From contig NW_011887293.1 of assembly GCF_000151315.2 (NCBI RefSeq), forward strand, positions 493,217-557,216: a stretch of DNA of 64,000 nt, in the 5' to 3' direction. Of this stretch, positions 1 through 64,000 are shown in pieces. Each line of letters opens with the position of its first letter. Position 1 is the stretch's first letter. The notes beneath the pieces were generated by a model. The model was not told the DNA's origin and did not search any database. It saw only the letters and a program-made list of their open reading frames with translations. A program made the position numbers and the translations under genes. The DNA is from Capsaspora owczarzaki ATCC 30864. Taxonomy: Eukaryota > Opisthokonta > Filasterea.

Positions 1-263
1 ACTGTAAATACCCCAAGAGTGATTTCCCCAAAGAAGAGTTGGTGGGGGGGGGGGGGGGAAACTAAAAAAAAAAAGTCGTAAAAATTGTCCCGCATGGCGA
101 TCTCTGAAAAAAAAAAAAGCCAAGGGGGAGAAACAAAGGCTCTGACCTTCCCTGTCACCAGAAGACCTGCAATAGCACACTTTTGAATGCCGAGTGTATG
201 CGTGACCGCCTTGTCAGCAAGCGCGAATGAAGAACGAGCGAAGCAAAGGAGGGGAAACCAAAC

Positions 264-296
<33 letters not shown>

Positions 297-2471
297 CCGC
301 CAATGTTGCTTCATACGATTTTGAACTTGGCCCACGTTTTTTTTTTTTTTTTTTGTCTATGTTGCTTTTGGTTTACTCGCGCCGCGCAACTGTCCTTCGA
401 AAGGGCCGAAACAACGAGCTTGAGCGCAACTAGGAGGCACTCGAGCACTGACTGACCGAGGACGTCGGCAAACAAGCGAGTAGGGGACAGGAAGGAGGAA
501 ACAAAAAAAAAAAAAAAAAAAAGTTGCTTTTTCGTCGTTTTGGCTACAAAGCCAGCCAGCCGCCTGGAGCTGGGATTTCAGCACCAAGAGGCAAGTGCTG
601 CTGATACTAACACGGCAAACGCGAGCAGTGTCACAGGCGCGGCACAGAAGCAGGAACAGAAGCCTCGTGAAGCAGAGAAGAAGAAGAAAAAAAAAGCGAA
701 AAAAGCGAAAAAAAAAAAGCGAAAAAAAAAAAGCGAAAAAAAAAAACGAAAACGAGCGATTTTTCCTTACATTGTTTCTGGTGTATGGATGAGGAGAGAG
801 CGATCGACCAAAACGAGCGACAATCTCAAGAAAGACGCAGAATAACAACGACTAAGTCAGATCAGAGTTGCATTCATGGAAGAAGGCTGACATTCAGACT
901 GGATTGCATTTCCTGCGATTTTGCATGGATTTTGCACAGATTTTGAGATTCTCCCTTCCTTTCCCTTCCCTTCCTCCCTCCTTCCCTATGAGACAAAGGT
1001 TTTTGTATTCGTTTTGAAGCTTGTTTCAACCGGTAGAGAGAACGATCAATGGAATGAGGCTGACCAGGCCGAGGGGGACCAGAATCGCGGGAGTTTGATT
1101 GTCTGTTTACTTTAATTTCGACAGCTCTGCGAGTTTGTCAGGCTGCAGGAAGACATCAATGCGCAGAATGAAGCATGGCAAAGCGACTCTCAGTCCATTC
1201 TGTTCGGTTTTTGTTGAAACGGTAACAGAAAAAAACCTAGTAACAAGAAACGACTTGGTCGCTAATGCAAAAGAGCAGCCAAATGCAAAAAACAAAAACG
1301 GCAACAACGGACGCTTGGGTGGGAGGGGATGCTGCGCTTGGCCACCTGTGCCCACCGGATGGAATGGGACTGGTGCTGTTTGATTCGTTGAAGTGAAGGG
1401 GGTGGATGGGTGGGGTTGCGCTGGAGTGGAGAGTGGAGAAGGGAGAACGAGACGGAAAAAAGTAGGACCCGGCGCCATTGGTACAGCAGAGGCGAGCTCA
1501 GGTTCTGTCGCTCCTGCGTGGAGACCCCAGCAGGCAACGCGGAGACAAGAACTTGCGTCTCCCGACGGCGTTTTGTGCGTTGCCGTGGTGGTGGTGGGGA
1601 GGGGGGCTTTCAATGAAAAGGAGCACGCAATGCTAGCTTTTCTCATGTTCATTACCATTTGAGCCGCTCTGCTCGCTCGCCCCCCTCGTTCAACGACCCC
1701 TTCTTCGACATTGTCCCTGCAACAACGACTCCTCTTTTGTCGCTGAGCGCATTCGTTGCTTGATGAAGGTGGCTGGGCATGCGACAAGCGCCGAGCGAAA
1801 GCAAAAAGGCGCTCAAAGGCGCGTGCGAACGTTGCGTCGCTCGCTCAGTCCTGCACTCGCTCGCTCGCTTCGATGCGTCTGCATTATCGCAAAGGGACGG
1901 TGCACTGCACGTTCATCAGTGGGCGACTGCTGGGATGACGCTCGCGTTAGCCTCTTTTTTCCCTCTCCTCCTTCCTTCGCCTTTGAGCTTTGAGGCTTTC
2001 CTCCCTCGATCGCACTCTGCTCGCCTCGTTTGGCTGCTTGGAGATCCAGTGAGAATGGCACCATCATCCTCATCACCATTCTCATGGCCCTCGTGTGTGG
2101 TTGCATGCGCTGCTCTGTCTGGTTCTGTTACTCATCATTTTCCCGCCATTTTTCGCTCCTTCGTTTCCATGTTTTGCTTCGCCTCGTTCATGATCTCGCT
2201 GGCACCGTTATCTACTTGCTGGAACCCCGTTTTGGATTGCAGCACTGGTCGAGTCGGTTTGAACCATCCCTCTTTCAGGCTCTCAAGTGACGCTCAAGCA
2301 ACCCCGTTTGTTTTTCTGAGGCTCAGTCTCAGTCTCAGCCTCAGCCAATCCTTCGTCCGTTCCGTTGGGTCTCTGGGCTCTCTCGTGACCGCGACGTGAA
2401 ATCTATCAATTTTGGTCTCCTCGGTGTAAAGCGTCCCATACTCCAAGTTGTAATAGTAGTGGTTGCCCGTC
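1..2471. other. Upstream region without a supported gene; homopolymer-rich
   Basis: I found no spliced or unspliced coding region that I can support here. The stretch holds an A-run of about 31 at 265-295, a T-run of about 18 at 337-354, an A-run at 502-522, AAAAAGCG-like repeats at 680-755 and CT-rich tracts near 950-985. Open frames across it translate to Lys-, Phe- or Arg-rich low-complexity sequence. The right-hand part presumably contains the promoter and 5' UTR of the TSC22D-like gene that starts at 2472; a short 5' UTR intron cannot be excluded. Confidence 0.5.
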
Positions 2472-5400
2472 ATGACCGAACCAGCGTCGAGACGGCCAAC
2501 AACAACCCAGCCACAGCCGCTGCAACCGCCATTACCACATCAACAAACACAGCAGCAACAGCAGCAGCAACAACAGCAACAACAACAACCAGCAACATCC
2601 GCGTCCGTCAATGGCGTCGTGACGCCTGCAACGCCTGCCACGCCTGCCACTCCACACTCGCCCCCGGCAGTCCACAAGCGTTTTTCAGTTCTTGCGGTTC
2701 AGGAAGACGCCTCCGCGTCACCCTCGCATACAGGTAGCGCCACGGAATTGCCTACTCTGGTTCCAGGCGCTTCTTCGACGTCGTTTGCAAGCGTCTCGTC
2801 TCCAGCACTGTCAGCAACGCCTGCCGCCTCGACTGCCGCTGTGCCTGCTGCCATCGCAAAGTCTCGACGGTTTGTAGTGGAGCCGGTTTCCACAAACATG
2901 GCTTCGGACGACGCCGTCGCCGCTATGGTTTCGCCGCGCAGCGGCCAACACAGCAGCGGTCCAGCCACTGGTGCTAGCTCCCCCGTGTCCCCACATATCG
3001 AGCACGACATGAGCCACCCAGGCAGCGGTGTCACATCCCCAAACATTCCGCAGCAACCTGCGCAAGCACCATTCGAGGGCGGCAAGCGAAGTCGTTTCGT
3101 CGTCAGCAAAGCCCTCGAAGGCTCGCAGCAGCCGCCAGGGAGCGCCCTCTCCCCAACATCGTCCTCATCGTCGTCTCCCGTCCCAGGCCCAACCGCGCAG
3201 CAGCAGCTGTCTCAACCGTCGAGTGGACAGCCTTCACCGTCTCACCAACAAGCACACCAACCACCAGCAGCTGCTTCTTCCTCTTCTTCATCTTCTTCCA
3301 CCACCACCACCACCACCACCACCACCTCTGCCAATCCTGCCCTACCACCCCAGCAATCACAACAGTCTCAACCGCCCGTGCGGCGCAATCGCTTTGACGT
3401 GAGCGATGCGCCCGACGCCAACGGTGGCCATTCGGACGACGAAGGCGAACTGACTGGACGAACCGCAACCTTTTCGCCGCCTGCCTCCACGACGCCAGTG
3501 CAAGCACCATCGCCTGCCGCTGGGGCTGCAGTCTCCTCCAAGCATGATCGCTCGCAACGGACTTCTGTGCAGGGCGACCCCTCGCGCTCTCGCCCCCACT
3601 CGTCCGTCAATGAAGCCCATCCAGATGACGAGGGGCTGTACACTGTCGCCCACGGCACCCCGAAAAGCAAGCCTGCGCCCGCTCAGCCCGTTGCAACTGC
3701 TCACGGCACGTCCGGAGCTGCTGCTGCTGCTGGTGCTGCTGCCCCTCATGCTTCTGGGCGGACGTCGGCCAAACCCATCCCGCTGCAGCACTCGCAACAC
3801 GGCCACCAACCTGGATCCGCTGTCCATTCCGCCTCTGTCGTGTCCTCTCCCTTCTTTACCTTCACTGGCAACTCGTCTCTGACTGGTAGTGTGCAGACAA
3901 GTCGCGCGTCGTCCCCAACCAACGCGGCTCCGTCTTTTCACGGATCGCGAGCTCTTGAATCTGACGATGAAAGCTCGGAAACAGAGGGTGATTCCAGCGT
4001 CGCGCGCCCGGCTGGTCGGCGCTTCCAGGTGAGCACCGTGCCCGTCCCAAGCTCCAATTCTGGTTTGGTCATGGCTCCCACCAAGCGAGACAAGTTGTTG
4101 TTGGACAAGACCGCTGGTGGGGTGGCGGAAATGCCTTTGTCGGCCAGCTCGAGTGGGTCGTCGATCGGATCCGTCCCTGCCGCCGCCCACGCGCATCTAG
4201 ACCACCAGAGTCTCGGATCCGCGCCGTCAAGCGCCGTCGCCAGTTCCCGTCGCTCGCGCTTCCAAGTCAGCGACGTGAATGTCCCTGCAGGCAACCGATC
4301 CACAGGCTTCAAGGCGTCGCATCCGCTGTTGTATCGTCGTGGTCGCTTCACTGTCAAGGACATTGCAGAACGACCAAACGCGTCCTCCATGCATCGTATC
4401 GAGTCCATTCCCAGCGCCATGTCTGCTGCTGCTGGTGGTGCTGGAGCTGTGGGTGCTGGCGGTAGCAGCGCGCAGCAAGCAGCCGTCACCGCGGCAGCCG
4501 GATCAACGCCTGGCCTGCATCGATCTGCCTCTCTCAAAGTCAACAAAACAACGGCGTCCGGCAGCATTAATTCAAGTAGCAGTACGCGTCACGGCGCTGA
4601 GAGCGACGCCGCCACCGAGCAGACGGACTCCAGCGGCAAGACGCGAGGGCGGAGAGCGACCAATCGCGAGCGATCTGGCTCGGCCTCGCAAATCCTCGAA
4701 GATGCTGACAGCGAGGGTGCTCCCCAAAACTACCCTGGCCAATGGTCTGCCAGCACTTCTGCATTTTCGTCCACCGCTGCAATGGTCTCTCCAAGCTCTC
4801 TGGTAACACCGCCGGTTGCTGGCAGCGGCACATCAACCGTCCCGGCTGTTCCTGTGGGCGCCTCTCACGCCGGTGGTATCCCAGCGCCTGCTGCTGTTGC
4901 TGCAGGGTCTGCTCCGTTGCACACTTCTCATTCACACGCGAGCCAGCAGCAACAGCAACAGCAACAGCAGCAACAAAAGCAGGCGGCTTCCGCTCAAGTT
5001 CATCAAAAGTTGGATCAGCTGCTGGTCTTTGGCCAAAATCAGCAACGGTTGATGAACAAGCTTGTCAATTACCTGGTCAAGTCGGGCACTCTACCAAGTG
5101 CTACGGCCGGCTCAAGTTCGGCCCAAGCGTCTGGCCCAACCCCTTCGCACCCGCCGACAGCCGATGGAGTACTGGAAAGCATCGTCGGCTTGGCTACAGG
5201 CACACATCCCTCCACGCCACTGGATGCGCATGCTCTGGTGGAGATGCCTCGGTAAGCATGTGATTCTGTCGGAAACGGTTGCTTTTTTGTTGTTGTTGTT
5301 CCCTGCTCTCATCATTTTGCTCGATGGTACGCGCGCTGCTGCAGGTCCATGCCGCACACAACATCCGATCAAAATTTGAAACATCTTGGCGAGATGGTAA

Positions 5401-5647
5401 GTGTCTTTTGTTGTTGTTGTTGTCTCATCCTGTTTGTTCACCAACCAACCAACAATGAAACAAACCGTGCCTTCTTGCTTTGTAGGAGGAGCTTCGGCGA
5501 TCGCTTGCGATAATGAAGCTCGAGAATGACCGACTTCGAGAAGAGAATGCTCAGCTTCGCTTGCAGTTGACGTCGTCTTTGACGGCAACCCCTTCTTCGG
5601 CGGCTTCTACTGGGCCCACTCAGCCCCTGCCATCTACCACTCTCTGA
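2472..5647 (+). CDS. TSC22D/bunched-like protein with seven RFxV motifs and a C-terminal leucine zipper
   Basis: Exons 2472-5251, 5345-5396 and 5486-5647 give 997 residues. An in-frame TAG lies just upstream of the chosen ATG. The long first exon is disordered and rich in Ser, Ala, Pro and Gln. It carries seven RFxV motifs at residues 70, 133, 208, 307, 517, 596 and 625. The last two lie in a block (SRFQV, then YRRGRFTV) that resembles the SRFRV plus YRRGRWTC block I recall from animal TSC22D proteins. Exon 3 encodes a clean zipper (residues 945-972): L/M/L/L at d positions and L/N/N/L at a, ending DRLREENAQLRLQL, like the TSC box. In animals RFxV motifs bind the CCT domain of OSR1/SPAK kinases, and TSC22D proteins act with WNK kinases in volume control. 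That role here is inferred. Family assignment rests on the motif block plus the zipper, so it could still be an unrelated zipper protein. Confidence 0.72.
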
Positions 5648-5913
5648 TATGCCCTTGCGACGCATAGCTTGTGTTTGGCAGTCGCTGAGAGTGTTCTGAT
5701 TTTTTTTAAATTGTCCCATTTTCCCTCTTCCCCCTCCCCCGTCCCTTCCCTTCCCTTTCCCTCACTCGCGTGTTACTTTTGTTTTTAGTCCACCATTGAT
5801 AATCGCTTTTTTTCTCATCTTGGCCATTCTTCAACATAAAGCCGTTCAGTTCAGTTCAGTCAGTTTTCCAAATCCAATTCTTTCTCCGTTCAACGGTTCG
5901 CTTCCGGTCTGAC

Positions 5914-7083
5914 ATGAACCACCTCTGCTACCAGCTCTTCTCGTGCTTTGGCGGGCCGCCGGACGACCGCGACAACATCATTGCAGCCACTGCAGCAGCC
6001 AACGCGCGGCAGAGCAACGCAGCGGCAGGAGCGAGTGGGGACGGCCGGCCAGAGGTCCTGCTCGATTCCCGTCATATGGGTAAGCTCCGGCCAGAGTCTC
6101 AGTCCCGAGTCTGATATCATTTTTGACCTGCACTCTGTGTACAGCCCCGGATTGCGTGATTGTCAAGGCAGGCAAGCGATTGTGCGGCAGCGGCGCCGTT
6201 CTCGCAACTGCTCCGCTCGCTCAAGACAAGTCGTACTTTGAGGTCAAGTTGCAAGCCGCAGGTAACGTGCTTTTTGTTTTGGGGGGGGGGTTGTTTGTCG
6301 TTTACTGAGGCCAACCATGTATGGCGTTATGACGACAACGGTGGAAGGTCGCCTTGGCTCGCGCGTTGCTTTGAGTGCCACATTGGCAGATTGGAAATTG
6401 GCTCGACGATGACCGATTTTGTTCTGAGATTTGACTTTCACTCTCACTATGATGACCACTACTGATGCTGATGCTGCTATATTTTTGTGTGACTTGGCTG
6501 GAACTAGGCCGCTGGGGCGTCGGTGTGGCCTCGCGAAAGGAGGATTTGGCTGCAGTTCCATTGGGAAACGAGAACAGCTGGGTTTTGCGCAGCGACTCGA
6601 CAACATGGCACAAGCAACAGCTGGGCTCGGTCGATGTCAAATTCGAGGAGGGCGACGTGCTGGTAAGGGGGGGGGGAGTTGCCAGAGGTTGCGGCCTTTT
6701 TGAGCTGCAGTCCCAAAGCTCAAATTTCCGTTTGTTTTTGATCTTGCCGTCGCTTGACCACCATGCACAGGGCTTCTCGTACGATCACGTGGAGCTTAAT
6801 ATTTTCCACAATGGCAAGGCCCTCAACTGCCCAATTATTGGTGTTCGTGGCACAGTTTATCCGGCGTTCTACGGTAAGCTTTTTGACGGAGTCCACTCGT
6901 CCGTTCAAGCAGCGCTCTTGTTGTTGTGTTTTCGTACTCATCATCCTCTGATCATTTTGTTGTGTCCTCACTCTCACTTTTACAGTCGACGAAGGCGCCA
7001 TTCTGGACGTCATTTTCCACACGTTCGTGCACACGCCACCAACTGGGTTTACAGAGATCATGCTTGAAAAGAATATTCTTTAA
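5914..7083 (+). CDS. SPRYD7: SPRY domain-containing protein 7 (SPRYD7/CLLD6) orthologue
   Basis: Exons 5914-6079, 6145-6261, 6508-6662, 6771-6873 and 6986-7083 splice in frame to 212 residues (human about 196). The protein starts with a Cys-containing segment (CYQLFSCFGG), then runs through one SPRY domain. Blocks matching human SPRYD7 as I remember it include LDSRHM, VIVKAGKRLCGSG, APLAQDKSYFE, SYDHVELN and GVRGTVYP. The C terminus matches too, in HTPPTGFTEIM. SPRY domains bind peptides; the cellular role of SPRYD7 is not established. The gene ends 28 bp from the stop codon of U2SURP on the other strand. Confidence 0.93.
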
Positions 7084-7111
7084 TCGGAGCCATCAAACAC
7101 TGCCGCTTGAT

Positions 7112-10100
7112 TTAATCTTCCACTGTCAATACATAGAGCAGGGTAAACAAACAAATGAGTATCTGTTTTCGGTTTTGTTCAAACACGACAAATTTTCCGC
7201 TCTCTCCGGAGCCCCAGTTCCATCCGTTGCACTTACTAGGTACACCATCGATGTCGTCCAAGGGCTCGCCATCAATGTCGTCCAAGGGCTCTCCGTCGAG
7301 ATCGGCAACGTTGACTTCTGGCGCGGCCAAGACTGGTCGCCAGTTGTTGGTTGTTTTGGTGATGCCGCCGCCGGCCTCGGCCTTGGAGGCTGACGTTTGA
7401 ATAGGCTGCTGGGGTGCTGAGGGGTTGGCAATGGTGAAAAGGGCGCCAGCGGTCGCGTGGGTCTTGGGAGCGGCCAAAAAGGCGGCGCGCAGACTGGCGA
7501 GAAACTCTGGCACAAACAACGAGCGTTCTTCCCATGCTCGAAAAGCCGCCATGACTTGACTCTGTTTCATGGTACAAGAGGATGACGCAGAAGGTTGAGA
7601 AAAACACTGCCCGCGGCAGCACACATATGATGAGACGTTCGACAAATGGTAACTCACCTTGAACTGCTCGGCACGAATGCGACCTACAATGGCTCGATAG
7701 GTCGCTGCAAGGTGCGGAACGATTTCAGGAAGCTTCTGTTCAAACCTGTGTAGCACATGCCAGCCGCCGCGGCAGTCAAGGATGAGTTGAGGAAAACGAC
7801 ACAAACGAAAAGGCGGCAAAAACCAATACCTTCGTCGATACTGACTCGCGTTCGGTACTGAAGCGAGACTGTTGTGGAGAATATCCGAAATGACATAAAA
7901 GCGTGCAATCTTAACGTTGAGCGGGGTCTCAATCAAGGACAGCGCGTCCACAATGCAATCCACAATCTCGTCTGCCGCTGAAGCGTGGGAGAGCGCAAAA
8001 ATCATCAGATCGGCAATGCGCGTCGCTTCGAGGTTGACGCGATGGAGCAGAAACTCGAGCTCCTCCGCCTCTGCGTCAGTCATGTGCTTGGAGGTGCTAA
8101 TCGCAGCAACGGACATGGCTCCCGTGAGCTGGGCCGGCTGCCGTGTTGGATCATGGTCGCGCTCCGTGCGAGCAGGCTTCTGGCTCGTGCGATCGAGACG
8201 ACGGTGCCGCCCAGCAGTGCCTGGCGCGGGATGTGGCGGAGGGACCCACCACGAGCCATTCTGAAACATTCTAAACTCTTCAGTGGACCAGCCATCGCGA
8301 CGGTGGTCGCCTTGCAGCACTGAAAACAGCTTCCACCGATAATACACGTGCTCCTCCGACAGGAAGTCGGTCAAAAAGCGGAATTGCTCTGCGTTTTCGC
8401 CTTGCGACTCGCGATCAATGATATGCGCCTCAAACGCGGGTCCGTACTGGACCACAAATTCAATCACGCGATGAATCAGACGGAGCACTGTCGCGTTACT
8501 TGGGATGACAACTTGGACTTGCGCAGTCAGCACGGCAGGATCAACGTCTGGGTCGTTGCCCTGGGACGATGGCGGAGGGACGGAAGCGCCAGCACGCGTG
8601 GTGCGAGGCTGTGCGTTGAAGGGCAACTTCGGAACGCTTGCCGCCGTGTGGACATACACGGGGTTGGCAGGAATGGCAATGGCCTTGCTCCAGCCACCGC
8701 GAATCTCCATTCCGTTCAGCACCATCCCGTGCGTTTGCTCGAGTGCTTTCTCTGCGGCTTGGCGCGTCATGAACGCAACAAACCCACTGTTGCGACCACG
8801 CCTGACTTGGTCCTCGGAGCGAGGCCACATGATTTTCACGCTGGCAAGTGGGCCGATGGGACCAAATGTCATGCACAGCAACTCCTCGTCCACCGTTGGG
8901 TGGAGATTGCTCAGGAAGATGTTCGTGGTGGTCGGATCCCCCGTGTCGAACGAGCCGCCGCGCGTCGGGAAGACATCGTCGTCTGCGTCACTCTTGCTGC
9001 TGCTTGCCGACGGTCGCGATCCGAGAATGCTTGCTGCCTCGCGCTGCTTGTTGCGGTCGTCGCGAATCTCTTGCTTTTGTCGGAGTTCCTCTTTGAAAAG
9101 CTCAAGGTTGCTCTTCTTCTTTTGTTTGTCCTTCTTCTTGGGTTGCGGCTCCTCCTCCTCCGCGGCCGCCCCGTCGTCAAAAACAGATGTGGCACGCAAC
9201 GTCGGCGGCTGAGAAGACGGAGCCCGCGCCTTTGGTTGCGAGAGACTTTCCATTTGCTGCTGCATCTCTTCGTATGCTTGGTCGTCCACTGCCGCTGCCA
9301 GCTTTGTGCGGTCGAACGTTGTGCTCTTGCTTGCAGGAGTGTCTGAGGATGGTTTGGCTATCAAGGGAGCGGATATCGCGATGAGATGTGCTGTTCCTGC
9401 CATGGTATATCTCTACCCGAAAGGAATCATCCAACGTCCTCCACAAAAGCATGACAATACCTGCAGACGGCAATGTCGGGGCTTCAGTGGAGCGTCCGTG
9501 TTGAACAAAGCCAGCGCTCACGAACGATGAACCGCGGCTACCACCGCTCTTGGAATCTCTTCCAGACGGTGGATTCATAAAGGACGAGACAAATTCTTCG
9601 TACACGCGTGCTGCTTCCAGTTCAGTAGCCTAAAGAAGAGAAACAAGAGGAGAAGCCAGCGACGTTGAGCTGCCGATCGTTGCAAAAAGGGGAGCGCTGC
9701 AAATCGCGACGTAAAGGCAACAGCAAAGCAAAAGCAAAAAGTACCTTTTTGCGAGCATCCTCCTCTGCTTTCCGCTTTGCATACGGAGTAACTGTTTGCT
9801 GGCCAACAGCAAAGGTAGCGAGCTTGGCAGCGGAAATGCGTTGCTGTGTTGAAACATCCAAAGCGCAACAGTCAGTCCCCCGCAGAGCTCCCATTCTCCA
9901 GAAATATATTCGACCAATGACATGTAGATCTCAGCTCAAACTCAGCTTTGATGAGTGCATCGATCGTCTGTCTACCTTAATGCTGGCTTCGAGCTGGGCC
10001 TCGTCCATTGCTGGGGCTTCTGTCGCCGCTGCAGCCGCCTCGTCCAGCCCTTGTTGCTCGTTCAGCCGCTCTTGCATCTCACGAGCACGCTCTCGCTCTT

Positions 10101-10476
10101 GTTGTATGTAGCGGGATGCCGTCGAGACGTTTCGCGCGATCGGTCGCTCTCTGTCTCTGTCTCGGTCTCTGTCTCGGTCTTTGTCTCGGTCCCGGTCTCG
10201 GTAATCTCGGTCTCGGTCGCGATCTCGATCTCTAAAGTCTCGGTCTCGATCATGAGGTCTTCGATCTCGATAGTCGCGGTCGCGATCTCGGTCTCGGTCG
10301 CGATTGTCCCAGTGGCTCGGACTCGGACTCCTGCTGCTGCTGCTGCGATTCATGCTGCGATTCCAGCGGTCTGGACTGCGACTTCGTGACCGCGAACGCG
10401 AGCGAGAACGAGAGCGAGAGCGAGAACGAGACCGGGAACGAGACCGGGAACGATCTCGCTGCGGCTGTTGCTGCAT
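7112..10476 (-). CDS. U2SURP: U2 snRNP-associated SURP protein (U2SURP/SR140) with an N-terminal RS domain
   Basis: Exons 10476-9976, 9843-9745, 9629-9461, 9357-7830, 7745-7658, 7561-7237 and 7122-7112 (906 residues). Order: an RS-dipeptide run, then an RD-repeat segment in exon 1; a KLATFAVG block; a KKKSNLELFKEELRQ block; an RRM (NIFLSNL, SVKIMWPRSEDQ, SGFVAFM); a SURP domain (VVIPSNATVLRLIHRVIEFV, VYYRWKLFSVLQGD); a CID/RPR domain (FYVISDILHNS, AFRAWEE); and DLDGEPLDDIDGVP. Each block matches human SR140, which binds the branch-site U2 snRNP. In animals the RS-rich part is C-terminal. Here it is N-terminal, and the protein ends just after the DGVP repeats. The last intron (7236-7123) is 114 nt with a GTAAGT donor; if retained the frame stays open to the same stop. 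Confidence 0.93.
9976..10476 (-). repeat. RS/RD dipeptide-coding simple repeat in U2SURP exon 1
   Basis: The DNA is an imperfect CGNGAN/TCTCGG-type hexamer repeat at roughly 10140-10310 and 10378-10460. It encodes a long RS run near the N terminus followed by RDRDRD tracts broken by Y, F and K. Such RS regions recruit splicing partners and are phosphorylated by SR kinases in other species. The reading frame is open across the whole stretch and splices in phase to the conserved U2SURP N-terminal block. Confidence 0.7.
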
Positions 10477-10662
10477 CTGACAGGACTATGGAACGAATGA
10501 AACGATGAAGATTGTTGGAGAAGAACGACTGGGCTCACGGCTTTTGTTGACTCTCATCCATTCTCAAAGCATGATGACGCGATTAAAGGCAACAGAGAGC
10601 AAAAAGGCTCTTGCATGAACAAGACAAATCGCCTCAAGCAGACGACAGCAGCGCGAGCAGAA

Positions 10663-13600
10663 TCACTTCTTCTTCTCAAGGGCCGCAATCTCGGCGCGGA
10701 GAGCGGCTTCAGTGCCGAGCTTTTCCAACTACCGCGTTAAGCAACCAAATAGAGAAGGTGTCAGTAAAGGTCCAGGACGATGAATGGCAAAAAAGACAAC
10801 CGAGCTAGCTCCAAGAAACGCACCTGATTCAACTCGAGCTTCTTGCCTGCCGCCTGAGCAGCTTTCAAGTCCTCAACGGCACGGAGCTTCTTGACCAAGT
10901 TGCGGATTTTCTTCTCGGTCTCGGAGAGATCGCTGGTGGAGACCGGTGCTGCGGCTGCGGCAACGGGCGCGGCGGCCACCTCAGGAGCAGGTGCGGGTGC
11001 AGGCGCAGCAGTTGCTTCAGCAGCGGTCTCCTCGTCATCCTCAGCACCATCGCCCGCCTTGTTCTTGGCCTTCGACTCGCGCTTCTTCTTGTTCTTGAGG
11101 GCGGCTTTGGACAGCTTGGAGGCTACAGAATGGAACATGCGCGCAAGATTAGCCCTCGATTCAAGCCCTTCCTTCTCTCTGCGTCTACATCCATGCGAAT
11201 ACTTGCCATCAACCGCCTCAGAAGCTGGCTTGCTCAAGTCTTTGGGTGCCTCATCCTCGTCGTGCTGCAACAAGGCGACCATCAACAAGTCAGGCACAAC
11301 GCTGTCTCAAATCATTCGCTCGCCATCGTTCTCAGTCCCAGACAACGACTACATACCAGCTTGAAAGCAGGCTGGGCATTCACCTTTCCACGCAAATGGG
11401 GAGGAATGTAAGCGGCTGCCATCCCAATCACAAAAACAAACCATCCAAAACAAGCAATAATGAGCGTCAACCGAAAAATCCCTCCCTTGCCTGCTCGCGC
11501 TGAAACGACTCGCATACCCTTTGGTGGTGCGGAGGTCGATGCACTATCTGATGCGGGCAGAGGAGCAACCACAGCCTTGGCCGGGAAGGGGTTTGGTGAG
11601 AACGGGCGGGCCTTGACCTCCCAAAGCTCTTGGAAGTCTTGCTGGAGCACAAGCGTCCCAGTGTAGTGCGTAATCTTGAACTGATTGCCAACGCGCAGAC
11701 GAGGCGCGGTGGTGGCTGTCAAGATGTGCTCGCCATCAGGCATCCACTCAAAGCTGGTCGAGTCGGCAGCTTGGGGCTTGCACACCATTTTGAGATTCTT
11801 GCGATCCCACATTTCCTGAATCACAAAGAGAAGTCACAAAAATATCGACGCAAAATCAAGGTGAGAGACGAGGGTTGGTGGGTGTCTGTGACTCTGGGTC
11901 GTAATTGTGACGCACCATGTAGCCGCGCAAGTTGCCAAAGCCGGCAATGCAGAGAATGTGTCCTTGGGGCGAGAAGCGCACCGTGTTGCGTGGGCCGGTA
12001 CCAAAGTCAAAGATGGGTTCGCAGCGGTAGTCGTACAAGGTGGCTTTGGCGGGCATGACTGCGTGCAAACGCAAAAACCAAAAAGCAAAGGCTGAATGAG
12101 TGTGTACCGGTCAAAAGTATCACGGCAAGCAACCCTCGCTGAAACTTACAGCCGTAGACGACAACAAACTCGCGTCCGTTAGGGCTCCAGGTAACATCGT
12201 AGATTGGGCCTTCCTTGGCAAGCGGCACGTTGCAATCATAATCGCCCTTTGCGCTGATAAAGTAGAGGTTGGTTTCGCCGTAGTACGACTTGTCGTTCTT
12301 ATCCACGTCAGTGACGGTGCTAACGAGCACGGCAGTGCCTAACACACGAGCAAGGAGCGAGTCAGGCGTTGGTTGTCGGAAAGTATGCAGAAATCAAAAA
12401 TTCACGATAGACGCTGCCCCGCTTACCAGTGCTGTTCCAGGACATGTTCACCTTGTCCGAGCGGAAGAAGCTCTTGTTGGCAAGACAGGTGTTGGGGCCC
12501 TCGAACATTGGGTACTGGAACATGCGAACGTACGCGGCGCTGCCCTGTTTTCCCCGCAAAACAATTGTAAAACACAATCAGATCGGCTTGTACTGTGCTG
12601 CGAATACAAGAAGTGGGCTCCATCGTGATGCTCTCCGCACCTTGATGGCTGGAACGTAAATGGTCAGGCGGTACGGGGCCTGACCGGGCGAAAGCGCAAA
12701 GCCAGCCAAACCGGGAACGCGAAGTCGTTGGGCGATCGTGCCAAAGTTGCGACCTTCGTAGAACTGCACTTCATTGGTCACGTTGCGAGCAAACAGTGAT
12801 TCGTCGTCCGACCATTGCGGTTGCCTGAAGGAGGAGGAGGAGGAGGAGAAAAACGAATTGTTAGAAATCGTGGATTTTTGGTTGTTGTTGTTGTTAGTGT
12901 TTGTTTGTTTGTTGGAGTCATAATCAAACGCATGTCTCTGTTTGTTCCATACCAGTTGTCAATCGATTTGGCAATGAAGGAAGCAAGCATCTCGCCATTT
13001 GCAATCGACCAGATCGTCAGGTTGGGTTCGCCCTCTTGGCCTTCAACTCGAGCTGCAAGGCCAGGCAAGACTTTGAATCAACAAAACGGCTCACCACACG
13101 GAGGTGTCACTGATGTTTCATCCACTTACTGAAATAACGCTCCCACAGCGCGACGAAGGTGTTGCGCGGCGAAAAGAGGACGCTGAGGGTGTTTGGGCGC
13201 GGCAGGACGCAGACTGGCTGGGCTTGATTCGAACCCACCGGGACGATCGTCACGCTGCGCAACCACAAACATCGAGCACAAGGTTTGAGTACATTGAGCA
13301 GCTCGAGAGCGACAATCCTAAAGCGGAAAACGGTCGTTCCTAATCTCAAGTCCAAAATCTCGAGTATTCCGTTCAATCCATGATCATTCAAAATCTCAAG
13401 CACTGTTCCACATCTCCCAGATATGATTCTCGTCGCTCAAATCTGCCACTCGAGTCCAGACCTCAAATCTCCAATCGCACAAACTCGTCCAATCCGACCA
13501 CAAATCTCCCAAACTCTTCCCAATCTCATAGAACCTCATGTTTTAAGGTGCTGCTCCTGAATCTCAGATCCCAATGCCCAATATCAGTACATTGTGCACC

Positions 13601-14094
13601 TTGTTCGCTTTTCCAATGCACAATCCCAAATGCAACTCCATCCCAATGCAAATCCCAATGATTTTTTTTTTTTTTTTCAAGCTTACCCTGTGCTGTTCGT
13701 CCACGCGAACAAGGATCCGTCCTTGGAGAAGCCCATCGAGCGGCACGCGTTGGACGATTCCCTGTCACAATGCAAAAAGCATCAACAACAGCAGCAACAA
13801 TAACAACAATGGCAAAATGAGCATTCATTGGCAAGCACACAACGTCAGGCACCAGCAAAGACAGAGAGTAAGGAACGAAACGCGCGAAGAGTTGAATCCT
13901 CATCCCTCTATCACCACCCCCCTCCCCGAGCTTGTGGCACCCAGACTACTTCGAATGCATAGAATGATGTGGGCTTCGTACGCAGGGAAGCCGGGGACGG
14001 GAGTGCCGGCTTGAGGAGGGCCGTGGAGCAGCTGGACGCCCTGCGTGCCGCGGATGGCGAGGGTGAGCAATGCTGGAGCAGCGGAGGCAGCCAT
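10663..14094 (-). CDS. EIF2A: Eukaryotic translation initiation factor 2A (EIF2A)
   Basis: Thirteen exons: 14094-13982, 13761-13687, 13254-13130, 13052-12953, 12824-12641, 12544-12427, 12338-12150, 12058-11916, 11815-11518, 11415-11357, 11264-11207, 11122-10824 and 10728-10663, giving 608 residues (human 585). Blocks follow human EIF2A in order: GTQGVQLLHGPP, FSKDGSLFAW, FSPRNTFVALW, ARNVTNEVQFYE, LANKSFFRSDKV, the FMPAKATLYD to FGTGPRNT stretch, GHILCIAGFGNLRG, PDGEHILTATTAPRLRV and YIPPHLRGK. Together they make the WD-type beta-propeller and tail. The C-terminal charged helix (KIRNLVKKLRAVEDLK) is also present. EIF2A is a monomeric factor that can deliver initiator tRNA on special mRNAs. 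The intron after 11207 starts with GC (GCAAGT), a GC-AG intron required by phase. Start exon and end are well supported by family match. Confidence 0.95.
13255..13686 (-). other. EIF2A intron 2 with degenerate AATCTC/GAGATT repeats
   Basis: This 432-nt intron is much longer than the other EIF2A introns (typically 70-110 nt). Its middle part (about 13340-13540) contains many copies of CAAATCTC-like words on the plus strand and a T-run near the exon-proximal end (13662-13678 on the plus strand). No gene was seen inside. Confidence 0.5.
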
Positions 14095-14271
14095 GTGAGA
14101 AAATGAGGATTGGGGAGTAGTACTGGATTAGATTGGATATGGATGATGGATATGGATTTGTACTACAGTAGATTGAGCCTTGTTGTGGAAAGCGGTTTGA
14201 AATGGATTGGGAATACCCACGACAAAACACAAAAAGCATCAAAAACGCGCGCACACAAACGTCTTGAGCTC

Positions 14272-15752
14272 TTACTCGGACTTGCGCTTGTCTGTCTTGC
14301 CGCCGATGATGGTGCGACGCTGCTTGATCATGTACTGGTAGAGCGGCGGGAAACCGGGAACGTAGGTGATTGCCATCACAATCAGGAAGTAGTAGTAGCT
14401 AAAGCTAAAGTTGTACCAGTTGGGAAGCTCGGTGCTGAAGAGCTTGTTGCGCTCGACCACGGGCATGGCCTGGAAGATCATGATCACTTCGCCCGAGACG
14501 CCCATCGGGTAGAGAACGTAGAAGAACGTGTAGCGGCACCAGGTCAGAATGTACGGAACCGAGCCGAACAGGTTGAAAAAGTAGTACAGGTAGCGAATGA
14601 TTTCCGTGACGGTCCAGGCAGTCAGCATCAGGGTGAAGGCCCAGTGGGGTTGGGTCTGTGATCGGGTTTTTGGGTGAGGGGAAGCGGAGTTTTGTGAGGG
14701 TGCAGGTGCAGGTGCAAAACAGGAAAAACGACCACAACAAGGCTCAAAACCCTCAGTCGTTACCTCTGGCACGCTGTGGGCAATGCCCCAAACAAGGAAG
14801 ACGCGAGAGTAGACCTGCACAAACGTGATGGCAACGGGGGACTTGACGAAGCCTGCAGCGAGGAGTGAAGAAGAGAAAACGCAGGTGAGATGCGAGAGTT
14901 CAGAAACAGAGAGCAAAACACCCCTGGAGCTCAAAACTCACGGACGATGGCATGGATGATCTGCGCAGAATGCAGTGGTTGCATTTGAGCATTACACAAG
15001 ACGAGCAAGAGGAGGTGAGGCTTCCAATCAGAAAATCCAACAACTCCTCCAAAACTACTAGTGTATCAATCGACAATACCTCGAGGATGGCTCCGGTTTG
15101 GAAGATGGCCAGCGCCTGCTCGACCACGGGATAGAGCGTGTTGTAGCTCTTCTGTTGGACAAAGTAGTGATCGATCATCAAGTACAGAATGTACGACCAT
15201 CTGTATTCAGATTCAAGATTTCAGTTTCAAAGAGTGAGAGCGTTTTCTTCCTTTCCTCGTCCCAATCATTTGCTCAAACACTCGAGCAAAGTATCTCAAT
15301 GCTCCATGCCATCATGCCACGGGGAATGAATGGCGGCAAAAGCGAAAGAGCAGCGAGCGCGTGTGTGTGCTTTGATCCAACTCTACACTGGCTCCTCAAC
15401 ATCCGCTTCACCCAGATCACCCAGATCACCCAGATCAGCCAGATCCTGAATCCATAACGCTCGTCACACGATCGTCTCCAAGACCCCGCTGGCCCCCCTT
15501 TGGACTCCGAGTCCAGCATGCTCGCTCTGCCCCAACAACAACCCCCTCGCCGTCCCTTCCTGGTCCCAGCACCACACTGCTCTCGGGGGGGGGGCAGTTC
15601 TGATGAATGGATCGACTTGTGCTGGGGTCTTGTTGCTGTTGTCGTTTATACCCTGCAGCCTGGACGAGGTTGTACGCAGCGAGATAGAGCTTGACGGGCA
15701 GCGGCGTCGGCTTCTTGGCAGGAGCAGCGGCAGTCGATGATGGTCCAGCCAT
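14272..15752 (-). CDS. HACD: Very-long-chain 3-hydroxyacyl-CoA dehydratase (HACD/PHS1 family)
   Basis: Exons 15752-15652, 15200-15080, 14960-14942, 14852-14764 and 14655-14272 give 237 residues. The family signature is clear: VKLYLAAYN, YSRVFLVWGI, AWTVTEIIRYLYY and CRYTFFYVLYPMGVSGE. The candidate catalytic pair is Tyr159 and Glu166, with the same seven-residue spacing as Tyr149/Glu156 of yeast Phs1. Several hydrophobic segments fit a multi-pass ER membrane protein, and the C terminus KRKSE fits a KxKxx ER-retrieval signal. It removes water from 3-hydroxyacyl-CoA in very-long-chain fatty acid elongation. Exon 3 is only 19 nt. The first intron (15651-15201) carries a short CCCAGATCA repeat near 15411-15440. 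Confidence 0.93.
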
Positions 15753-16023
15753 TGGATGATCAAGAATAAAAGAGTGTGCGCTTCTTGTCATTTTAATGTT
15801 ACTCGTATCAATGCAAGTTGATCCAGTTTCAAAAGAGCTGAGCTGAGCTGAGCTGAGCTGAACTGTGCAAGCATTGGGAAACATTGGGATTTTTTCCTCA
15901 CTCAAGTCCATTGCGTTTGCTTTACGCCGCCCTGTCGGTTTCCATGACACGTTCGAATCACATCAATTCTCAGTCTTTTTTTGTTTTTGTTTTTCTCAGC
16001 TTTTTTCGGCTTTCCCCCCAAAA
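15753..16023. promoter_or_regulatory. Short bidirectional intergenic region between HACD and UTP20
   Basis: Only 271 bp separate the two divergent start codons, so both promoters must lie here or overlap the first exons. It contains about five tandem GAGCT units at 15836-15862 and a T-rich stretch just before the UTP20 start. No TATA box was convincing. Confidence 0.5.
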
Positions 16024-19000
16024 ATGTCTGCCGTTAAGCAGCTCAATGACGGCCCGAGCAGCAATCGCTACCGGGTAAACGAACAGCGCTGCTCTCTCCA
16101 CCACCAGGCACCCCTCCAAAAAAATCGACAAGGGTGTTTTCTTTCATTCTTGTTGCTCGTTGTGCTCTATGACGGGAGAAGCACAGTGACACAAGCAAAG
16201 CGGTTGTCCGAATGCAAATCCACACGCGGCCCTTTCCGTCGCTTCCCTACTGTCCCTCTTTTTCCCGCATCCATTGCCACCGCCCTCCTCTCCCCTCCAA
16301 CCCAGCTAGCTCACTCCCAGACGTGTGCTCACCGCTAAGCTGAGCTTGGGGCAATGTCAACTCCCCGTCAAATCCGCTTCATCCACATGCTTGCTTCCGT
16401 CCACATGGACGACCAGCCATCTCCCACCAGCCATCTCCACCCATCCCACCACCACCTCATCATCCTCTCCCCCCCCCTCGACTCAGCCCAAGACCGCCCA
16501 TGCTTCCATCAGCCAGCAACTCAGCGGGCAGCCTTTTGTGTTCATGCATAGCACACAGATGCTCCTCCACAATGACTTGTTACTCACCTTTTCGGCCTTT
16601 TGGTTCGTCTGCACCTGCACAGTTTCAATCATTCAATGAGCGCATTAAAAAAGTCAGCATCAATGTCGCACATCGTGTTGGAGCCGTCGCAGTGGAACCT
16701 GAGGTGAGCACCAGCGAGATTGTGCCTCGCACAGCCTGCATCGCATCTTTTGGCATCCTCTGAACCACTCAACTGCATTTCACTTCTGCCTTGCTTTGGC
16801 CATCAGGCGGGAGGCTCATTCTTTAACGAAGCGCTGATGAAGTGGCGCGAATTGGACTGCACACGAGAGTTTGTCACTTTCACAAACAAGGTCTACCCAT
16901 TGGTGCAAACGTTGCACCAGCTACTGTTCCACAAGGACGCTGTGATTGATGCCCTGCTTGTGCATCTCGCAGAGCCCAACTGTGCTGCGCTTCCCGCACT
17001 TCTTGAGTATGCGTCTTTTGGGAGATTGTGTGGTGCGTGAGCGCTAACTCACTCCTTCTGATATGTTTCCCTTGGTTCTTTCGCGTTTTGCACTCGCTCT
17101 CTTGAATGGATTGGTAGTCTTCTCGCACAGCTCGCACGAGACTTGCGAGAGGAATTCTACCCCGACTTTCCACGGTCGTTTGTGATTGTTGCGCGCGTGC
17201 TGGAGGAGGCCAACGATCCCCCGGTGATTGAGGCTGCATTCACGGCTCTGTCCTACTTGTTCAAGTTTTTGCTGCGCTATCTTATTCGCGATATGCGGGA
17301 CGTCTTCCGGTTGTACCGGCACTTGCTCGCCTCGGACGTTCGGCCATACATTCGCGCTTTTGCCGCAGAGAGCTTTGCGCTGCTGCTTCGCAAGGTGCCT
17401 GCCAATGCCTTCCACAACTCTGTTGGCTTGCTGCTCAACCTCGCCTTGTGTCAAGACGACGAAATCACCGCCGACACCACCACCGCAAGCCAACAACCGG
17501 CAGCATCGAGCGACATTTCCGGCACAACCCAGTCAACGCTGGCAGCCGACTATGCGCCTTGGGTTTCAGAGTACTCTCGGACAGTCAAACCCGAAGGGAT
17601 GGTTGAAGGCATGTCACTTCTCATCTTTGAGACGGTCCGGGGCGTGCAGCACCAATTTCACTCGCGCGCTCGCGAAATCTTGTCGACAATCTTGGACATT
17701 CTCCTCGAGTTTATCACACATTACGGTGACAGTCATCCAATCTCCGAGCATGTTGGAGAAATTGTGCAAGCAGCTTCCAAACACATGGCCAACTTCACCA
17801 CTCCCGAGTACGCCGGCACCATTATCGACTGCGTGGTCGCCCGCCTTGAGCGGACCCGGCTTGCTTCGCGCCCGAGCGGCGACGACGCCATGCAAATGGA
17901 GGACGGTGGTAGTAGCGACGGCGCCCAGGATGACGCACACTGCTTTGCCCTGCTCCGTGTGCTTTCCGAGTGGATTGAGTATCGTGGTGCCGATCGCATC
18001 CAGGAACCGCTCGTCGTGCTCTCTGCGCTGTCCGCGTTGCTGCAGCACTCGTCCAGCTTGCACATGCGCGATGAGATGCTTGAGCTGTTGGTCGAGTCCA
18101 TCCGCCACATTCTGCTCGCGCGCATCAGCGCGACTTCCGGCCGGACCCAAACCAAAAAGACGGCAAGTCTGAACGCTCAACTGAGCGCCCGCTTTGGCAA
18201 AGACCGCGTCAGCTCCATGGACAGCATGAGCTCAAGTGGCAGCAGCAGCAGCAGTGCAGCAGCTTCCCGTGCCCAGCTCGTTGCCCTTCTTGGAGAGGTG
18301 ACCGTCCTGCTCCCTGCGCTGGCCGACAGCATGCTCAACTGCCTCCCCTTCCACCTGGCGACCGCCTTGCTACCGCCCTTCCTTGACGTCCCTAACTGTG
18401 CTCGTATCTTTTTGCCGCGAGCGCTGACTTTTGCCTCGCGTCACTACACGCTGCACACTCTTCCCAGCATGCTCTTCGCCCGCGACATTATCGCTCGGCT
18501 GGACGGCATCTCTGACTCGCAGCTTGCCTCCTCCGGGGTTGTGGCGTCGATTCACCGAACTCTCAAGTTTCCCGAAATCTCCGCAGAGACACCCTTTGCC
18601 GCTGCGCTGATGGCGCTCATCGAGACCTCGAGCAAGAAGCTCAAGGCTGGTTTGACCAAGGGCAAGACCACCACCAGCACTTTTGTGGGCCACACGGAGT
18701 TGGCGACAGCGATTGCGAGCGTGCATCTTGGCTTTGCCTTGTTGGTGCGAATTGATGGCGCGGCGTTGCTTTTGCCTCGTATGCTGCCGGTTCTTGCCGT
18801 GCTGGATGAGCTGGCTCGCACGGTTCTCGTGCCGCAATCCACCGCGCAGAGCCAGGTCTTGAGCGCTCTCGCTGCTGGGTGGACGCTTGCACTTCCGTTT
18901 TTGGCGGCGCAGACCCAACGGCTGCAGCAACATGGCCGTACGCCATTCACCTTGCTCGAAAACTTTGCTCACCACCTCGACATTCTCGAGTGTGTCGACA

Positions 19001-22000
19001 AGTGGTTTGGAGCATTGAGCGAGGCTGCGTCGTCGCCCTCTGCCGTGTCTGTGCCTGCCACTCACGCCTCCAAGTCCAAGCCATCCCAGCAACCGCTGCA
19101 GGTCGACTTTATCAATGCGACCACCGGTTTGCTCACCCTCAGCACCCTCAACGAGCTGCTGACGTTGCTCGTGCCCAATCTGAGCTCCCCGTACTCTTGC
19201 ATTCGCGCTGCGACGCTTGTTCTGCTCACTCGGTGCGAGCAGCTTCCGCTGCTGGCCATCGACAGCGACACGGCCGATGAGCGTGCCAACCCGCGCTCAT
19301 GCCTCGTGTTTTCCCACCTGCTTCAAGCCGAGCAGACCCCGGCCGATCTCGAAAATTTCCGAACTCGCCTCATGCACGTGCGGCAAGTCGACACGGTCGT
19401 TGTGGCTGGCCGTCTCCCCACAGTGTACATTGAGCCGGTTCTCCGCTGTCATTTGGCCACCCTTTATCTCAACTTTAAGCCGCTCTGGGCTCCCGCCATG
19501 GAAATGATTGGCAACATGGCGTCGCGCATTCCGGAAGCGCAGTTTTGGCAGCAATTCTTTTCGACGTTTGAGGCGTCCCATAGCCGCGTTCGCGCCTCTA
19601 CCTACTTGACACTGCTGCAAGGAGATGATTTGAACGCTGAAGAAGCAGAAGACGACGACGAAATGGACGAATCCGACGAAAAACAAGCCGCTGATGATGC
19701 TGTCGCGCGCTCGGCATTCATTGAGGCTGTTGAAACAGCACGTGCCTCCGAACGACCAGATCATGTCAACTTTCACGTCTTGCTGTTGCAACTTGCTGCG
19801 ACAGACGCTGTCATGCCGTTCATTGAACGTCACGGCCGCGAATTGCTGCCCCTCTTTTTCGACTTTATCGATACCGAGTACAACAAAATGTACGAAGGCA
19901 AGGGAGCCCACCAAGACCTTCGTTCGCTGTCTGACGACGCCGATGCGGCAGATGACGACCAGGAAGAGGATGCGGAAGATGCATCGAATGCTGCCGTAGC
20001 GGAAGCCGAGCCTGCAGCTGATGATGCTGAAAGTGCTGCTGCCACCGCCGCTGCTGGTGCTGCTGCTGCTGCTGGCACTACGGACATCTCGGCAAACAAC
20101 AAACCGCTCCGAGCACTCGTCGGCAAAAAGCTTGGTGGGTTTTTGGGCATTCTTGCCAAGCTGCGCAATCCCAAGGCCGCCTACCAGTCTGATCGCTTGC
20201 TTGCACTGCTTCTTGAGTTGCTGGCCAAACCCGAGGCTGCGCTGCAAGCAAAGGCGCTGCAATGCATTTTGGCATTCAAGTTCCCTTATTTGACCCCCTA
20301 CCGCGAGCCGTTGGAGCAACTTTGTGGCGAGCAATCCTTCCGCAGCGCATTGCTGGCTCTCGACATGGATGCGGATGCCGGTTTGGTCAAAAAGGAGCAC
20401 CGCCAAGGTCTCTTGTCTGTCATGTCGCGCCTCTTGTATGCCAAGATGATTAGCCGAGCTGGCGGTCGAAAGCAGACGCTGTCGTCAAAGCGCTCTGCCG
20501 TCCTCGGCTACCTCATGTCGCTGTCCGAAGAGGAGATTGCGCCGTTTATCGACTTGGTCCTTGAGCCTTTCCTGGCGTCGACCCTCGCCAACATGGCTTC
20601 GTTGGCCTCGTCCGCTGCTGCACACAAGCAAGCTCACTTGCCGCCGACCGCCTCGGTGACGGTGCTGGAACTGCTCGACGTGTCTCGCCGGTCGCAACTG
20701 GCCGAGTCCTTGGTGCGCGGCTTCTCGTCAACAACTGGCGACGACGACGACGGCGGCGGCTCGCTTGACCCTGCGCGGGTGGTGCCACTGCGCAAGCAGC
20801 TTGGTTTCCTGACGGTCGTGTTTGAAATCATCCAAAAGCTGGGCGTCTTGGCGTTGCCGTACGTCGATGTCTGCTTTGCCGTAGTGCTGAACCTGACAGC
20901 CAACGCGTCGACGCTCCTCCAGTCACACGCCGTCACTTCCATCAGCCCAGCTTTCTTGACACCACTCAAGTCTATCCGCCTGATGGGTTTGCGTCGCCTC
21001 TCTGAGCTTTTCCGGGCCTTCGCTGACCACAATTTCAACTTTGGACTGCCCATGCTGTTCTCCGCCGTGGTCAATCCCCGTTTGCCACGCTTCCAGCAGG
21101 AAACCGCTCAGAGCTCGTCCGGTTTGCTCGATTTGTTTGTTGTCTGGAGTCAGCACCCAGAGCTCGCCCTGTACCTTGCACGGAATGTGCAGTACGGCTC
21201 AAACCTTCGGGCTGTCCAATCCTCGGAAGCGACCTCTGCCATGGACACGACGACGGCAGCTACAGACTCGACCGAAGCGCTGCCCATCTTGATTGCCGTG
21301 TTCAACTGTCTGTCCAACCCTTCCATCACCCACCAGGTTGCCGGCAGCGTGCTCGACCTTGCTGGAAACGTGGTGGCGCTCCTGGAGACGCATCCGGCGA
21401 TTGCCAACGAGGTGCTTCTGCCGCATGTCGGATGCCTGTTGCAGAATCTGCAAGTCATGATGTTTGGCTGGCTTGGTGACAAGGGCTACCTGCCAGTGTT
21501 TGGAAAAGAATTTGCAGAGTCGGATCGCCGCTTTGCCGCCTCGCGTCTCGCCAGCACCCAGCTTGCCACCTCTGTGCAGCGGAAACACACTGGTCAGACG
21601 CTCTCACAGCAGCTGGTGCGTCGCAACCTGCAACTTCTGGCCAAGCTTAGCCACTTGACGACCGATCCTGAGCAGTGCCGCGTTCTCGTGTGCCTGCTGC
21701 TCCCCTTCCTGAAGAAGAGATCGGTGGGCAGCGTCGCCACGCAATCTGCCCGTGTGAGCATTCTCGGTATTGTCGAACAGTCCATTCCTCTGCTGCCGAT
21801 GACGTCCGCCTTCTACGCATACCTGAGCCAGCTCTTTGCGACGCTCGAAGGCCGTGAACCTCGCACGCTGCTTTGCCGTGTCTTTGCCGCCATTGCTGCT
21901 CATCACGATCCCAGCGTCCAACTGACTGCCGACCTGCTGGCGCGCCTGAACGCCTACCTGCCCGACGCGCTCGACGAGATGGATTACGACACCCGCCTTG

Positions 22001-25000
22001 TTGCGTTCGCCGAACTGAACGACTCTGTGGCTGGCAACTTAACGTGCCACCAGCTGCTTCCGTTGGCGCACTGCTATGTGCACTTTTTGCATGCGGACGA
22101 TTTTGGTATTCGTGACAACGCATCGTATGGTCTGCTGCAACTCATCCGCCGAGTCCATCTTGCCAATGCAAAGCACGCTGCTGGCGTTGCATCGAAAAGC
22201 AGCAGCAAAGGCGGCAAGAAGGCCACGAAACAGCAGCAGCAGCAGCAGTCCACCGAGAGCGCTTCCACGTCGAGCACGCTGAGCATTGACTTTGCTGTTT
22301 GGACACCTCATGAAGTTCAGCTCATCTTTGACGAGATTATCTTGCAAATCATCGTGCCCGCCATCAAGATTGGCGTGCGTGTGGCGCAAGATGCTGTTCG
22401 CAACGAAGTGGTCGGGCTGCTTCGGGCGCTTGTCGAAAAGTTCCCCACGCATCCACAGTTTGCCGACATGACGTGCTTGCTCAACACGCAAGACCCCGGC
22501 GCGCCCGAAGGCGCCGATCTTCCCGCAGCCGATGCGGACGAGTCGGAAACGATGCAACCTGAAGCCACCGCGGCTGCTGCATCCACCTCTGATGCCCCTC
22601 TTGAGATGGCATTTGCGCTGGCCAACACGCAGGCGATCGCTGCCCATGAGGAGGCTGCCTTCTTTGTGAACATTTGCCACGTGCAGTTGCATCGCCGTGC
22701 GCGTGCCATGCGCATCCTCGCGCGTTGTGCAGACGAAGGACGGCTCGCCCAGTCCAGCATTGTTCACTACTTTTTGCCGCTGATTTCGCATGTGGTGATT
22801 GAAACCACGCGATCGAGCGATCACAACATTGTGACGGAAGCCATCCGAACTGTGGCCATGCTCGCTCGCCAGCTCAGCTGGAGTCACTACTACAAGGCCT
22901 TCCAGTCGGCCCTGCGCACCCTCAAGAAGAACTCGGAGCTGCAGACGACCATTGTTCGCCTGCTTGTGGCCATTATCGAGTCCTTCCACTTTGATCTGCA
23001 ACCCTCTGAAGCCGATATTCTGCTGAGTGCGCAAGAAGAGGTGATTGAACAAGGCGGCGAGGAAGCAGACGCCAAGGACAAGTCTGCTGAGAATGTTGTA
23101 GAAGCCGAGGACGATGAAGATGACGACGAAGGAGCCGACGAGGAAGGCCAGGACGAACCCGCGGCAATGGCAACTGCCGACTCGCTCGAGGCCCGCATTG
23201 CTGCTGCCGACAAGATGAAGCAGGCTGTGCTTTCGCGCTTGTTGCCTTCGCTTCACAACGTGCTTGTGACCAAGAAGGGTGACACGGAGCACGTGCGCTC
23301 GCCCGTTGCCATTGCGATTGTCTCGCTGCTCATGCGCTTGCCTCGCGCTCTTCTCGACGCTCGTATTTCGGGCGTGATTGCGCGTGTCTGCAATCTGCTC
23401 AAGTCGCACAACCAGCAGGCCCGTGATGAAGCCCGCGCTACTTTGGGAGAAATGCTGCAGACTGTTGGTGCAGAGTTCCTCCCCGTCTTTCTGCGCAACC
23501 TGCAAAATGCCTTGGCTCGTGGCTATCAGCTGCACATCCTCGGCTTTACCTTGCATGCCGTCCTGTCGCGTGTGCTGGCGTTGCACACTGCCAACCCCGT
23601 GCCGGCCTCGCAGGAGGCGGTGGACAGCTGTGCTCCCGACATTGTTCGCATCATTCTCGACGACACATTCGGCGAGGTTGGCAAGGAGAAGGAGGTTCAA
23701 GGCATCACTGCCAAGTCCAAGGAAGCCCGCTCGCGTCGCGGTGGCGAATGCATGGAGCTTCTCTGCCGCCTCATCTCGTTCAAATTCTTCCCGTCGGTCG
23801 TCTTGTCCCCAATGTCCTCGCTGTTGGAGGCCATCAACTCTGTGTCGGACAAGAGTCGTATTGAGGAGCTGCTGCGCCGTGCCGCGTCCGGTCTGACCGT
23901 CAATCCCTCCGTCCAAATTCCGATGCTGCTCATTTGCGTGTACTCGCTGCTTGAGCGAAGTGTAGAGCAGCTGCGAGCAGCGTCGAGCAAGAAGAAGGCG
24001 GGCAACAACAGCCCCGCGGCGATCGAAGCTCGCAACGCCAGCAAAGCCACTGCCGAGAGCTTTGAACGACCCATGCTGATCAACAGCTCCACCGCCAGCG
24101 GCCCGATGCCCACGGCTGGATTTGACGACGATGACGACGCAAGCCGCAAGCCTGGCAACCGTCGCACCAACGAGAGTGTTGGTCTGGCCGAGCAGCCCTT
24201 CTCGAGCCTATCCCGTCTCGACATTGCCTTCATGGTGCTGCCGGCTGTTCGTCGCGACCGTGCCCCGTCCGCCGAGACCATCGCAAACGCGCACGTGTTG
24301 GTGGAGTTTGGCTTGGTTTTGCTTCGCGCCTTCTTCAAGCGCGACCTTGTTGCCCGTCGCCGGCCCAACCTCGGTTCCGCCAAGCCCAGCAACAAGAAGG
24401 CAGCTCGTGCAATTCCGGCGGCACCCGCAGACGCGGCTGAGCCCATGGAAGTGGACGAAAGCACGGATTCGTCGGCCAACAAGGAAGCCGCGGTCGACGA
24501 GGCACCTGCGGTCGACGACCAGGACGCCTTGTACGTCGAGACGCTCCAGATGCTCGACCCGCTCGTGCGCATTCTGTGCGACTGCTTGGTCTCGCGGCAT
24601 AGCCGTGTCTTGAGCCTCAGTCTCAAATGCTTGTCCTTCATGTACTCGTTGCCATTGCCAACGATGAGTGCCATGCTGCACGTCGTGGTGGAGCGCGTTC
24701 TTCGCTGCATCTCTCGTGCCGGCCAAGGCTCGCAGGCGAGCGAACTCGTGCAGTCGTGCATGCGCGCGGTTATTGCGCTGATTCTGCGCAAGCCCGCCCC
24801 CGGCTCGCGCAGCACGGAATCGCTCTTGCAAGAGAAGCAGCTCACTGCGCTCCTTGCCCTGGCCAAGGAGGGCATTGAGGCCGGTGACCATGACCGCCAG
24901 ACCACAACGTTCGCATTGATTCGCGCGATTGTGACGAAAAAGCTCGTGTCGACGCAGCTGGTTGATGTGATTGAACATGTCGCCGATGTGTCTGTGCGCA

Positions 25001-27118
25001 GCCAGTTTGTGCACGTCCGTCAAGCGTGCAGCCACCTCCTGGTTGCATTCATTCTCGATCATCCCACTGGCCAGCGCGTCAAGGTGCGCACGCAGTTTAT
25101 TCAGTTCCTCGTGAACAACCTTGGCTACGAGTACCAAACCGGTCGAGAGAGTGTGATTGAAACCATCCACACCTTCTTGCTGAAAGCCCCGGCGGCCCTG
25201 ATTCCGGAAGTCTGCGAGTACCTCTTCCTTGCCTTGGCACCGCGTCTTGTGAACGACGAAGCTGCCATTTGCCGCGAAATGTGCATGACGGTTGTCCGCA
25301 CCCTGGTTGCCCGCTGCGCTCAGACTGCGCCCGACAAGGAGGAGGCACTGTTCAACCTGACAATGCAGTGGCTCGGCAGCACCAAGGAGTCGATGCGTCG
25401 CATGTCTGCCCAGATGGCTGGTGCCTTTGTGAGCGGAACGCAGCCAGACGCTCGCGTGCAGCTGGTCATTGCTCGGCTCGTCGAGTGTGTGTCGTTGGCC
25501 GATTGGCAACGGCAGCAACGCGAACGCCGCCTCGCCGCTCGCCGCTCGAACGACGATGACGACAACGATGCCGCCGAAGCCGAGCAAGCGGACGACGAAC
25601 ACCAGGTCGAGGCGGCCGAGGCTCAATGGCAGCTTGTGTACATGGCGCTTTCCACGCTGAGCAAGCTCATTCAAGCAATGCCCCGCATTGCAGAATGGCG
25701 CGAATCAACTCCTCTGTGGGAGGTGATGCCAGCCCGGCTACTGCACTCGCATAGCTGGGTTCGATTGGCTGCTGCGCGCCTGTGGGGTTTGGCATGCTCC
25801 AAGTTGGATGTGCCTGCTGTGGTCGCACTCTGCACGGCGCCAGCTGCTGCTGCTCCCGAACCCGAGCCGCTCACTCAACGTCGTGGGAAACGTGCTCAGA
25901 CTCCTGCTGCTGCTGCTGCGGCTCCTGTGAACAAATTGGCCAACCATGCGCTGGCCGTCTACCTCACAGGGCATGGCAATGCTGTGCGCATTGCTCACTC
26001 GTTGTGCCGTCAGATGGCGTCGCGCATTTTGGACAATGCGCTTGCCGAGCAAATTGTCAAAAATCTGTTCTTTGTCTCCAAGCTGCTGCTCTTGTGCCCG
26101 CCCCTGAACGTCACCTTGGACGCGCGCGAGCGAACCCGTGACCAGCGCTTCCACGCGCGTCAGCTCGCTTCCGAACGGGCAGACCAAGCCGACGCGACTG
26201 CAGACGCCAATCGTGCGGCTCAGGCGTCGTCCGAGGCCGTACTTGGCGACGCTCCCGACCCAGATGCAGCCACGGCCGTTGACAGCGACTATGAGGAGAC
26301 TGCTGACATCCAAGAAACAATCCAGGATCGCGACGGTCAGACAATTTCCGTGGAGGATGCCCGTGAAAAGTACTGCGGTCTCACATGGATGTTCCGGAGC
26401 CTTGCGTTCACGACTCGAGTCGAGTACACTAAAAACCCTCGGAATATCGTTCAGGTGAGAGTCGAGTACTTGTGTTCATTGAACTTTTGGTTGAGGTGTT
26501 GAAGCTCATCGTTGACTTGGTGTTTTTCTTTTTCTCTTGTTCTTTTGGTTTCGTCGTCTAGCGCTCGCATATTCTCAAGTGGTTTGCGGCGATGGCGGCA
26601 ACGCTTGGCCCTCACCTGGTCATTCCGTTCTTGGACATTATGCTTTCTCCAGTCTACCGCATTGTCACGGATGACTCTGGCACCAAAAGTGAGGGGTTCT
26701 TGATTGTTTTTGTTTTGATGCGAACGGGGTGTGTGATCAAACTGACTTTTGAGCGGTTTTTGCTTTGTATCTCTGCTTTTTATTGAACCCTCCCCCCCTT
26801 CTTCCTTAAACAGACGAGAGCTTGATCACTCTGGGAAACGAAGTGGTCGATTTGCTGCAACAAGTGGTGGGACCCACGCGTTTCCATCAGACCTACAATG
26901 CCGTGCGCACCCAGGTCCAGAATGTGCGCTCCGACCGCAAGCGCAACCGCGTCATCCAGGCAGTTGTTGATCCTGCTGCTGCCGCGCGTCGCAAGATCAA
27001 GAAGAACCTCGGCAAGCGCGAAGCGCGTCGCAACAAGATTGCCGCGTTCAAGCCCGACTTGCAGCTGCGCCGCACAAACAAGCGAGTTCGACTGGATAAT
27101 GACCAGGATTTTGACTAG
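16024..27118 (+). CDS. UTP20: Small-subunit processome component UTP20 (DRIM)
   Basis: Exons 16024-16074, 16623-16703, 16807-17006, 17118-26454, 26562-26688 and 26814-27118 give about 3,366 residues, well above human UTP20 (2,785). The N terminus aligns with the family: YRFQSFNERIKKV, ALMKWRELD, LLAQLARDLREEFYPDFP, TALSYLFKFL and RNFAAES-like RAFAAESFALLLRKV. The whole protein is helical HEAT-type repeat. Extra length comes partly from acidic and Ala/Glu-rich insertions, for example around 19640-19690, 19950-20090, 22200-22260 and 23030-23200. The C terminus is basic (RKIKKNLGKREARRNK), as in the family, which acts in the nucleolus in 18S pre-rRNA processing. Exon 4 alone is 9.3 kb, in sharp contrast to the small exons of neighbouring genes. 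The upstream exon 1 assignment rests on phase and NRYRF similarity. Confidence 0.92.
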
Positions 27119-27280
27119 ACGTGTGTCGTTTGATGTGTGTTTACGTGTGTGTGTGTATTCTATTCCTGTCGTTTGAATGTACATTATTGAAGCCCAAATC
27201 CGCTTTCAGTCCTCGTTTTCGTTTTGTCACTCCGTCGAACAACCAAACAAACAAAAAATACTCCCACAAACATAAACAAA

Positions 27281-27444
27281 ATGCTGGGATCGCTGAGCAA
27301 CATTGTGTCTTCAGCTGGGCTGAACGGTTGTCGCTTGAACAGCACCCGGCTTGCGATGGCAGGGCGAATGGGATTGAGTTTTGCAACTGGCTTGGCGGCG
27401 AATTCGGCGAGATGCGCGTCGACTGGCGCTGCTGCTGGTGCTGG

Positions 27445-27477
<33 letters not shown>

Positions 27478-27901
27478 ACTGCAGCCATTCCATCTGGCCA
27501 TCCCAGTGAACGACTTGGCGGCGGCGCGGGCGTTCTACGGCGGAGTGCTCAACCTGAAGGAGGGCCGCTCGTCCGCTGGGTGGCAGGATTACGACTTTTA
27601 CGGCCACCAGCTGGTGATTCACCAGGTCACCCGGGATTATCGCGGCAACGACTACTTCAACCCGGTGGACGGCGACCAGGTGCCCATCGCGCACTTTGGC
27701 GTGGTCTTGAACGTTGCCCAATTCCACGATCTGGCGCAACGCCTCCAGAAGGCCAACACCGAGTTCCTGCTCAAGCCGCACGTCCGGTTCCAGGGCCTCA
27801 AGGGCGAGCAATGGACCATGTTCTTCAAGGACGTCAGCGGAAACAACCTCGAGTTCAAAGCACTGACCAACCCGGACGATCTCTTCACCAAATTTGAGTA
27901 G
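27281..27901 (+). CDS. VOC/glyoxalase-fold extradiol dioxygenase-like protein, probably mitochondrial
   Basis: Single exon, 206 residues. Residues 1-66 are rich in Ala, Ser, Arg and Asn with few acids, like a mitochondrial presequence followed by a poly-Ala linker. The rest is one compact VOC unit: FHLAIPVNDLAAARAFYGGVL, YDFYGHQLVIHQ, VPIAHFGVVL, KPHVRFQG, GEQWTMFFKDVSGNNLEFKAL. Candidate metal ligands are His71, His138 and Glu191. It closely resembles the bacterial COG3565 family of predicted dioxygenases; substrate unknown. No intron was seen, unlike most neighbours. Transfer from a bacterium, perhaps old, is possible. The ATG at 27281 follows an A-rich leader. Confidence 0.82.
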
Positions 27902-28140
27902 AAGCAATCTCAAGTTAGTTCTGTTTTTGTTTCAGTATGTGACTATCCGCTTCCAATGCTCCATCATTCAGTACAGAAAAGTTGCATACATAAAGTTCGG
28001 TATCAATGCTCAAGATCAATGAGAGGTGGATTGATTTTCAAGACAGCATATTAAAAAAAAAAAACAATTCACAATTGACACCAACGAACAAACGAACGAA
28101 CGAACAGCAATCATCGGTAACTGGCGCGCTGTAACAGCTG
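27902..28140. terminator. Shared 3' intergenic region of the convergent VOC and AMPK gamma genes
   Basis: A 239-bp gap between two convergent stop codons. It includes an A-run of about 12 at 28052-28063 and GAACGAAC-type short repeats (28083-28105). Polyadenylation sites for both genes should lie here. No coding signal. Confidence 0.35.
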
Positions 28141-29945
28141 TTACAGCATTAAGAAAGTCAAAATATCAGATAGCGACACGATTCCAATCACCCGCTTGTT
28201 GTTGTCGACGACGATCAAACGATGAACATGGGTGCAGACGATCGAGTCCAAAATGCTCTTGAACGAGTCGGTTTTGAGACACGTCACAACGCCTTCGAAG
28301 CCCTGGGTGATTGAGGTGGAGGTTAAGGGGGGGGAGGAAGGGGCACAGCAGCAAAGTTAGGTGCGGCACTGATGATGAAGAAGAAAAGCGCAAAAGTCTA
28401 ACAAAGCTGATTTCGAATCCTCTTACCTCTGCACGATGAGAGAGAGCTTCAAGCACAGGGACGTCCAAGTTGTTATAGGTTCGCTCGCGCGCGAGATTCT
28501 GCAGGGGCCAACGAATGATGAGATGCAGGAATGACGTGCAAATAAGGATACGAAAACAAACAAAAAAAGCGCCCTTACAATGACATCGTATTTGGCATAA
28601 ACGTCAATAACAACACCTGTTGAGAGGCAGGGAAAGATAAAAACGATTGTGAGCGAGTCAATACAGACAAACAGGCACAAGAAGAACAAGGCGCATGCTT
28701 ACCGGTCTCGTCGACAATCGGCAGACAAGACACGCGCTTCTCGGCAAACACGTTGAGAACAATGATGAGCGGCGTGTCGGGCGAGGCCGTGGCAATGTTC
28801 TTGTAGGTGCCAATGTTGAGCTGGCCGATCGAGTGCGACAGGAAGGCCGGTGGCGATGTCTGCTTCATCGAGTTGTACATGAAGTGGAGGATGCGCTTGT
28901 GGGTGAGGACGGCGACCGCGCTGTTGCTGGCCGAGTCGATGAGCGGCAAGCGGTGGATGCGCGACATGACGAGAATGCGAGCAGCGTCATAGAGGGTCGC
29001 CATGGGCTCGACCGAGATCATCTTGGCGGGGAGTTTGGTCGAGACGACCTCGCGCCACGTCTGGATGCGGTGCTCCTCGACCTCGTCCATGGTGACGAGC
29101 GGCGACTTGTAGTAGAATCGCAGAATGTTGATAAAGTCTGTGACGGTGAGCATTCCGACAAACTGCTGCCTGGACGAGTCCCAGATGGGGGCCGAGCGCA
29201 GCCCGTTCTGCAGGAGTGCGTAGAAGGCCTTGCGCACGAGCAGGTTGACCTCAAAGACGATAATCTTGCCCGAGTCTGGCACCAGGTCGTAGCAGGTGTG
29301 CTGCTTCATGATGGCAGTGTACAGCTTGCGCCCTTCCAGGATGCCTGCTGGGTCGTGGATGGCAGGCGCAGACGACGCTGGGCGGGATCCCGCTGGTGAC
29401 GCGCCGGCAGACACTGCAGACGACGGACCGCCGCCAGGTGTGCTCGGAGTGCCCGCGGACGCAAAGTGCGCTGATGCAGGGTTGTTGCCGCCACCAGCCG
29501 CATTGGGAGTGGCGGCAGCACCAGCGGCGGAAGCGAGCGGCGCAGTGAGCATTGAGGAGGACACGGACGCCGACGACGACGACGAAGGGGCAGACGCTGC
29601 AGCGACATTGGCACCGCCGCCAGCGAGCGCGCCCGCAGCCATTGCATTGTTCAGATGGAAGTGCTGGTTGCTGTGCGGCTGCTGCTGCTGCTGAGGTGCG
29701 CCCAGTGCGGACGACGCCGACGCTCTCGGCTGGTGGGTGATAAAGCCGCCCCCTGTTGCTCCTCCTGCTCCTCCTGGTGCTCCTGGTGCTCCTCCTGCTA
29801 CGAACGATGATGATGATGATGCTGCTGGAGCAGTGCCCTGCTGCTGGTGGTGTCTGCTGCTTGAAGAGCTGCTGTTGTGGCGGTGGTGGTCGTCGACAGC
29901 CATCGGCATTGCATACGAGCTCAGATCGTCCTCCATTGCTTGCAT
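28141..29945 (-). CDS. PRKAG: AMP-activated protein kinase gamma subunit (SNF4/PRKAG)
   Basis: Exons 29945-28703, 28616-28579, 28498-28427 and 28302-28141 give 504 residues. A disordered N-terminal extension of about 220 residues (His, Ser, Gly, Ala, Gln rich) precedes four CBS motifs. Family blocks are AFYALLQNGLRSAPIWDS, VGMLTVTDFINILRFYYKSP, THKRILHFMY, IGTYKNIATASPDTPL, RVSCLPIVDETG, YDVI, YNNLDVPV, HRLIVVDDN and GIVSLSDIL. These match human PRKAG, including the basic residues that bind adenine nucleotide phosphates (HRLP, HRLIV). It senses AMP/ATP as part of the kinase trimer. A second ATG three codons in (29936) is possible. The gene converges on the VOC gene (239 bp between). Confidence 0.95.
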
Positions 29946-30400
29946 TCGAACAGAAAGGGATGACGGGTGAATGAGAAAATGAGAATGAGATTGAATGAAA
30001 AAAAAAAAAAAGTGGACTGAATATGAAAAAGTGCAAACTGAGTGCGAGTTCAAAGCAAAAATGAAGCGGAAGTAGTGCGAGACAGAGGGGAAAGAGTGAA
30101 AAGAGTGAAAAGAGTGAAAAGAGTGGAAAAGAGCGAGAAAAAAGCAGCTGAGCGTTCAGTCACCCACCACCACTACTGATGCTATCATTGATCATTCATC
30201 ACTCTTCACTCATCATTCAACATTGATTATTCACTCATTCTGATCATCCTTCACTCGTCATTCACTCGTACTGATCGTTCATCCTTCTCACTCATCGTTT
30301 CAACTTGAACAGTCTCAGTCTCTCGCTCTCTCTTTCGATAGCTGCAACTTTTTCTTTCATTTTTTTTCCGTTCCACCACAGTTCAGCAGCACCACCAACC
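29946..30400. promoter_or_regulatory. Divergent intergenic region between AMPK gamma and the INTS5-like gene
   Basis: About 455 bp separate the two start codons. The middle holds tandem AGTGAAAAG units (30095-30135) and repeated TCATTCACTCATT-like words (30175-30300). A T-run of about 9 lies near 30360. No gene was found; both promoters are presumed to lie here. Confidence 0.45.
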
Positions 30401-33400
30401 ATGCACCGAGTGGTGGTCACGGCGGCGGGACTGCCAGAGCGACTTGCACAGTGGCTGCAGCGAGGACGACGACGACGAGATTCAGCAGACGAGCAAGAAG
30501 AGCAACAGGGACGACTCGATGCTGCCATCCGAGCACTCATCGCATGTGCTGAAGATCAAGATCACCACCAGGCAATGATGACCATCGACCGAGAACGAGA
30601 CCCGCCGCTGCTGCTGAAGGGCGACAAGGAGCACACCGACGAGTGGGAAGGCGCGCTTCAGACGATCGTCGCCGCGGCCACTCTGCGCGTGCGTGAGGGT
30701 GCCATCCAGGAGCAGGATGATCAAGAAGACCAAGATGAACCAGATCACGAAGCGAATGGCGGAAGCGCTGGCCTCGGAGTGGACGAGGACGATCGATACC
30801 AAGCTGCACTGTACGACGACGACGACGACGACGACGACTCATTCAGTACGAGTGACCACCAGGGCAACGATAATCGGATTGGAACAAGCACCGACGATGC
30901 GCAAAGCAGAGCTGCAGGAATGGACGGGCTGCGACAACGGCAGTTCCGCATCGACGAGCTGCTCGCTCTGTGGGCTGCTCAGATGGTCGTTGCGCTCGAA
31001 CACCGGGGACGACACGAGCAGCAAGCTGCAAGCGACAGTAGGTCGCAATCCATGCAAGGGGTGGAGGCCTCCAAGACACAAGACACCGCTTTACCGATGG
31101 ACGAGTCTACCGCTCTTGCTCCGGCTCCTGCTCCGGCTCCGGCTCCGGCTCCGGCTCCTGCTGGACCGTCCAGACAATCTCAGGCGCTCATCCGGGACCT
31201 GCAACAGCTAATCGTCACTCTGGTACTGAGCACTGGCTTGACGCCTCGATGGCTGTGCGACCTGGCTTCATCGTCGCCACTGCCAACAACGGCTCGGCTG
31301 CTGCATCGCCTTGTCGCTCTGCTCGGCGAGAGCGCCGTGGTCGCTCTCGTTCAAGCTGTCGGCTTGCTGTATGACTCTGACAACCAACACTTGGCGTGGA
31401 GATGCCTCGTACAAGTATGTCAGTCCCTCGTCACTCAACCTGGAGTCAGCCGCTCCATGTTGCAAGCTCAAGCCACTACTGCCTTCCAGCTGCTTCAATC
31501 GATTCGCCCAGGCTCATCCTTGGCGTGCATGATTGATATGGTTTGTGTGGATCGCAATCTTCTCGCTCTCGTTCTTCCATCCGCGCTCCAAGAATTCACA
31601 CCGGAGGCATCACCACCGTCCAGCTTGAAATGGCACCAATGGCACAATCTCGCGATCGTCGTGCCGCCACAAGAACTTGACGGGACAGTGTTTTCGACGC
31701 TGCTCGAAGACCTGACCCTTGCACAGACCAATGCCTGCATTGCCGAGGCCGTGCCGGATCTCGTCTTGCTTGCCCAGACGGTGCTGTCTCGTGCCGACAA
31801 TTTGCCACATTCGTTTGCCTCCATCGCTTCTTCCTTCCTTCGCCAGACGTTCGACTTGGTGTCTTTGCCCACCACCTCGCGAGCAGGCAATGAGCTCATC
31901 CATGCTTTGGCTGCGCGCCCCGACGTCCTGGCTCGCAGCTCTTTGCTGGCACAAGGCGTGTACTCCAGCTTGAGCGAGTCCGAGCTCCATCCCGTTGATG
32001 CTCGCAGCTCCCGTCGGGCACCAAGGAGCCCGACTGAAACGTCCACCGATTCGGCAGTTCAAGCGGTTGTGCACCTCGTTCATTCCGTAGTTCGGAGCAC
32101 GGTCTCGGGCGCCAATGCTGACTGGCTCGCGGCAGCGCGCAAGGTTACTCGATATGTCGGTGACTTGCACCCACTCCATTTGGATGCATGGCGTGGAGCT
32201 GCCACCTGCCTTCTTTTGAACGCATCAGTTCAGGATCCAAACAATGTGGACACTGCGGACGCTGGCAGCACGATCGCGCTCGAGACTGGCGTTCTACGGT
32301 TGCTCGCTTGCTGTCTGGCTACCGGGGCGTCTTGGCAAGCTCAGAGCCCTTCGTCCGATTCCATGCAACGAGTGCTCGCTTTGGTCGTGTTCCAATGCTG
32401 GAACAGTCTGGCCAAAGCCATGCTTGGGTCTTCTCTCCATGGTGAGGCTGCGCGGATGCTCTCCAATAACGCGATTCGGCACGCGAGTATTTCGCTCAGT
32501 GATGCAACGAGCGTCGATGCAACCAGTGGCGCATGCGAATCCATCTTCCTTGGGTTGATTGGAAATGCAAGCACCGCTCCCGACGCCACCGCGACATCGA
32601 CCCAAGGTGCGGCCCTCGCTGTTGCCGATACTTTGGTGGGCGATCTGCTCTCGCTAATGGCATCGCAGATGAAGTTGCTGTTGCAAAATCAACCAAAAGC
32701 TGCCGAGATGCTTTCTCCGAGTCTTCAACTCACGAGCGATAGCTGTAAGAACGTGGCTTGAGCGGAGAAGGCGACATGGTTGGTTGTCTTTTTTTTTGGA
32801 ATTTGGAATTTGGCAGCTGACTTGTGTTTTTATTATCTTGCCTTTTGGATCGGGGTCCTCTTGTCAGTGGTTTCACTTTGCCTGTTTCCGTCGATGCAGG
32901 CGCATGTTATAGAAAGCTTGGTAGACGCCGGAATATCGGACGCGGCCTTGTCGGTGCATCTGTTCTCGGCGGCTACGTCTGTCGTTGAAGCGCAAGCACG
33001 GCAACTTGGCATTGCGCAAGACGAGCTTCTTCGTGCAAAGTACGCGTGCTCATTGCTTTTCGTGTCCTGCTCGATGTTTGTCAGACTCATTGGATTGATT
33101 TCTTTTCTGATAGATATCGAAACTCCTCGACAGTTGCACAGCTGCTTGACCACTGCGTTATGATGAATTCGGAGCCCCATGCTACAAACGAGACGGATGT
33201 GCGAGACCAAGCAGATCACTTTGGCAGTCGCGTGCTATCGTCCGTGCTGAGCTCTCGTGTTGCCTTGTATACTGCCATTCAGCATGCTGGCGCGTACTTT
33301 TCGCAACATCGTGAGCTGTTTGCCGATATTCCTTCGTTTGATCGGTGAGTCTCTTTTGCCGCTGTTGATGTCATTGCCACACACACACAATCTCATGGTT

Positions 33401-34556
33401 TGACGATTTTTTTGCCTTGCAACAGCGATCGTATGACGGGAAAATGCTTCCACGAAAACCCACTCCTCTTCCACGTTTTATGGATTCTTGCAGAGAGTGA
33501 GTTGTTCGCGTTTATTGCGCACCTGCTCGGGACGCTCCAGCAAAAACTAACTCGCTCAAATTCCCCTCTTGTTGTGGTAGCGCCGACAATCCTGCTGGAC
33601 TCGTTAGTATTGATTTGCAGTCTGGTAATCGACTTGCGCTCGCGCTGGAAAAAGTCGTTGCAGCCTTCCAGAAAGCAGTTTCATGAATTGAAGCAAACAA
33701 TGATGTTGTTTGCCATTGTGGAGAAGGTTTGTGGAATTTTTGGGGGCTTGCAGGCAAACCTGCTGGTTTGATTTTAATTCTCAAGTTTTCTTTTTTTTGT
33801 TTCTTGTGTTTTGCTTTGTTTTGGTTTGTATTTTTTGCTTGGTAGGCGCAATGGTGCCCACTTCCAGTGACCAAACTGGGCGCGCTGGTGCCGCATCTCC
33901 TGGGAAATCAAATCGCAATACTTTTAAAGTGCGTGCGTGAAGCACTGCACAGCGGTGTGAATGCAGACATGGCGTTTGCGCCACTCGTCGACAGCAAGCA
34001 CGAATCGCCAGACTCGACCAGCAAGGCTCCTTTTGCAGTCAATTGGGCTTGCTCCCCGCCAAAAGTCGCTCGGACGTGGAATTGGCGAGTAGAAAACGTC
34101 GACAAGGGCATGTCGCGTTACACGTTGCGAAGATTGATGGAGCCCATCAAACCCATTGTTCTTGGCAACATGGCGCTCTTCGACACCCTGTATGCTCAGC
34201 TCTTCCCCGTTTCCGAGGTCGCGAATGACACATCCGCCGTGTCGAGCGAGTCCATCCTCTCGCTTGCGACCGAGTTTGTCCCGTCCGGGCATTTGCTCTC
34301 GCGCCAGCCTTCCATTCGCGAAGACAAGCCGGCCGTGGCTGTTGACGACGAGGGAGAGGATGAGGATGAGGAAAGTGTGACGGACAACTTTTTGGGTACC
34401 GAAACCGAGCTGGACCACCTCAAGGGTACTTTGATCAACCGTTTGGACGGATTCGAAGACGAGGCCTCCACGACTCTTCTCAGTGACACTGCGGCCGTCG
34501 ATGTTGCTTCTGTGGATTCGAGCGCTTCGTCGAACGATTCACTCGGGCAAGAATAG
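30401..34556 (+). CDS. Large helical-repeat protein, probably Integrator complex subunit 5-like
   Basis: Proposed exons 30401-32744, 32868-33039, 33114-33344, 33426-33726 and 33846-34556 give about 1,252 residues (human INTS5 1,019). The first 150 residues are acidic and low-complexity. The rest is helical with Leu-rich repeats. Similarity to INTS5 is by eye and modest: ACMIDMVCVDRNLLALVLP against the I-x-RVLS-GLKDF region, and DRMTGKCFHENPLLFHVLWIL against [20 protein letters not shown], with an acidic tail. Integrator cleaves nascent snRNA and other transcripts. Intron 1 could instead use a different donor/acceptor pair (donor at about 32754, acceptor at about 32898). An in-frame upstream ATG-free extension to 30305 exists but looks like 5' UTR. 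The identification needs profile search. Confidence 0.45.
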
Positions 34557-34835
34557 CTTGGAGTGGATGCAGTTTGTAACTTTTGATAAGAGCCATTTGG
34601 TTTTTGTTTGCGTTTTGATTTTCTTCGAGATACTAGTGCTCCCGTACATGTAACATCATGGCTCTTTATCGACATCCTGCAGTATCCCGCTTCACATGTC
34701 CAAGGAGTCGGAGAGCATGAGCTTCCATTTGTCCTTTGTGTGTGTTCCACTTCCATTGCTGCCATTTCAACCAACCCAACAACCACCCAATTTCAACAAC
34801 GAAATTCACCATTCCATCTTTTTGTGTTATTCGCC

Positions 34836-36249
34836 ATGGATTACAAGTTGGTCAAGACATCCAAACTCAAGCTCAAAGGGTGCGAATCAGAACGAACGAA
34901 CGGGGCGTTTCGTACTTTTGGTGACCAACTTGTGCGACCAAAGCGATGATCTCACTTTGTGAGACGCGTGCATGTATGTACTGTTGTGAATTGCAGAATC
35001 GACCTGAGCAAGCCAAAGAAGAACAAGAGCGCCAGCTCGAGCGGGCGCGCAACGACGACCAGCGACGACGGCGCAGCTCCGTCCACGAGTGCCTCTGGCT
35101 CGGGTTCAGGCTCCGGTGCAAGGTCGTCCAACAAGGGATCGACGGACATTGGTCTCGAAGCGAGTAGTGCAGGCGCAGGGAGCACGACACGACATGGTAA
35201 CGCAGCACGAACGACAGCGAGGCAACCGCGACGACGACCGGTCTAAACTCACCATACATGGTGCTGTGGATGTCGTTCTGTTCACAAAAAAACCGTTGTT
35301 GTTGCTCGGTGTTGTAGGAAAATGGTGGGCCGTGCCCGTTGCGGAAAACTTGCGAGGCGATGTCTTGATTGAAGCGGGCGACAGTGGCAAGTACATCCTG
35401 GCTGCTGACAACGGCTCGCTGACTACTGGACCTCTCTATGATGACGAAGGTTGGTTGCTTTTGATTGGTTTCATTGGTGGATTCAATGTCGAGGCAGCTT
35501 TGCCCCATCTTTGGACGGTTGAAAACTGAGCTGATACGGTACAGATCCGGAAGCACCGTCCCCCGCAGAAATCTTCACTGTGGTCCAGCCGGAGCCAAAC
35601 ACTGTCGCATTCCGAAGCCCGTACGAGCGCTTCTTGACGGCAACGACGGAAGGGCAGGCTGTTGCTCAGACCAAGGCTGTTGGGCCTCGCGAAATCTGGC
35701 AGCTCGTCTCACTGGACGACGAGGAGTGCTGCTTTGGCATCCAAAGCCTCCATACCAACAAGTTTCTTTCTGCGACGCCGAGCGGAGCCATTTTTGCCAA
35801 CAGTGAGGAACTCGGTCCTTCCGAGCGATTCTTCTTGCGGTCCAACCGGCCGCGACGAGAAACTCGGCTTGACACTGCGGCAGTCCTACGAGCTGATCAA
35901 GAACGAAGTGTCTTCAATTCGATCACTGCAGACGACACTGATGGGCTCGTTAACTTGGCAAACAGCATTTCGTAAGTGGGAGACAGAGGAGGGGCGCGTT
36001 AATATTCAAATTGGTTTTGCACTTTGCAACCTGATTTTGGTGGTGGGTTTTTTTCCTATTGTGTGTCGGCCACCATGATTGCTTGTTGCTAGACGGAAGT
36101 ATCAGGCAGTCAGCAACCAAACGGCCGCCAAACACAAACTCGACGCGGATCAAGTTCGGGTGCTCAAAAAGGCGCGACTCGACGGCACAGTGCATGAGGC
36201 ACTCCTCGATCGACGAGCTCAACTCAAAGGCGACAAGTATTGCAAATGA
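34836..36249 (+). CDS. FRG1: FRG1 family actin/RNA-binding beta-trefoil protein
   Basis: Exons 34836-34879, 34997-35196, 35318-35449, 35545-35971 and 36093-36249 give 319 residues (human FRG1 258). The first residues [15 protein letters not shown] match FRG1. A Lys-, Ser- and Gly-rich linker follows, then the fascin-like trefoil ([39 protein letters not shown]). The C terminus ([19 protein letters not shown], then QLKGDKYCK) is almost identical in pattern to human FRG1. The family is nucleolar/Cajal-body and linked to splicing and actin bundling. The linker is longer than in human. All four introns keep phase with GT-AG borders. Confidence 0.94.
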
Positions 36250-36562
36250 GTACTCGAGCCCGTGTGTCTGCTTTGAACGCGTGGCATCTTGTGAATTTGT
36301 CGCGCTCTGCTCAGACTGCCATTTTCAAACAGCAGATTATGTTCTCGCAAGAGTAGTAGAAGTACATTTTCATTGATACAGTACTAGTACGAGCCAGATG
36401 GGTGCAGCTCCAAAACAGCCTGAATTAAACATGCAACGCAACATACACTCAAACATCAAACACCTAGAGCAGCTCACGGAACAAAGGTCTGGTTAAACGC
36501 GCCCTGCTTGAAAGAAGTCAGACGCACCCGGATAATCGGGCAGGTGCTGTGGCGATGGATCA
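36250..36562. terminator. Shared 3' intergenic region of FRG1 and the LRR gene
   Basis: A 313-bp gap between the two convergent stop codons with no coding signal that I can support. Both 3' UTRs are expected here. Confidence 0.3.
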
Positions 36563-39500
36563 TCACTTGAGCACACGCAACACAGACGCATGAATTGTGA
36601 ACACAGGCGCTGACTCTAGCCTCTAGAGGTGAAACAAGTCAAGTCAGAAAGAAAATATAGTCACAAACACCCGCAAGACAAAGTGCAACTCACGAGAACT
36701 CGCAATTCGCGGGAAGTCTTTTGGAAAACAGCTGCACAACGCTTGGCGAGATCTGGTTTTGTGATAGACTGGTGCAAGCATAAACACGTGCAAAATGTAA
36801 TGTCAACGAATGTCCCGTGCTCGTTAGCTCAAACCGCGGCATGTAGAGCCGCGCACCCATCGGCCCTGCACCGCAACGAAACGTACGAGAGTTTGGACAG
36901 TTCTGCCTTGTTCCAAAGCGCAAATCCAATTGCCTGTGCTCCAGCGTCTCCAATTTGATTGTCGTGCATTCTGTGCCAGACAAACATCAGTATCAACCCA
37001 GATGTGAGCGAAGCTGGAGATGCAACCAATAGCCAATCGTGCGGCTACAATACCTGAGTGCAGTCAGTACAGCCGATCCCTGTATGCCTTCAGCGATGGC
37101 ACGAGCTCCACTGTCACCAATCTGGTTGCTGCTCAAGCTGTATCAAGTCGTTCAAATGAGAGCCGTAGGATCAGCATGCCCCCTGTGACACCACCAACAT
37201 ACTAGAGCATAGCCAGCCCCGCTTTGTTCCGAAGCGCAGATCCGATCGCCTGAGCTCCCGCGTCGCCAATTTGGTTGTTGAACATACTAACACAGGCAGA
37301 AATCAGCAGCAAGTCACTCTTGAGCCAACCTGGACATGTAACCGACATTCAAACGTGCGACTAGCATACTCGAGCACAGCCAGCGCAGTCGACGTCTTCA
37401 GTCCCTCAGCGATGGCACGGGCTCCAGAGTCACCAATCTTGTTACTGTTCAGGCTGTAGCCAAGTGATCGAATTAGAGCCGAACACCAAACAGACACTCT
37501 ACACACCAGAACGTACCCGAGCACGGACAGGTTCGGCTTGTTCCTAAGCGCAGATCCGATTGCCTTCGCTCCTGTATCACCAAATTGATTGGTGTGCATC
37601 CTAACTCAGGCAAACATCACAATCAAACCACTCTTTAGCGGAGGTGGACATGCGACCAAGGAGAAACGTGCGACCGCTGTACCTGAGCTCAGTCAGCGCT
37701 GTCGACGTTTGCAGGCCTTCAGCGACAGCACTAGCTCCGGCATCACCAATATTGTTCTCTTCCAAGCTGTATGAAAGTGCCAAAATAAGCGCCGCGTTCC
37801 CACACAGGGCACTGTACACCAGCAGAACGTACTAGAGCATTGACAGATTCGCTTTGTTCCGAAGTGCCAATCCGATCGCCTGTGCTCCCGCGTCGCCAAT
37901 TTGATTGGTTTGCATCCTGTGATGACAAATACCAGTCGCAACCCATTTTTAGCAAACCTGAAAATGCAACAGAATGTCAACGGTGCGCCTACAATACCTC
38001 AAGTCAGTCAACTCAGCTGACGTCTGCAGGCCCTCAGCGATTGCACGAGCTCCGGCATCACCAATCTTGTTCTCATCCAAGCTGTATCGAGTGGCTCAAA
38101 GTAAGCGCCGCATTCCCACACAGTACTGTGCATCGCCAGAACGTACTAGAGCACGGACAGATCTGGCTTGTTCCGAAGCGCAGAGCCGATCGCCTGTGCG
38201 CCCGTATCACCGATTTGGTTGGTATCCATCCTAAGTCACGCAAATATCAAACCGCACCAAGCCACTCTTTAGCAAAGCTGGAAATGAGAGCCAAGTCAAA
38301 CGTGCAACCACCGTACCTGAGGTCAATCAACTCAATCGACGTCTGCAGCCCTTCGGCGATGGAACGAGCTCCAGCGTCACCAATCTTGTTACTGCTCAAA
38401 CTACATCAACGCGCTCAAGTGAGAGCCATGTGACCAATAGCCCCCTGCGATGCCGCCAGAACGTACTAGAGCATGGACAGGTTGGCCTTATTCTGAAGCG
38501 CAGATCCGATCGCCTGGGCTCCTGCGTCACCAATTTGATTGGCATGCATCCTAACTCAGACAAGCATCCATTGTAAGCCATTCTTGAGCAAAACTGGACG
38601 TGTAATCAAAGTACAGACGCGCGACTACAATACCCGAGCTTAGCCAGCGCAGTGGAAGTCCTCAGTCCCTCGGCGATGGCACGAGCTCCGGCATCACCAA
38701 TCTTGTTCTCGTGCAAACTGCATCAAGTAGGTCAAAATAAGAGCCGCGCTCCCTCAGGACACTGTCTACCACTGGAACGTACTCAAGCATTGACAGGTTT
38801 GCCTTGTTCCCGAGCGCAGCTCCGATCGCCTGAGCTCCAGCGTCGCCGATTTGATTCGAACTCATCCTAAGACAGACAAATATCAGAAGCAAGCCGTTTT
38901 TGAGCAAAGCTGGTGATGGTATCAAAGTCAAATGCGCGACCGTACTACCTCAGCTCGGTCAACGCAGTCGAGGTCTGCAGGCCCTCAGCAATGGCACGAG
39001 CTCCGGCATCGCCAATCTTGTTCTCGTCCAAGCTGTACCAAATCGGTCATGTTAGAGCCGCGTGACCGACAGTCCCTGAAGAGACCAGCACTAGACCATA
39101 CTTGAGAATACTCAGGTTTGCCTTGTTCCGAAGCGCAACTCCGATCGCCTGCGCGCCTGCGTCGCCGATTTGATTCGTATCCATCCTAAGACAAGCAAAT
39201 ATCAGAACCAAGTCATTCGTCACCAAACCTAGGGATGTACGGTTGTAATACCTGAAGTCAGCCAGTTCGGGCGACGCCTGCAGGCCCTCAGCGATAGCAC
39301 GCGCTCCGGCATCACCAATCATGTTGCTGGTCATACTACATCAAATCGCTCGAGTCAGATTCTTGTGATCAACCACCCCAGGACAGCACCAGAACGTACT
39401 AGAGATTACACAGGTTCGATTTGGTCCGCAGCGCCAATCCGATCGCTCGAGCTCCGGCGTCGCCAATCTCGTTGTCCTCCAAACTGATTTGACACAACTC

Positions 39501-39771
39501 GGGTGAATTATCGTCTTGAACGACACGCGTCCTCGCTATTGTGCCTTACTCAAGCAGCTGCAACTTGCTGTTCTCCTTGAGACCCTTGGCAATCACCAAC
39601 GCGTCCTCGTCGGTGATTTTGGAGCTCTGGAGGCTGTGGTGAACAAGTCAGAGACTTGGTAGCCATGACCAATGACCACGTCTCAGATTTGAACGATACT
39701 TACTGGACCACATTGCCAGCCTTGGCGATTTCAAACAAAACTCGCTGCCGTGGCGTACGTGCAGATGCCAT
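36563..39771 (-). CDS. RI-like leucine-rich-repeat protein made of one-repeat exons
   Basis: Twenty-one exons give 570 residues. Exon 1 (39771-39704) encodes a short leader (MASARTPRQRVLFEIAKAG). Exons 2-19 are each exactly 84 nt, all with phase-2 borders, and each encodes one 28-residue LRR; the first is 39633-39550 and the last 36970-36887. Exon 20 (36768-36694) is a shortened repeat and exon 21 (36620-36563) a short tail. Repeats alternate: type A ends NKIGDAGARAIAEGLQTS, type B reads NQIGDAGAQAIGxALRNKANL. This is the LxxNxIGDAGA pattern of ribonuclease-inhibitor and NLRC3-type LRRs, a protein-binding horseshoe. No NACHT, kinase, signal peptide or membrane segment was seen. Function unknown. 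The last two exons are less certain. Confidence 0.85.
36887..39633 (-). repeat. Tandem array of 84-nt LRR exons and short introns, about 316-bp two-exon period
   Basis: From exon 6 on, type-A exons start at 39032, 38717, 38400, 38081, 37766, 37453 and 37137, so the unit repeats every 313-319 bp. Within a unit the A-to-B intron is 81-86 nt and the B-to-A intron is 63-66 nt. Intron sequences also resemble each other between units. This shows that the unit duplicated as a two-exon genomic block rather than as single repeats. The first two A-to-B introns (66 nt) differ from the rest, marking an older or separate part. Confidence 0.85.
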
Positions 39772-40564
39772 CTGCTACGACAATCAGGGCAGTCAGCAAG
39801 GTCTCACCGATGCGAATAATGCCAAGCCACTCCCTCTCCCTCCTCTCCTCTCCTCTCCTCTCCGTCAGTCCAGGACGGCGCAGCCCACTCTTGTATTGCC
39901 TTGTTACGCATCGTTCATCGTTCGTCGCCCGTGTCTGGAGACTCCACGACAGAGACGGCGTTCTCCTCGTTCATGAGGCGGGTCTTCCCGGTTCTGAGCC
40001 AGCGTGTGATGAGCCACTCTCGCCAACACCACAACCATCGCCAACGTCTACACAAGCGGGATCCATCTGGAGCGAGCTGGATCAGGCGTGTCTAGTGGCA
40101 AAGTTGGTGCCTGAGCCTCGTGCGATTGCGTGGACCACGATAAGCGACGAACAAAATTGGGGAATCAATGCAGGTGGTTGTTTCCAAAGATAACTCGTGT
40201 TTCATTCCATTCACCATGCGTTGGATTGCGCACCAAGTGGCAGACTGTGTGTGATGAGCCTGTGATGTGTGATGTGTGTTGTGTGATGTGTGATGTGTGA
40301 TGTGTGTGATGTGTGTGCATCAAAACAGAACAAGCGACCAACAGCAACACCAACCTGAACAAACAAACCAAAGAGAGAGACTGAGTTGAACAAATTAGGT
40401 TCAATGTTTGCCCAATGGCTCAGAATTGACCAACATGGCTCAATCTCGGATAACCTTTGCTCTAGATTCTGAACAGCCTTCACAACACGACCGACCTGCC
40501 TTATTTCCATTCAATGCTCAACTATGGAAAGCGATGCATTCATTCACTCTTCAAACAACAGAGA
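39772..40564. other. Intergenic region with CTCCT and GTGTGAT simple repeats
   Basis: It separates the divergent starts of the LRR gene and the dynein light chain gene. It contains a CTCCT-rich tract (39826-39862) and an imperfect TGTGATG array (40245-40320). Open frames such as 39973-40095 show no recognisable domain and weak coding character. Promoters of both genes presumably lie here. Confidence 0.4.
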
Positions 40565-41413
40565 ATGGCTGGCGCGACCGAGGTCCAACAAACGCTGCAA
40601 CGCATCGCTGCTCGCAAGGGCGTGCTTGGCGTCATTATTACAACATTCGAAGGTGCAGAAGTGGTGGCAAGCGCGGTTTTGAGGATTGCTGCTGTGTGTC
40701 GGGGTAGAAACGATGTTGCATTTTTGTATGGGATGTTGCATTGACCATGGCAAGATGGAACGGGGATCTTGCTGCCAATCAGGCGCTCCAATCATGAGCA
40801 CGTTCGACGACGAACGCACTGCGCTCTATGCCTCCAAGGTCGCACCACTGGTGCAGACGTCGCGTGCAGCGCTCCAAGACCTCGATGCTCAGGCAAGTCA
40901 GCGAGACCGATGCTGCTGCTGCGACCTTGTCACCCAACCCTCCGTCAGGGTGGATCGAAGAGATTGGCGGTGGTGCCGATCGCTTGTCCGTGTCAATGAG
41001 TTGGATGAGGCTGAGGCGGAAAGAGAGAGAGCGCAAGATGCCAAAGCGAGAATGCTTCACTTTTGAATCCAACCTCATACACTCACTCCGCACTTGCAAT
41101 CTGATGTTGCCTATGCTGATAATGATGATGATTGTCATTTGCTTGTGGTCCTATTGGAACGGACCTGCTGTCGGAATTTGTCTTTGCAACAGAATGATTT
41201 GACGTTTCTGCGATTGTGGTCCAAAAAGCACGAGATTATCATCGCCCCAGGTTTGTATTTGCACTCGCTGAGCACTGAACGAGCGACAATGATACGTGCG
41301 TTCTCTTTATCTGATCTGGCGGGTTGGCTCATGCGCTTGGGTAACATGCAGATCGCGACTTTTTGCTCGTCACCGTTCAAGATCCGTCATCCAACACTGC
41401 TGGCAACGCTTAA
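40565..41413 (+). CDS. DYNLRB: Dynein light chain roadblock/LC7
   Basis: Exons 40565-40652, 40783-40892, 41193-41250 and 41352-41413 give 105 residues (human DYNLRB1 96). It matches the family along its length: EVQQTLQRIAARKGVLGVIITT, GAPIMSTFDDERTALYAS, DLDAQNDLTFLRLWSKKHEI, IIAPDRDFLLVTVQDP. Roadblock dimers attach to the dynein intermediate chain and help cargo transport. Phase forces the intron after 40892 to begin with GC (GCAAGT), so it is a GC-AG intron. An in-frame upstream extension to 40514 is read-through of 5' UTR; the ATG at 40565 matches family length. Confidence 0.95.
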
Positions 41414-41536
41414 ACGAGTGTGAATCTTCAGTAGTGTTGTGTCCAAGCACATGTGGGGGAAGAGAGAGAGAAAAAATATATTGTTGTGACATGAATCACG
41501 AAAAAGCAAACATCTGAACAGACTTTTGACCGTTCT

Positions 41537-44500
41537 TTACGCCTGGGCTTGCTTGTACTTGATGAAACGTGACAAGTTGAGCTGAACATCAGACAGACGA
41601 CCAACGGCATCGGAAGGCAGGCTTCGGCGCTCGGCACGGATCTGCACAACACGACAAACACCAGAGCAAAGTGAGGGTCACTTCGGAAACGCCTACAATA
41701 CAAATAGCTGGTGCTCATACTCGTTGCTTAAACACCGGGGCAATTTGCTGCAAAGTGGCAACAAGGTTTGCATGAGAGATGGCTTGGTTGACTTCCGGCT
41801 CGGCGAAGGCGTCGAAAATCACATCCAACGCTTCGGCCACAACCACTAAACTTGCGTCTTCCGTCACAACTGCTAACAGACCCAGCGCAATATCCTAAAC
41901 AAGTGGACAGAAGCTCCCGTCAGAACACAAGGACAGCCAAGCAGCCCGACAGGACCGCCAAACCCAACAATTCTTATACTCACGCCAAGCATCGCGGCCT
42001 GCTCGAATAACTGGGCCAGCACACCCACAATACCAACGACGTTAATTCGCACCGCTTCGTTTTCGCTGGCACGTCCGAATGTGTAGAGCTCGTGGATTTG
42101 AGCGGGAGTCGTCTCCTGCGCAACAACGAGGAAACAGTTGAGTCATCAAGCCCTGGGACGCCAACGAGATAGCTGTAGCTTATCAACTTACCAATGGAGC
42201 AGTAGGACAGCTTTGCTTTACTCGACGAACAACAGCCCAAAGTGCTGCCGTAATGGAGTCGTGGAGCTCTTCCAGTCCGTAGCCAGTCTTGGATGCAATA
42301 TTTGCCCGCTCAACCAGCAGCTGCTGCCACAAAGTGCCAATGGTGGGAATGCCAAGACTCTGAGTAGTGTACTCGATGCTGGAGAAGGAGATCAAATTGC
42401 TCAGGAAAGACAAGGCGCGGGATTGCACTGTCGCCAGTCGGTCCATCAGAGTGCGACCGATGCGATGCGACCACATTAGCTGAAACAGCGAGGCAGGCAC
42501 AGTGGAGGCGAGAGTAACAATCTGCGAGACAAACCAGCCAAAGGTGAGCGGAGAGGTTGCAAAGATTAGTCAGTCAAGCGGTCTTCCCAAAAAAAAAAAA
42601 ACGCGAAAAAAAATCACAAGGCATCTCGATCAATCCAGAAACCATACTCGTTGAGGGATGCCATGCGAATATAGCGCGGCAAGCAACGCCTCGGGCAACT
42701 GCTGTTGTTGCTCTCCGGCGCTTGCTTGTTCGATTTGCTCGGCCGTCAGCTCAACTTCTTCATCGACATCGCCTGGGGCGTCTTCAGCGACATCCTCCCA
42801 GGTACCATCCTCCGAGCCATCGACGGAGCAAAGGTTGGTGAGCACCTCCAGGGCCATCTGGACCGAGCTGAGCGACGCTTCAACAGCAACTGTAGGCGAT
42901 TGTGCGTTGGCAAAACGGTGCGGGGTGTTGGCAGCCGCTTCAATCTACGGTGCACGATGAATGGCAAACACACACTCAGTCAGCACCGAAGGGGGGAACA
43001 CACGGGTCACAAAACAAACAAGACTCGACACGACACAATTGCCTCACCGAGCTCAGTTGAGACACAAGACCAGTGACAGCAGCAATAACATCCTTGGACA
43101 AGGCGTACTGAAGCGCATGAAGCACATGGGCTTGAATTGCTGCGTACTGCTCGGCAGGCCAGGCAGTGTGGACGTTTTGCAGGGCGCCAGCGACAACCAC
43201 CATAAATTGGGACTGAACACCAGTCAAGACTTGAGCATTCGCGTCAGCAGACGTCAACAATACGGTGAGTGTATCGTCAAGAGTGCGAGTAAGCGAGGCG
43301 TTGTAACTGAAAGCAGTGAGCGCGGTCGCGCTGTCGTCCGTCACCGTTTGCACGCATTGAGCTGCCACCAGCGCAAGGGTCATTGGAACTGTTTGGAACG
43401 TCCCCACCAGCTGTACGAGCAAAGTGATGAGTTGAGATTCATGGAACAGCGCAACGGCGGCTTCAGAATTTTCGCTGCCAAGGCAAAAATGAATGGGTCA
43501 ACAATGGTGAGTCTCACCAATAGGCGGGAAACGTCAAAGGGTTGGGCTGCTGTACGTACCACATCTGCAGAAGAATGTTGATGAGGTGTTCGAGATGCTC
43601 TGCCACCTGCTCTGCAATCATTTGCGTTTCCCGCGCTTGCTCGGCCTGGTCTTCAGAGGGAGCAGCACTTGCCACCAGCGCAGCTGTTTGCGCGTTGGAG
43701 ACCATGAGTTGACTCGCCTGTATGTGTGCGATCGCAGTCGTAATCGCAGCATGAGCCATCGAAAACAGCGCGGCACCCAATCATTGCATCGCGCAAACTT
43801 ACAGCGGCTATAGCTTCCATCACGAGCGGGACAAGGCCCATGCCCACAAGAGTTTGGCAACCATCGGGCCCACTCACCAGGCAGATATTGCTATGCATCC
43901 AGACAAGCCGATTGGGAAGGGGGGGGACAAGTTGCAGATCAGTTGGACCAACACGATGGACTAACACAAAACAGGCAATCGCTTACCGGACAGCACCAGC
44001 TGCTTCAAGACGAACGGCAAGCTCGGGGTCATGGAAGCACGCCAGAATGGCAGGAACGCCGTTGAGACGAACAATTGCTGGGAGCGCTTCAGCGGCGTCG
44101 AGCACCAGATGGGCAACTCCGCCGCATGCATACTCACTAACAAACAGCAAACCAGGAGTCAGTGGAAGCAACATCCAGAAGCAACTCCAGCAGCAGAGCA
44201 GCAGCACGTGTCACAGGGAAACACCTCCCGAGAATCCGTACCGCTCGCTGGGCTCTGAGCTCGTAAGCAGGGCAAGCAAGTCGGTGATGCCCTTTGGCGT
44301 CCCCCGCGCAGTTCCGTCGCGGGCGCCCGCCGATTCGAGGTCGCTCAGTGCGGCCTGCGCTCCCGATGCATGCATGGCGGCGGAGATGGCTGCGGCGGCC
44401 GACGAGCCAGCGTTGGACACGATTGGCGCGCCGAACGCGTCCACATGGCTGTCGTCAAACAAGCCCTCCTGGTCCGTGGGCACCGATACGCGGCCTGCAA

Positions 44501-44756
44501 TGGCGCCGGGCACGCTGAGAATGCTGGATCCGAGCGCACTGCTGCTGCTGCTGCTGCTCGCGGCGGCGGCGGCGGCGTCGCCTGCAGTCCCGTCCAGCAA
44601 GAGTGCGGGATTCTCGTCCACATGTGAGGAGTGCGTCTCCAGCTGCTGCTGCTCATCGCTCTCGGACTGCGCCTGGGCCGACTCGATCGTAATGAGGCCT
44701 GCTGGGGTTTGTGCCATGTTGCGAGCCTTGGTTCGTTGGACGGGGAGCTTTCCCAT
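41537..44756 (-). CDS. HEATR3: HEATR3/SYO1-like ribosomal protein import chaperone
   Basis: Exons 44756-44242, 44136-43987, 43890-43803, 43717-43560, 43474-43048, 42944-42648, 42521-42192, 42115-41984, 41894-41721 and 41641-41537 give 791 residues (human HEATR3 680). The first residues MGKLPVQRTKAR fit the family start. An Ala/Ser-rich linker precedes armadillo/HEAT repeats. Aligning blocks: SSEPSEREYACGGVAHLV, AVRLEAAGAVRNI, CENSEAAVALFHE, CVQTVTDDSA, ALEVLTNLCS plus acidic EDGTWEDV, VRINVVGIVGVL, DASLVVVAEALDVIFDAFA, SRFIKYKQ. HEATR3/Syo1 escorts Rpl5 and Rpl11 to the nucleus for 5S RNP assembly. For exon 1 I used the GTACGG donor because it restores the conserved EREYACGG join. Confidence 0.9.
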
Positions 44757-45138
44757 TTGGACAACCGATTTGGGAAGACAAGTCAAAGAAAGTAGTCTTG
44801 AAAGGAAAGAGTGAAGAGATCAAGATGATCAAAGGGGGAGAAAGCTGCTCAGACAAACCGCAAAATGTGAGAGAACACTCAAAGCATCAAAGAATGTCGA
44901 TACGGTCAGATTTTGCTCAAGTTCAGGGGAATGGGGAAGAGGCGAACAGAGTCGTGAGTGAGCAAGAAAGCTGGGATTGACAAAACTTGCATCAATACTG
45001 TACTTTGGATTTGTTACATAGCCTTTACACCACAAGCATACACACAAATAGCGGGGGCGATAGTAGGACATGGAAAGGTATCCGACAACACACAGGCACT
45101 CGCTACGCGCTACATGCACCATCGAAACGACAGGCTCC
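44757..45138. other. Intergenic region between HEATR3 and the surface-protein gene
   Basis: About 380 bp between the HEATR3 start and the stop of the next minus-strand gene. I see no coding signal. It should hold the HEATR3 promoter and the 3' end of the surface-protein mRNA. Confidence 0.4.
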
Positions 45139-48100
45139 TTAAGCAAAGACGCCAAACACGGCGAGGACGAGCATGCACAGGGCCAGGCCGGAGGAAGCAA
45201 TCAGACTGGAAGCAGCACTGCCTTCGACAGAGCCGGTTTGAGTGATAGCCGGGCCAGTGTTAGCCTTGGACGTGGCCGAAGCGTTGGGAATGGAGGGAAT
45301 GTTCGACGCGCTGCCGGACGCCGTCGCGGGCTTGGTGGCAATCGCGCTGGAGGCGCCGATCGAAGAGAGCGGAGGGGACCACGTCTGACCAGTGCAGCCG
45401 TAGTTGAACTCAAAGTGAATGCGATCAATCAGCACCTGGCCGTTGAAGCGAAGGTGAAGCGTGTTGGTGGCGCCGTCGCCAAAGTTGAGCTGGCTGACGG
45501 GCACATCGACCGAGCGGTGAACCCACTGCTCGCCAGCAGCGCCGTTGGTAAGGAAGTAGCGAATGGTCTCACCGCCCGGCAGGTTAACAAAGGTGGTCTC
45601 CGAGTTGAGGGCAAACGACACGTTACCAGTCACATTGTCGGTGGAGCAAGTAACCGCGCCGTGATACAGGCTGCCGTCCTTGCGCCAGCCGCTGCCGTTG
45701 GGGAGCATGCGGTAAAAGTCTGCCGTGGAAGGGGCGAGGGGCGCGGAAGGCGAAACAGGAACGGCAGTCGCACTCGGGTCGGCAGTAGCTGAAGTGAGCA
45801 TGGTCGAATTGCCCACGGTGGAGTTGCCAGAGTCTTGCGGGGGAGTCACAGTGTCGTTGAACGAGTTGGGATTGTTGTTGTTGCCGGGAACACCAGCGCC
45901 GTTCGGCAGCAGTAGCTCACCGAGGTTGATGTTGGAGCAGCGGTAGTTGCGAATGTCGTACACGAGGCGGACCGACTCGATGGTTTGACCGGCGGGCACG
46001 GTGGGGACTTGGATGGCAACGTCCACAAGACCGTTTTCGGCGACCTTGGCAGTCTGGCACCAATCATAGCCGGCACAGTAGGCGTAGCACTTGAACGTGC
46101 AGTTCTCAAACTGGTAGCGGTCGAGATTGACGTTGGCCAGGTTGTTGAACGGCTCTTGGCCTGCATAGTCGATGGCACGCAGATCAAATCCAGTCAGACC
46201 GGACTGCTTGGGGACATTTTGAATGCTGCCAGTGATCTTGGGCCAGATTTCGACGCGGCCATGCTTGAGCGGGCTCGCTTGGAAGCCCTTCCAGAGAAAG
46301 TCGCGAACCTTGCTCGCCCAGCAAACAGCAGCTGGGTGGATGTCAGTCTGGTACGCGGTGCTGATGAGGTGAACGTGCACCTCCGACCAAGGGACAACGA
46401 CAGGGTGCGACTGCAAGAGAACCAAGGAGCCACCGTTCAGTGCAGCCCAAACCTCAATCCTGGACGAGAAATAGCGGACTTGGATGTGGTCGAGCTGACC
46501 CGCCTTCGTTGGCGAAGTCTTGTACAAGTTTGTCGGCACGCCAGAGCTGTAGTCGATGGGAAGAGACGATTCGACCTTGTTGCCGCCAATCGAGCTTTGA
46601 ATCTAACAGAATGCGCCAAGATAGGAAGATGGGACAACGAGGGTGAGGTGCTCATCTAGCGCAGGCAAGCAAGCAAATCTCTAGAAGCAGCCCTCGACAA
46701 GTTCCCCCCCCCCCAAAAAAAAGGGAGCGAGCTGAAACGACAGACAAAGCGATCTTCATCAGTTACCAGCAGATGCGCCAACCAGGAGCTGTTGCTGTTG
46801 CAGGCATCATCGCTGGTGCCGATGGCAATCAGGTTGATCGAATCTTCGGCGGGACGACGACCTTGACCCGAGGGGCATGCTGTCGAGGGAGTGGTTGTAA
46901 GAAACGCATCTGACAAAGGCATGTCGCGAAAATGACAAACAACCCGAAAGTTTGGTGGGTACGTACTTTGTTGAGCAGTGGACTTGCAGGAGGCATCGGC
47001 TGCGGAAGGCATGACGGTAAACTCTGCACCAACAACCGAGGCGTTGCCAGCGGGGGTAATGGAAACTTGCCACTGTGAACAGCAGTGAGGCAATGGTTTG
47101 TGGTTTGGGACAATAATCATCATGGCATCGTTGCTGTTCCTGTCACTTACGAACTGGCCAAGAGACACATACATCGACGTGTAGAAATCAATCACGCCAG
47201 GCTTATCGTCGGAGATCAACAGGGGGTTGCGGAGACGAGCACTTGGTGCGAGAAACGACAAAACCAAAACATGAGCACAGTGTGTGTGCGTGTGTTGTTC
47301 ATGCGCGTCTTGCCTTTGTGACTCACCTCGTAATGGACTGGTAGTCGGTACGCATCACACCAACACCAGGACCGCCGTCGCCGCCAATCACGTTTTGTGT
47401 GTTCACCTGAACGCCGTTGGTGTTGGACCACGAGCTCGACTTGTGCAGGTCAATGTGGCCACCGTTGCCGCGAGTGTTGTTGAACACATCTGCAATTGAA
47501 CGATGTATCAAAGAGTAGGTGGAGTGAGTCGTGAGTTGAGGTGACAAGTGCGTAGCAGCGCGAAAGTAAGGAGAGGAAACTAGGAACAAAGAACAAAGAA
47601 CACCAAAAAGCACTTGGATGCTAAGAATTCAACTTGAAACTTCCAACATAAAATAAAAAAAGGGGGGAGGATATACGACAGCTATTTCATGCCACACAGC
47701 TTTTTGTGCGTGCCACACTGAGACCAAAAAATCTACCGCAAGCCGTGTGGGAATCGGATTCCCAGCGTTCATTGTTTTGTTTTTGGCGATCGGGGTGTTG
47801 GCAGACGTCGTTTCTTACCCGCAATGTTGCCCTCCACAGCACCGACGACTGCCACAAAATCCGTGTCGAGACGAGTATCCCAGGCATCTTCATTCCAGAA
47901 CACAGAGGTGAAGATGGAGCCGGCGCGGTTGAGCGTCAGGGCGTGCGAACCGCGGAAGACAAAACCGTCAACAAACGAGCAGTTGGCCAGGCCAGGCGTT
48001 GCTGATGGCAATGCGGCGCCAGTGGACGATACAGCAGACGACGCGATTGCCGGAATGGAGCTGCTGGAATCAATATTGCTGGCAGGCACGCTGGAAGAGA

Positions 48101-48251
48101 AGGAGGAGGAGTCGGCAGGCACTGAGAGGATGGAACTAGAAGCTGCGGCAGCTTCGGACGAGGACAAAACAGGGAGATCGGTGGTTGACTGTGCGAGGGC
48201 GGTCGCCACCAGCACGAGCACGCCAAACACGGTCCAATATGAGCGTTGCAT
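45139..48251 (-). CDS. Unrecognised secreted Ser-rich protein with a probable GPI-anchor signal
   Basis: Exons 48251-47819, 47489-47327, 47241-47151, 47072-46967, 46879-46767 and 46602-45139 give 789 residues. An N-terminal signal peptide (SYWTVFGVLVLVATALA) is followed by a Ser/Ala-rich mucin-like stretch of about 70 residues. Then comes a large ectodomain with many N-x-S/T sites and Cys residues. Two regions (about residues 95-300 and 310-680) look beta-rich and lectin-like. A Ser/Thr/Ala-rich stalk precedes a C-terminal hydrophobic end (SSLIASSGLALCMLVLAVFG) with no cytoplasmic tail. That layout fits a GPI-anchored cell-surface glycoprotein. I do not recognise the family. Adhesion or carbohydrate binding is only a guess. 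Confidence 0.78.
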
Positions 48252-50899
48252 TTTGAGAAGAAGAAAGAAGAGGAGATGGCGGAAAGCACGGACGAGGCAA
48301 GCAGGAACAAAGATAGACTGAATGGAAACTCCCTCGAAAAGGGAATGGGAGGTTAAATACTCCTCCTCCCAGCAAGGACTAGAAGCCGGTCGCACCCTTT
48401 CTGCCCCGGAATGTCACATTCTGAAGTGTAGCGTGGGAAGATTGCCCGATTTGAGAAAACAGCGCCTTGGTAAGATACGTTGATGATGGCGTGGGAGCTC
48501 ACACCCACACCCCAAATCCCAAAAAAAAAAATCAAAAAAAAAAAAAAAACAAAGTAACCAATTTAGCACCATAGAATCAACCATAACAGTGAAACGATAC
48601 ACGGAATATCGTGTTACAAAATAAGCAGAACTGTTCAGTCATGCATCCGTTCCAGGTCTCAGATTTGGTCGACGAGGGGCGTGGGAATGAAAACAAAAAC
48701 AAGATGGTGGGCGGGTCCGATCTGCAATCGGAATGGTTTTCAAAAAAGGCAATCACTTTACAGTAATGCCTGAAAGGTAACCAGCAAGCATGCACCGTTT
48801 AACGGGCCAGCTTATCACCCACTGCTGTTCATCCGGATGACGAGAAGAGCCGTCGGGAAGGCGGCGGTGGTGAGTTTGGCTTTTAATCCGACTCAAGCAC
48901 ACACCGTGTCTCCGTCCAACCCTCGCACTGCCCCCCCCCATTCTATGCGCAGACACCATCTTCATCAAGCAGAGGGAGGCCCCCACCACAGCGGCTCTCG
49001 GGGGTACACCCGAACGATCGGCGAGCCACAAACAATCCAAAAGCACAACAAAAAACAGACATGTCAGTTTTGCACGCCTTCCCGTATCCGTCCTTGGGAG
49101 CCATCTCGGCGCTTCGAAGCCACTCGTCCCTCTGTTCCATGCCAAGACGCCACTCGTCAAGTAGAGTAAGGCGCCAACAGCAGTGGTCTGCGAAGAGCCG
49201 TAAAGAACAGTCCAAAACCAATTGTCGATCACAAACCGTTGCCGATTCCCCGCCAACCAGCTCGCCTTGCCTTCCCGTACTGTCCAATAAGAGGCCCTTC
49301 CTCTAAATTTCGTGTGCACTGTAGCGCGTGTCGTTGCTAGCCACTTTCCAGTGGGATTCACTGCTGAAACAGCTGCCGTTGGCGCACGACTCGTTAAAAT
49401 TCCGCCATCGGACGGCGATCGCCAGCGAATTTTGCAACCCACAACATTTTACACTTTTGCCCTCCCGGCTAAATCAATGCACTGCTGTTCGCCATCACAA
49501 TAAAAAAACAATTCCTTGATCAAGCACTGTACAGGCTGCTGGTTGCAGCGTCAGAGCAGTTTTGTTTGTGTTGGTTTCCGGATTTGCGTAATCCCAGGGC
49601 AACCAAACGAGCATAAAAACACGCAGTCTTTTTCTTACATTCGCAGGTAACTACAGCGTACGTATTTTAACAGACAATAAGCACAACCATTTCATACCTT
49701 CGGTTGCAATAGCTGTGTTGAAGAAGGTGTTTTGTGATGACAAGTTATGGAAACTGAGTCATCAGTCCTTGTTTTTGTGTGTGCGTTTGGATGGTTTCTC
49801 TGTCCGCTGTTTTGTCTGCTTTCTTGCGTCTGCTGTTGGCCTTTTCTCTTCCAGAACACGTTTGTGGCGGCGTTAACGGCAACCCATGTGGACAGAGACG
49901 AGCGATTTGTCGGCGTTTTTTTTTTTTTTTTTTTTTTTTTCGGATGGGAGTTTTTGTTCGATTTGACCAGCGCTTTTGGTCGCCAGTGTTCGCAACTCAA
50001 GCGGCTCGGCACACCGGACTTTTTTTGGGTTGCAGCACTCGCAGACTACTTTTTTTTTTTTCTTGGGTTGGTGGTTGCGCTCACTTGTCCTTGCTGTTCA
50101 TGCAAAAGTCGTGTGCAAAAGGGTTTTTTTTTTTGTTTTTTTTTTTTTTTTTGGCGCCCGATCGCTGAGATCGATCGCGATTTGCGGTTCAAGTGCGAGG
50201 CGGCCGTCATGCATCAGGCATTGGGGGATGGCTGCGCTGCCGCTTCGTTCCCTCGCGACTTTTATCGAGCAACGTGGTACAACGATTGTTTTGGCCGTGG
50301 TTTGAGGGGTGCCGTGGTCGCTTGTTTGGCGGGAACGAACGACAGATTATTTTTTTCTTTTTTTGCTTTTTTTTGCTTTTTTTTTTTTTTTTTTTGCTTT
50401 TCAGATGCGTGGTTTGTGGAGCCTTTCGTCGCTAGGGATCGACGTGTGCTGGACTCTATACTTGACCGATCGCTACGTTTGTGTGCATGGCTGATTTTAT
50501 TGCGTGGCTGCAAAAACCAGGCCGTTGGCAAGCCGGTCGAACGATCGAAGGAGAAGGTAGCGGTGAAGGATTGGCGGTTTTGATTTTTCATTTTTGATTT
50601 TTTGATTTTGTTGTATTTTTTTGGATGAATAACTCATGCTGCTTCCAAGCTCTCGTAGCTTTACCATCCTCATCGCTGAGCGGCGGTGGTTGGTGGGTCG
50701 AGGACTACTTGACTGCTTGAATGTGGCTGGGGTGTCGGCGATTTTGGAGGATTGGGAGCGTTGTGGTGCTGGTGCCGGAAAGCCGATGCTCCGTCGATCC
50801 GAAGATTGTTCCCTTTTTCCCTCCTGCCACTCCCACCCCCCTCCAAACACGGCGTCGGTGATTGGAGCAAATGGCCTCTCGTTGTGCTCGGTTATTCTT

Positions 50900-50941
<42 letters not shown>

Positions 50942-52190
50942 CTTGCGATGCATGTCATCCCTGGTTACGCTGCAGAGAGAATACAGGCCTGTCATGGCGA
51001 CCTTTTTGGCTGTTCCTCCTTTTATTTGTATTTTGCATTTGTATTTGTGGTAATGGTTTGTCATTTTCCTTGTTGCAAAATTGGGCCTCGCTTTCTCGCC
51101 TGAAGCTACGGGCTCCTTCTCCGTTCGTACTTTCACCTCGACTTGGGCAACCTTAACCTTTTCGACATGTTTGTGGGATTTTCCATCCAGCCCAAGCATT
51201 GGCTCAAAAAACAAAACAAAAAAAAACCATGATGCAGTTGATTGTTTTTTTCCACACTCTTGCCGATTTGACACTTGGGTGTTCACAAAAATATGTGTGA
51301 TATCTGCTTTAGGCGGGGTGTAAACTATTCACAAATACCTCCAAGCCCCTTACTTGCATCGGGTGACGACGAGCGACAATTGGCCCTAATAATTCACAAA
51401 GTTTCATTCCACTCACGCTGGTTCGCTCGATTCTCGATTGTCATACCTTTTCCTTCTTCTAAATTTGACAATGTTGCAGGTGCACCGGGGTTTTTTCTTC
51501 TCCTTGTGTCAGTCCATTCTCCTATTGACCAAGCACAAAAGTCTGCCGACTCAAAGCCACGGCTCCTTGATTCTTTCTTGTGCTTTCGACTTTCCTCCAT
51601 TGTTGGCCAAGCGATCGAGTCTTTGTACGTACACACCGTTGTCTCCTCTTGTCATGTACTGTGTCTCCTTCACCGTGGCAATGGGACACCCTCGCGGCGG
51701 CGGTGTCTCGATTGTGAGCGTTAGGCGAGAAGCGCCAATCGCAAAAAAAAAAAAAAAAATCAACGCTGCTGCGTACTTGTCTGTACCTTAACTCGTTTTC
51801 TTGTCTTTTCCGACCGATTGTTCCAATGTTCTGTGACGCGTCTCGTCTCACTTGCCCATGTGTGGATGACGATATCGTGGGTGGATGTATGCTATCGGAC
51901 AGACTCGAGTACGGATTTCCCAGCTTCTGGTGCACCTCAAGGTGCCATTCTTTCCCAAAAGTTCCAAAACACAACGCCCCGTCTCGTCGATTTTCGTCCT
52001 CCCAACGCACTTTTGTGTCAAGTCGCTGTCTCATCGACAACTTGACCACTCGGACTTTCGTCGCAATTTCGCCCGTCGCACGATAGTTTGCACCACAGCC
52101 TGCTGCCCGCCCGCCTTCCTCATCTCGCTTGTCACCGGGCTTTGTACTATAGCGTTCACTCGCCCGCTCGTGGCCGTGCTGTCCTCTAGC
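48252..52190. other. Gene-poor, poly-T-rich 3.9-kb region
   Basis: I could not support any gene. The plus strand has long T-runs (for example about 22 at 49919-49940, and runs near 50050, 50130-50150 and 50345-50397) and a CT repeat at 50900-50942. Minus-strand A-runs lie near 48523-48550 on the plus strand. A 229-codon open frame on the minus strand (49442-48753) has no recognisable domain. The right part must contain the promoter and 5' UTR of the histidine kinase. An unrecognised non-coding RNA cannot be excluded. Confidence 0.45.
50900..50942. repeat. CT/TC dinucleotide microsatellite
   Basis: Two nearly perfect TC blocks separated by one CC interruption; visible directly in the sequence. 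No gene overlaps it that I can support. Confidence 0.85.
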
Positions 52191-55100
52191 ATGTCTCGGC
52201 ATTTTACTCAATCAGACACACAACCAAGCCAAGCAGATCGTCAATCAGACACGCAACCCATCACCAACGACAACGCCAGTCGAAATCAGATGTTTGCAAC
52301 CTCCTTCCCTGCTACGTTCGACTTTGCGTCAGAGTTCAACGTGTGGTCCGAGACATGTCGCTCAGGCGGCGGCAAGTACCGCTCTGTTGGTGACAATCCA
52401 TCGTACCAACTCGCACAACACATTGCAACACTGTTCGGTGAAACACTCCCGTCGAGCGCCGACTCCCAGCTGCCAAGCTGGAAAGTGTTTGCTACTCAGT
52501 TGCTACTCTTGCCTGTACTGGGACTCTATATTGCGCAGCTGGATTCGGTACGATGCACTGTTGTTTCCAACAAATGGTTGGTCACGCATGTTGTTGCTGA
52601 ACTCACGTTTGTTTGCTGGCGTCTATGCTTTTTTTTAGAATATTATCCTTATTACTAGTGTGGCAATAGCCTTGTTGTTTGCTGTCTCTCTTTTCCTGGC
52701 GCTGCTGCGCTTCCCAATTGCAAGCGTTCGATGCTCGGCATTCGGTGTTCTGTTTTTGTGTCATTGGAGCGTTCTGGCTCTTGCCCGTCAATCTAACTTC
52801 CTGGGATTGGTAAGAGTCGAGCAGTCACTCATGGTGTGCGCTTTGGTCTGCAACACTGACCGTGTGATTATCGCGGGGGGTGGGCTTTTAGATGCTCTTC
52901 TGGCCTCTCGTCCAGCTGTTCTTCGTGGAGTCGAGGCGAAAGCTCTTGCAGATTGCTGCATTGAGCTATTCATTACTGCTGGCCGAGTTGGTTGTCACCA
53001 TGCCTAGCGTAAGTTTCGCGTCAAGGTACATGGCGGCGCTGGAACCGCTCTTTCTGGCCGCATCAGCGCTATTACTGTTTTCAAGTTCCCCAAAGAGTGA
53101 CCAGAGTCGCACGCATGCGCCTCGTGTAAGTCGTGCTCGGGTGGATTGCCCTGGTAGCAAGCGAGTCTCGAGTCTTTCCAACTCACCCCTTTGGTCGCTT
53201 CCAGTTGCCGATAGATGCCATGCAACAGCACCAAATCCTTGAGGCGATTCTACAATCGAGTGGAGATGCTCTGGCCGTGTTCAACGCCACTAGCGATGTT
53301 CTCTGCTCGAGCACCAAGTTCCAGCAGCTGGTGGGCAGCGCCTCCCACCCTGGTGCGCTAATCAGCGACAGTGTGAACGCCGCAACTACGGATGGCCAGG
53401 AGGCCCCGATCTTTCCAAGCCCCCTCGATCTGCTCGAGCCTGAAAGTCACAGGCAGGTTCAGCGGGCCATCACGAGCATGTTTGAAGCTGGCTCCGACTA
53501 CAACACGGCCGACCTCGATCTGTGCAAGGTGAAAAGCGAGGAGGCGCTTCCCTTGCATGTGCGCAGCACGCTCTTGCCGCCCCTCAAAGCCGGCTCCTCG
53601 GGCTTGATGCTGGCCATGTTTGACGATCTAGCTCCCAAAAACCGACTCGAGTCTGCCTTGCTTGAGGCGCACCGATCCAAGCACGCCAACGAGTCCAAGA
53701 GCCGCTTTCTCGCCAACATGAGGTTTGTTAGTCTCGGTTTTGCGCAGCGCTGTTGCTTGTGTTTTTCGTTTGCGTTTGCGTTTGCGTTTGCGTTTGCGTT
53801 TGCGTTTGCGTTTGCGTTTGCGTTTGCGTTTGCGTTTGCGTTTGCGTTTGCGTTTGCGTTTGCGTTTGTGGTTATTCTTTTTTGCTTTTGCCTTTGTGTC
53901 TGTGTGTATTGTTGGTTTGCTGCGACTCACTTGTCCTCCCCTACTCTCTATTGGCTACACCATAGTCACGAGATTCGCGTTTGGCTCTCTGGCATTCTTG
54001 GCATGATACACCTGCTGGAGGGCACACAATTGACAGAAGAGCAGCACGAGTTCCTTGGCACGATCAAAATGTCGGCACAAATATTGCTGACCGTCATCAA
54101 CGACATTCTGGACTTTTCCAAGATCGAAGCAGGCCAGCTCACGATCGAGCGCGTCGAATTTGACATCTTCAACACGATCGAGATGGTGGTCGAGCTCTTG
54201 TACCCAAGTGCCGGCAACAAGAATCTGCTGTTGCAGTGCTTTATCGATCCTCGCATCCCGACCAAGGTCCTTGGCGATCCTAGTCGTCTCCAGCAAATCC
54301 TGGTCAATCTTCTTTCCAACGCCATCAAATTCACCAAGAAGGGCCGTGTATTCCTCAAGTGTACTCTCGAGAATGAAACATTGGAAAATGCCACCGTCTT
54401 GTTTGAGGTAACAGCGAGCGACGTATTTGTTTTTTATGGAAACATTCTTTCGTGTCGTCTGGGTTGTTTTTGGCGTTGGCGATGTGGGGATTTTTGCTGT
54501 GGTGGGGGTTTTTGGGTGTATCTGCTCTGTACCTTGACTCTGATTGGTTTGATGGTGCTGCTTGTTTGGTCCTATAGGTACACGACACTGGTATCGGGCT
54601 GACGCCCGACACATTGGCACGACTGTTCCGCCGGTTTTCTCAAGAGGACGCCTCGACGACGCGCAAGTTTGGAGGAACTGGCCTTGGGCTTGTCATCTCA
54701 AAGTCGCTGGTCGAGTTGATGGGCGGCAGCATTGGCGCCGACAGCGTCAGTGGCAAAGGCAGTCGCTTTTGGTTCCGTCTGCCGGTCGGTGTCGTGGCCG
54801 AGCAAGCAGATACCGATGATTCGAATGCCGATGTCAATGCTGGCTTCTTCCGCCAGACCTCTCCCCTCGACGATGCGTCCTCGCACTCCAAGTCCTCAGA
54901 CTCGACAAGTGGCACAATGTCCTTGCCGCACAGCCTTCATTCGTCGCAAGGCGATCTGATCGCAAGTGTGGAAGCGGAGCAACCTGAATCATCGCTCAAC
55001 GAGTCTGGAACGCTCCCCCAGGTGCCAGCAGCACCCATGCTTGCTCCCGCGAGTACACCTCCTCGCTCCCGATCAGCGTCGCGAAGCAGATGCGCCATCT

Positions 55101-57352
55101 CGCCAATTCCCGGCCGCACTCCCCCGCGGGTCATTGTCGTGTCGAGCGCCGAGTACATTCGAGATATTCTTGTGCGCTACTTGGATGCCTGGCATCTTGA
55201 TCATGCCGAATGCAGTACGCTGGGTGAGTGCGACAAGCTCATTCGCAGCTGTTTGCAACAACAAGACACGGGCCCCTCCAATGCTTTTGTCTCGGCAGAC
55301 TTTGCGCCCTCAGCTCGCCAAACTCTGATTGGCAGCGACAACGCGACCGGGGTGCTCTCGTCTCGCGAACGCTCGCTGCTCGCAGAGACGATGAACGAGC
55401 ACGACAAGTACTTTGATCTGGTGGACGCTTCGGTTGAGCACCATTTCGTGAAGCAGCCATCGCGCCAATCCGATGCGTCCCACCCCCATGCACCACCATC
55501 TCGCCCAGCCCCGGGTCCCGCTGCGGACCCGGGTGCAAGTCATGGTCACATCATTGTCATTCTGGACTGTCGCGTCGGTATGTCCACATTGGTGCAGACG
55601 CTCGGGGAGCGATATGTTCGTCTCCGCAAAACTTCCAAATCAGAGCAGGAGGCCACTCTCAAGAGTGACTCTGAGGCGTCGATGCCACTCACGTCAGGAA
55701 GCGACGTTTCACTTGACACTGCTGTGGCCAAGCCCATTCGGCCTTCGCATTCCTCTACCTCGTCGCTATCCGATGAAGCTGAAGGCGGTGATCAAGATCA
55801 TGTCCCCTCCATTGAGCGCTCCCCTGGACACTCCCAGAACCGCTACGACGACCTCTTGGAGCCTCATGACGACTCGCTGTGGGCGTTCCTGGCGCATCCC
55901 AACGTTTTTCCCTTGTTCCTGTTCTCGTCTGAGCACCCAGTGCCGCCCCTCCCCCTGTATAGTTCCAACCACCGGTCGTTGGTGGGTCCGTTGCGTCAGT
56001 CGAGCATTTTCAATGCCATCAATGGGTTTGCCATGCAGGACTGCGCGCTTTGTGCGCCAAGGCCATCACACTCCAACTCGGCCCCCCTTGACGCGTCTGC
56101 GTCCTTGTCTTCGTTAGATCCGGACTCCCGCGCTTTGCGAAAGGTTTACCGTTGTGGTTCCATGCTGAATTCCGGTTTGGCGCATGTTTCCGCTCCAACC
56201 AGCACGGCGGCGGTCAAAGCCGCACCATTCCCGAGCTCCCCGCACTCACCATTAGCCGTGCCCGCGTCCGTTGTTCCTTCCTTCATTTCTGCTGCCGCTG
56301 ATGCGTCGAACGCCACAACGCTCACCACATCGGCGCAGCTTGAACAGCGAAAGCACGACCGTCGCCACCGCCGACACCCGAAACGTGATGAGCATGCTGA
56401 GGCGATCGCCGAAAGTCGCGACTCGAGCAAGTTGTTGGCAGATGAGACTACTCCAGGCTCATTGGAGACCCCGCCCTCTTCAGCCGATCTCGGCGTCCAC
56501 GAACACAGGCGTCGCCACTCGGTAAACGACAATTTTGCTCGCTCCGAGTCCGCGGCTGGCGATGCTCAAGAAGCAACAAGGGTGGATGCTGACGTTGGGT
56601 CTGCGCCGCCTGCTCCCTTGCCATCCCCTCCAGCCGTGCATCTGGGCCCGACTGCTTCGTTCACGCCGACTGACGTGGCCACTGATCTTGGCAGCCCGCG
56701 ATCGATCGCCGGTTCTATGGGTTCGGCTCCGATCGCCAACAAGACGAAAATCTTGCTGGTCGAGGACAATTACGTCAACCAGAAGGTCATGTCCACTATT
56801 CTGGCCAAGGCGGGCTTCCACGTTGATGTTGCCAACCACGGCAAGGAGGCGCTGGCCATGCTCACCAAGTCGCGCGAGCATCTGCTCCGCCACTCTTCCG
56901 ACTCTGCATCGGCTCTGCCAGCTAAGTGGACGGACTATGCCGTCGTGTTGATGGATTGCCAAATGCCCATCATGGGCGGCTATGAGGCGACGCAACACAT
57001 CCGCGCGATGGAGCAGTCGCTTATCGCGACCAGCGCTGGAACGCCACTACTACGTTTGCCCGTGATTGCCATGACTGCAGAGGCCATGGAAGACAATCGC
57101 GCAACTTGCCTTGCGTCAGGCATGTCCGATTACATGTCCAAGCCAGTGAGTCAAGCTACTCTCTGGCGCAAGCTGCAATTCTGGATTTCTTCCACCGAGG
57201 CCATCGTGAATGAAGCCGCCCCATCTGTTTCCAGCCTGTCGGTACCACAGCAGAACATCCACCACTTTGATGCTTCTGCTTCTTCTCGACCGTCTTCGCC
57301 ATCGCACATTGCGCGTCCGTCCTCCCCCTCGCACCGACCGCGCCAACAATGA
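52191..57352 (+). CDS. Membrane hybrid histidine kinase with PAS-like, kinase, degenerate receiver and receiver domains
   Basis: Exons 52191-52547, 52639-52809, 52892-53125, 53205-53722, 53966-54407 and 54578-57352 give 1,498 residues. About six hydrophobic segments lie between residues 95 and 240. A PAS-like region follows ([17 protein letters not shown]). The H box is SHEIR, with phospho-acceptor His428; the N box is [11 protein letters not shown] boxes are DTGIG and GGTGLGL. A region that looks like a broken receiver ([15 protein letters not shown], then [11 protein letters not shown], then [12 protein letters not shown]) lacks the acidic pocket and holds a long Ser-rich insert. The C-terminal receiver is intact ([11 protein letters not shown], acceptor Asp1367 in [18 protein letters not shown]). 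It should autophosphorylate and relay to Asp1367; ligand and partner unknown. Confidence 0.9.
53768..53867 (+). repeat. TTTGCG hexanucleotide array inside a histidine kinase intron
   Basis: About 16 uninterrupted copies of a six-base unit in the intron between 53722 and 53966, just upstream of the exon carrying the SHEIR H box. It is read as Phe-Ala repeats in the upstream exon frame, so retention would not stop translation across the array itself. It is not a known telomere unit. Confidence 0.9.
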
Positions 57353-57545
57353 CGAGCGGAGGCCGGGGGGTTTTTTGTTTTTTCCAATTGTTTCTATGTC
57401 CTTCGTAGAATTCGCCCCCAACCCTTCTTATTTTAATTCACAAACTTGTAATAACTGTCCGTTTGCTGTAAAATACAACACATCGAATCATCAGATCATG
57501 TATATTTTTTTTTCTCAGTCTTCCAGCTGTTGTTTTCGCGTTTGA

Positions 57546-59854
57546 ATGCAATTGAAGATCAGCACTCGATTGGTGCTGCTGGCGTTGCTTGCGTTGTCAC
57601 TCGCACTCGTCGCAGCCCAAGACGCTACGCTCATTGCCAAGCCGAACGCAGCCACTGCGACGACTGAGCACAACGCGCACGACGCAGCACACGCGCGAGA
57701 CAAGTACGCCGATCCAGGCCACGAAACAGAATCCGAAATCGCCGACACCACTGCTGCTGGTGCTGCTGCTGCTGCTGCAGATGCCCGCGGAGGTGATACT
57801 CCACCACCACCAGCATCCACAGACAGCGATGGCGTGCGGGACCATGGTCGCGGAGTCGTCCTTCGAGTGGCCATTGTCGGCGGCGGGATTGGCGGATCGG
57901 TCACCGCCAAGTCGCTGAGAGAGTCACCCGCCTTTCGTTGAGACGCCACTACGCCCGATATCAGCATCATGATGTTTGAACAATCGCATCGAGTACAGTT
58001 CCAATGAGTCCTGCGATCGCTGAGCTTTTGATCCGAGTTTGTGCGTTTTGGCTCACCAGATTTCCGTTTGACCCAACAATTTAGCTCTGTGGACGCCTTA
58101 CAAGCTATCTCGTCAATGGCACCGTGGTTGAGTTTGGAGGTGCCATCTTCCATGAGACGAATAGCATCATTGACACCATCCGATCTGAGTACGGTTTGCA
58201 ACGCGTCAAGGCGTTTGACGACGACGGATTTGGTGTGTGGAACGGCACCCATTTCGCCGTCCGCGCCACAGATCTGAGGTCAGACAGCATGCTTGATGAT
58301 GGGCATGGTGATTCCGAACTGATGGGAAGGGCTGTTTTGCGACTTTTCGCTGAAATGCTCTTTTTTTTTCTTTTCTTTTTTCTCAAACTGACATGCTTTT
58401 TTTTTTTGTTGTTGTTGTTGTTTTGGGATTCACCGATTGCTGTGTTTCGGGCTGAACAGTCTATGGACCAAACTTGAGCTTCTATGGCGCTATCGGTTTG
58501 CGCCAGTCTACGCGCAGTGGGAATCACAAAGCTTTTTGCGCTCATTCAAGAAACTGTACAAGACACCCTTCCATTCCGTCGAAGAGCTGCTCGACATTGC
58601 CAAGATTGATCCGCTTGCACGCGTCTCTATGGCGGATTGGCTCAAGACGCACAAGTACAACAAGCAGTTTGGCACGGAACTGGTTGAAGGCGCAACCCGA
58701 ATCAACTATGGGCAAAATTTGCACATGTCTGCGCTTGGTGCCTGGGTATCTCTCGTTGGCAGTGAGGACTCTGTGTATGCCGTTGTGAATGGCAACGAGC
58801 AGTTGTGCTACAAGATTGCCGGCATCGATCACGCGCCCGTGCAAGCGTCAGCAGGGATTCCGACGGGAACGCTACCGCCAGTCACCAGCGGCAAACTCCA
58901 GACTGTGCGCACCGCCACAGTTCGTGCCATTTCCAGTCGCCCGAATGGTCGTTATTCCGTCACGTATGAGCGCGGCGGCCACACTGTTCAGAGCACATTC
59001 GACGCGGTCGTGATTGCTACGCCTCTCGTAAGCACTGGTGGATGATGTGTCACTGTTGACCAGGAGAGAGATTGTTCCACTTGCCTTGTGATTGTGATGC
59101 GTCTCTCTCTGACGAAATTGCTTTTGCGTGTCAGGAAGCAACAAACATCACGTTTGAAGCCATTGACCTCCCACCCAGCACGAGTCAGAGACGCCCGTAT
59201 CAACGCACGTTTGTAACGGTAGGAAATTGTACACTTTGTTCTGGCTGTTGGTGCCTTGCAAGGCGCGCCACAGGTTGGGACTGACTTTTTGCGTTCGTTC
59301 CCTGTTTTCTGTTGTTTTTTTGTTTTTTGTTTGTTTTTGTTTTTTTTTTTCTCGCCGTTCGCTCCCAGATCGTGCACGGAGAAGTCAACCCAGCGTACTT
59401 TGGTCTCGAAACGCCGAGGCAGCTTCCCGCCACTGTCATTACGACAGAGCCACAGTCCAACGCACCTGTTGCTCCTGCCGAGCCAAACTCGATTTCGGGA
59501 GTCACCACCAGCCAACTTCCCTTCACCAGCTTCTCGCTGCTTCATCGCCGAGACAACGTGACATCCGACGGCACTCGCTTTGAAGGTGTTTACAAGTTCT
59601 TTAGTCCCGTCGAGCTCTCTGCTGCGCAGATCGCGCCCGTGTTCCGGGTTGTGCGCGACGTTTTCCGCAAAAACTTTGCAGCCTATCCCATCCTGTCCCC
59701 CACGCCCAGTGAAACCCCGTTCCCTTCCATACGTGTGCAGAAAGGACTGTATTATCTGAATGCGATCGAGTCCGCGGCGTCTGCAATGGAGATGGAAGCA
59801 TTGTCCGCTCGCAGCATTGCCAAAATGATTGAGGAGGATTTTCTGAAATGGTGA
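57546..59854 (+). CDS. PCYOX1: Prenylcysteine oxidase (PCYOX1-like) with one in-frame TGA
   Basis: Exons 57546-57992, 58085-58278, 58460-59027, 59135-59218 and 59369-59854 give 592 codons. A signal peptide (ISTRLVLLALLALSLALVAA) and an Ala-rich linker precede the FAD site VAIVGGGIGG. Family blocks follow: CGRLTSYLVNG, EFGGAIFH, LWRYRFAP, TRINYGQN, AVVNGNEQLC, VIATPL, NITFEAIDLPP, KGLYYLNAIESAASAMEMEAL. PCYOX1 is a lysosomal FAD thioether oxidase that degrades prenylcysteine. The codon at 57939-57941 is TGA, in the middle of exon 1, between LRESPAFR and DATTPDISIMMFEQ. Family similarity continues in the same frame on both sides, and the other four exons are intact. Sequencing error, a recent nonsense allele or read-through are the options; I saw no plausible intron that removes it. 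Confidence 0.85.
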
Positions 59855-60059
59855 GGCGAACCAAATCTTTATTGATGTGGCTTGTGTAGAGTAGTAGTGC
59901 GAGCTGACTGATTTCTATTGACGCAGAGGTTGATTCGAGCAGAGCGCCGGGGTTTTGAGTGTTTTTGGGAGCGACAATACTCGCAAACACAAATCGACGT
60001 CAAACCCGAGAATAAAAGACATTTTGTGAGACTCCTATGTAAATATATTTCATATTTCG

Positions 60060-61250
60060 TTAGGCTTGCACACCAAACGGAACCTTTTGCCCAGCAATAC
60101 CAGCGTACAGATTCTGCACGGCACGCATGCACATTGCATTGCGAGTGTTGAACGTGGCACTGCCAATGTGCGGAAGCACAAGACAGTTATCGAGGGTCAG
60201 GAGAGGATGCTTTGGAGGCAGTGGCTCGGGTGAGGTGACGTCGAGACCAGCTCGGGCGATGCGACCCGTGGTCAGTGCTTCGTAGAGCGCGTCCTGGTCG
60301 ACAATTCCGCCACGTGCCGAGTTGACAAATGTTGCAGTCGGCTTCATCAAGGCAAAGCGCTCCTTGTTGAACATGAGCTTTGTGTCGTCGGTCAAGGCAC
60401 AGGTGGCAATCACGAAATCGCTTTCGCGCAAGAGCTGCTCGAGCGGCGTGTGCTGCGGAATCGGCGACGACGAGATGCTTCCATCGTCGTTCACAAAGCG
60501 GACTGTCGCGTGATTGACGAGTGCCTGAGCCGCAGGATTACGACCGGAATACAACAGCTTGCCAATGTTGAATCCAGCGAGACGACGCGCGACGGCCGCT
60601 CCGATGCGACCCAATCCAACAATGCCGACCGTGCTTCCCGAGATATCAGCGCCGCACATCCAGTTAATATGCCACGGACCCCAGCGACCGTTCTTGACGC
60701 AGGCAGCAGCGGTCGGCAGCAGCCGCGCAGTGGACAGCAGAAGGCTCACTGTGAGATCGGCGGTCGCGTCGGTGAGCACGTCGGGCGTGTTCCCGACCTG
60801 CACCCCGCGCGCAGTGCATTCGTGGACTCCAACGTGGTCGTATCCGACCGAGACAGTGCTGACGACCTTGAGCTGCGGCCCTGCAGCGTCGAGCAGCTCG
60901 CCGTTGATCTTGTCCGACAGCGTGATGAGCAGGCCACTCGCACCAGCAGCACGGCGCAGCAGCTCTGGCCGCGGCATCGGTCCGCTCGACGCCCACTCGT
61001 CCAGGATGTACTTGCCCTCCCTGTGTCGGGTTTGTTCATGTTTGGTTGTTTGGAAGTCAAAACGTCAAAAACAGCCAAACCATTTCCATTTTCTCAGAGC
61101 TCGGTCACTGCGAGTCCACTGAATATGCCCAGGATGGGGACGACGACGACGATGGGTACAATATGGATGGAGTGAGACTTACGCAGCACCAGAACGCAAC
61201 AGCGCCATTGCAGGCTCAGTCAGTTGGCGCGTCACTAAAATTCGCTGCAT
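60060..61250 (-). CDS. GRHPR: Glyoxylate/hydroxypyruvate reductase (GRHPR)
   Basis: Exons 61250-61183 and 61020-60060 give 342 residues (human 328). Start MQRILVTRQLTEPAM matches the family. Nucleotide-binding loop is GIVGLGRIGAAVARRL. Catalytic elements of D-2-hydroxyacid dehydrogenases are visible: Arg in NSARGGIVDQDAL, Glu in LDVTSPEPLP, and His in LPHIGSATFNTRN. Blocks TVSVGYDHV, GNTPDVLTDATADL and HPLLTLDNC match human GRHPR. It reduces glyoxylate and hydroxypyruvate with NADPH/NADH. It shares a short divergent promoter region with the next gene (283 bp). Confidence 0.95.
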
Positions 61251-61533
61251 TTTGGTGATTCAAGTTTGAAACAACAGCAAACAAACAAACAAACAAACAA
61301 AATGACTGAGCAACAAACAAAATCTGAGACGATTTTTGCTTTACTCGATGAGGTTGATGTGAGAAGCGTCTCCCTGAACTGGGACGGTTCATGCAATGTT
61401 CATTCAGAGCAAACAGCAACATCAGCAATCGATCTTGTGGTTGAGCCTCATTTCCCCAAGTCCTCCTTTTTATTATTATCACTCTTGTATTATTCTTATT
61501 CTTACCAGTCCCCTCGTTCTGGATGAGGCGGCA
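61251..61533. promoter_or_regulatory. Divergent region between GRHPR and the TFIIB-like gene
   Basis: It contains tandem AAAC units (61276-61300) and a T/A-rich tract near 61460-61500. An ATG at 61302 opens a short frame that could be an upstream first exon ending near 61352 (LLDE followed by GTTGATG); the first supported exon begins at 61534. Confidence 0.35.
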
Positions 61534-64000
61534 ATGACGATGGCTGCCAACTCGTGCTGCGACGCGCCGACGCTCGAGCTCATCCACGACACTGGCGAAA
61601 CAGTAACCGAGCGCCCGTCCTTCATTCTGTTCAGCTTCTCAGTGGCTCGGTGTCTGACCTTTCATGTGTGTTTGGCTTGATCCTGGAGTAGGTCTGCGTC
61701 CAGTGCGGCGCGGTCGTCGATGCAGGCAGCCTCGTTGCGGCGCCGTGTGAGCGCATCCCTCGCTTTGCATCGTCGGGTCTGGCTGCAAGTGCGCGCCATC
61801 ATGCTAGCAGTAGTGGTGGTGGTGGTGCTGCTGCTGCAAGTGGCGGTGGTGGCGTTGCGGCGGACAGTGCTTTGGTAATGGTCATCGCTCAGTCTCAGTC
61901 GCTCAGTCGCTCAGTCTCTCAGGTTGCAACCGAAAACCCTCACCACACTCATGTCACTTTTGTCAACACTTTTGTCAGAGTGGTCAAGGCCTCACGTTTG
62001 TGTCGAGCAACGCTCTGGACGAGCATGCGCAGTGGCTCGCCATCGCCAAAGCCGGACCGCGCTCGCTCCAGTACAAGGCCAACGTCGGACTGGGAACCGA
62101 TGGAATGACACGTCATATCTACATTGCTGCGTTGCAGGTTGGCAGAGTGGCCATGCGAATGCGGCTGTCTTCCGTCCAGGTCAAGGAAGTCTTGTATGTC
62201 AAATTTAGGTCTGAGAACTTTGCCAGTGTGCGTGATGAGCTCACGTCCGCTCGGGATGGTTCACTCGGCCATTATCGCAGGGAGTACTTTCGTCGCGTTC
62301 GTGCAGCTGGCCCCTTTGGCGGCACGCTTGATTGCATCGCGGCGGCTTGCGTTTATGTTGTCTGTCGCTCGCATAGTATTCCTGCGACATTCCTCCAGCT
62401 GGCGGTAAGTGACTGCAGCATACGTGTATTGCATGCGTTTTGATACGGTGAACGCACACCCCGATCACCGGCAGGTGTAGGCCACAAACTCACTTTTTGT
62501 TTCTTCCTTTTTTTTTCTTCCTTGTTTTTTTTTTTTTTTTTTTTTTTTGGCTCCCATTTGCACGTCGCCTGGCTTCCTCGTTCATTCTCCTTTATTCCTT
62601 AGGAAGCTGCTCAGGTCAATGTCTTTACCTTGCAACGCACGTTCGGGCGACTGGTGCACCATCTCAAACTATCGCTGCCTGCCGTGAACGAAGTGGCACT
62701 CGTGGAATCTGTCGTTCAGGCTGTGCCTGAGCTTTCGCATGAAGCAGTCCCGATTCTATCTCAGGTAGCTGATGCGTTCGTTGACGATGATCCGATGGTG
62801 TCTTGGAGTTGCTCGCGCTTGCTCAATCTGGCCATCACAGTATGCAATCTGCTTGCTGGAGCTTGGCAAGCAGTCCTGGGTTTCTTCTGGGCGAAGACCG
62901 CTTCCAATCGCTCTTGCTGCAACAGACTTGGCCAACCAGATTTATGCTCAAAACGAAAATCTTCCGAGTATTCTTCCGCAGGTAGGTCTTGATTTTTTTT
63001 TTTGATTTTTTTTTTTGTTGCCGGGGTGGAGAAGGAGGGTGACGATTTGTTCATAAATCTGCCACATGGTCACTTGCCATGATGTCCAGAGACCGTACTT
63101 CTAACCACAATAACTGTTCTGACAAACTTTTCGCTTGAACAGCTCTGCGAGAAATTTGGCGTTCATATCAACACAGCTCGTGCTCGTGCTCGCGAGCTGC
63201 GACTGAATCTGCTGCAGCACGCCCAGGCTCTGCCCTGGCGGGCCAACATCACCGAACGCAATGTTGTCGCGCATGTCAAGTTGCTGGTGGAGAATCCTTC
63301 GTCGTTCACTGGTCTCCGGCCCGTGGACTGCGACGCGGAAGGCAATGCACCGACGACCCTGGCGGTTGCAGACAAGAGTGCCACGAGTAGCTCGGTTGCG
63401 AGCGGTGTGCCGCGCTCGTTTGTGTTGGCAACACGCAACTCGGAGCTGCGAATGGCCAAGCTCGAAGCGGCCAAGGCTCGTCTGGTTGCTATTCTCGCTC
63501 TCTCTACAGCGCAAACCCAGGAATTGGAAGCGAGTCTGACTGCCGATCGCGACATGCTCGATCTGCTTTTGGAGCGATTGCTCTTGCACGGTGTTGTAAG
63601 GAGTTGGGGGGGTTGTTTTGTTTTGGGTTTTTTTGTTTGTTTGTTTGTTTTCAAACTCAATCTTGTGATTGTTGTCCTTCTGTGCGCGCAATGCGTAAAT
63701 CTTACAGAGCGACACAGACTTGTTGGCACGCTCAGTGTCGCAGCTACACGACATGGCCGAACGCATTGGGCAAGCAACGACAGAATTTGAGACGGACGAA
63801 ACGATTACCCCTATGTCGGATGCAGATTCTGCTCTTTACATTCGATCTGCGGCAGAGGTTGGACTACGAATTCATGAATCTGCTGCTCTGTATCTTGTTG
63901 TGCCGATTGAGACTGATCGGGGTTGTTGTTGTGCAATTTTGCTAGATTTCCTTACTCAGCCAGCTGGACGCCAAGCAAAGAGCGGCAGACCCAGAGACAT
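61534..64000 (+). CDS. TFIIB-family transcription factor, BRF2-like; 3' end beyond the window
   Basis: Supported exons: 61534-61602, 61692-61874, 61979-62193, 62281-62404, 62603-62764, 62841-62981, 63143-63595 and 63708 onward, still open at the right edge. An N-terminal zinc-ribbon-like segment reads SCCDAPTLELIHDTGETVCVQCGAVVD; the second Cys pair is normal but the first is an adjacent CC, not C-x2-C. Two cyclin repeats follow: RRVRAAGPFGGTLDCIAAACVYVVCR with VNVFTLQRTFGRLV, then ICLLELGKQSW, SSGRRPLPIALAATDLA and FGVHINTARARARELRLNLLQ. The spacing and LSLPAVNEVALVESV fit BRF2 better than TFIIB. BRF2 serves type 3 RNA polymerase III promoters in animals. Start could be further upstream. The last exon may end in an intron after about 63858. 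Confidence 0.65.

Follow-up and report, generated by a model that had tools for sequence, protein, structure and literature searches.

A probable kinase-less member of an LRR-kinase-RING gene family in Capsaspora owczarzaki, built from alternating 84-nt exons

The window analysed here, a 64,000-nt stretch of the Capsaspora owczarzaki genome, contains a leucine-rich repeat (LRR) gene that is probably a cut-down, kinase-less member of a Capsaspora LRR-kinase-RING sensor family, this being the explanation that best covers the evidence as a whole. The predicted product is an intracellular ribonuclease inhibitor (RI)-type LRR solenoid comprising an N-terminal cap, an array of two alternating repeat types, A(BA)8, and a C-terminal cap. 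Intact members of the family to which the gene would belong have the order LRR array, RLK/Pelle-IRAK-like kinase, RING; recombination between subfamilies probably dropped the kinase and half of the RING, so that the product would be an LRR-only protein ending in half a RING, and arrays would lengthen or shorten by two-exon A+B units. The intact members may bind varied ligands on their concave face, with output by phosphorylation and ubiquitination; the window copy, keeping the binding part only, could act as a ligand-binding decoy or a regulator of its relatives, or could be a relic at an early stage.

On the minus strand, 39771-36474 in the window, we predict a gene of 21 exons encoding 598 aa, with phase-2 junctions throughout (Table 1); the splicing is one we infer from the DNA. 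A minus-strand scan for AG-84-GT blocks that are open in one register recovered all 18 blocks named in the first-pass annotation, from 39633-39550 to 36970-36887. Each of exons 2-19 is exactly 84 nt, with AG before it, GT after it, and phase-2 junctions (18/18), confirming from the DNA the earlier description of these exons as encoding one 28-residue LRR apiece. The alternation of repeat types, previously extended over exons 2-19, holds for exons 3-19, i.e. the 17 repeats of A(BA)8, and fails for exon 2, which belongs to neither type and forms an N-terminal cap. The consensus sequences in this gene are M..NQIGDAGAQAIGxALRNKANLSxL for A and L..NKIGDAGARAIAEGLQTSxALxxL for B. Intron lengths, which had been said to alternate between 81-86 and 63-66 nt in most units, do so: the A-to-B introns are 64, 69, 65, 66, 65, 66, 63, and 65 nt and the B-to-A introns 66, 82, 83, 86, 81, 82, 83, and 83 nt, such that 14 of the 16 fit the two size classes. 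Tandem Repeats Finder reports a 316-bp period across 36880-39187 (score 1553).

Table 1. Coordinates of the predicted exons and of the junction filler in the window
Feature	Position	Strand	Description
Exon 1	39704..39771	-	ATG and N-terminal segment, MASARTPRQRVLFEIAKAGNVV; predicted
Exon 2	39550..39633	-	84 nt; N-terminal LRR cap (SSKITDEDALVIAKGLKENSKLQLL), neither A nor B
Exon 3	39400..39483	-	84 nt; A-type LRR, array start
Exon 4	39252..39335	-	84 nt; B-type LRR
Exon 5	39102..39185	-	84 nt; A-type LRR
Exon 6	38949..39032	-	84 nt; B-type LRR
Exon 7	38783..38866	-	84 nt; A-type LRR
Exon 8	38634..38717	-	84 nt; B-type LRR
Exon 9	38467..38550	-	84 nt; A-type LRR
Exon 10	38317..38400	-	84 nt; B-type LRR
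Exon 11	38147..38230	-	84 nt; A-type LRR
Exon 12	37998..38081	-	84 nt; B-type LRR
Exon 13	37833..37916	-	84 nt; A-type LRR
Exon 14	37683..37766	-	84 nt; B-type LRR
Exon 15	37517..37600	-	84 nt; A-type LRR
Exon 16	37370..37453	-	84 nt; B-type LRR
Exon 17	37203..37286	-	84 nt; A-type LRR
Exon 18	37054..37137	-	84 nt; B-type LRR
Exon 19	36887..36970	-	84 nt; A-type LRR, array end
Exon 20	36694..36768	-	75 nt; degenerate C-terminal LRR cap, common to relatives
Filler	36593..36635	-	43 bp; site of the relatives' kinase and first half of RING; holds the predicted exon-21 acceptor
Exon 21	36474..36615	-	half-RING remnant and C terminus (VSACVHNSCVCVACAQVMIHRHSTCPIIRVRLTSFKQGAFNQTFVP); predicted

The nine A repeats of the window gene differ among themselves in a coding pattern (0.204/0.116/0.409 at codon positions 1/2/3), and 18 of the 20 introns, if retained, would disrupt the reading frame, the exceptions being introns 4 and 15. 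Chance or mis-called repeats are ruled out by the 18 of 18 intact exon borders together with the perfect A/B split described below. Exon 1 encodes only ~22 residues ahead of the cap, with no signal peptide apparent in this segment, and a start resembling it (M[AG]..xxxRQ..LF..AKS) precedes the arrays in most relatives. The weakest point of the model is the exon 20-21 junction, where the acceptor lies in filler DNA with no homology to the relatives; retention of intron 20 leads to a stop right after exon 20, and of two nearby acceptors the first likewise brings the frame to a stop. Rfam and tRNA scans each gave 0 matches.

The protein is assigned to the RI type by Pfam, in which LRR_6 (PF13516) matches 17 stretches of it (2.5e-69, 224 bits), and by its relatives in the PDB, among which RI chains are best or near best (1dfj, 1.8e-40). 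At E up to 10 the 598-aa protein has 11 Pfam matches, which include no NACHT or NB-ARC domain and no Roc or COR, and the exon-21 tail on its own has none. No kinase match was found in the window, where only query residues 303-353, i.e. the RING part, have a counterpart. The lack of an evident transmembrane segment in the window protein (its 19-residue Kyte-Doolittle means peak at 1.63, within the RING remnant) and the two Cys of its array region make it most likely that the intact members are cytosolic sensors; an immune-type sensing role for the family is one that we infer. Two relatives start MG....S, which presumably fits a myristoylation site.

The search for paralogues that the first-pass annotation had proposed was made in the organism's own assembly (27.46 Mb, 29 contigs), where a protein search with the window gene gave at least 130 matches and where 13 loci, the window gene included, have A(BA)n arrays. 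Both GAPDH qPCR primers published for C. owczarzaki (PMC9170242) have a single exact match in this assembly, in facing orientation and about 0.5 kb from each other, and the 17-residue N terminus of CoSrc2 (PMC6001378), with a Met placed in front, matches at 18 of 18 residues. A 90-nt coYki targeting arm and a coYki primer with one mismatch allowed had no match, perhaps owing to an assembly gap, to the limits of the search, or to a strain difference. The window gene has the layout that defines the family, with N-cap and C-cap exons on either side of alternating A and B phase-2 exons of 84 nt. L041, a 98% copy of L042 over 2356 bp, was left out of the array counts, as were three LRR matches 3' of the L031 kinase that belong to another gene; L040 has no array. 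The arrays of the 12 distinct loci have 17 (window), 21, 27, 15, 11, 9, 7, 13, 9, 15, 5, and 11 repeats, all odd numbers in the range 5-27. Exactly 84 nt is the length of 156 of the 160 repeats, and the other four (87, 87, 81, and 81 nt) are all multiples of three. Within the family the A-to-B introns have a median of 65 nt (61/70 within 62-66) and the B-to-A introns a median of 83 nt (57/70 within 80-88).

With A and B labels assigned by array position rather than by sequence, the 156 exact-84 exons (84 A, 72 B) were compared with each other. For all 156 the nearest neighbour carries the same label, a FastTree phylogeny has one split that parts A from B without error (support 1.0), and mean identity is 74% for A-A and 74% for B-B vs 49% for A-B. 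By all three measures the A and B types thus form two groups, which is the outcome that the first-pass annotation had anticipated from a tree of the repeats.

Window exon 21 matches the ends of other loci, and in L031 and L032 the corresponding end sits within a single open frame of 425-426 aa that includes a kinase and a RING; Pfam matches to the L031-type frame are PF07714 (2.1e-41) and PF13920 (2.2e-9). The nearest solved kinases are SYMRK, BRI1, FERONIA, BAK1, IRAK1, and IRAK4, and the relatives' kinase is, judged by its sequence, RLK/Pelle-IRAK-like. Kinase and RING are present in one frame at 8 of the 13 A(BA)n loci (L031-L036, L039, and L043). Three others have kinase homology without an in-frame RING, the kinase frame ending before any RING in L038 and L042 and the homology being in two pieces in L041, and no kinase match was found for the window gene or for L037, the array of which has 13 repeats. 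L040 is a fragment with kinase and RING but no LRR exons. Among the genome-wide matches listed, the interval from kinase start to RING end is stop-free in 23 of 117 places. The catalytic-loop motif is HLD or HFD, i.e. non-RD, in every distinct motif found; the non-RD state is associated with innate immunity (PMC8463890).

The statement that no effector domain is attached, made when the window gene was first annotated, is true of this gene as it stands, but the kinase and RING at 8 of the 13 loci and the half-RING tail of the window copy make the absence look like a derived state, arising by secondary loss. A simple free-standing ancestral LRR gene is ruled out by the same two observations. Relative to L031, the window gene lacks 1152 bp, spanning the kinase and half of the RING, in place of which there are 43 bp of filler: homology to L031 is interrupted between window positions 36636 and 36592, which correspond to L031 positions 5632 and 6785, respectively. 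The zinc ligands of the RING are incomplete in the window tail, the first half being absent and the last Cys replaced; the relevant motif is CPIIR vs CPICR or CMICR in relatives, CPIIR and CPICR being two base changes apart. The left flank of the junction is most similar to L039 (74.5%, 219 bits, vs 69.6%, 133 bits, for L031), whereas the right flank is most similar to L031 (91.2%, 383 bits, vs 78.5%, 115 bits, for L039). Because its two flanks match different subfamilies, the window copy looks like a recombinant rather than the product of a plain deletion, although a plain deletion followed by gene conversion is a possible alternative route to the junction.

With respect to how the arrays change length, the sister loci L035 and L036, with 9 and 7 repeats, respectively, differ by a single alignment gap of 304 bp, which starts within one A exon, ends at the equivalent point of the following A exon, and so spans one two-exon unit. 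The proposal that the duplication unit is a two-exon block is borne out by this A-to-A period and by the odd, A(BA)n, composition of 12 of 12 arrays. All exons being 84 nt with phase-2 ends, whole A+B units preserve both frame and fold, consistent with change by such units. Some repeats are closely similar between loci: the last repeats of L031, L032, and L033 have 79 to 84 of 84 bases alike in many pairs while their upstream repeats differ, and the B repeat at position 3 of L035 is identical to that at position 1 of L042 at 83 of 84 bases. These cases suggest exchange between loci. In the window gene, the best match of a repeat is 73/84 within the gene and 74/84 elsewhere; no pair exceeding 73 of 84 identical bases, recent repeat expansion in this copy is ruled out. 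The earlier suggestion that such an array could gain or lose repeats fits the family, in which L035 and L036 differ by one unit, but is qualified for the window copy by this lack of recent gain. Strict within-gene homogenization appears weak, since the window repeats are about as similar to those of other genes (A-A 0.741, B-B 0.744) as they are to one another (0.747 and 0.748), and for only 3 of the 17 is the nearest neighbour another repeat of this gene.

The analysis shows that variation is concentrated on the concave strand. Codons 2, 3, and 26 vary most (2.75-3.31 bits across 84 A and 72 B repeats), and the entropy of the junction codon is 2.91 bits where it follows A and 2.55 bits where it follows B; the other codons reach no more than 2.6 bits and are mostly below 2 bits, the main exception being A codon 23 (2.57 bits), which is not a concave site. 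From the geometry of RI-type LRRs, we take codons 2, 3, and 26 and the junction codon to be the solvent-facing concave positions in the LxxLxLxxN strand. The codon lying between the two leucines of the strand is the one that the introns interrupt, so that exchange within introns would recombine the ligand face. Values of pN exceed pS at codon 3 of both repeat types and at codon 2 of B; codon 26 and codon 2 of A show no such excess, and no positive selection is therefore claimed. Between the repeats of the window gene dN/dS is 0.21 (A) and 0.34 (B), compared with 0.275 and 0.434 for all repeats, and is within or below the range in five relatives (A, 0.25-0.37; B, 0.27-0.58); repeat-vs-repeat values mostly record history before the truncation and so are no proof that the window copy works now.

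An alternative is to read the window copy as a decaying pseudogene, in which recombination destroyed the kinase and RING and the LRR array is merely still free of stops. We regard this as a serious possibility, if somewhat short of an even one. The half-RING, without its first half and last zinc-ligand Cys, is what such decay might leave, the family has other relics in L041 and L040, and, with 91% identity to L031 persisting in the tail and 3' region, the event could be recent. Against this reading, the 18 exons of the array region and all 20 intron borders are intact with 598 codons open, and the kinase-less array of L037 indicates that LRR-only products may recur. It is unlikely that the gene encodes a structural or housekeeping LRR scaffold that does no sensing, in the manner of ribonuclease inhibitor, RanGAP, or axonemal LRR proteins, its array having grown neutrally. 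Ribonuclease inhibitors and axonemal LRR proteins are indeed among the best solved relatives of the window protein by phmmer, and LRRs of the RI class often bind proteins with no immune role; however, a scaffold fits poorly with the kinase and RING of the relatives, with variation focused on the concave face, and with repeat numbers of 5-27 across loci.

An array that evolved for alternative splicing, with one- or two-exon skipping giving isoforms with different binding faces, would be compatible with exons that each preserve the frame in phase 2, and published cases are available in brown-algal ROCO genes and human NLRs (PMC6642158, PMC11378527). We nevertheless consider such an origin improbable, since the same regularity is also expected from a history of duplication, and the donors and acceptors look uniform, with no obvious weak exon. 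The preferred reading, a kinase-less member of the LRR-kinase-RING family, can be extended to a window gene that is an LRR-only recombination product acting as decoy or regulator, within an NLR-like recognition system assembled from other parts before animals; this extension is put forward tentatively, and on balance is more doubtful than probable.

The layout of the family is reminiscent of immune receptors, with differences in each case. PMC6642158 describes most human NOD and NLRC genes as devoting a separate exon to each 28-aa LRR, the border falling within the β-strand, and NLRP exons as being of 171 bp, encoding two LRRs of 28 and 29 aa of alternating types. The window gene resembles human NOD/NLRC genes in having RI-type 28-residue LRRs, one per frame-preserving exon with its border inside the β-strand, but has two strictly alternating types and no NACHT found, and its relatives carry a kinase and RING. 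It shares two alternating LRR types with ribonuclease inhibitor and NLRPs, the RI chains (e.g. 1dfj) being strongly similar, but its LRRs, 28 aa in both types, are encoded singly by 84-nt exons. The contrast originally drawn with the two-repeat exons of ribonuclease inhibitor is thus fair, although one-LRR exons had already been reported, for human NOD/NLRC, in PMC6642158.

Brown-algal ROCO genes, candidate immune receptors in PMC11378527, have phase-2 72-bp LRR exons that undergo shuffling, and are similar in having one LRR per phase-2 exon, many copies, and variable strand residues; by contrast with the Capsaspora family, their exons are 72 bp, their LRRs belong to another class, and their output is via ROC-COR. 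Plant LRR receptor kinases and Pelle-IRAK kinases are similar to the relatives' kinase in sequence, as noted above, and in the non-RD state, but the relatives have RI-type LRRs and a RING on the same chain as the kinase, and the window protein has no kinase and no evident transmembrane segment.

In the literature searched we found no description of an LRR-Pelle-RING family in Capsaspora, though a mention in the Capsaspora genome paper is possible. Were the sensing role correct, a genetically tractable unicellular holozoan, in which genes can be targeted by homologous recombination (PMC9170242), would have a large LRR-kinase-RING family paralleling plant receptor kinases, animal NLRs, and brown-algal ROCO receptors, and whether modular LRR exons and a non-RD kinase output reflect assembly before animals or convergence could be asked directly. 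The A(BA)n arrays, with 5 to 27 repeats and phase intact, are in any case a clean natural record of the growth of a repeat protein by two-exon units.

The kinase-RING module is also seen in other settings in this genome. In L045 and L046 it follows uniform 84-nt LRR exons; in L047 84-nt LRR exons are joined to ROC-COR (Roc 3.5e-19, COR-B 1.7e-14) and then to the kinase-RING; and in L049 it follows the end of an SH2 domain (2.6e-4). In L048, L005, L006, and L013 uniform 84-nt LRR exons occur with kinase sequence, and no RING was seen in the stretches examined. Uniform exons of exactly 84 nt number 38 in eight loci.

The kinase-RING module of the LRR-gene family also stands behind other domains. 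Locus L047 of the same Capsaspora genome, in which ROC-COR lies between the LRR exons and the kinase, is a ROCO-type relative that has this module in common with the window gene's family; an additional RING-like stretch is present beyond its first RING. In L049 the module is fused to a phosphotyrosine reader, an assignment resting on a weak SH2 match (E 2.6e-4).

Features of the window (window coordinates) and of related loci (contig coordinates, G000)
Feature	Position	Strand	Description
L047	C19:101000-106500	minus	84-nt LRR exons, then ROC-COR, module kinase, RING
L049	C1:3672500-3677600		SH2 end, proline-rich linker, module kinase and RING in single frame
L037	C9:722000-728500		A(BA)n array, 13 repeats; protein start MGGANSS
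L040	C3:1364500-1370500		fragment: kinase end and RING
L041, L042	C15, ~67 kb between them	opposite	near-identical copies
Surp/RRM protein	7112-9412	minus	Pfam
PTPLA	14272-14937	minus	Pfam
UTP20	17062-26502	plus	3146-aa open frame, PF07539 4e-128
CBS-domain protein	28575-30155	minus	Pfam
Histidine-kinase domains HisKA and HATPase_c, with response regulator	53130-57352	plus	two overlapping frames
2-hydroxyacid dehydrogenase	60060-61064	minus	Pfam

L041 and L042 share 98% identity across 2356 bp, the kinase homology of L041 being split into two pieces, and RING-like sequence was seen past the kinase frame in both. No 84-nt LRR exon was found across the L040 interval. No kinase match was obtained within that of L037, the second alternating A/B repeat array, after the window gene's, to lack one.

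The four minus-strand neighbours in the window are, by Pfam, ordinary genes and not LRR genes, and the UTP20 frame has zero internal stops. The histidine-kinase frames are probably those of a single intron-bearing hybrid kinase, the first of them containing a TTTGCG repeat (17.7 copies, 53763-53868).
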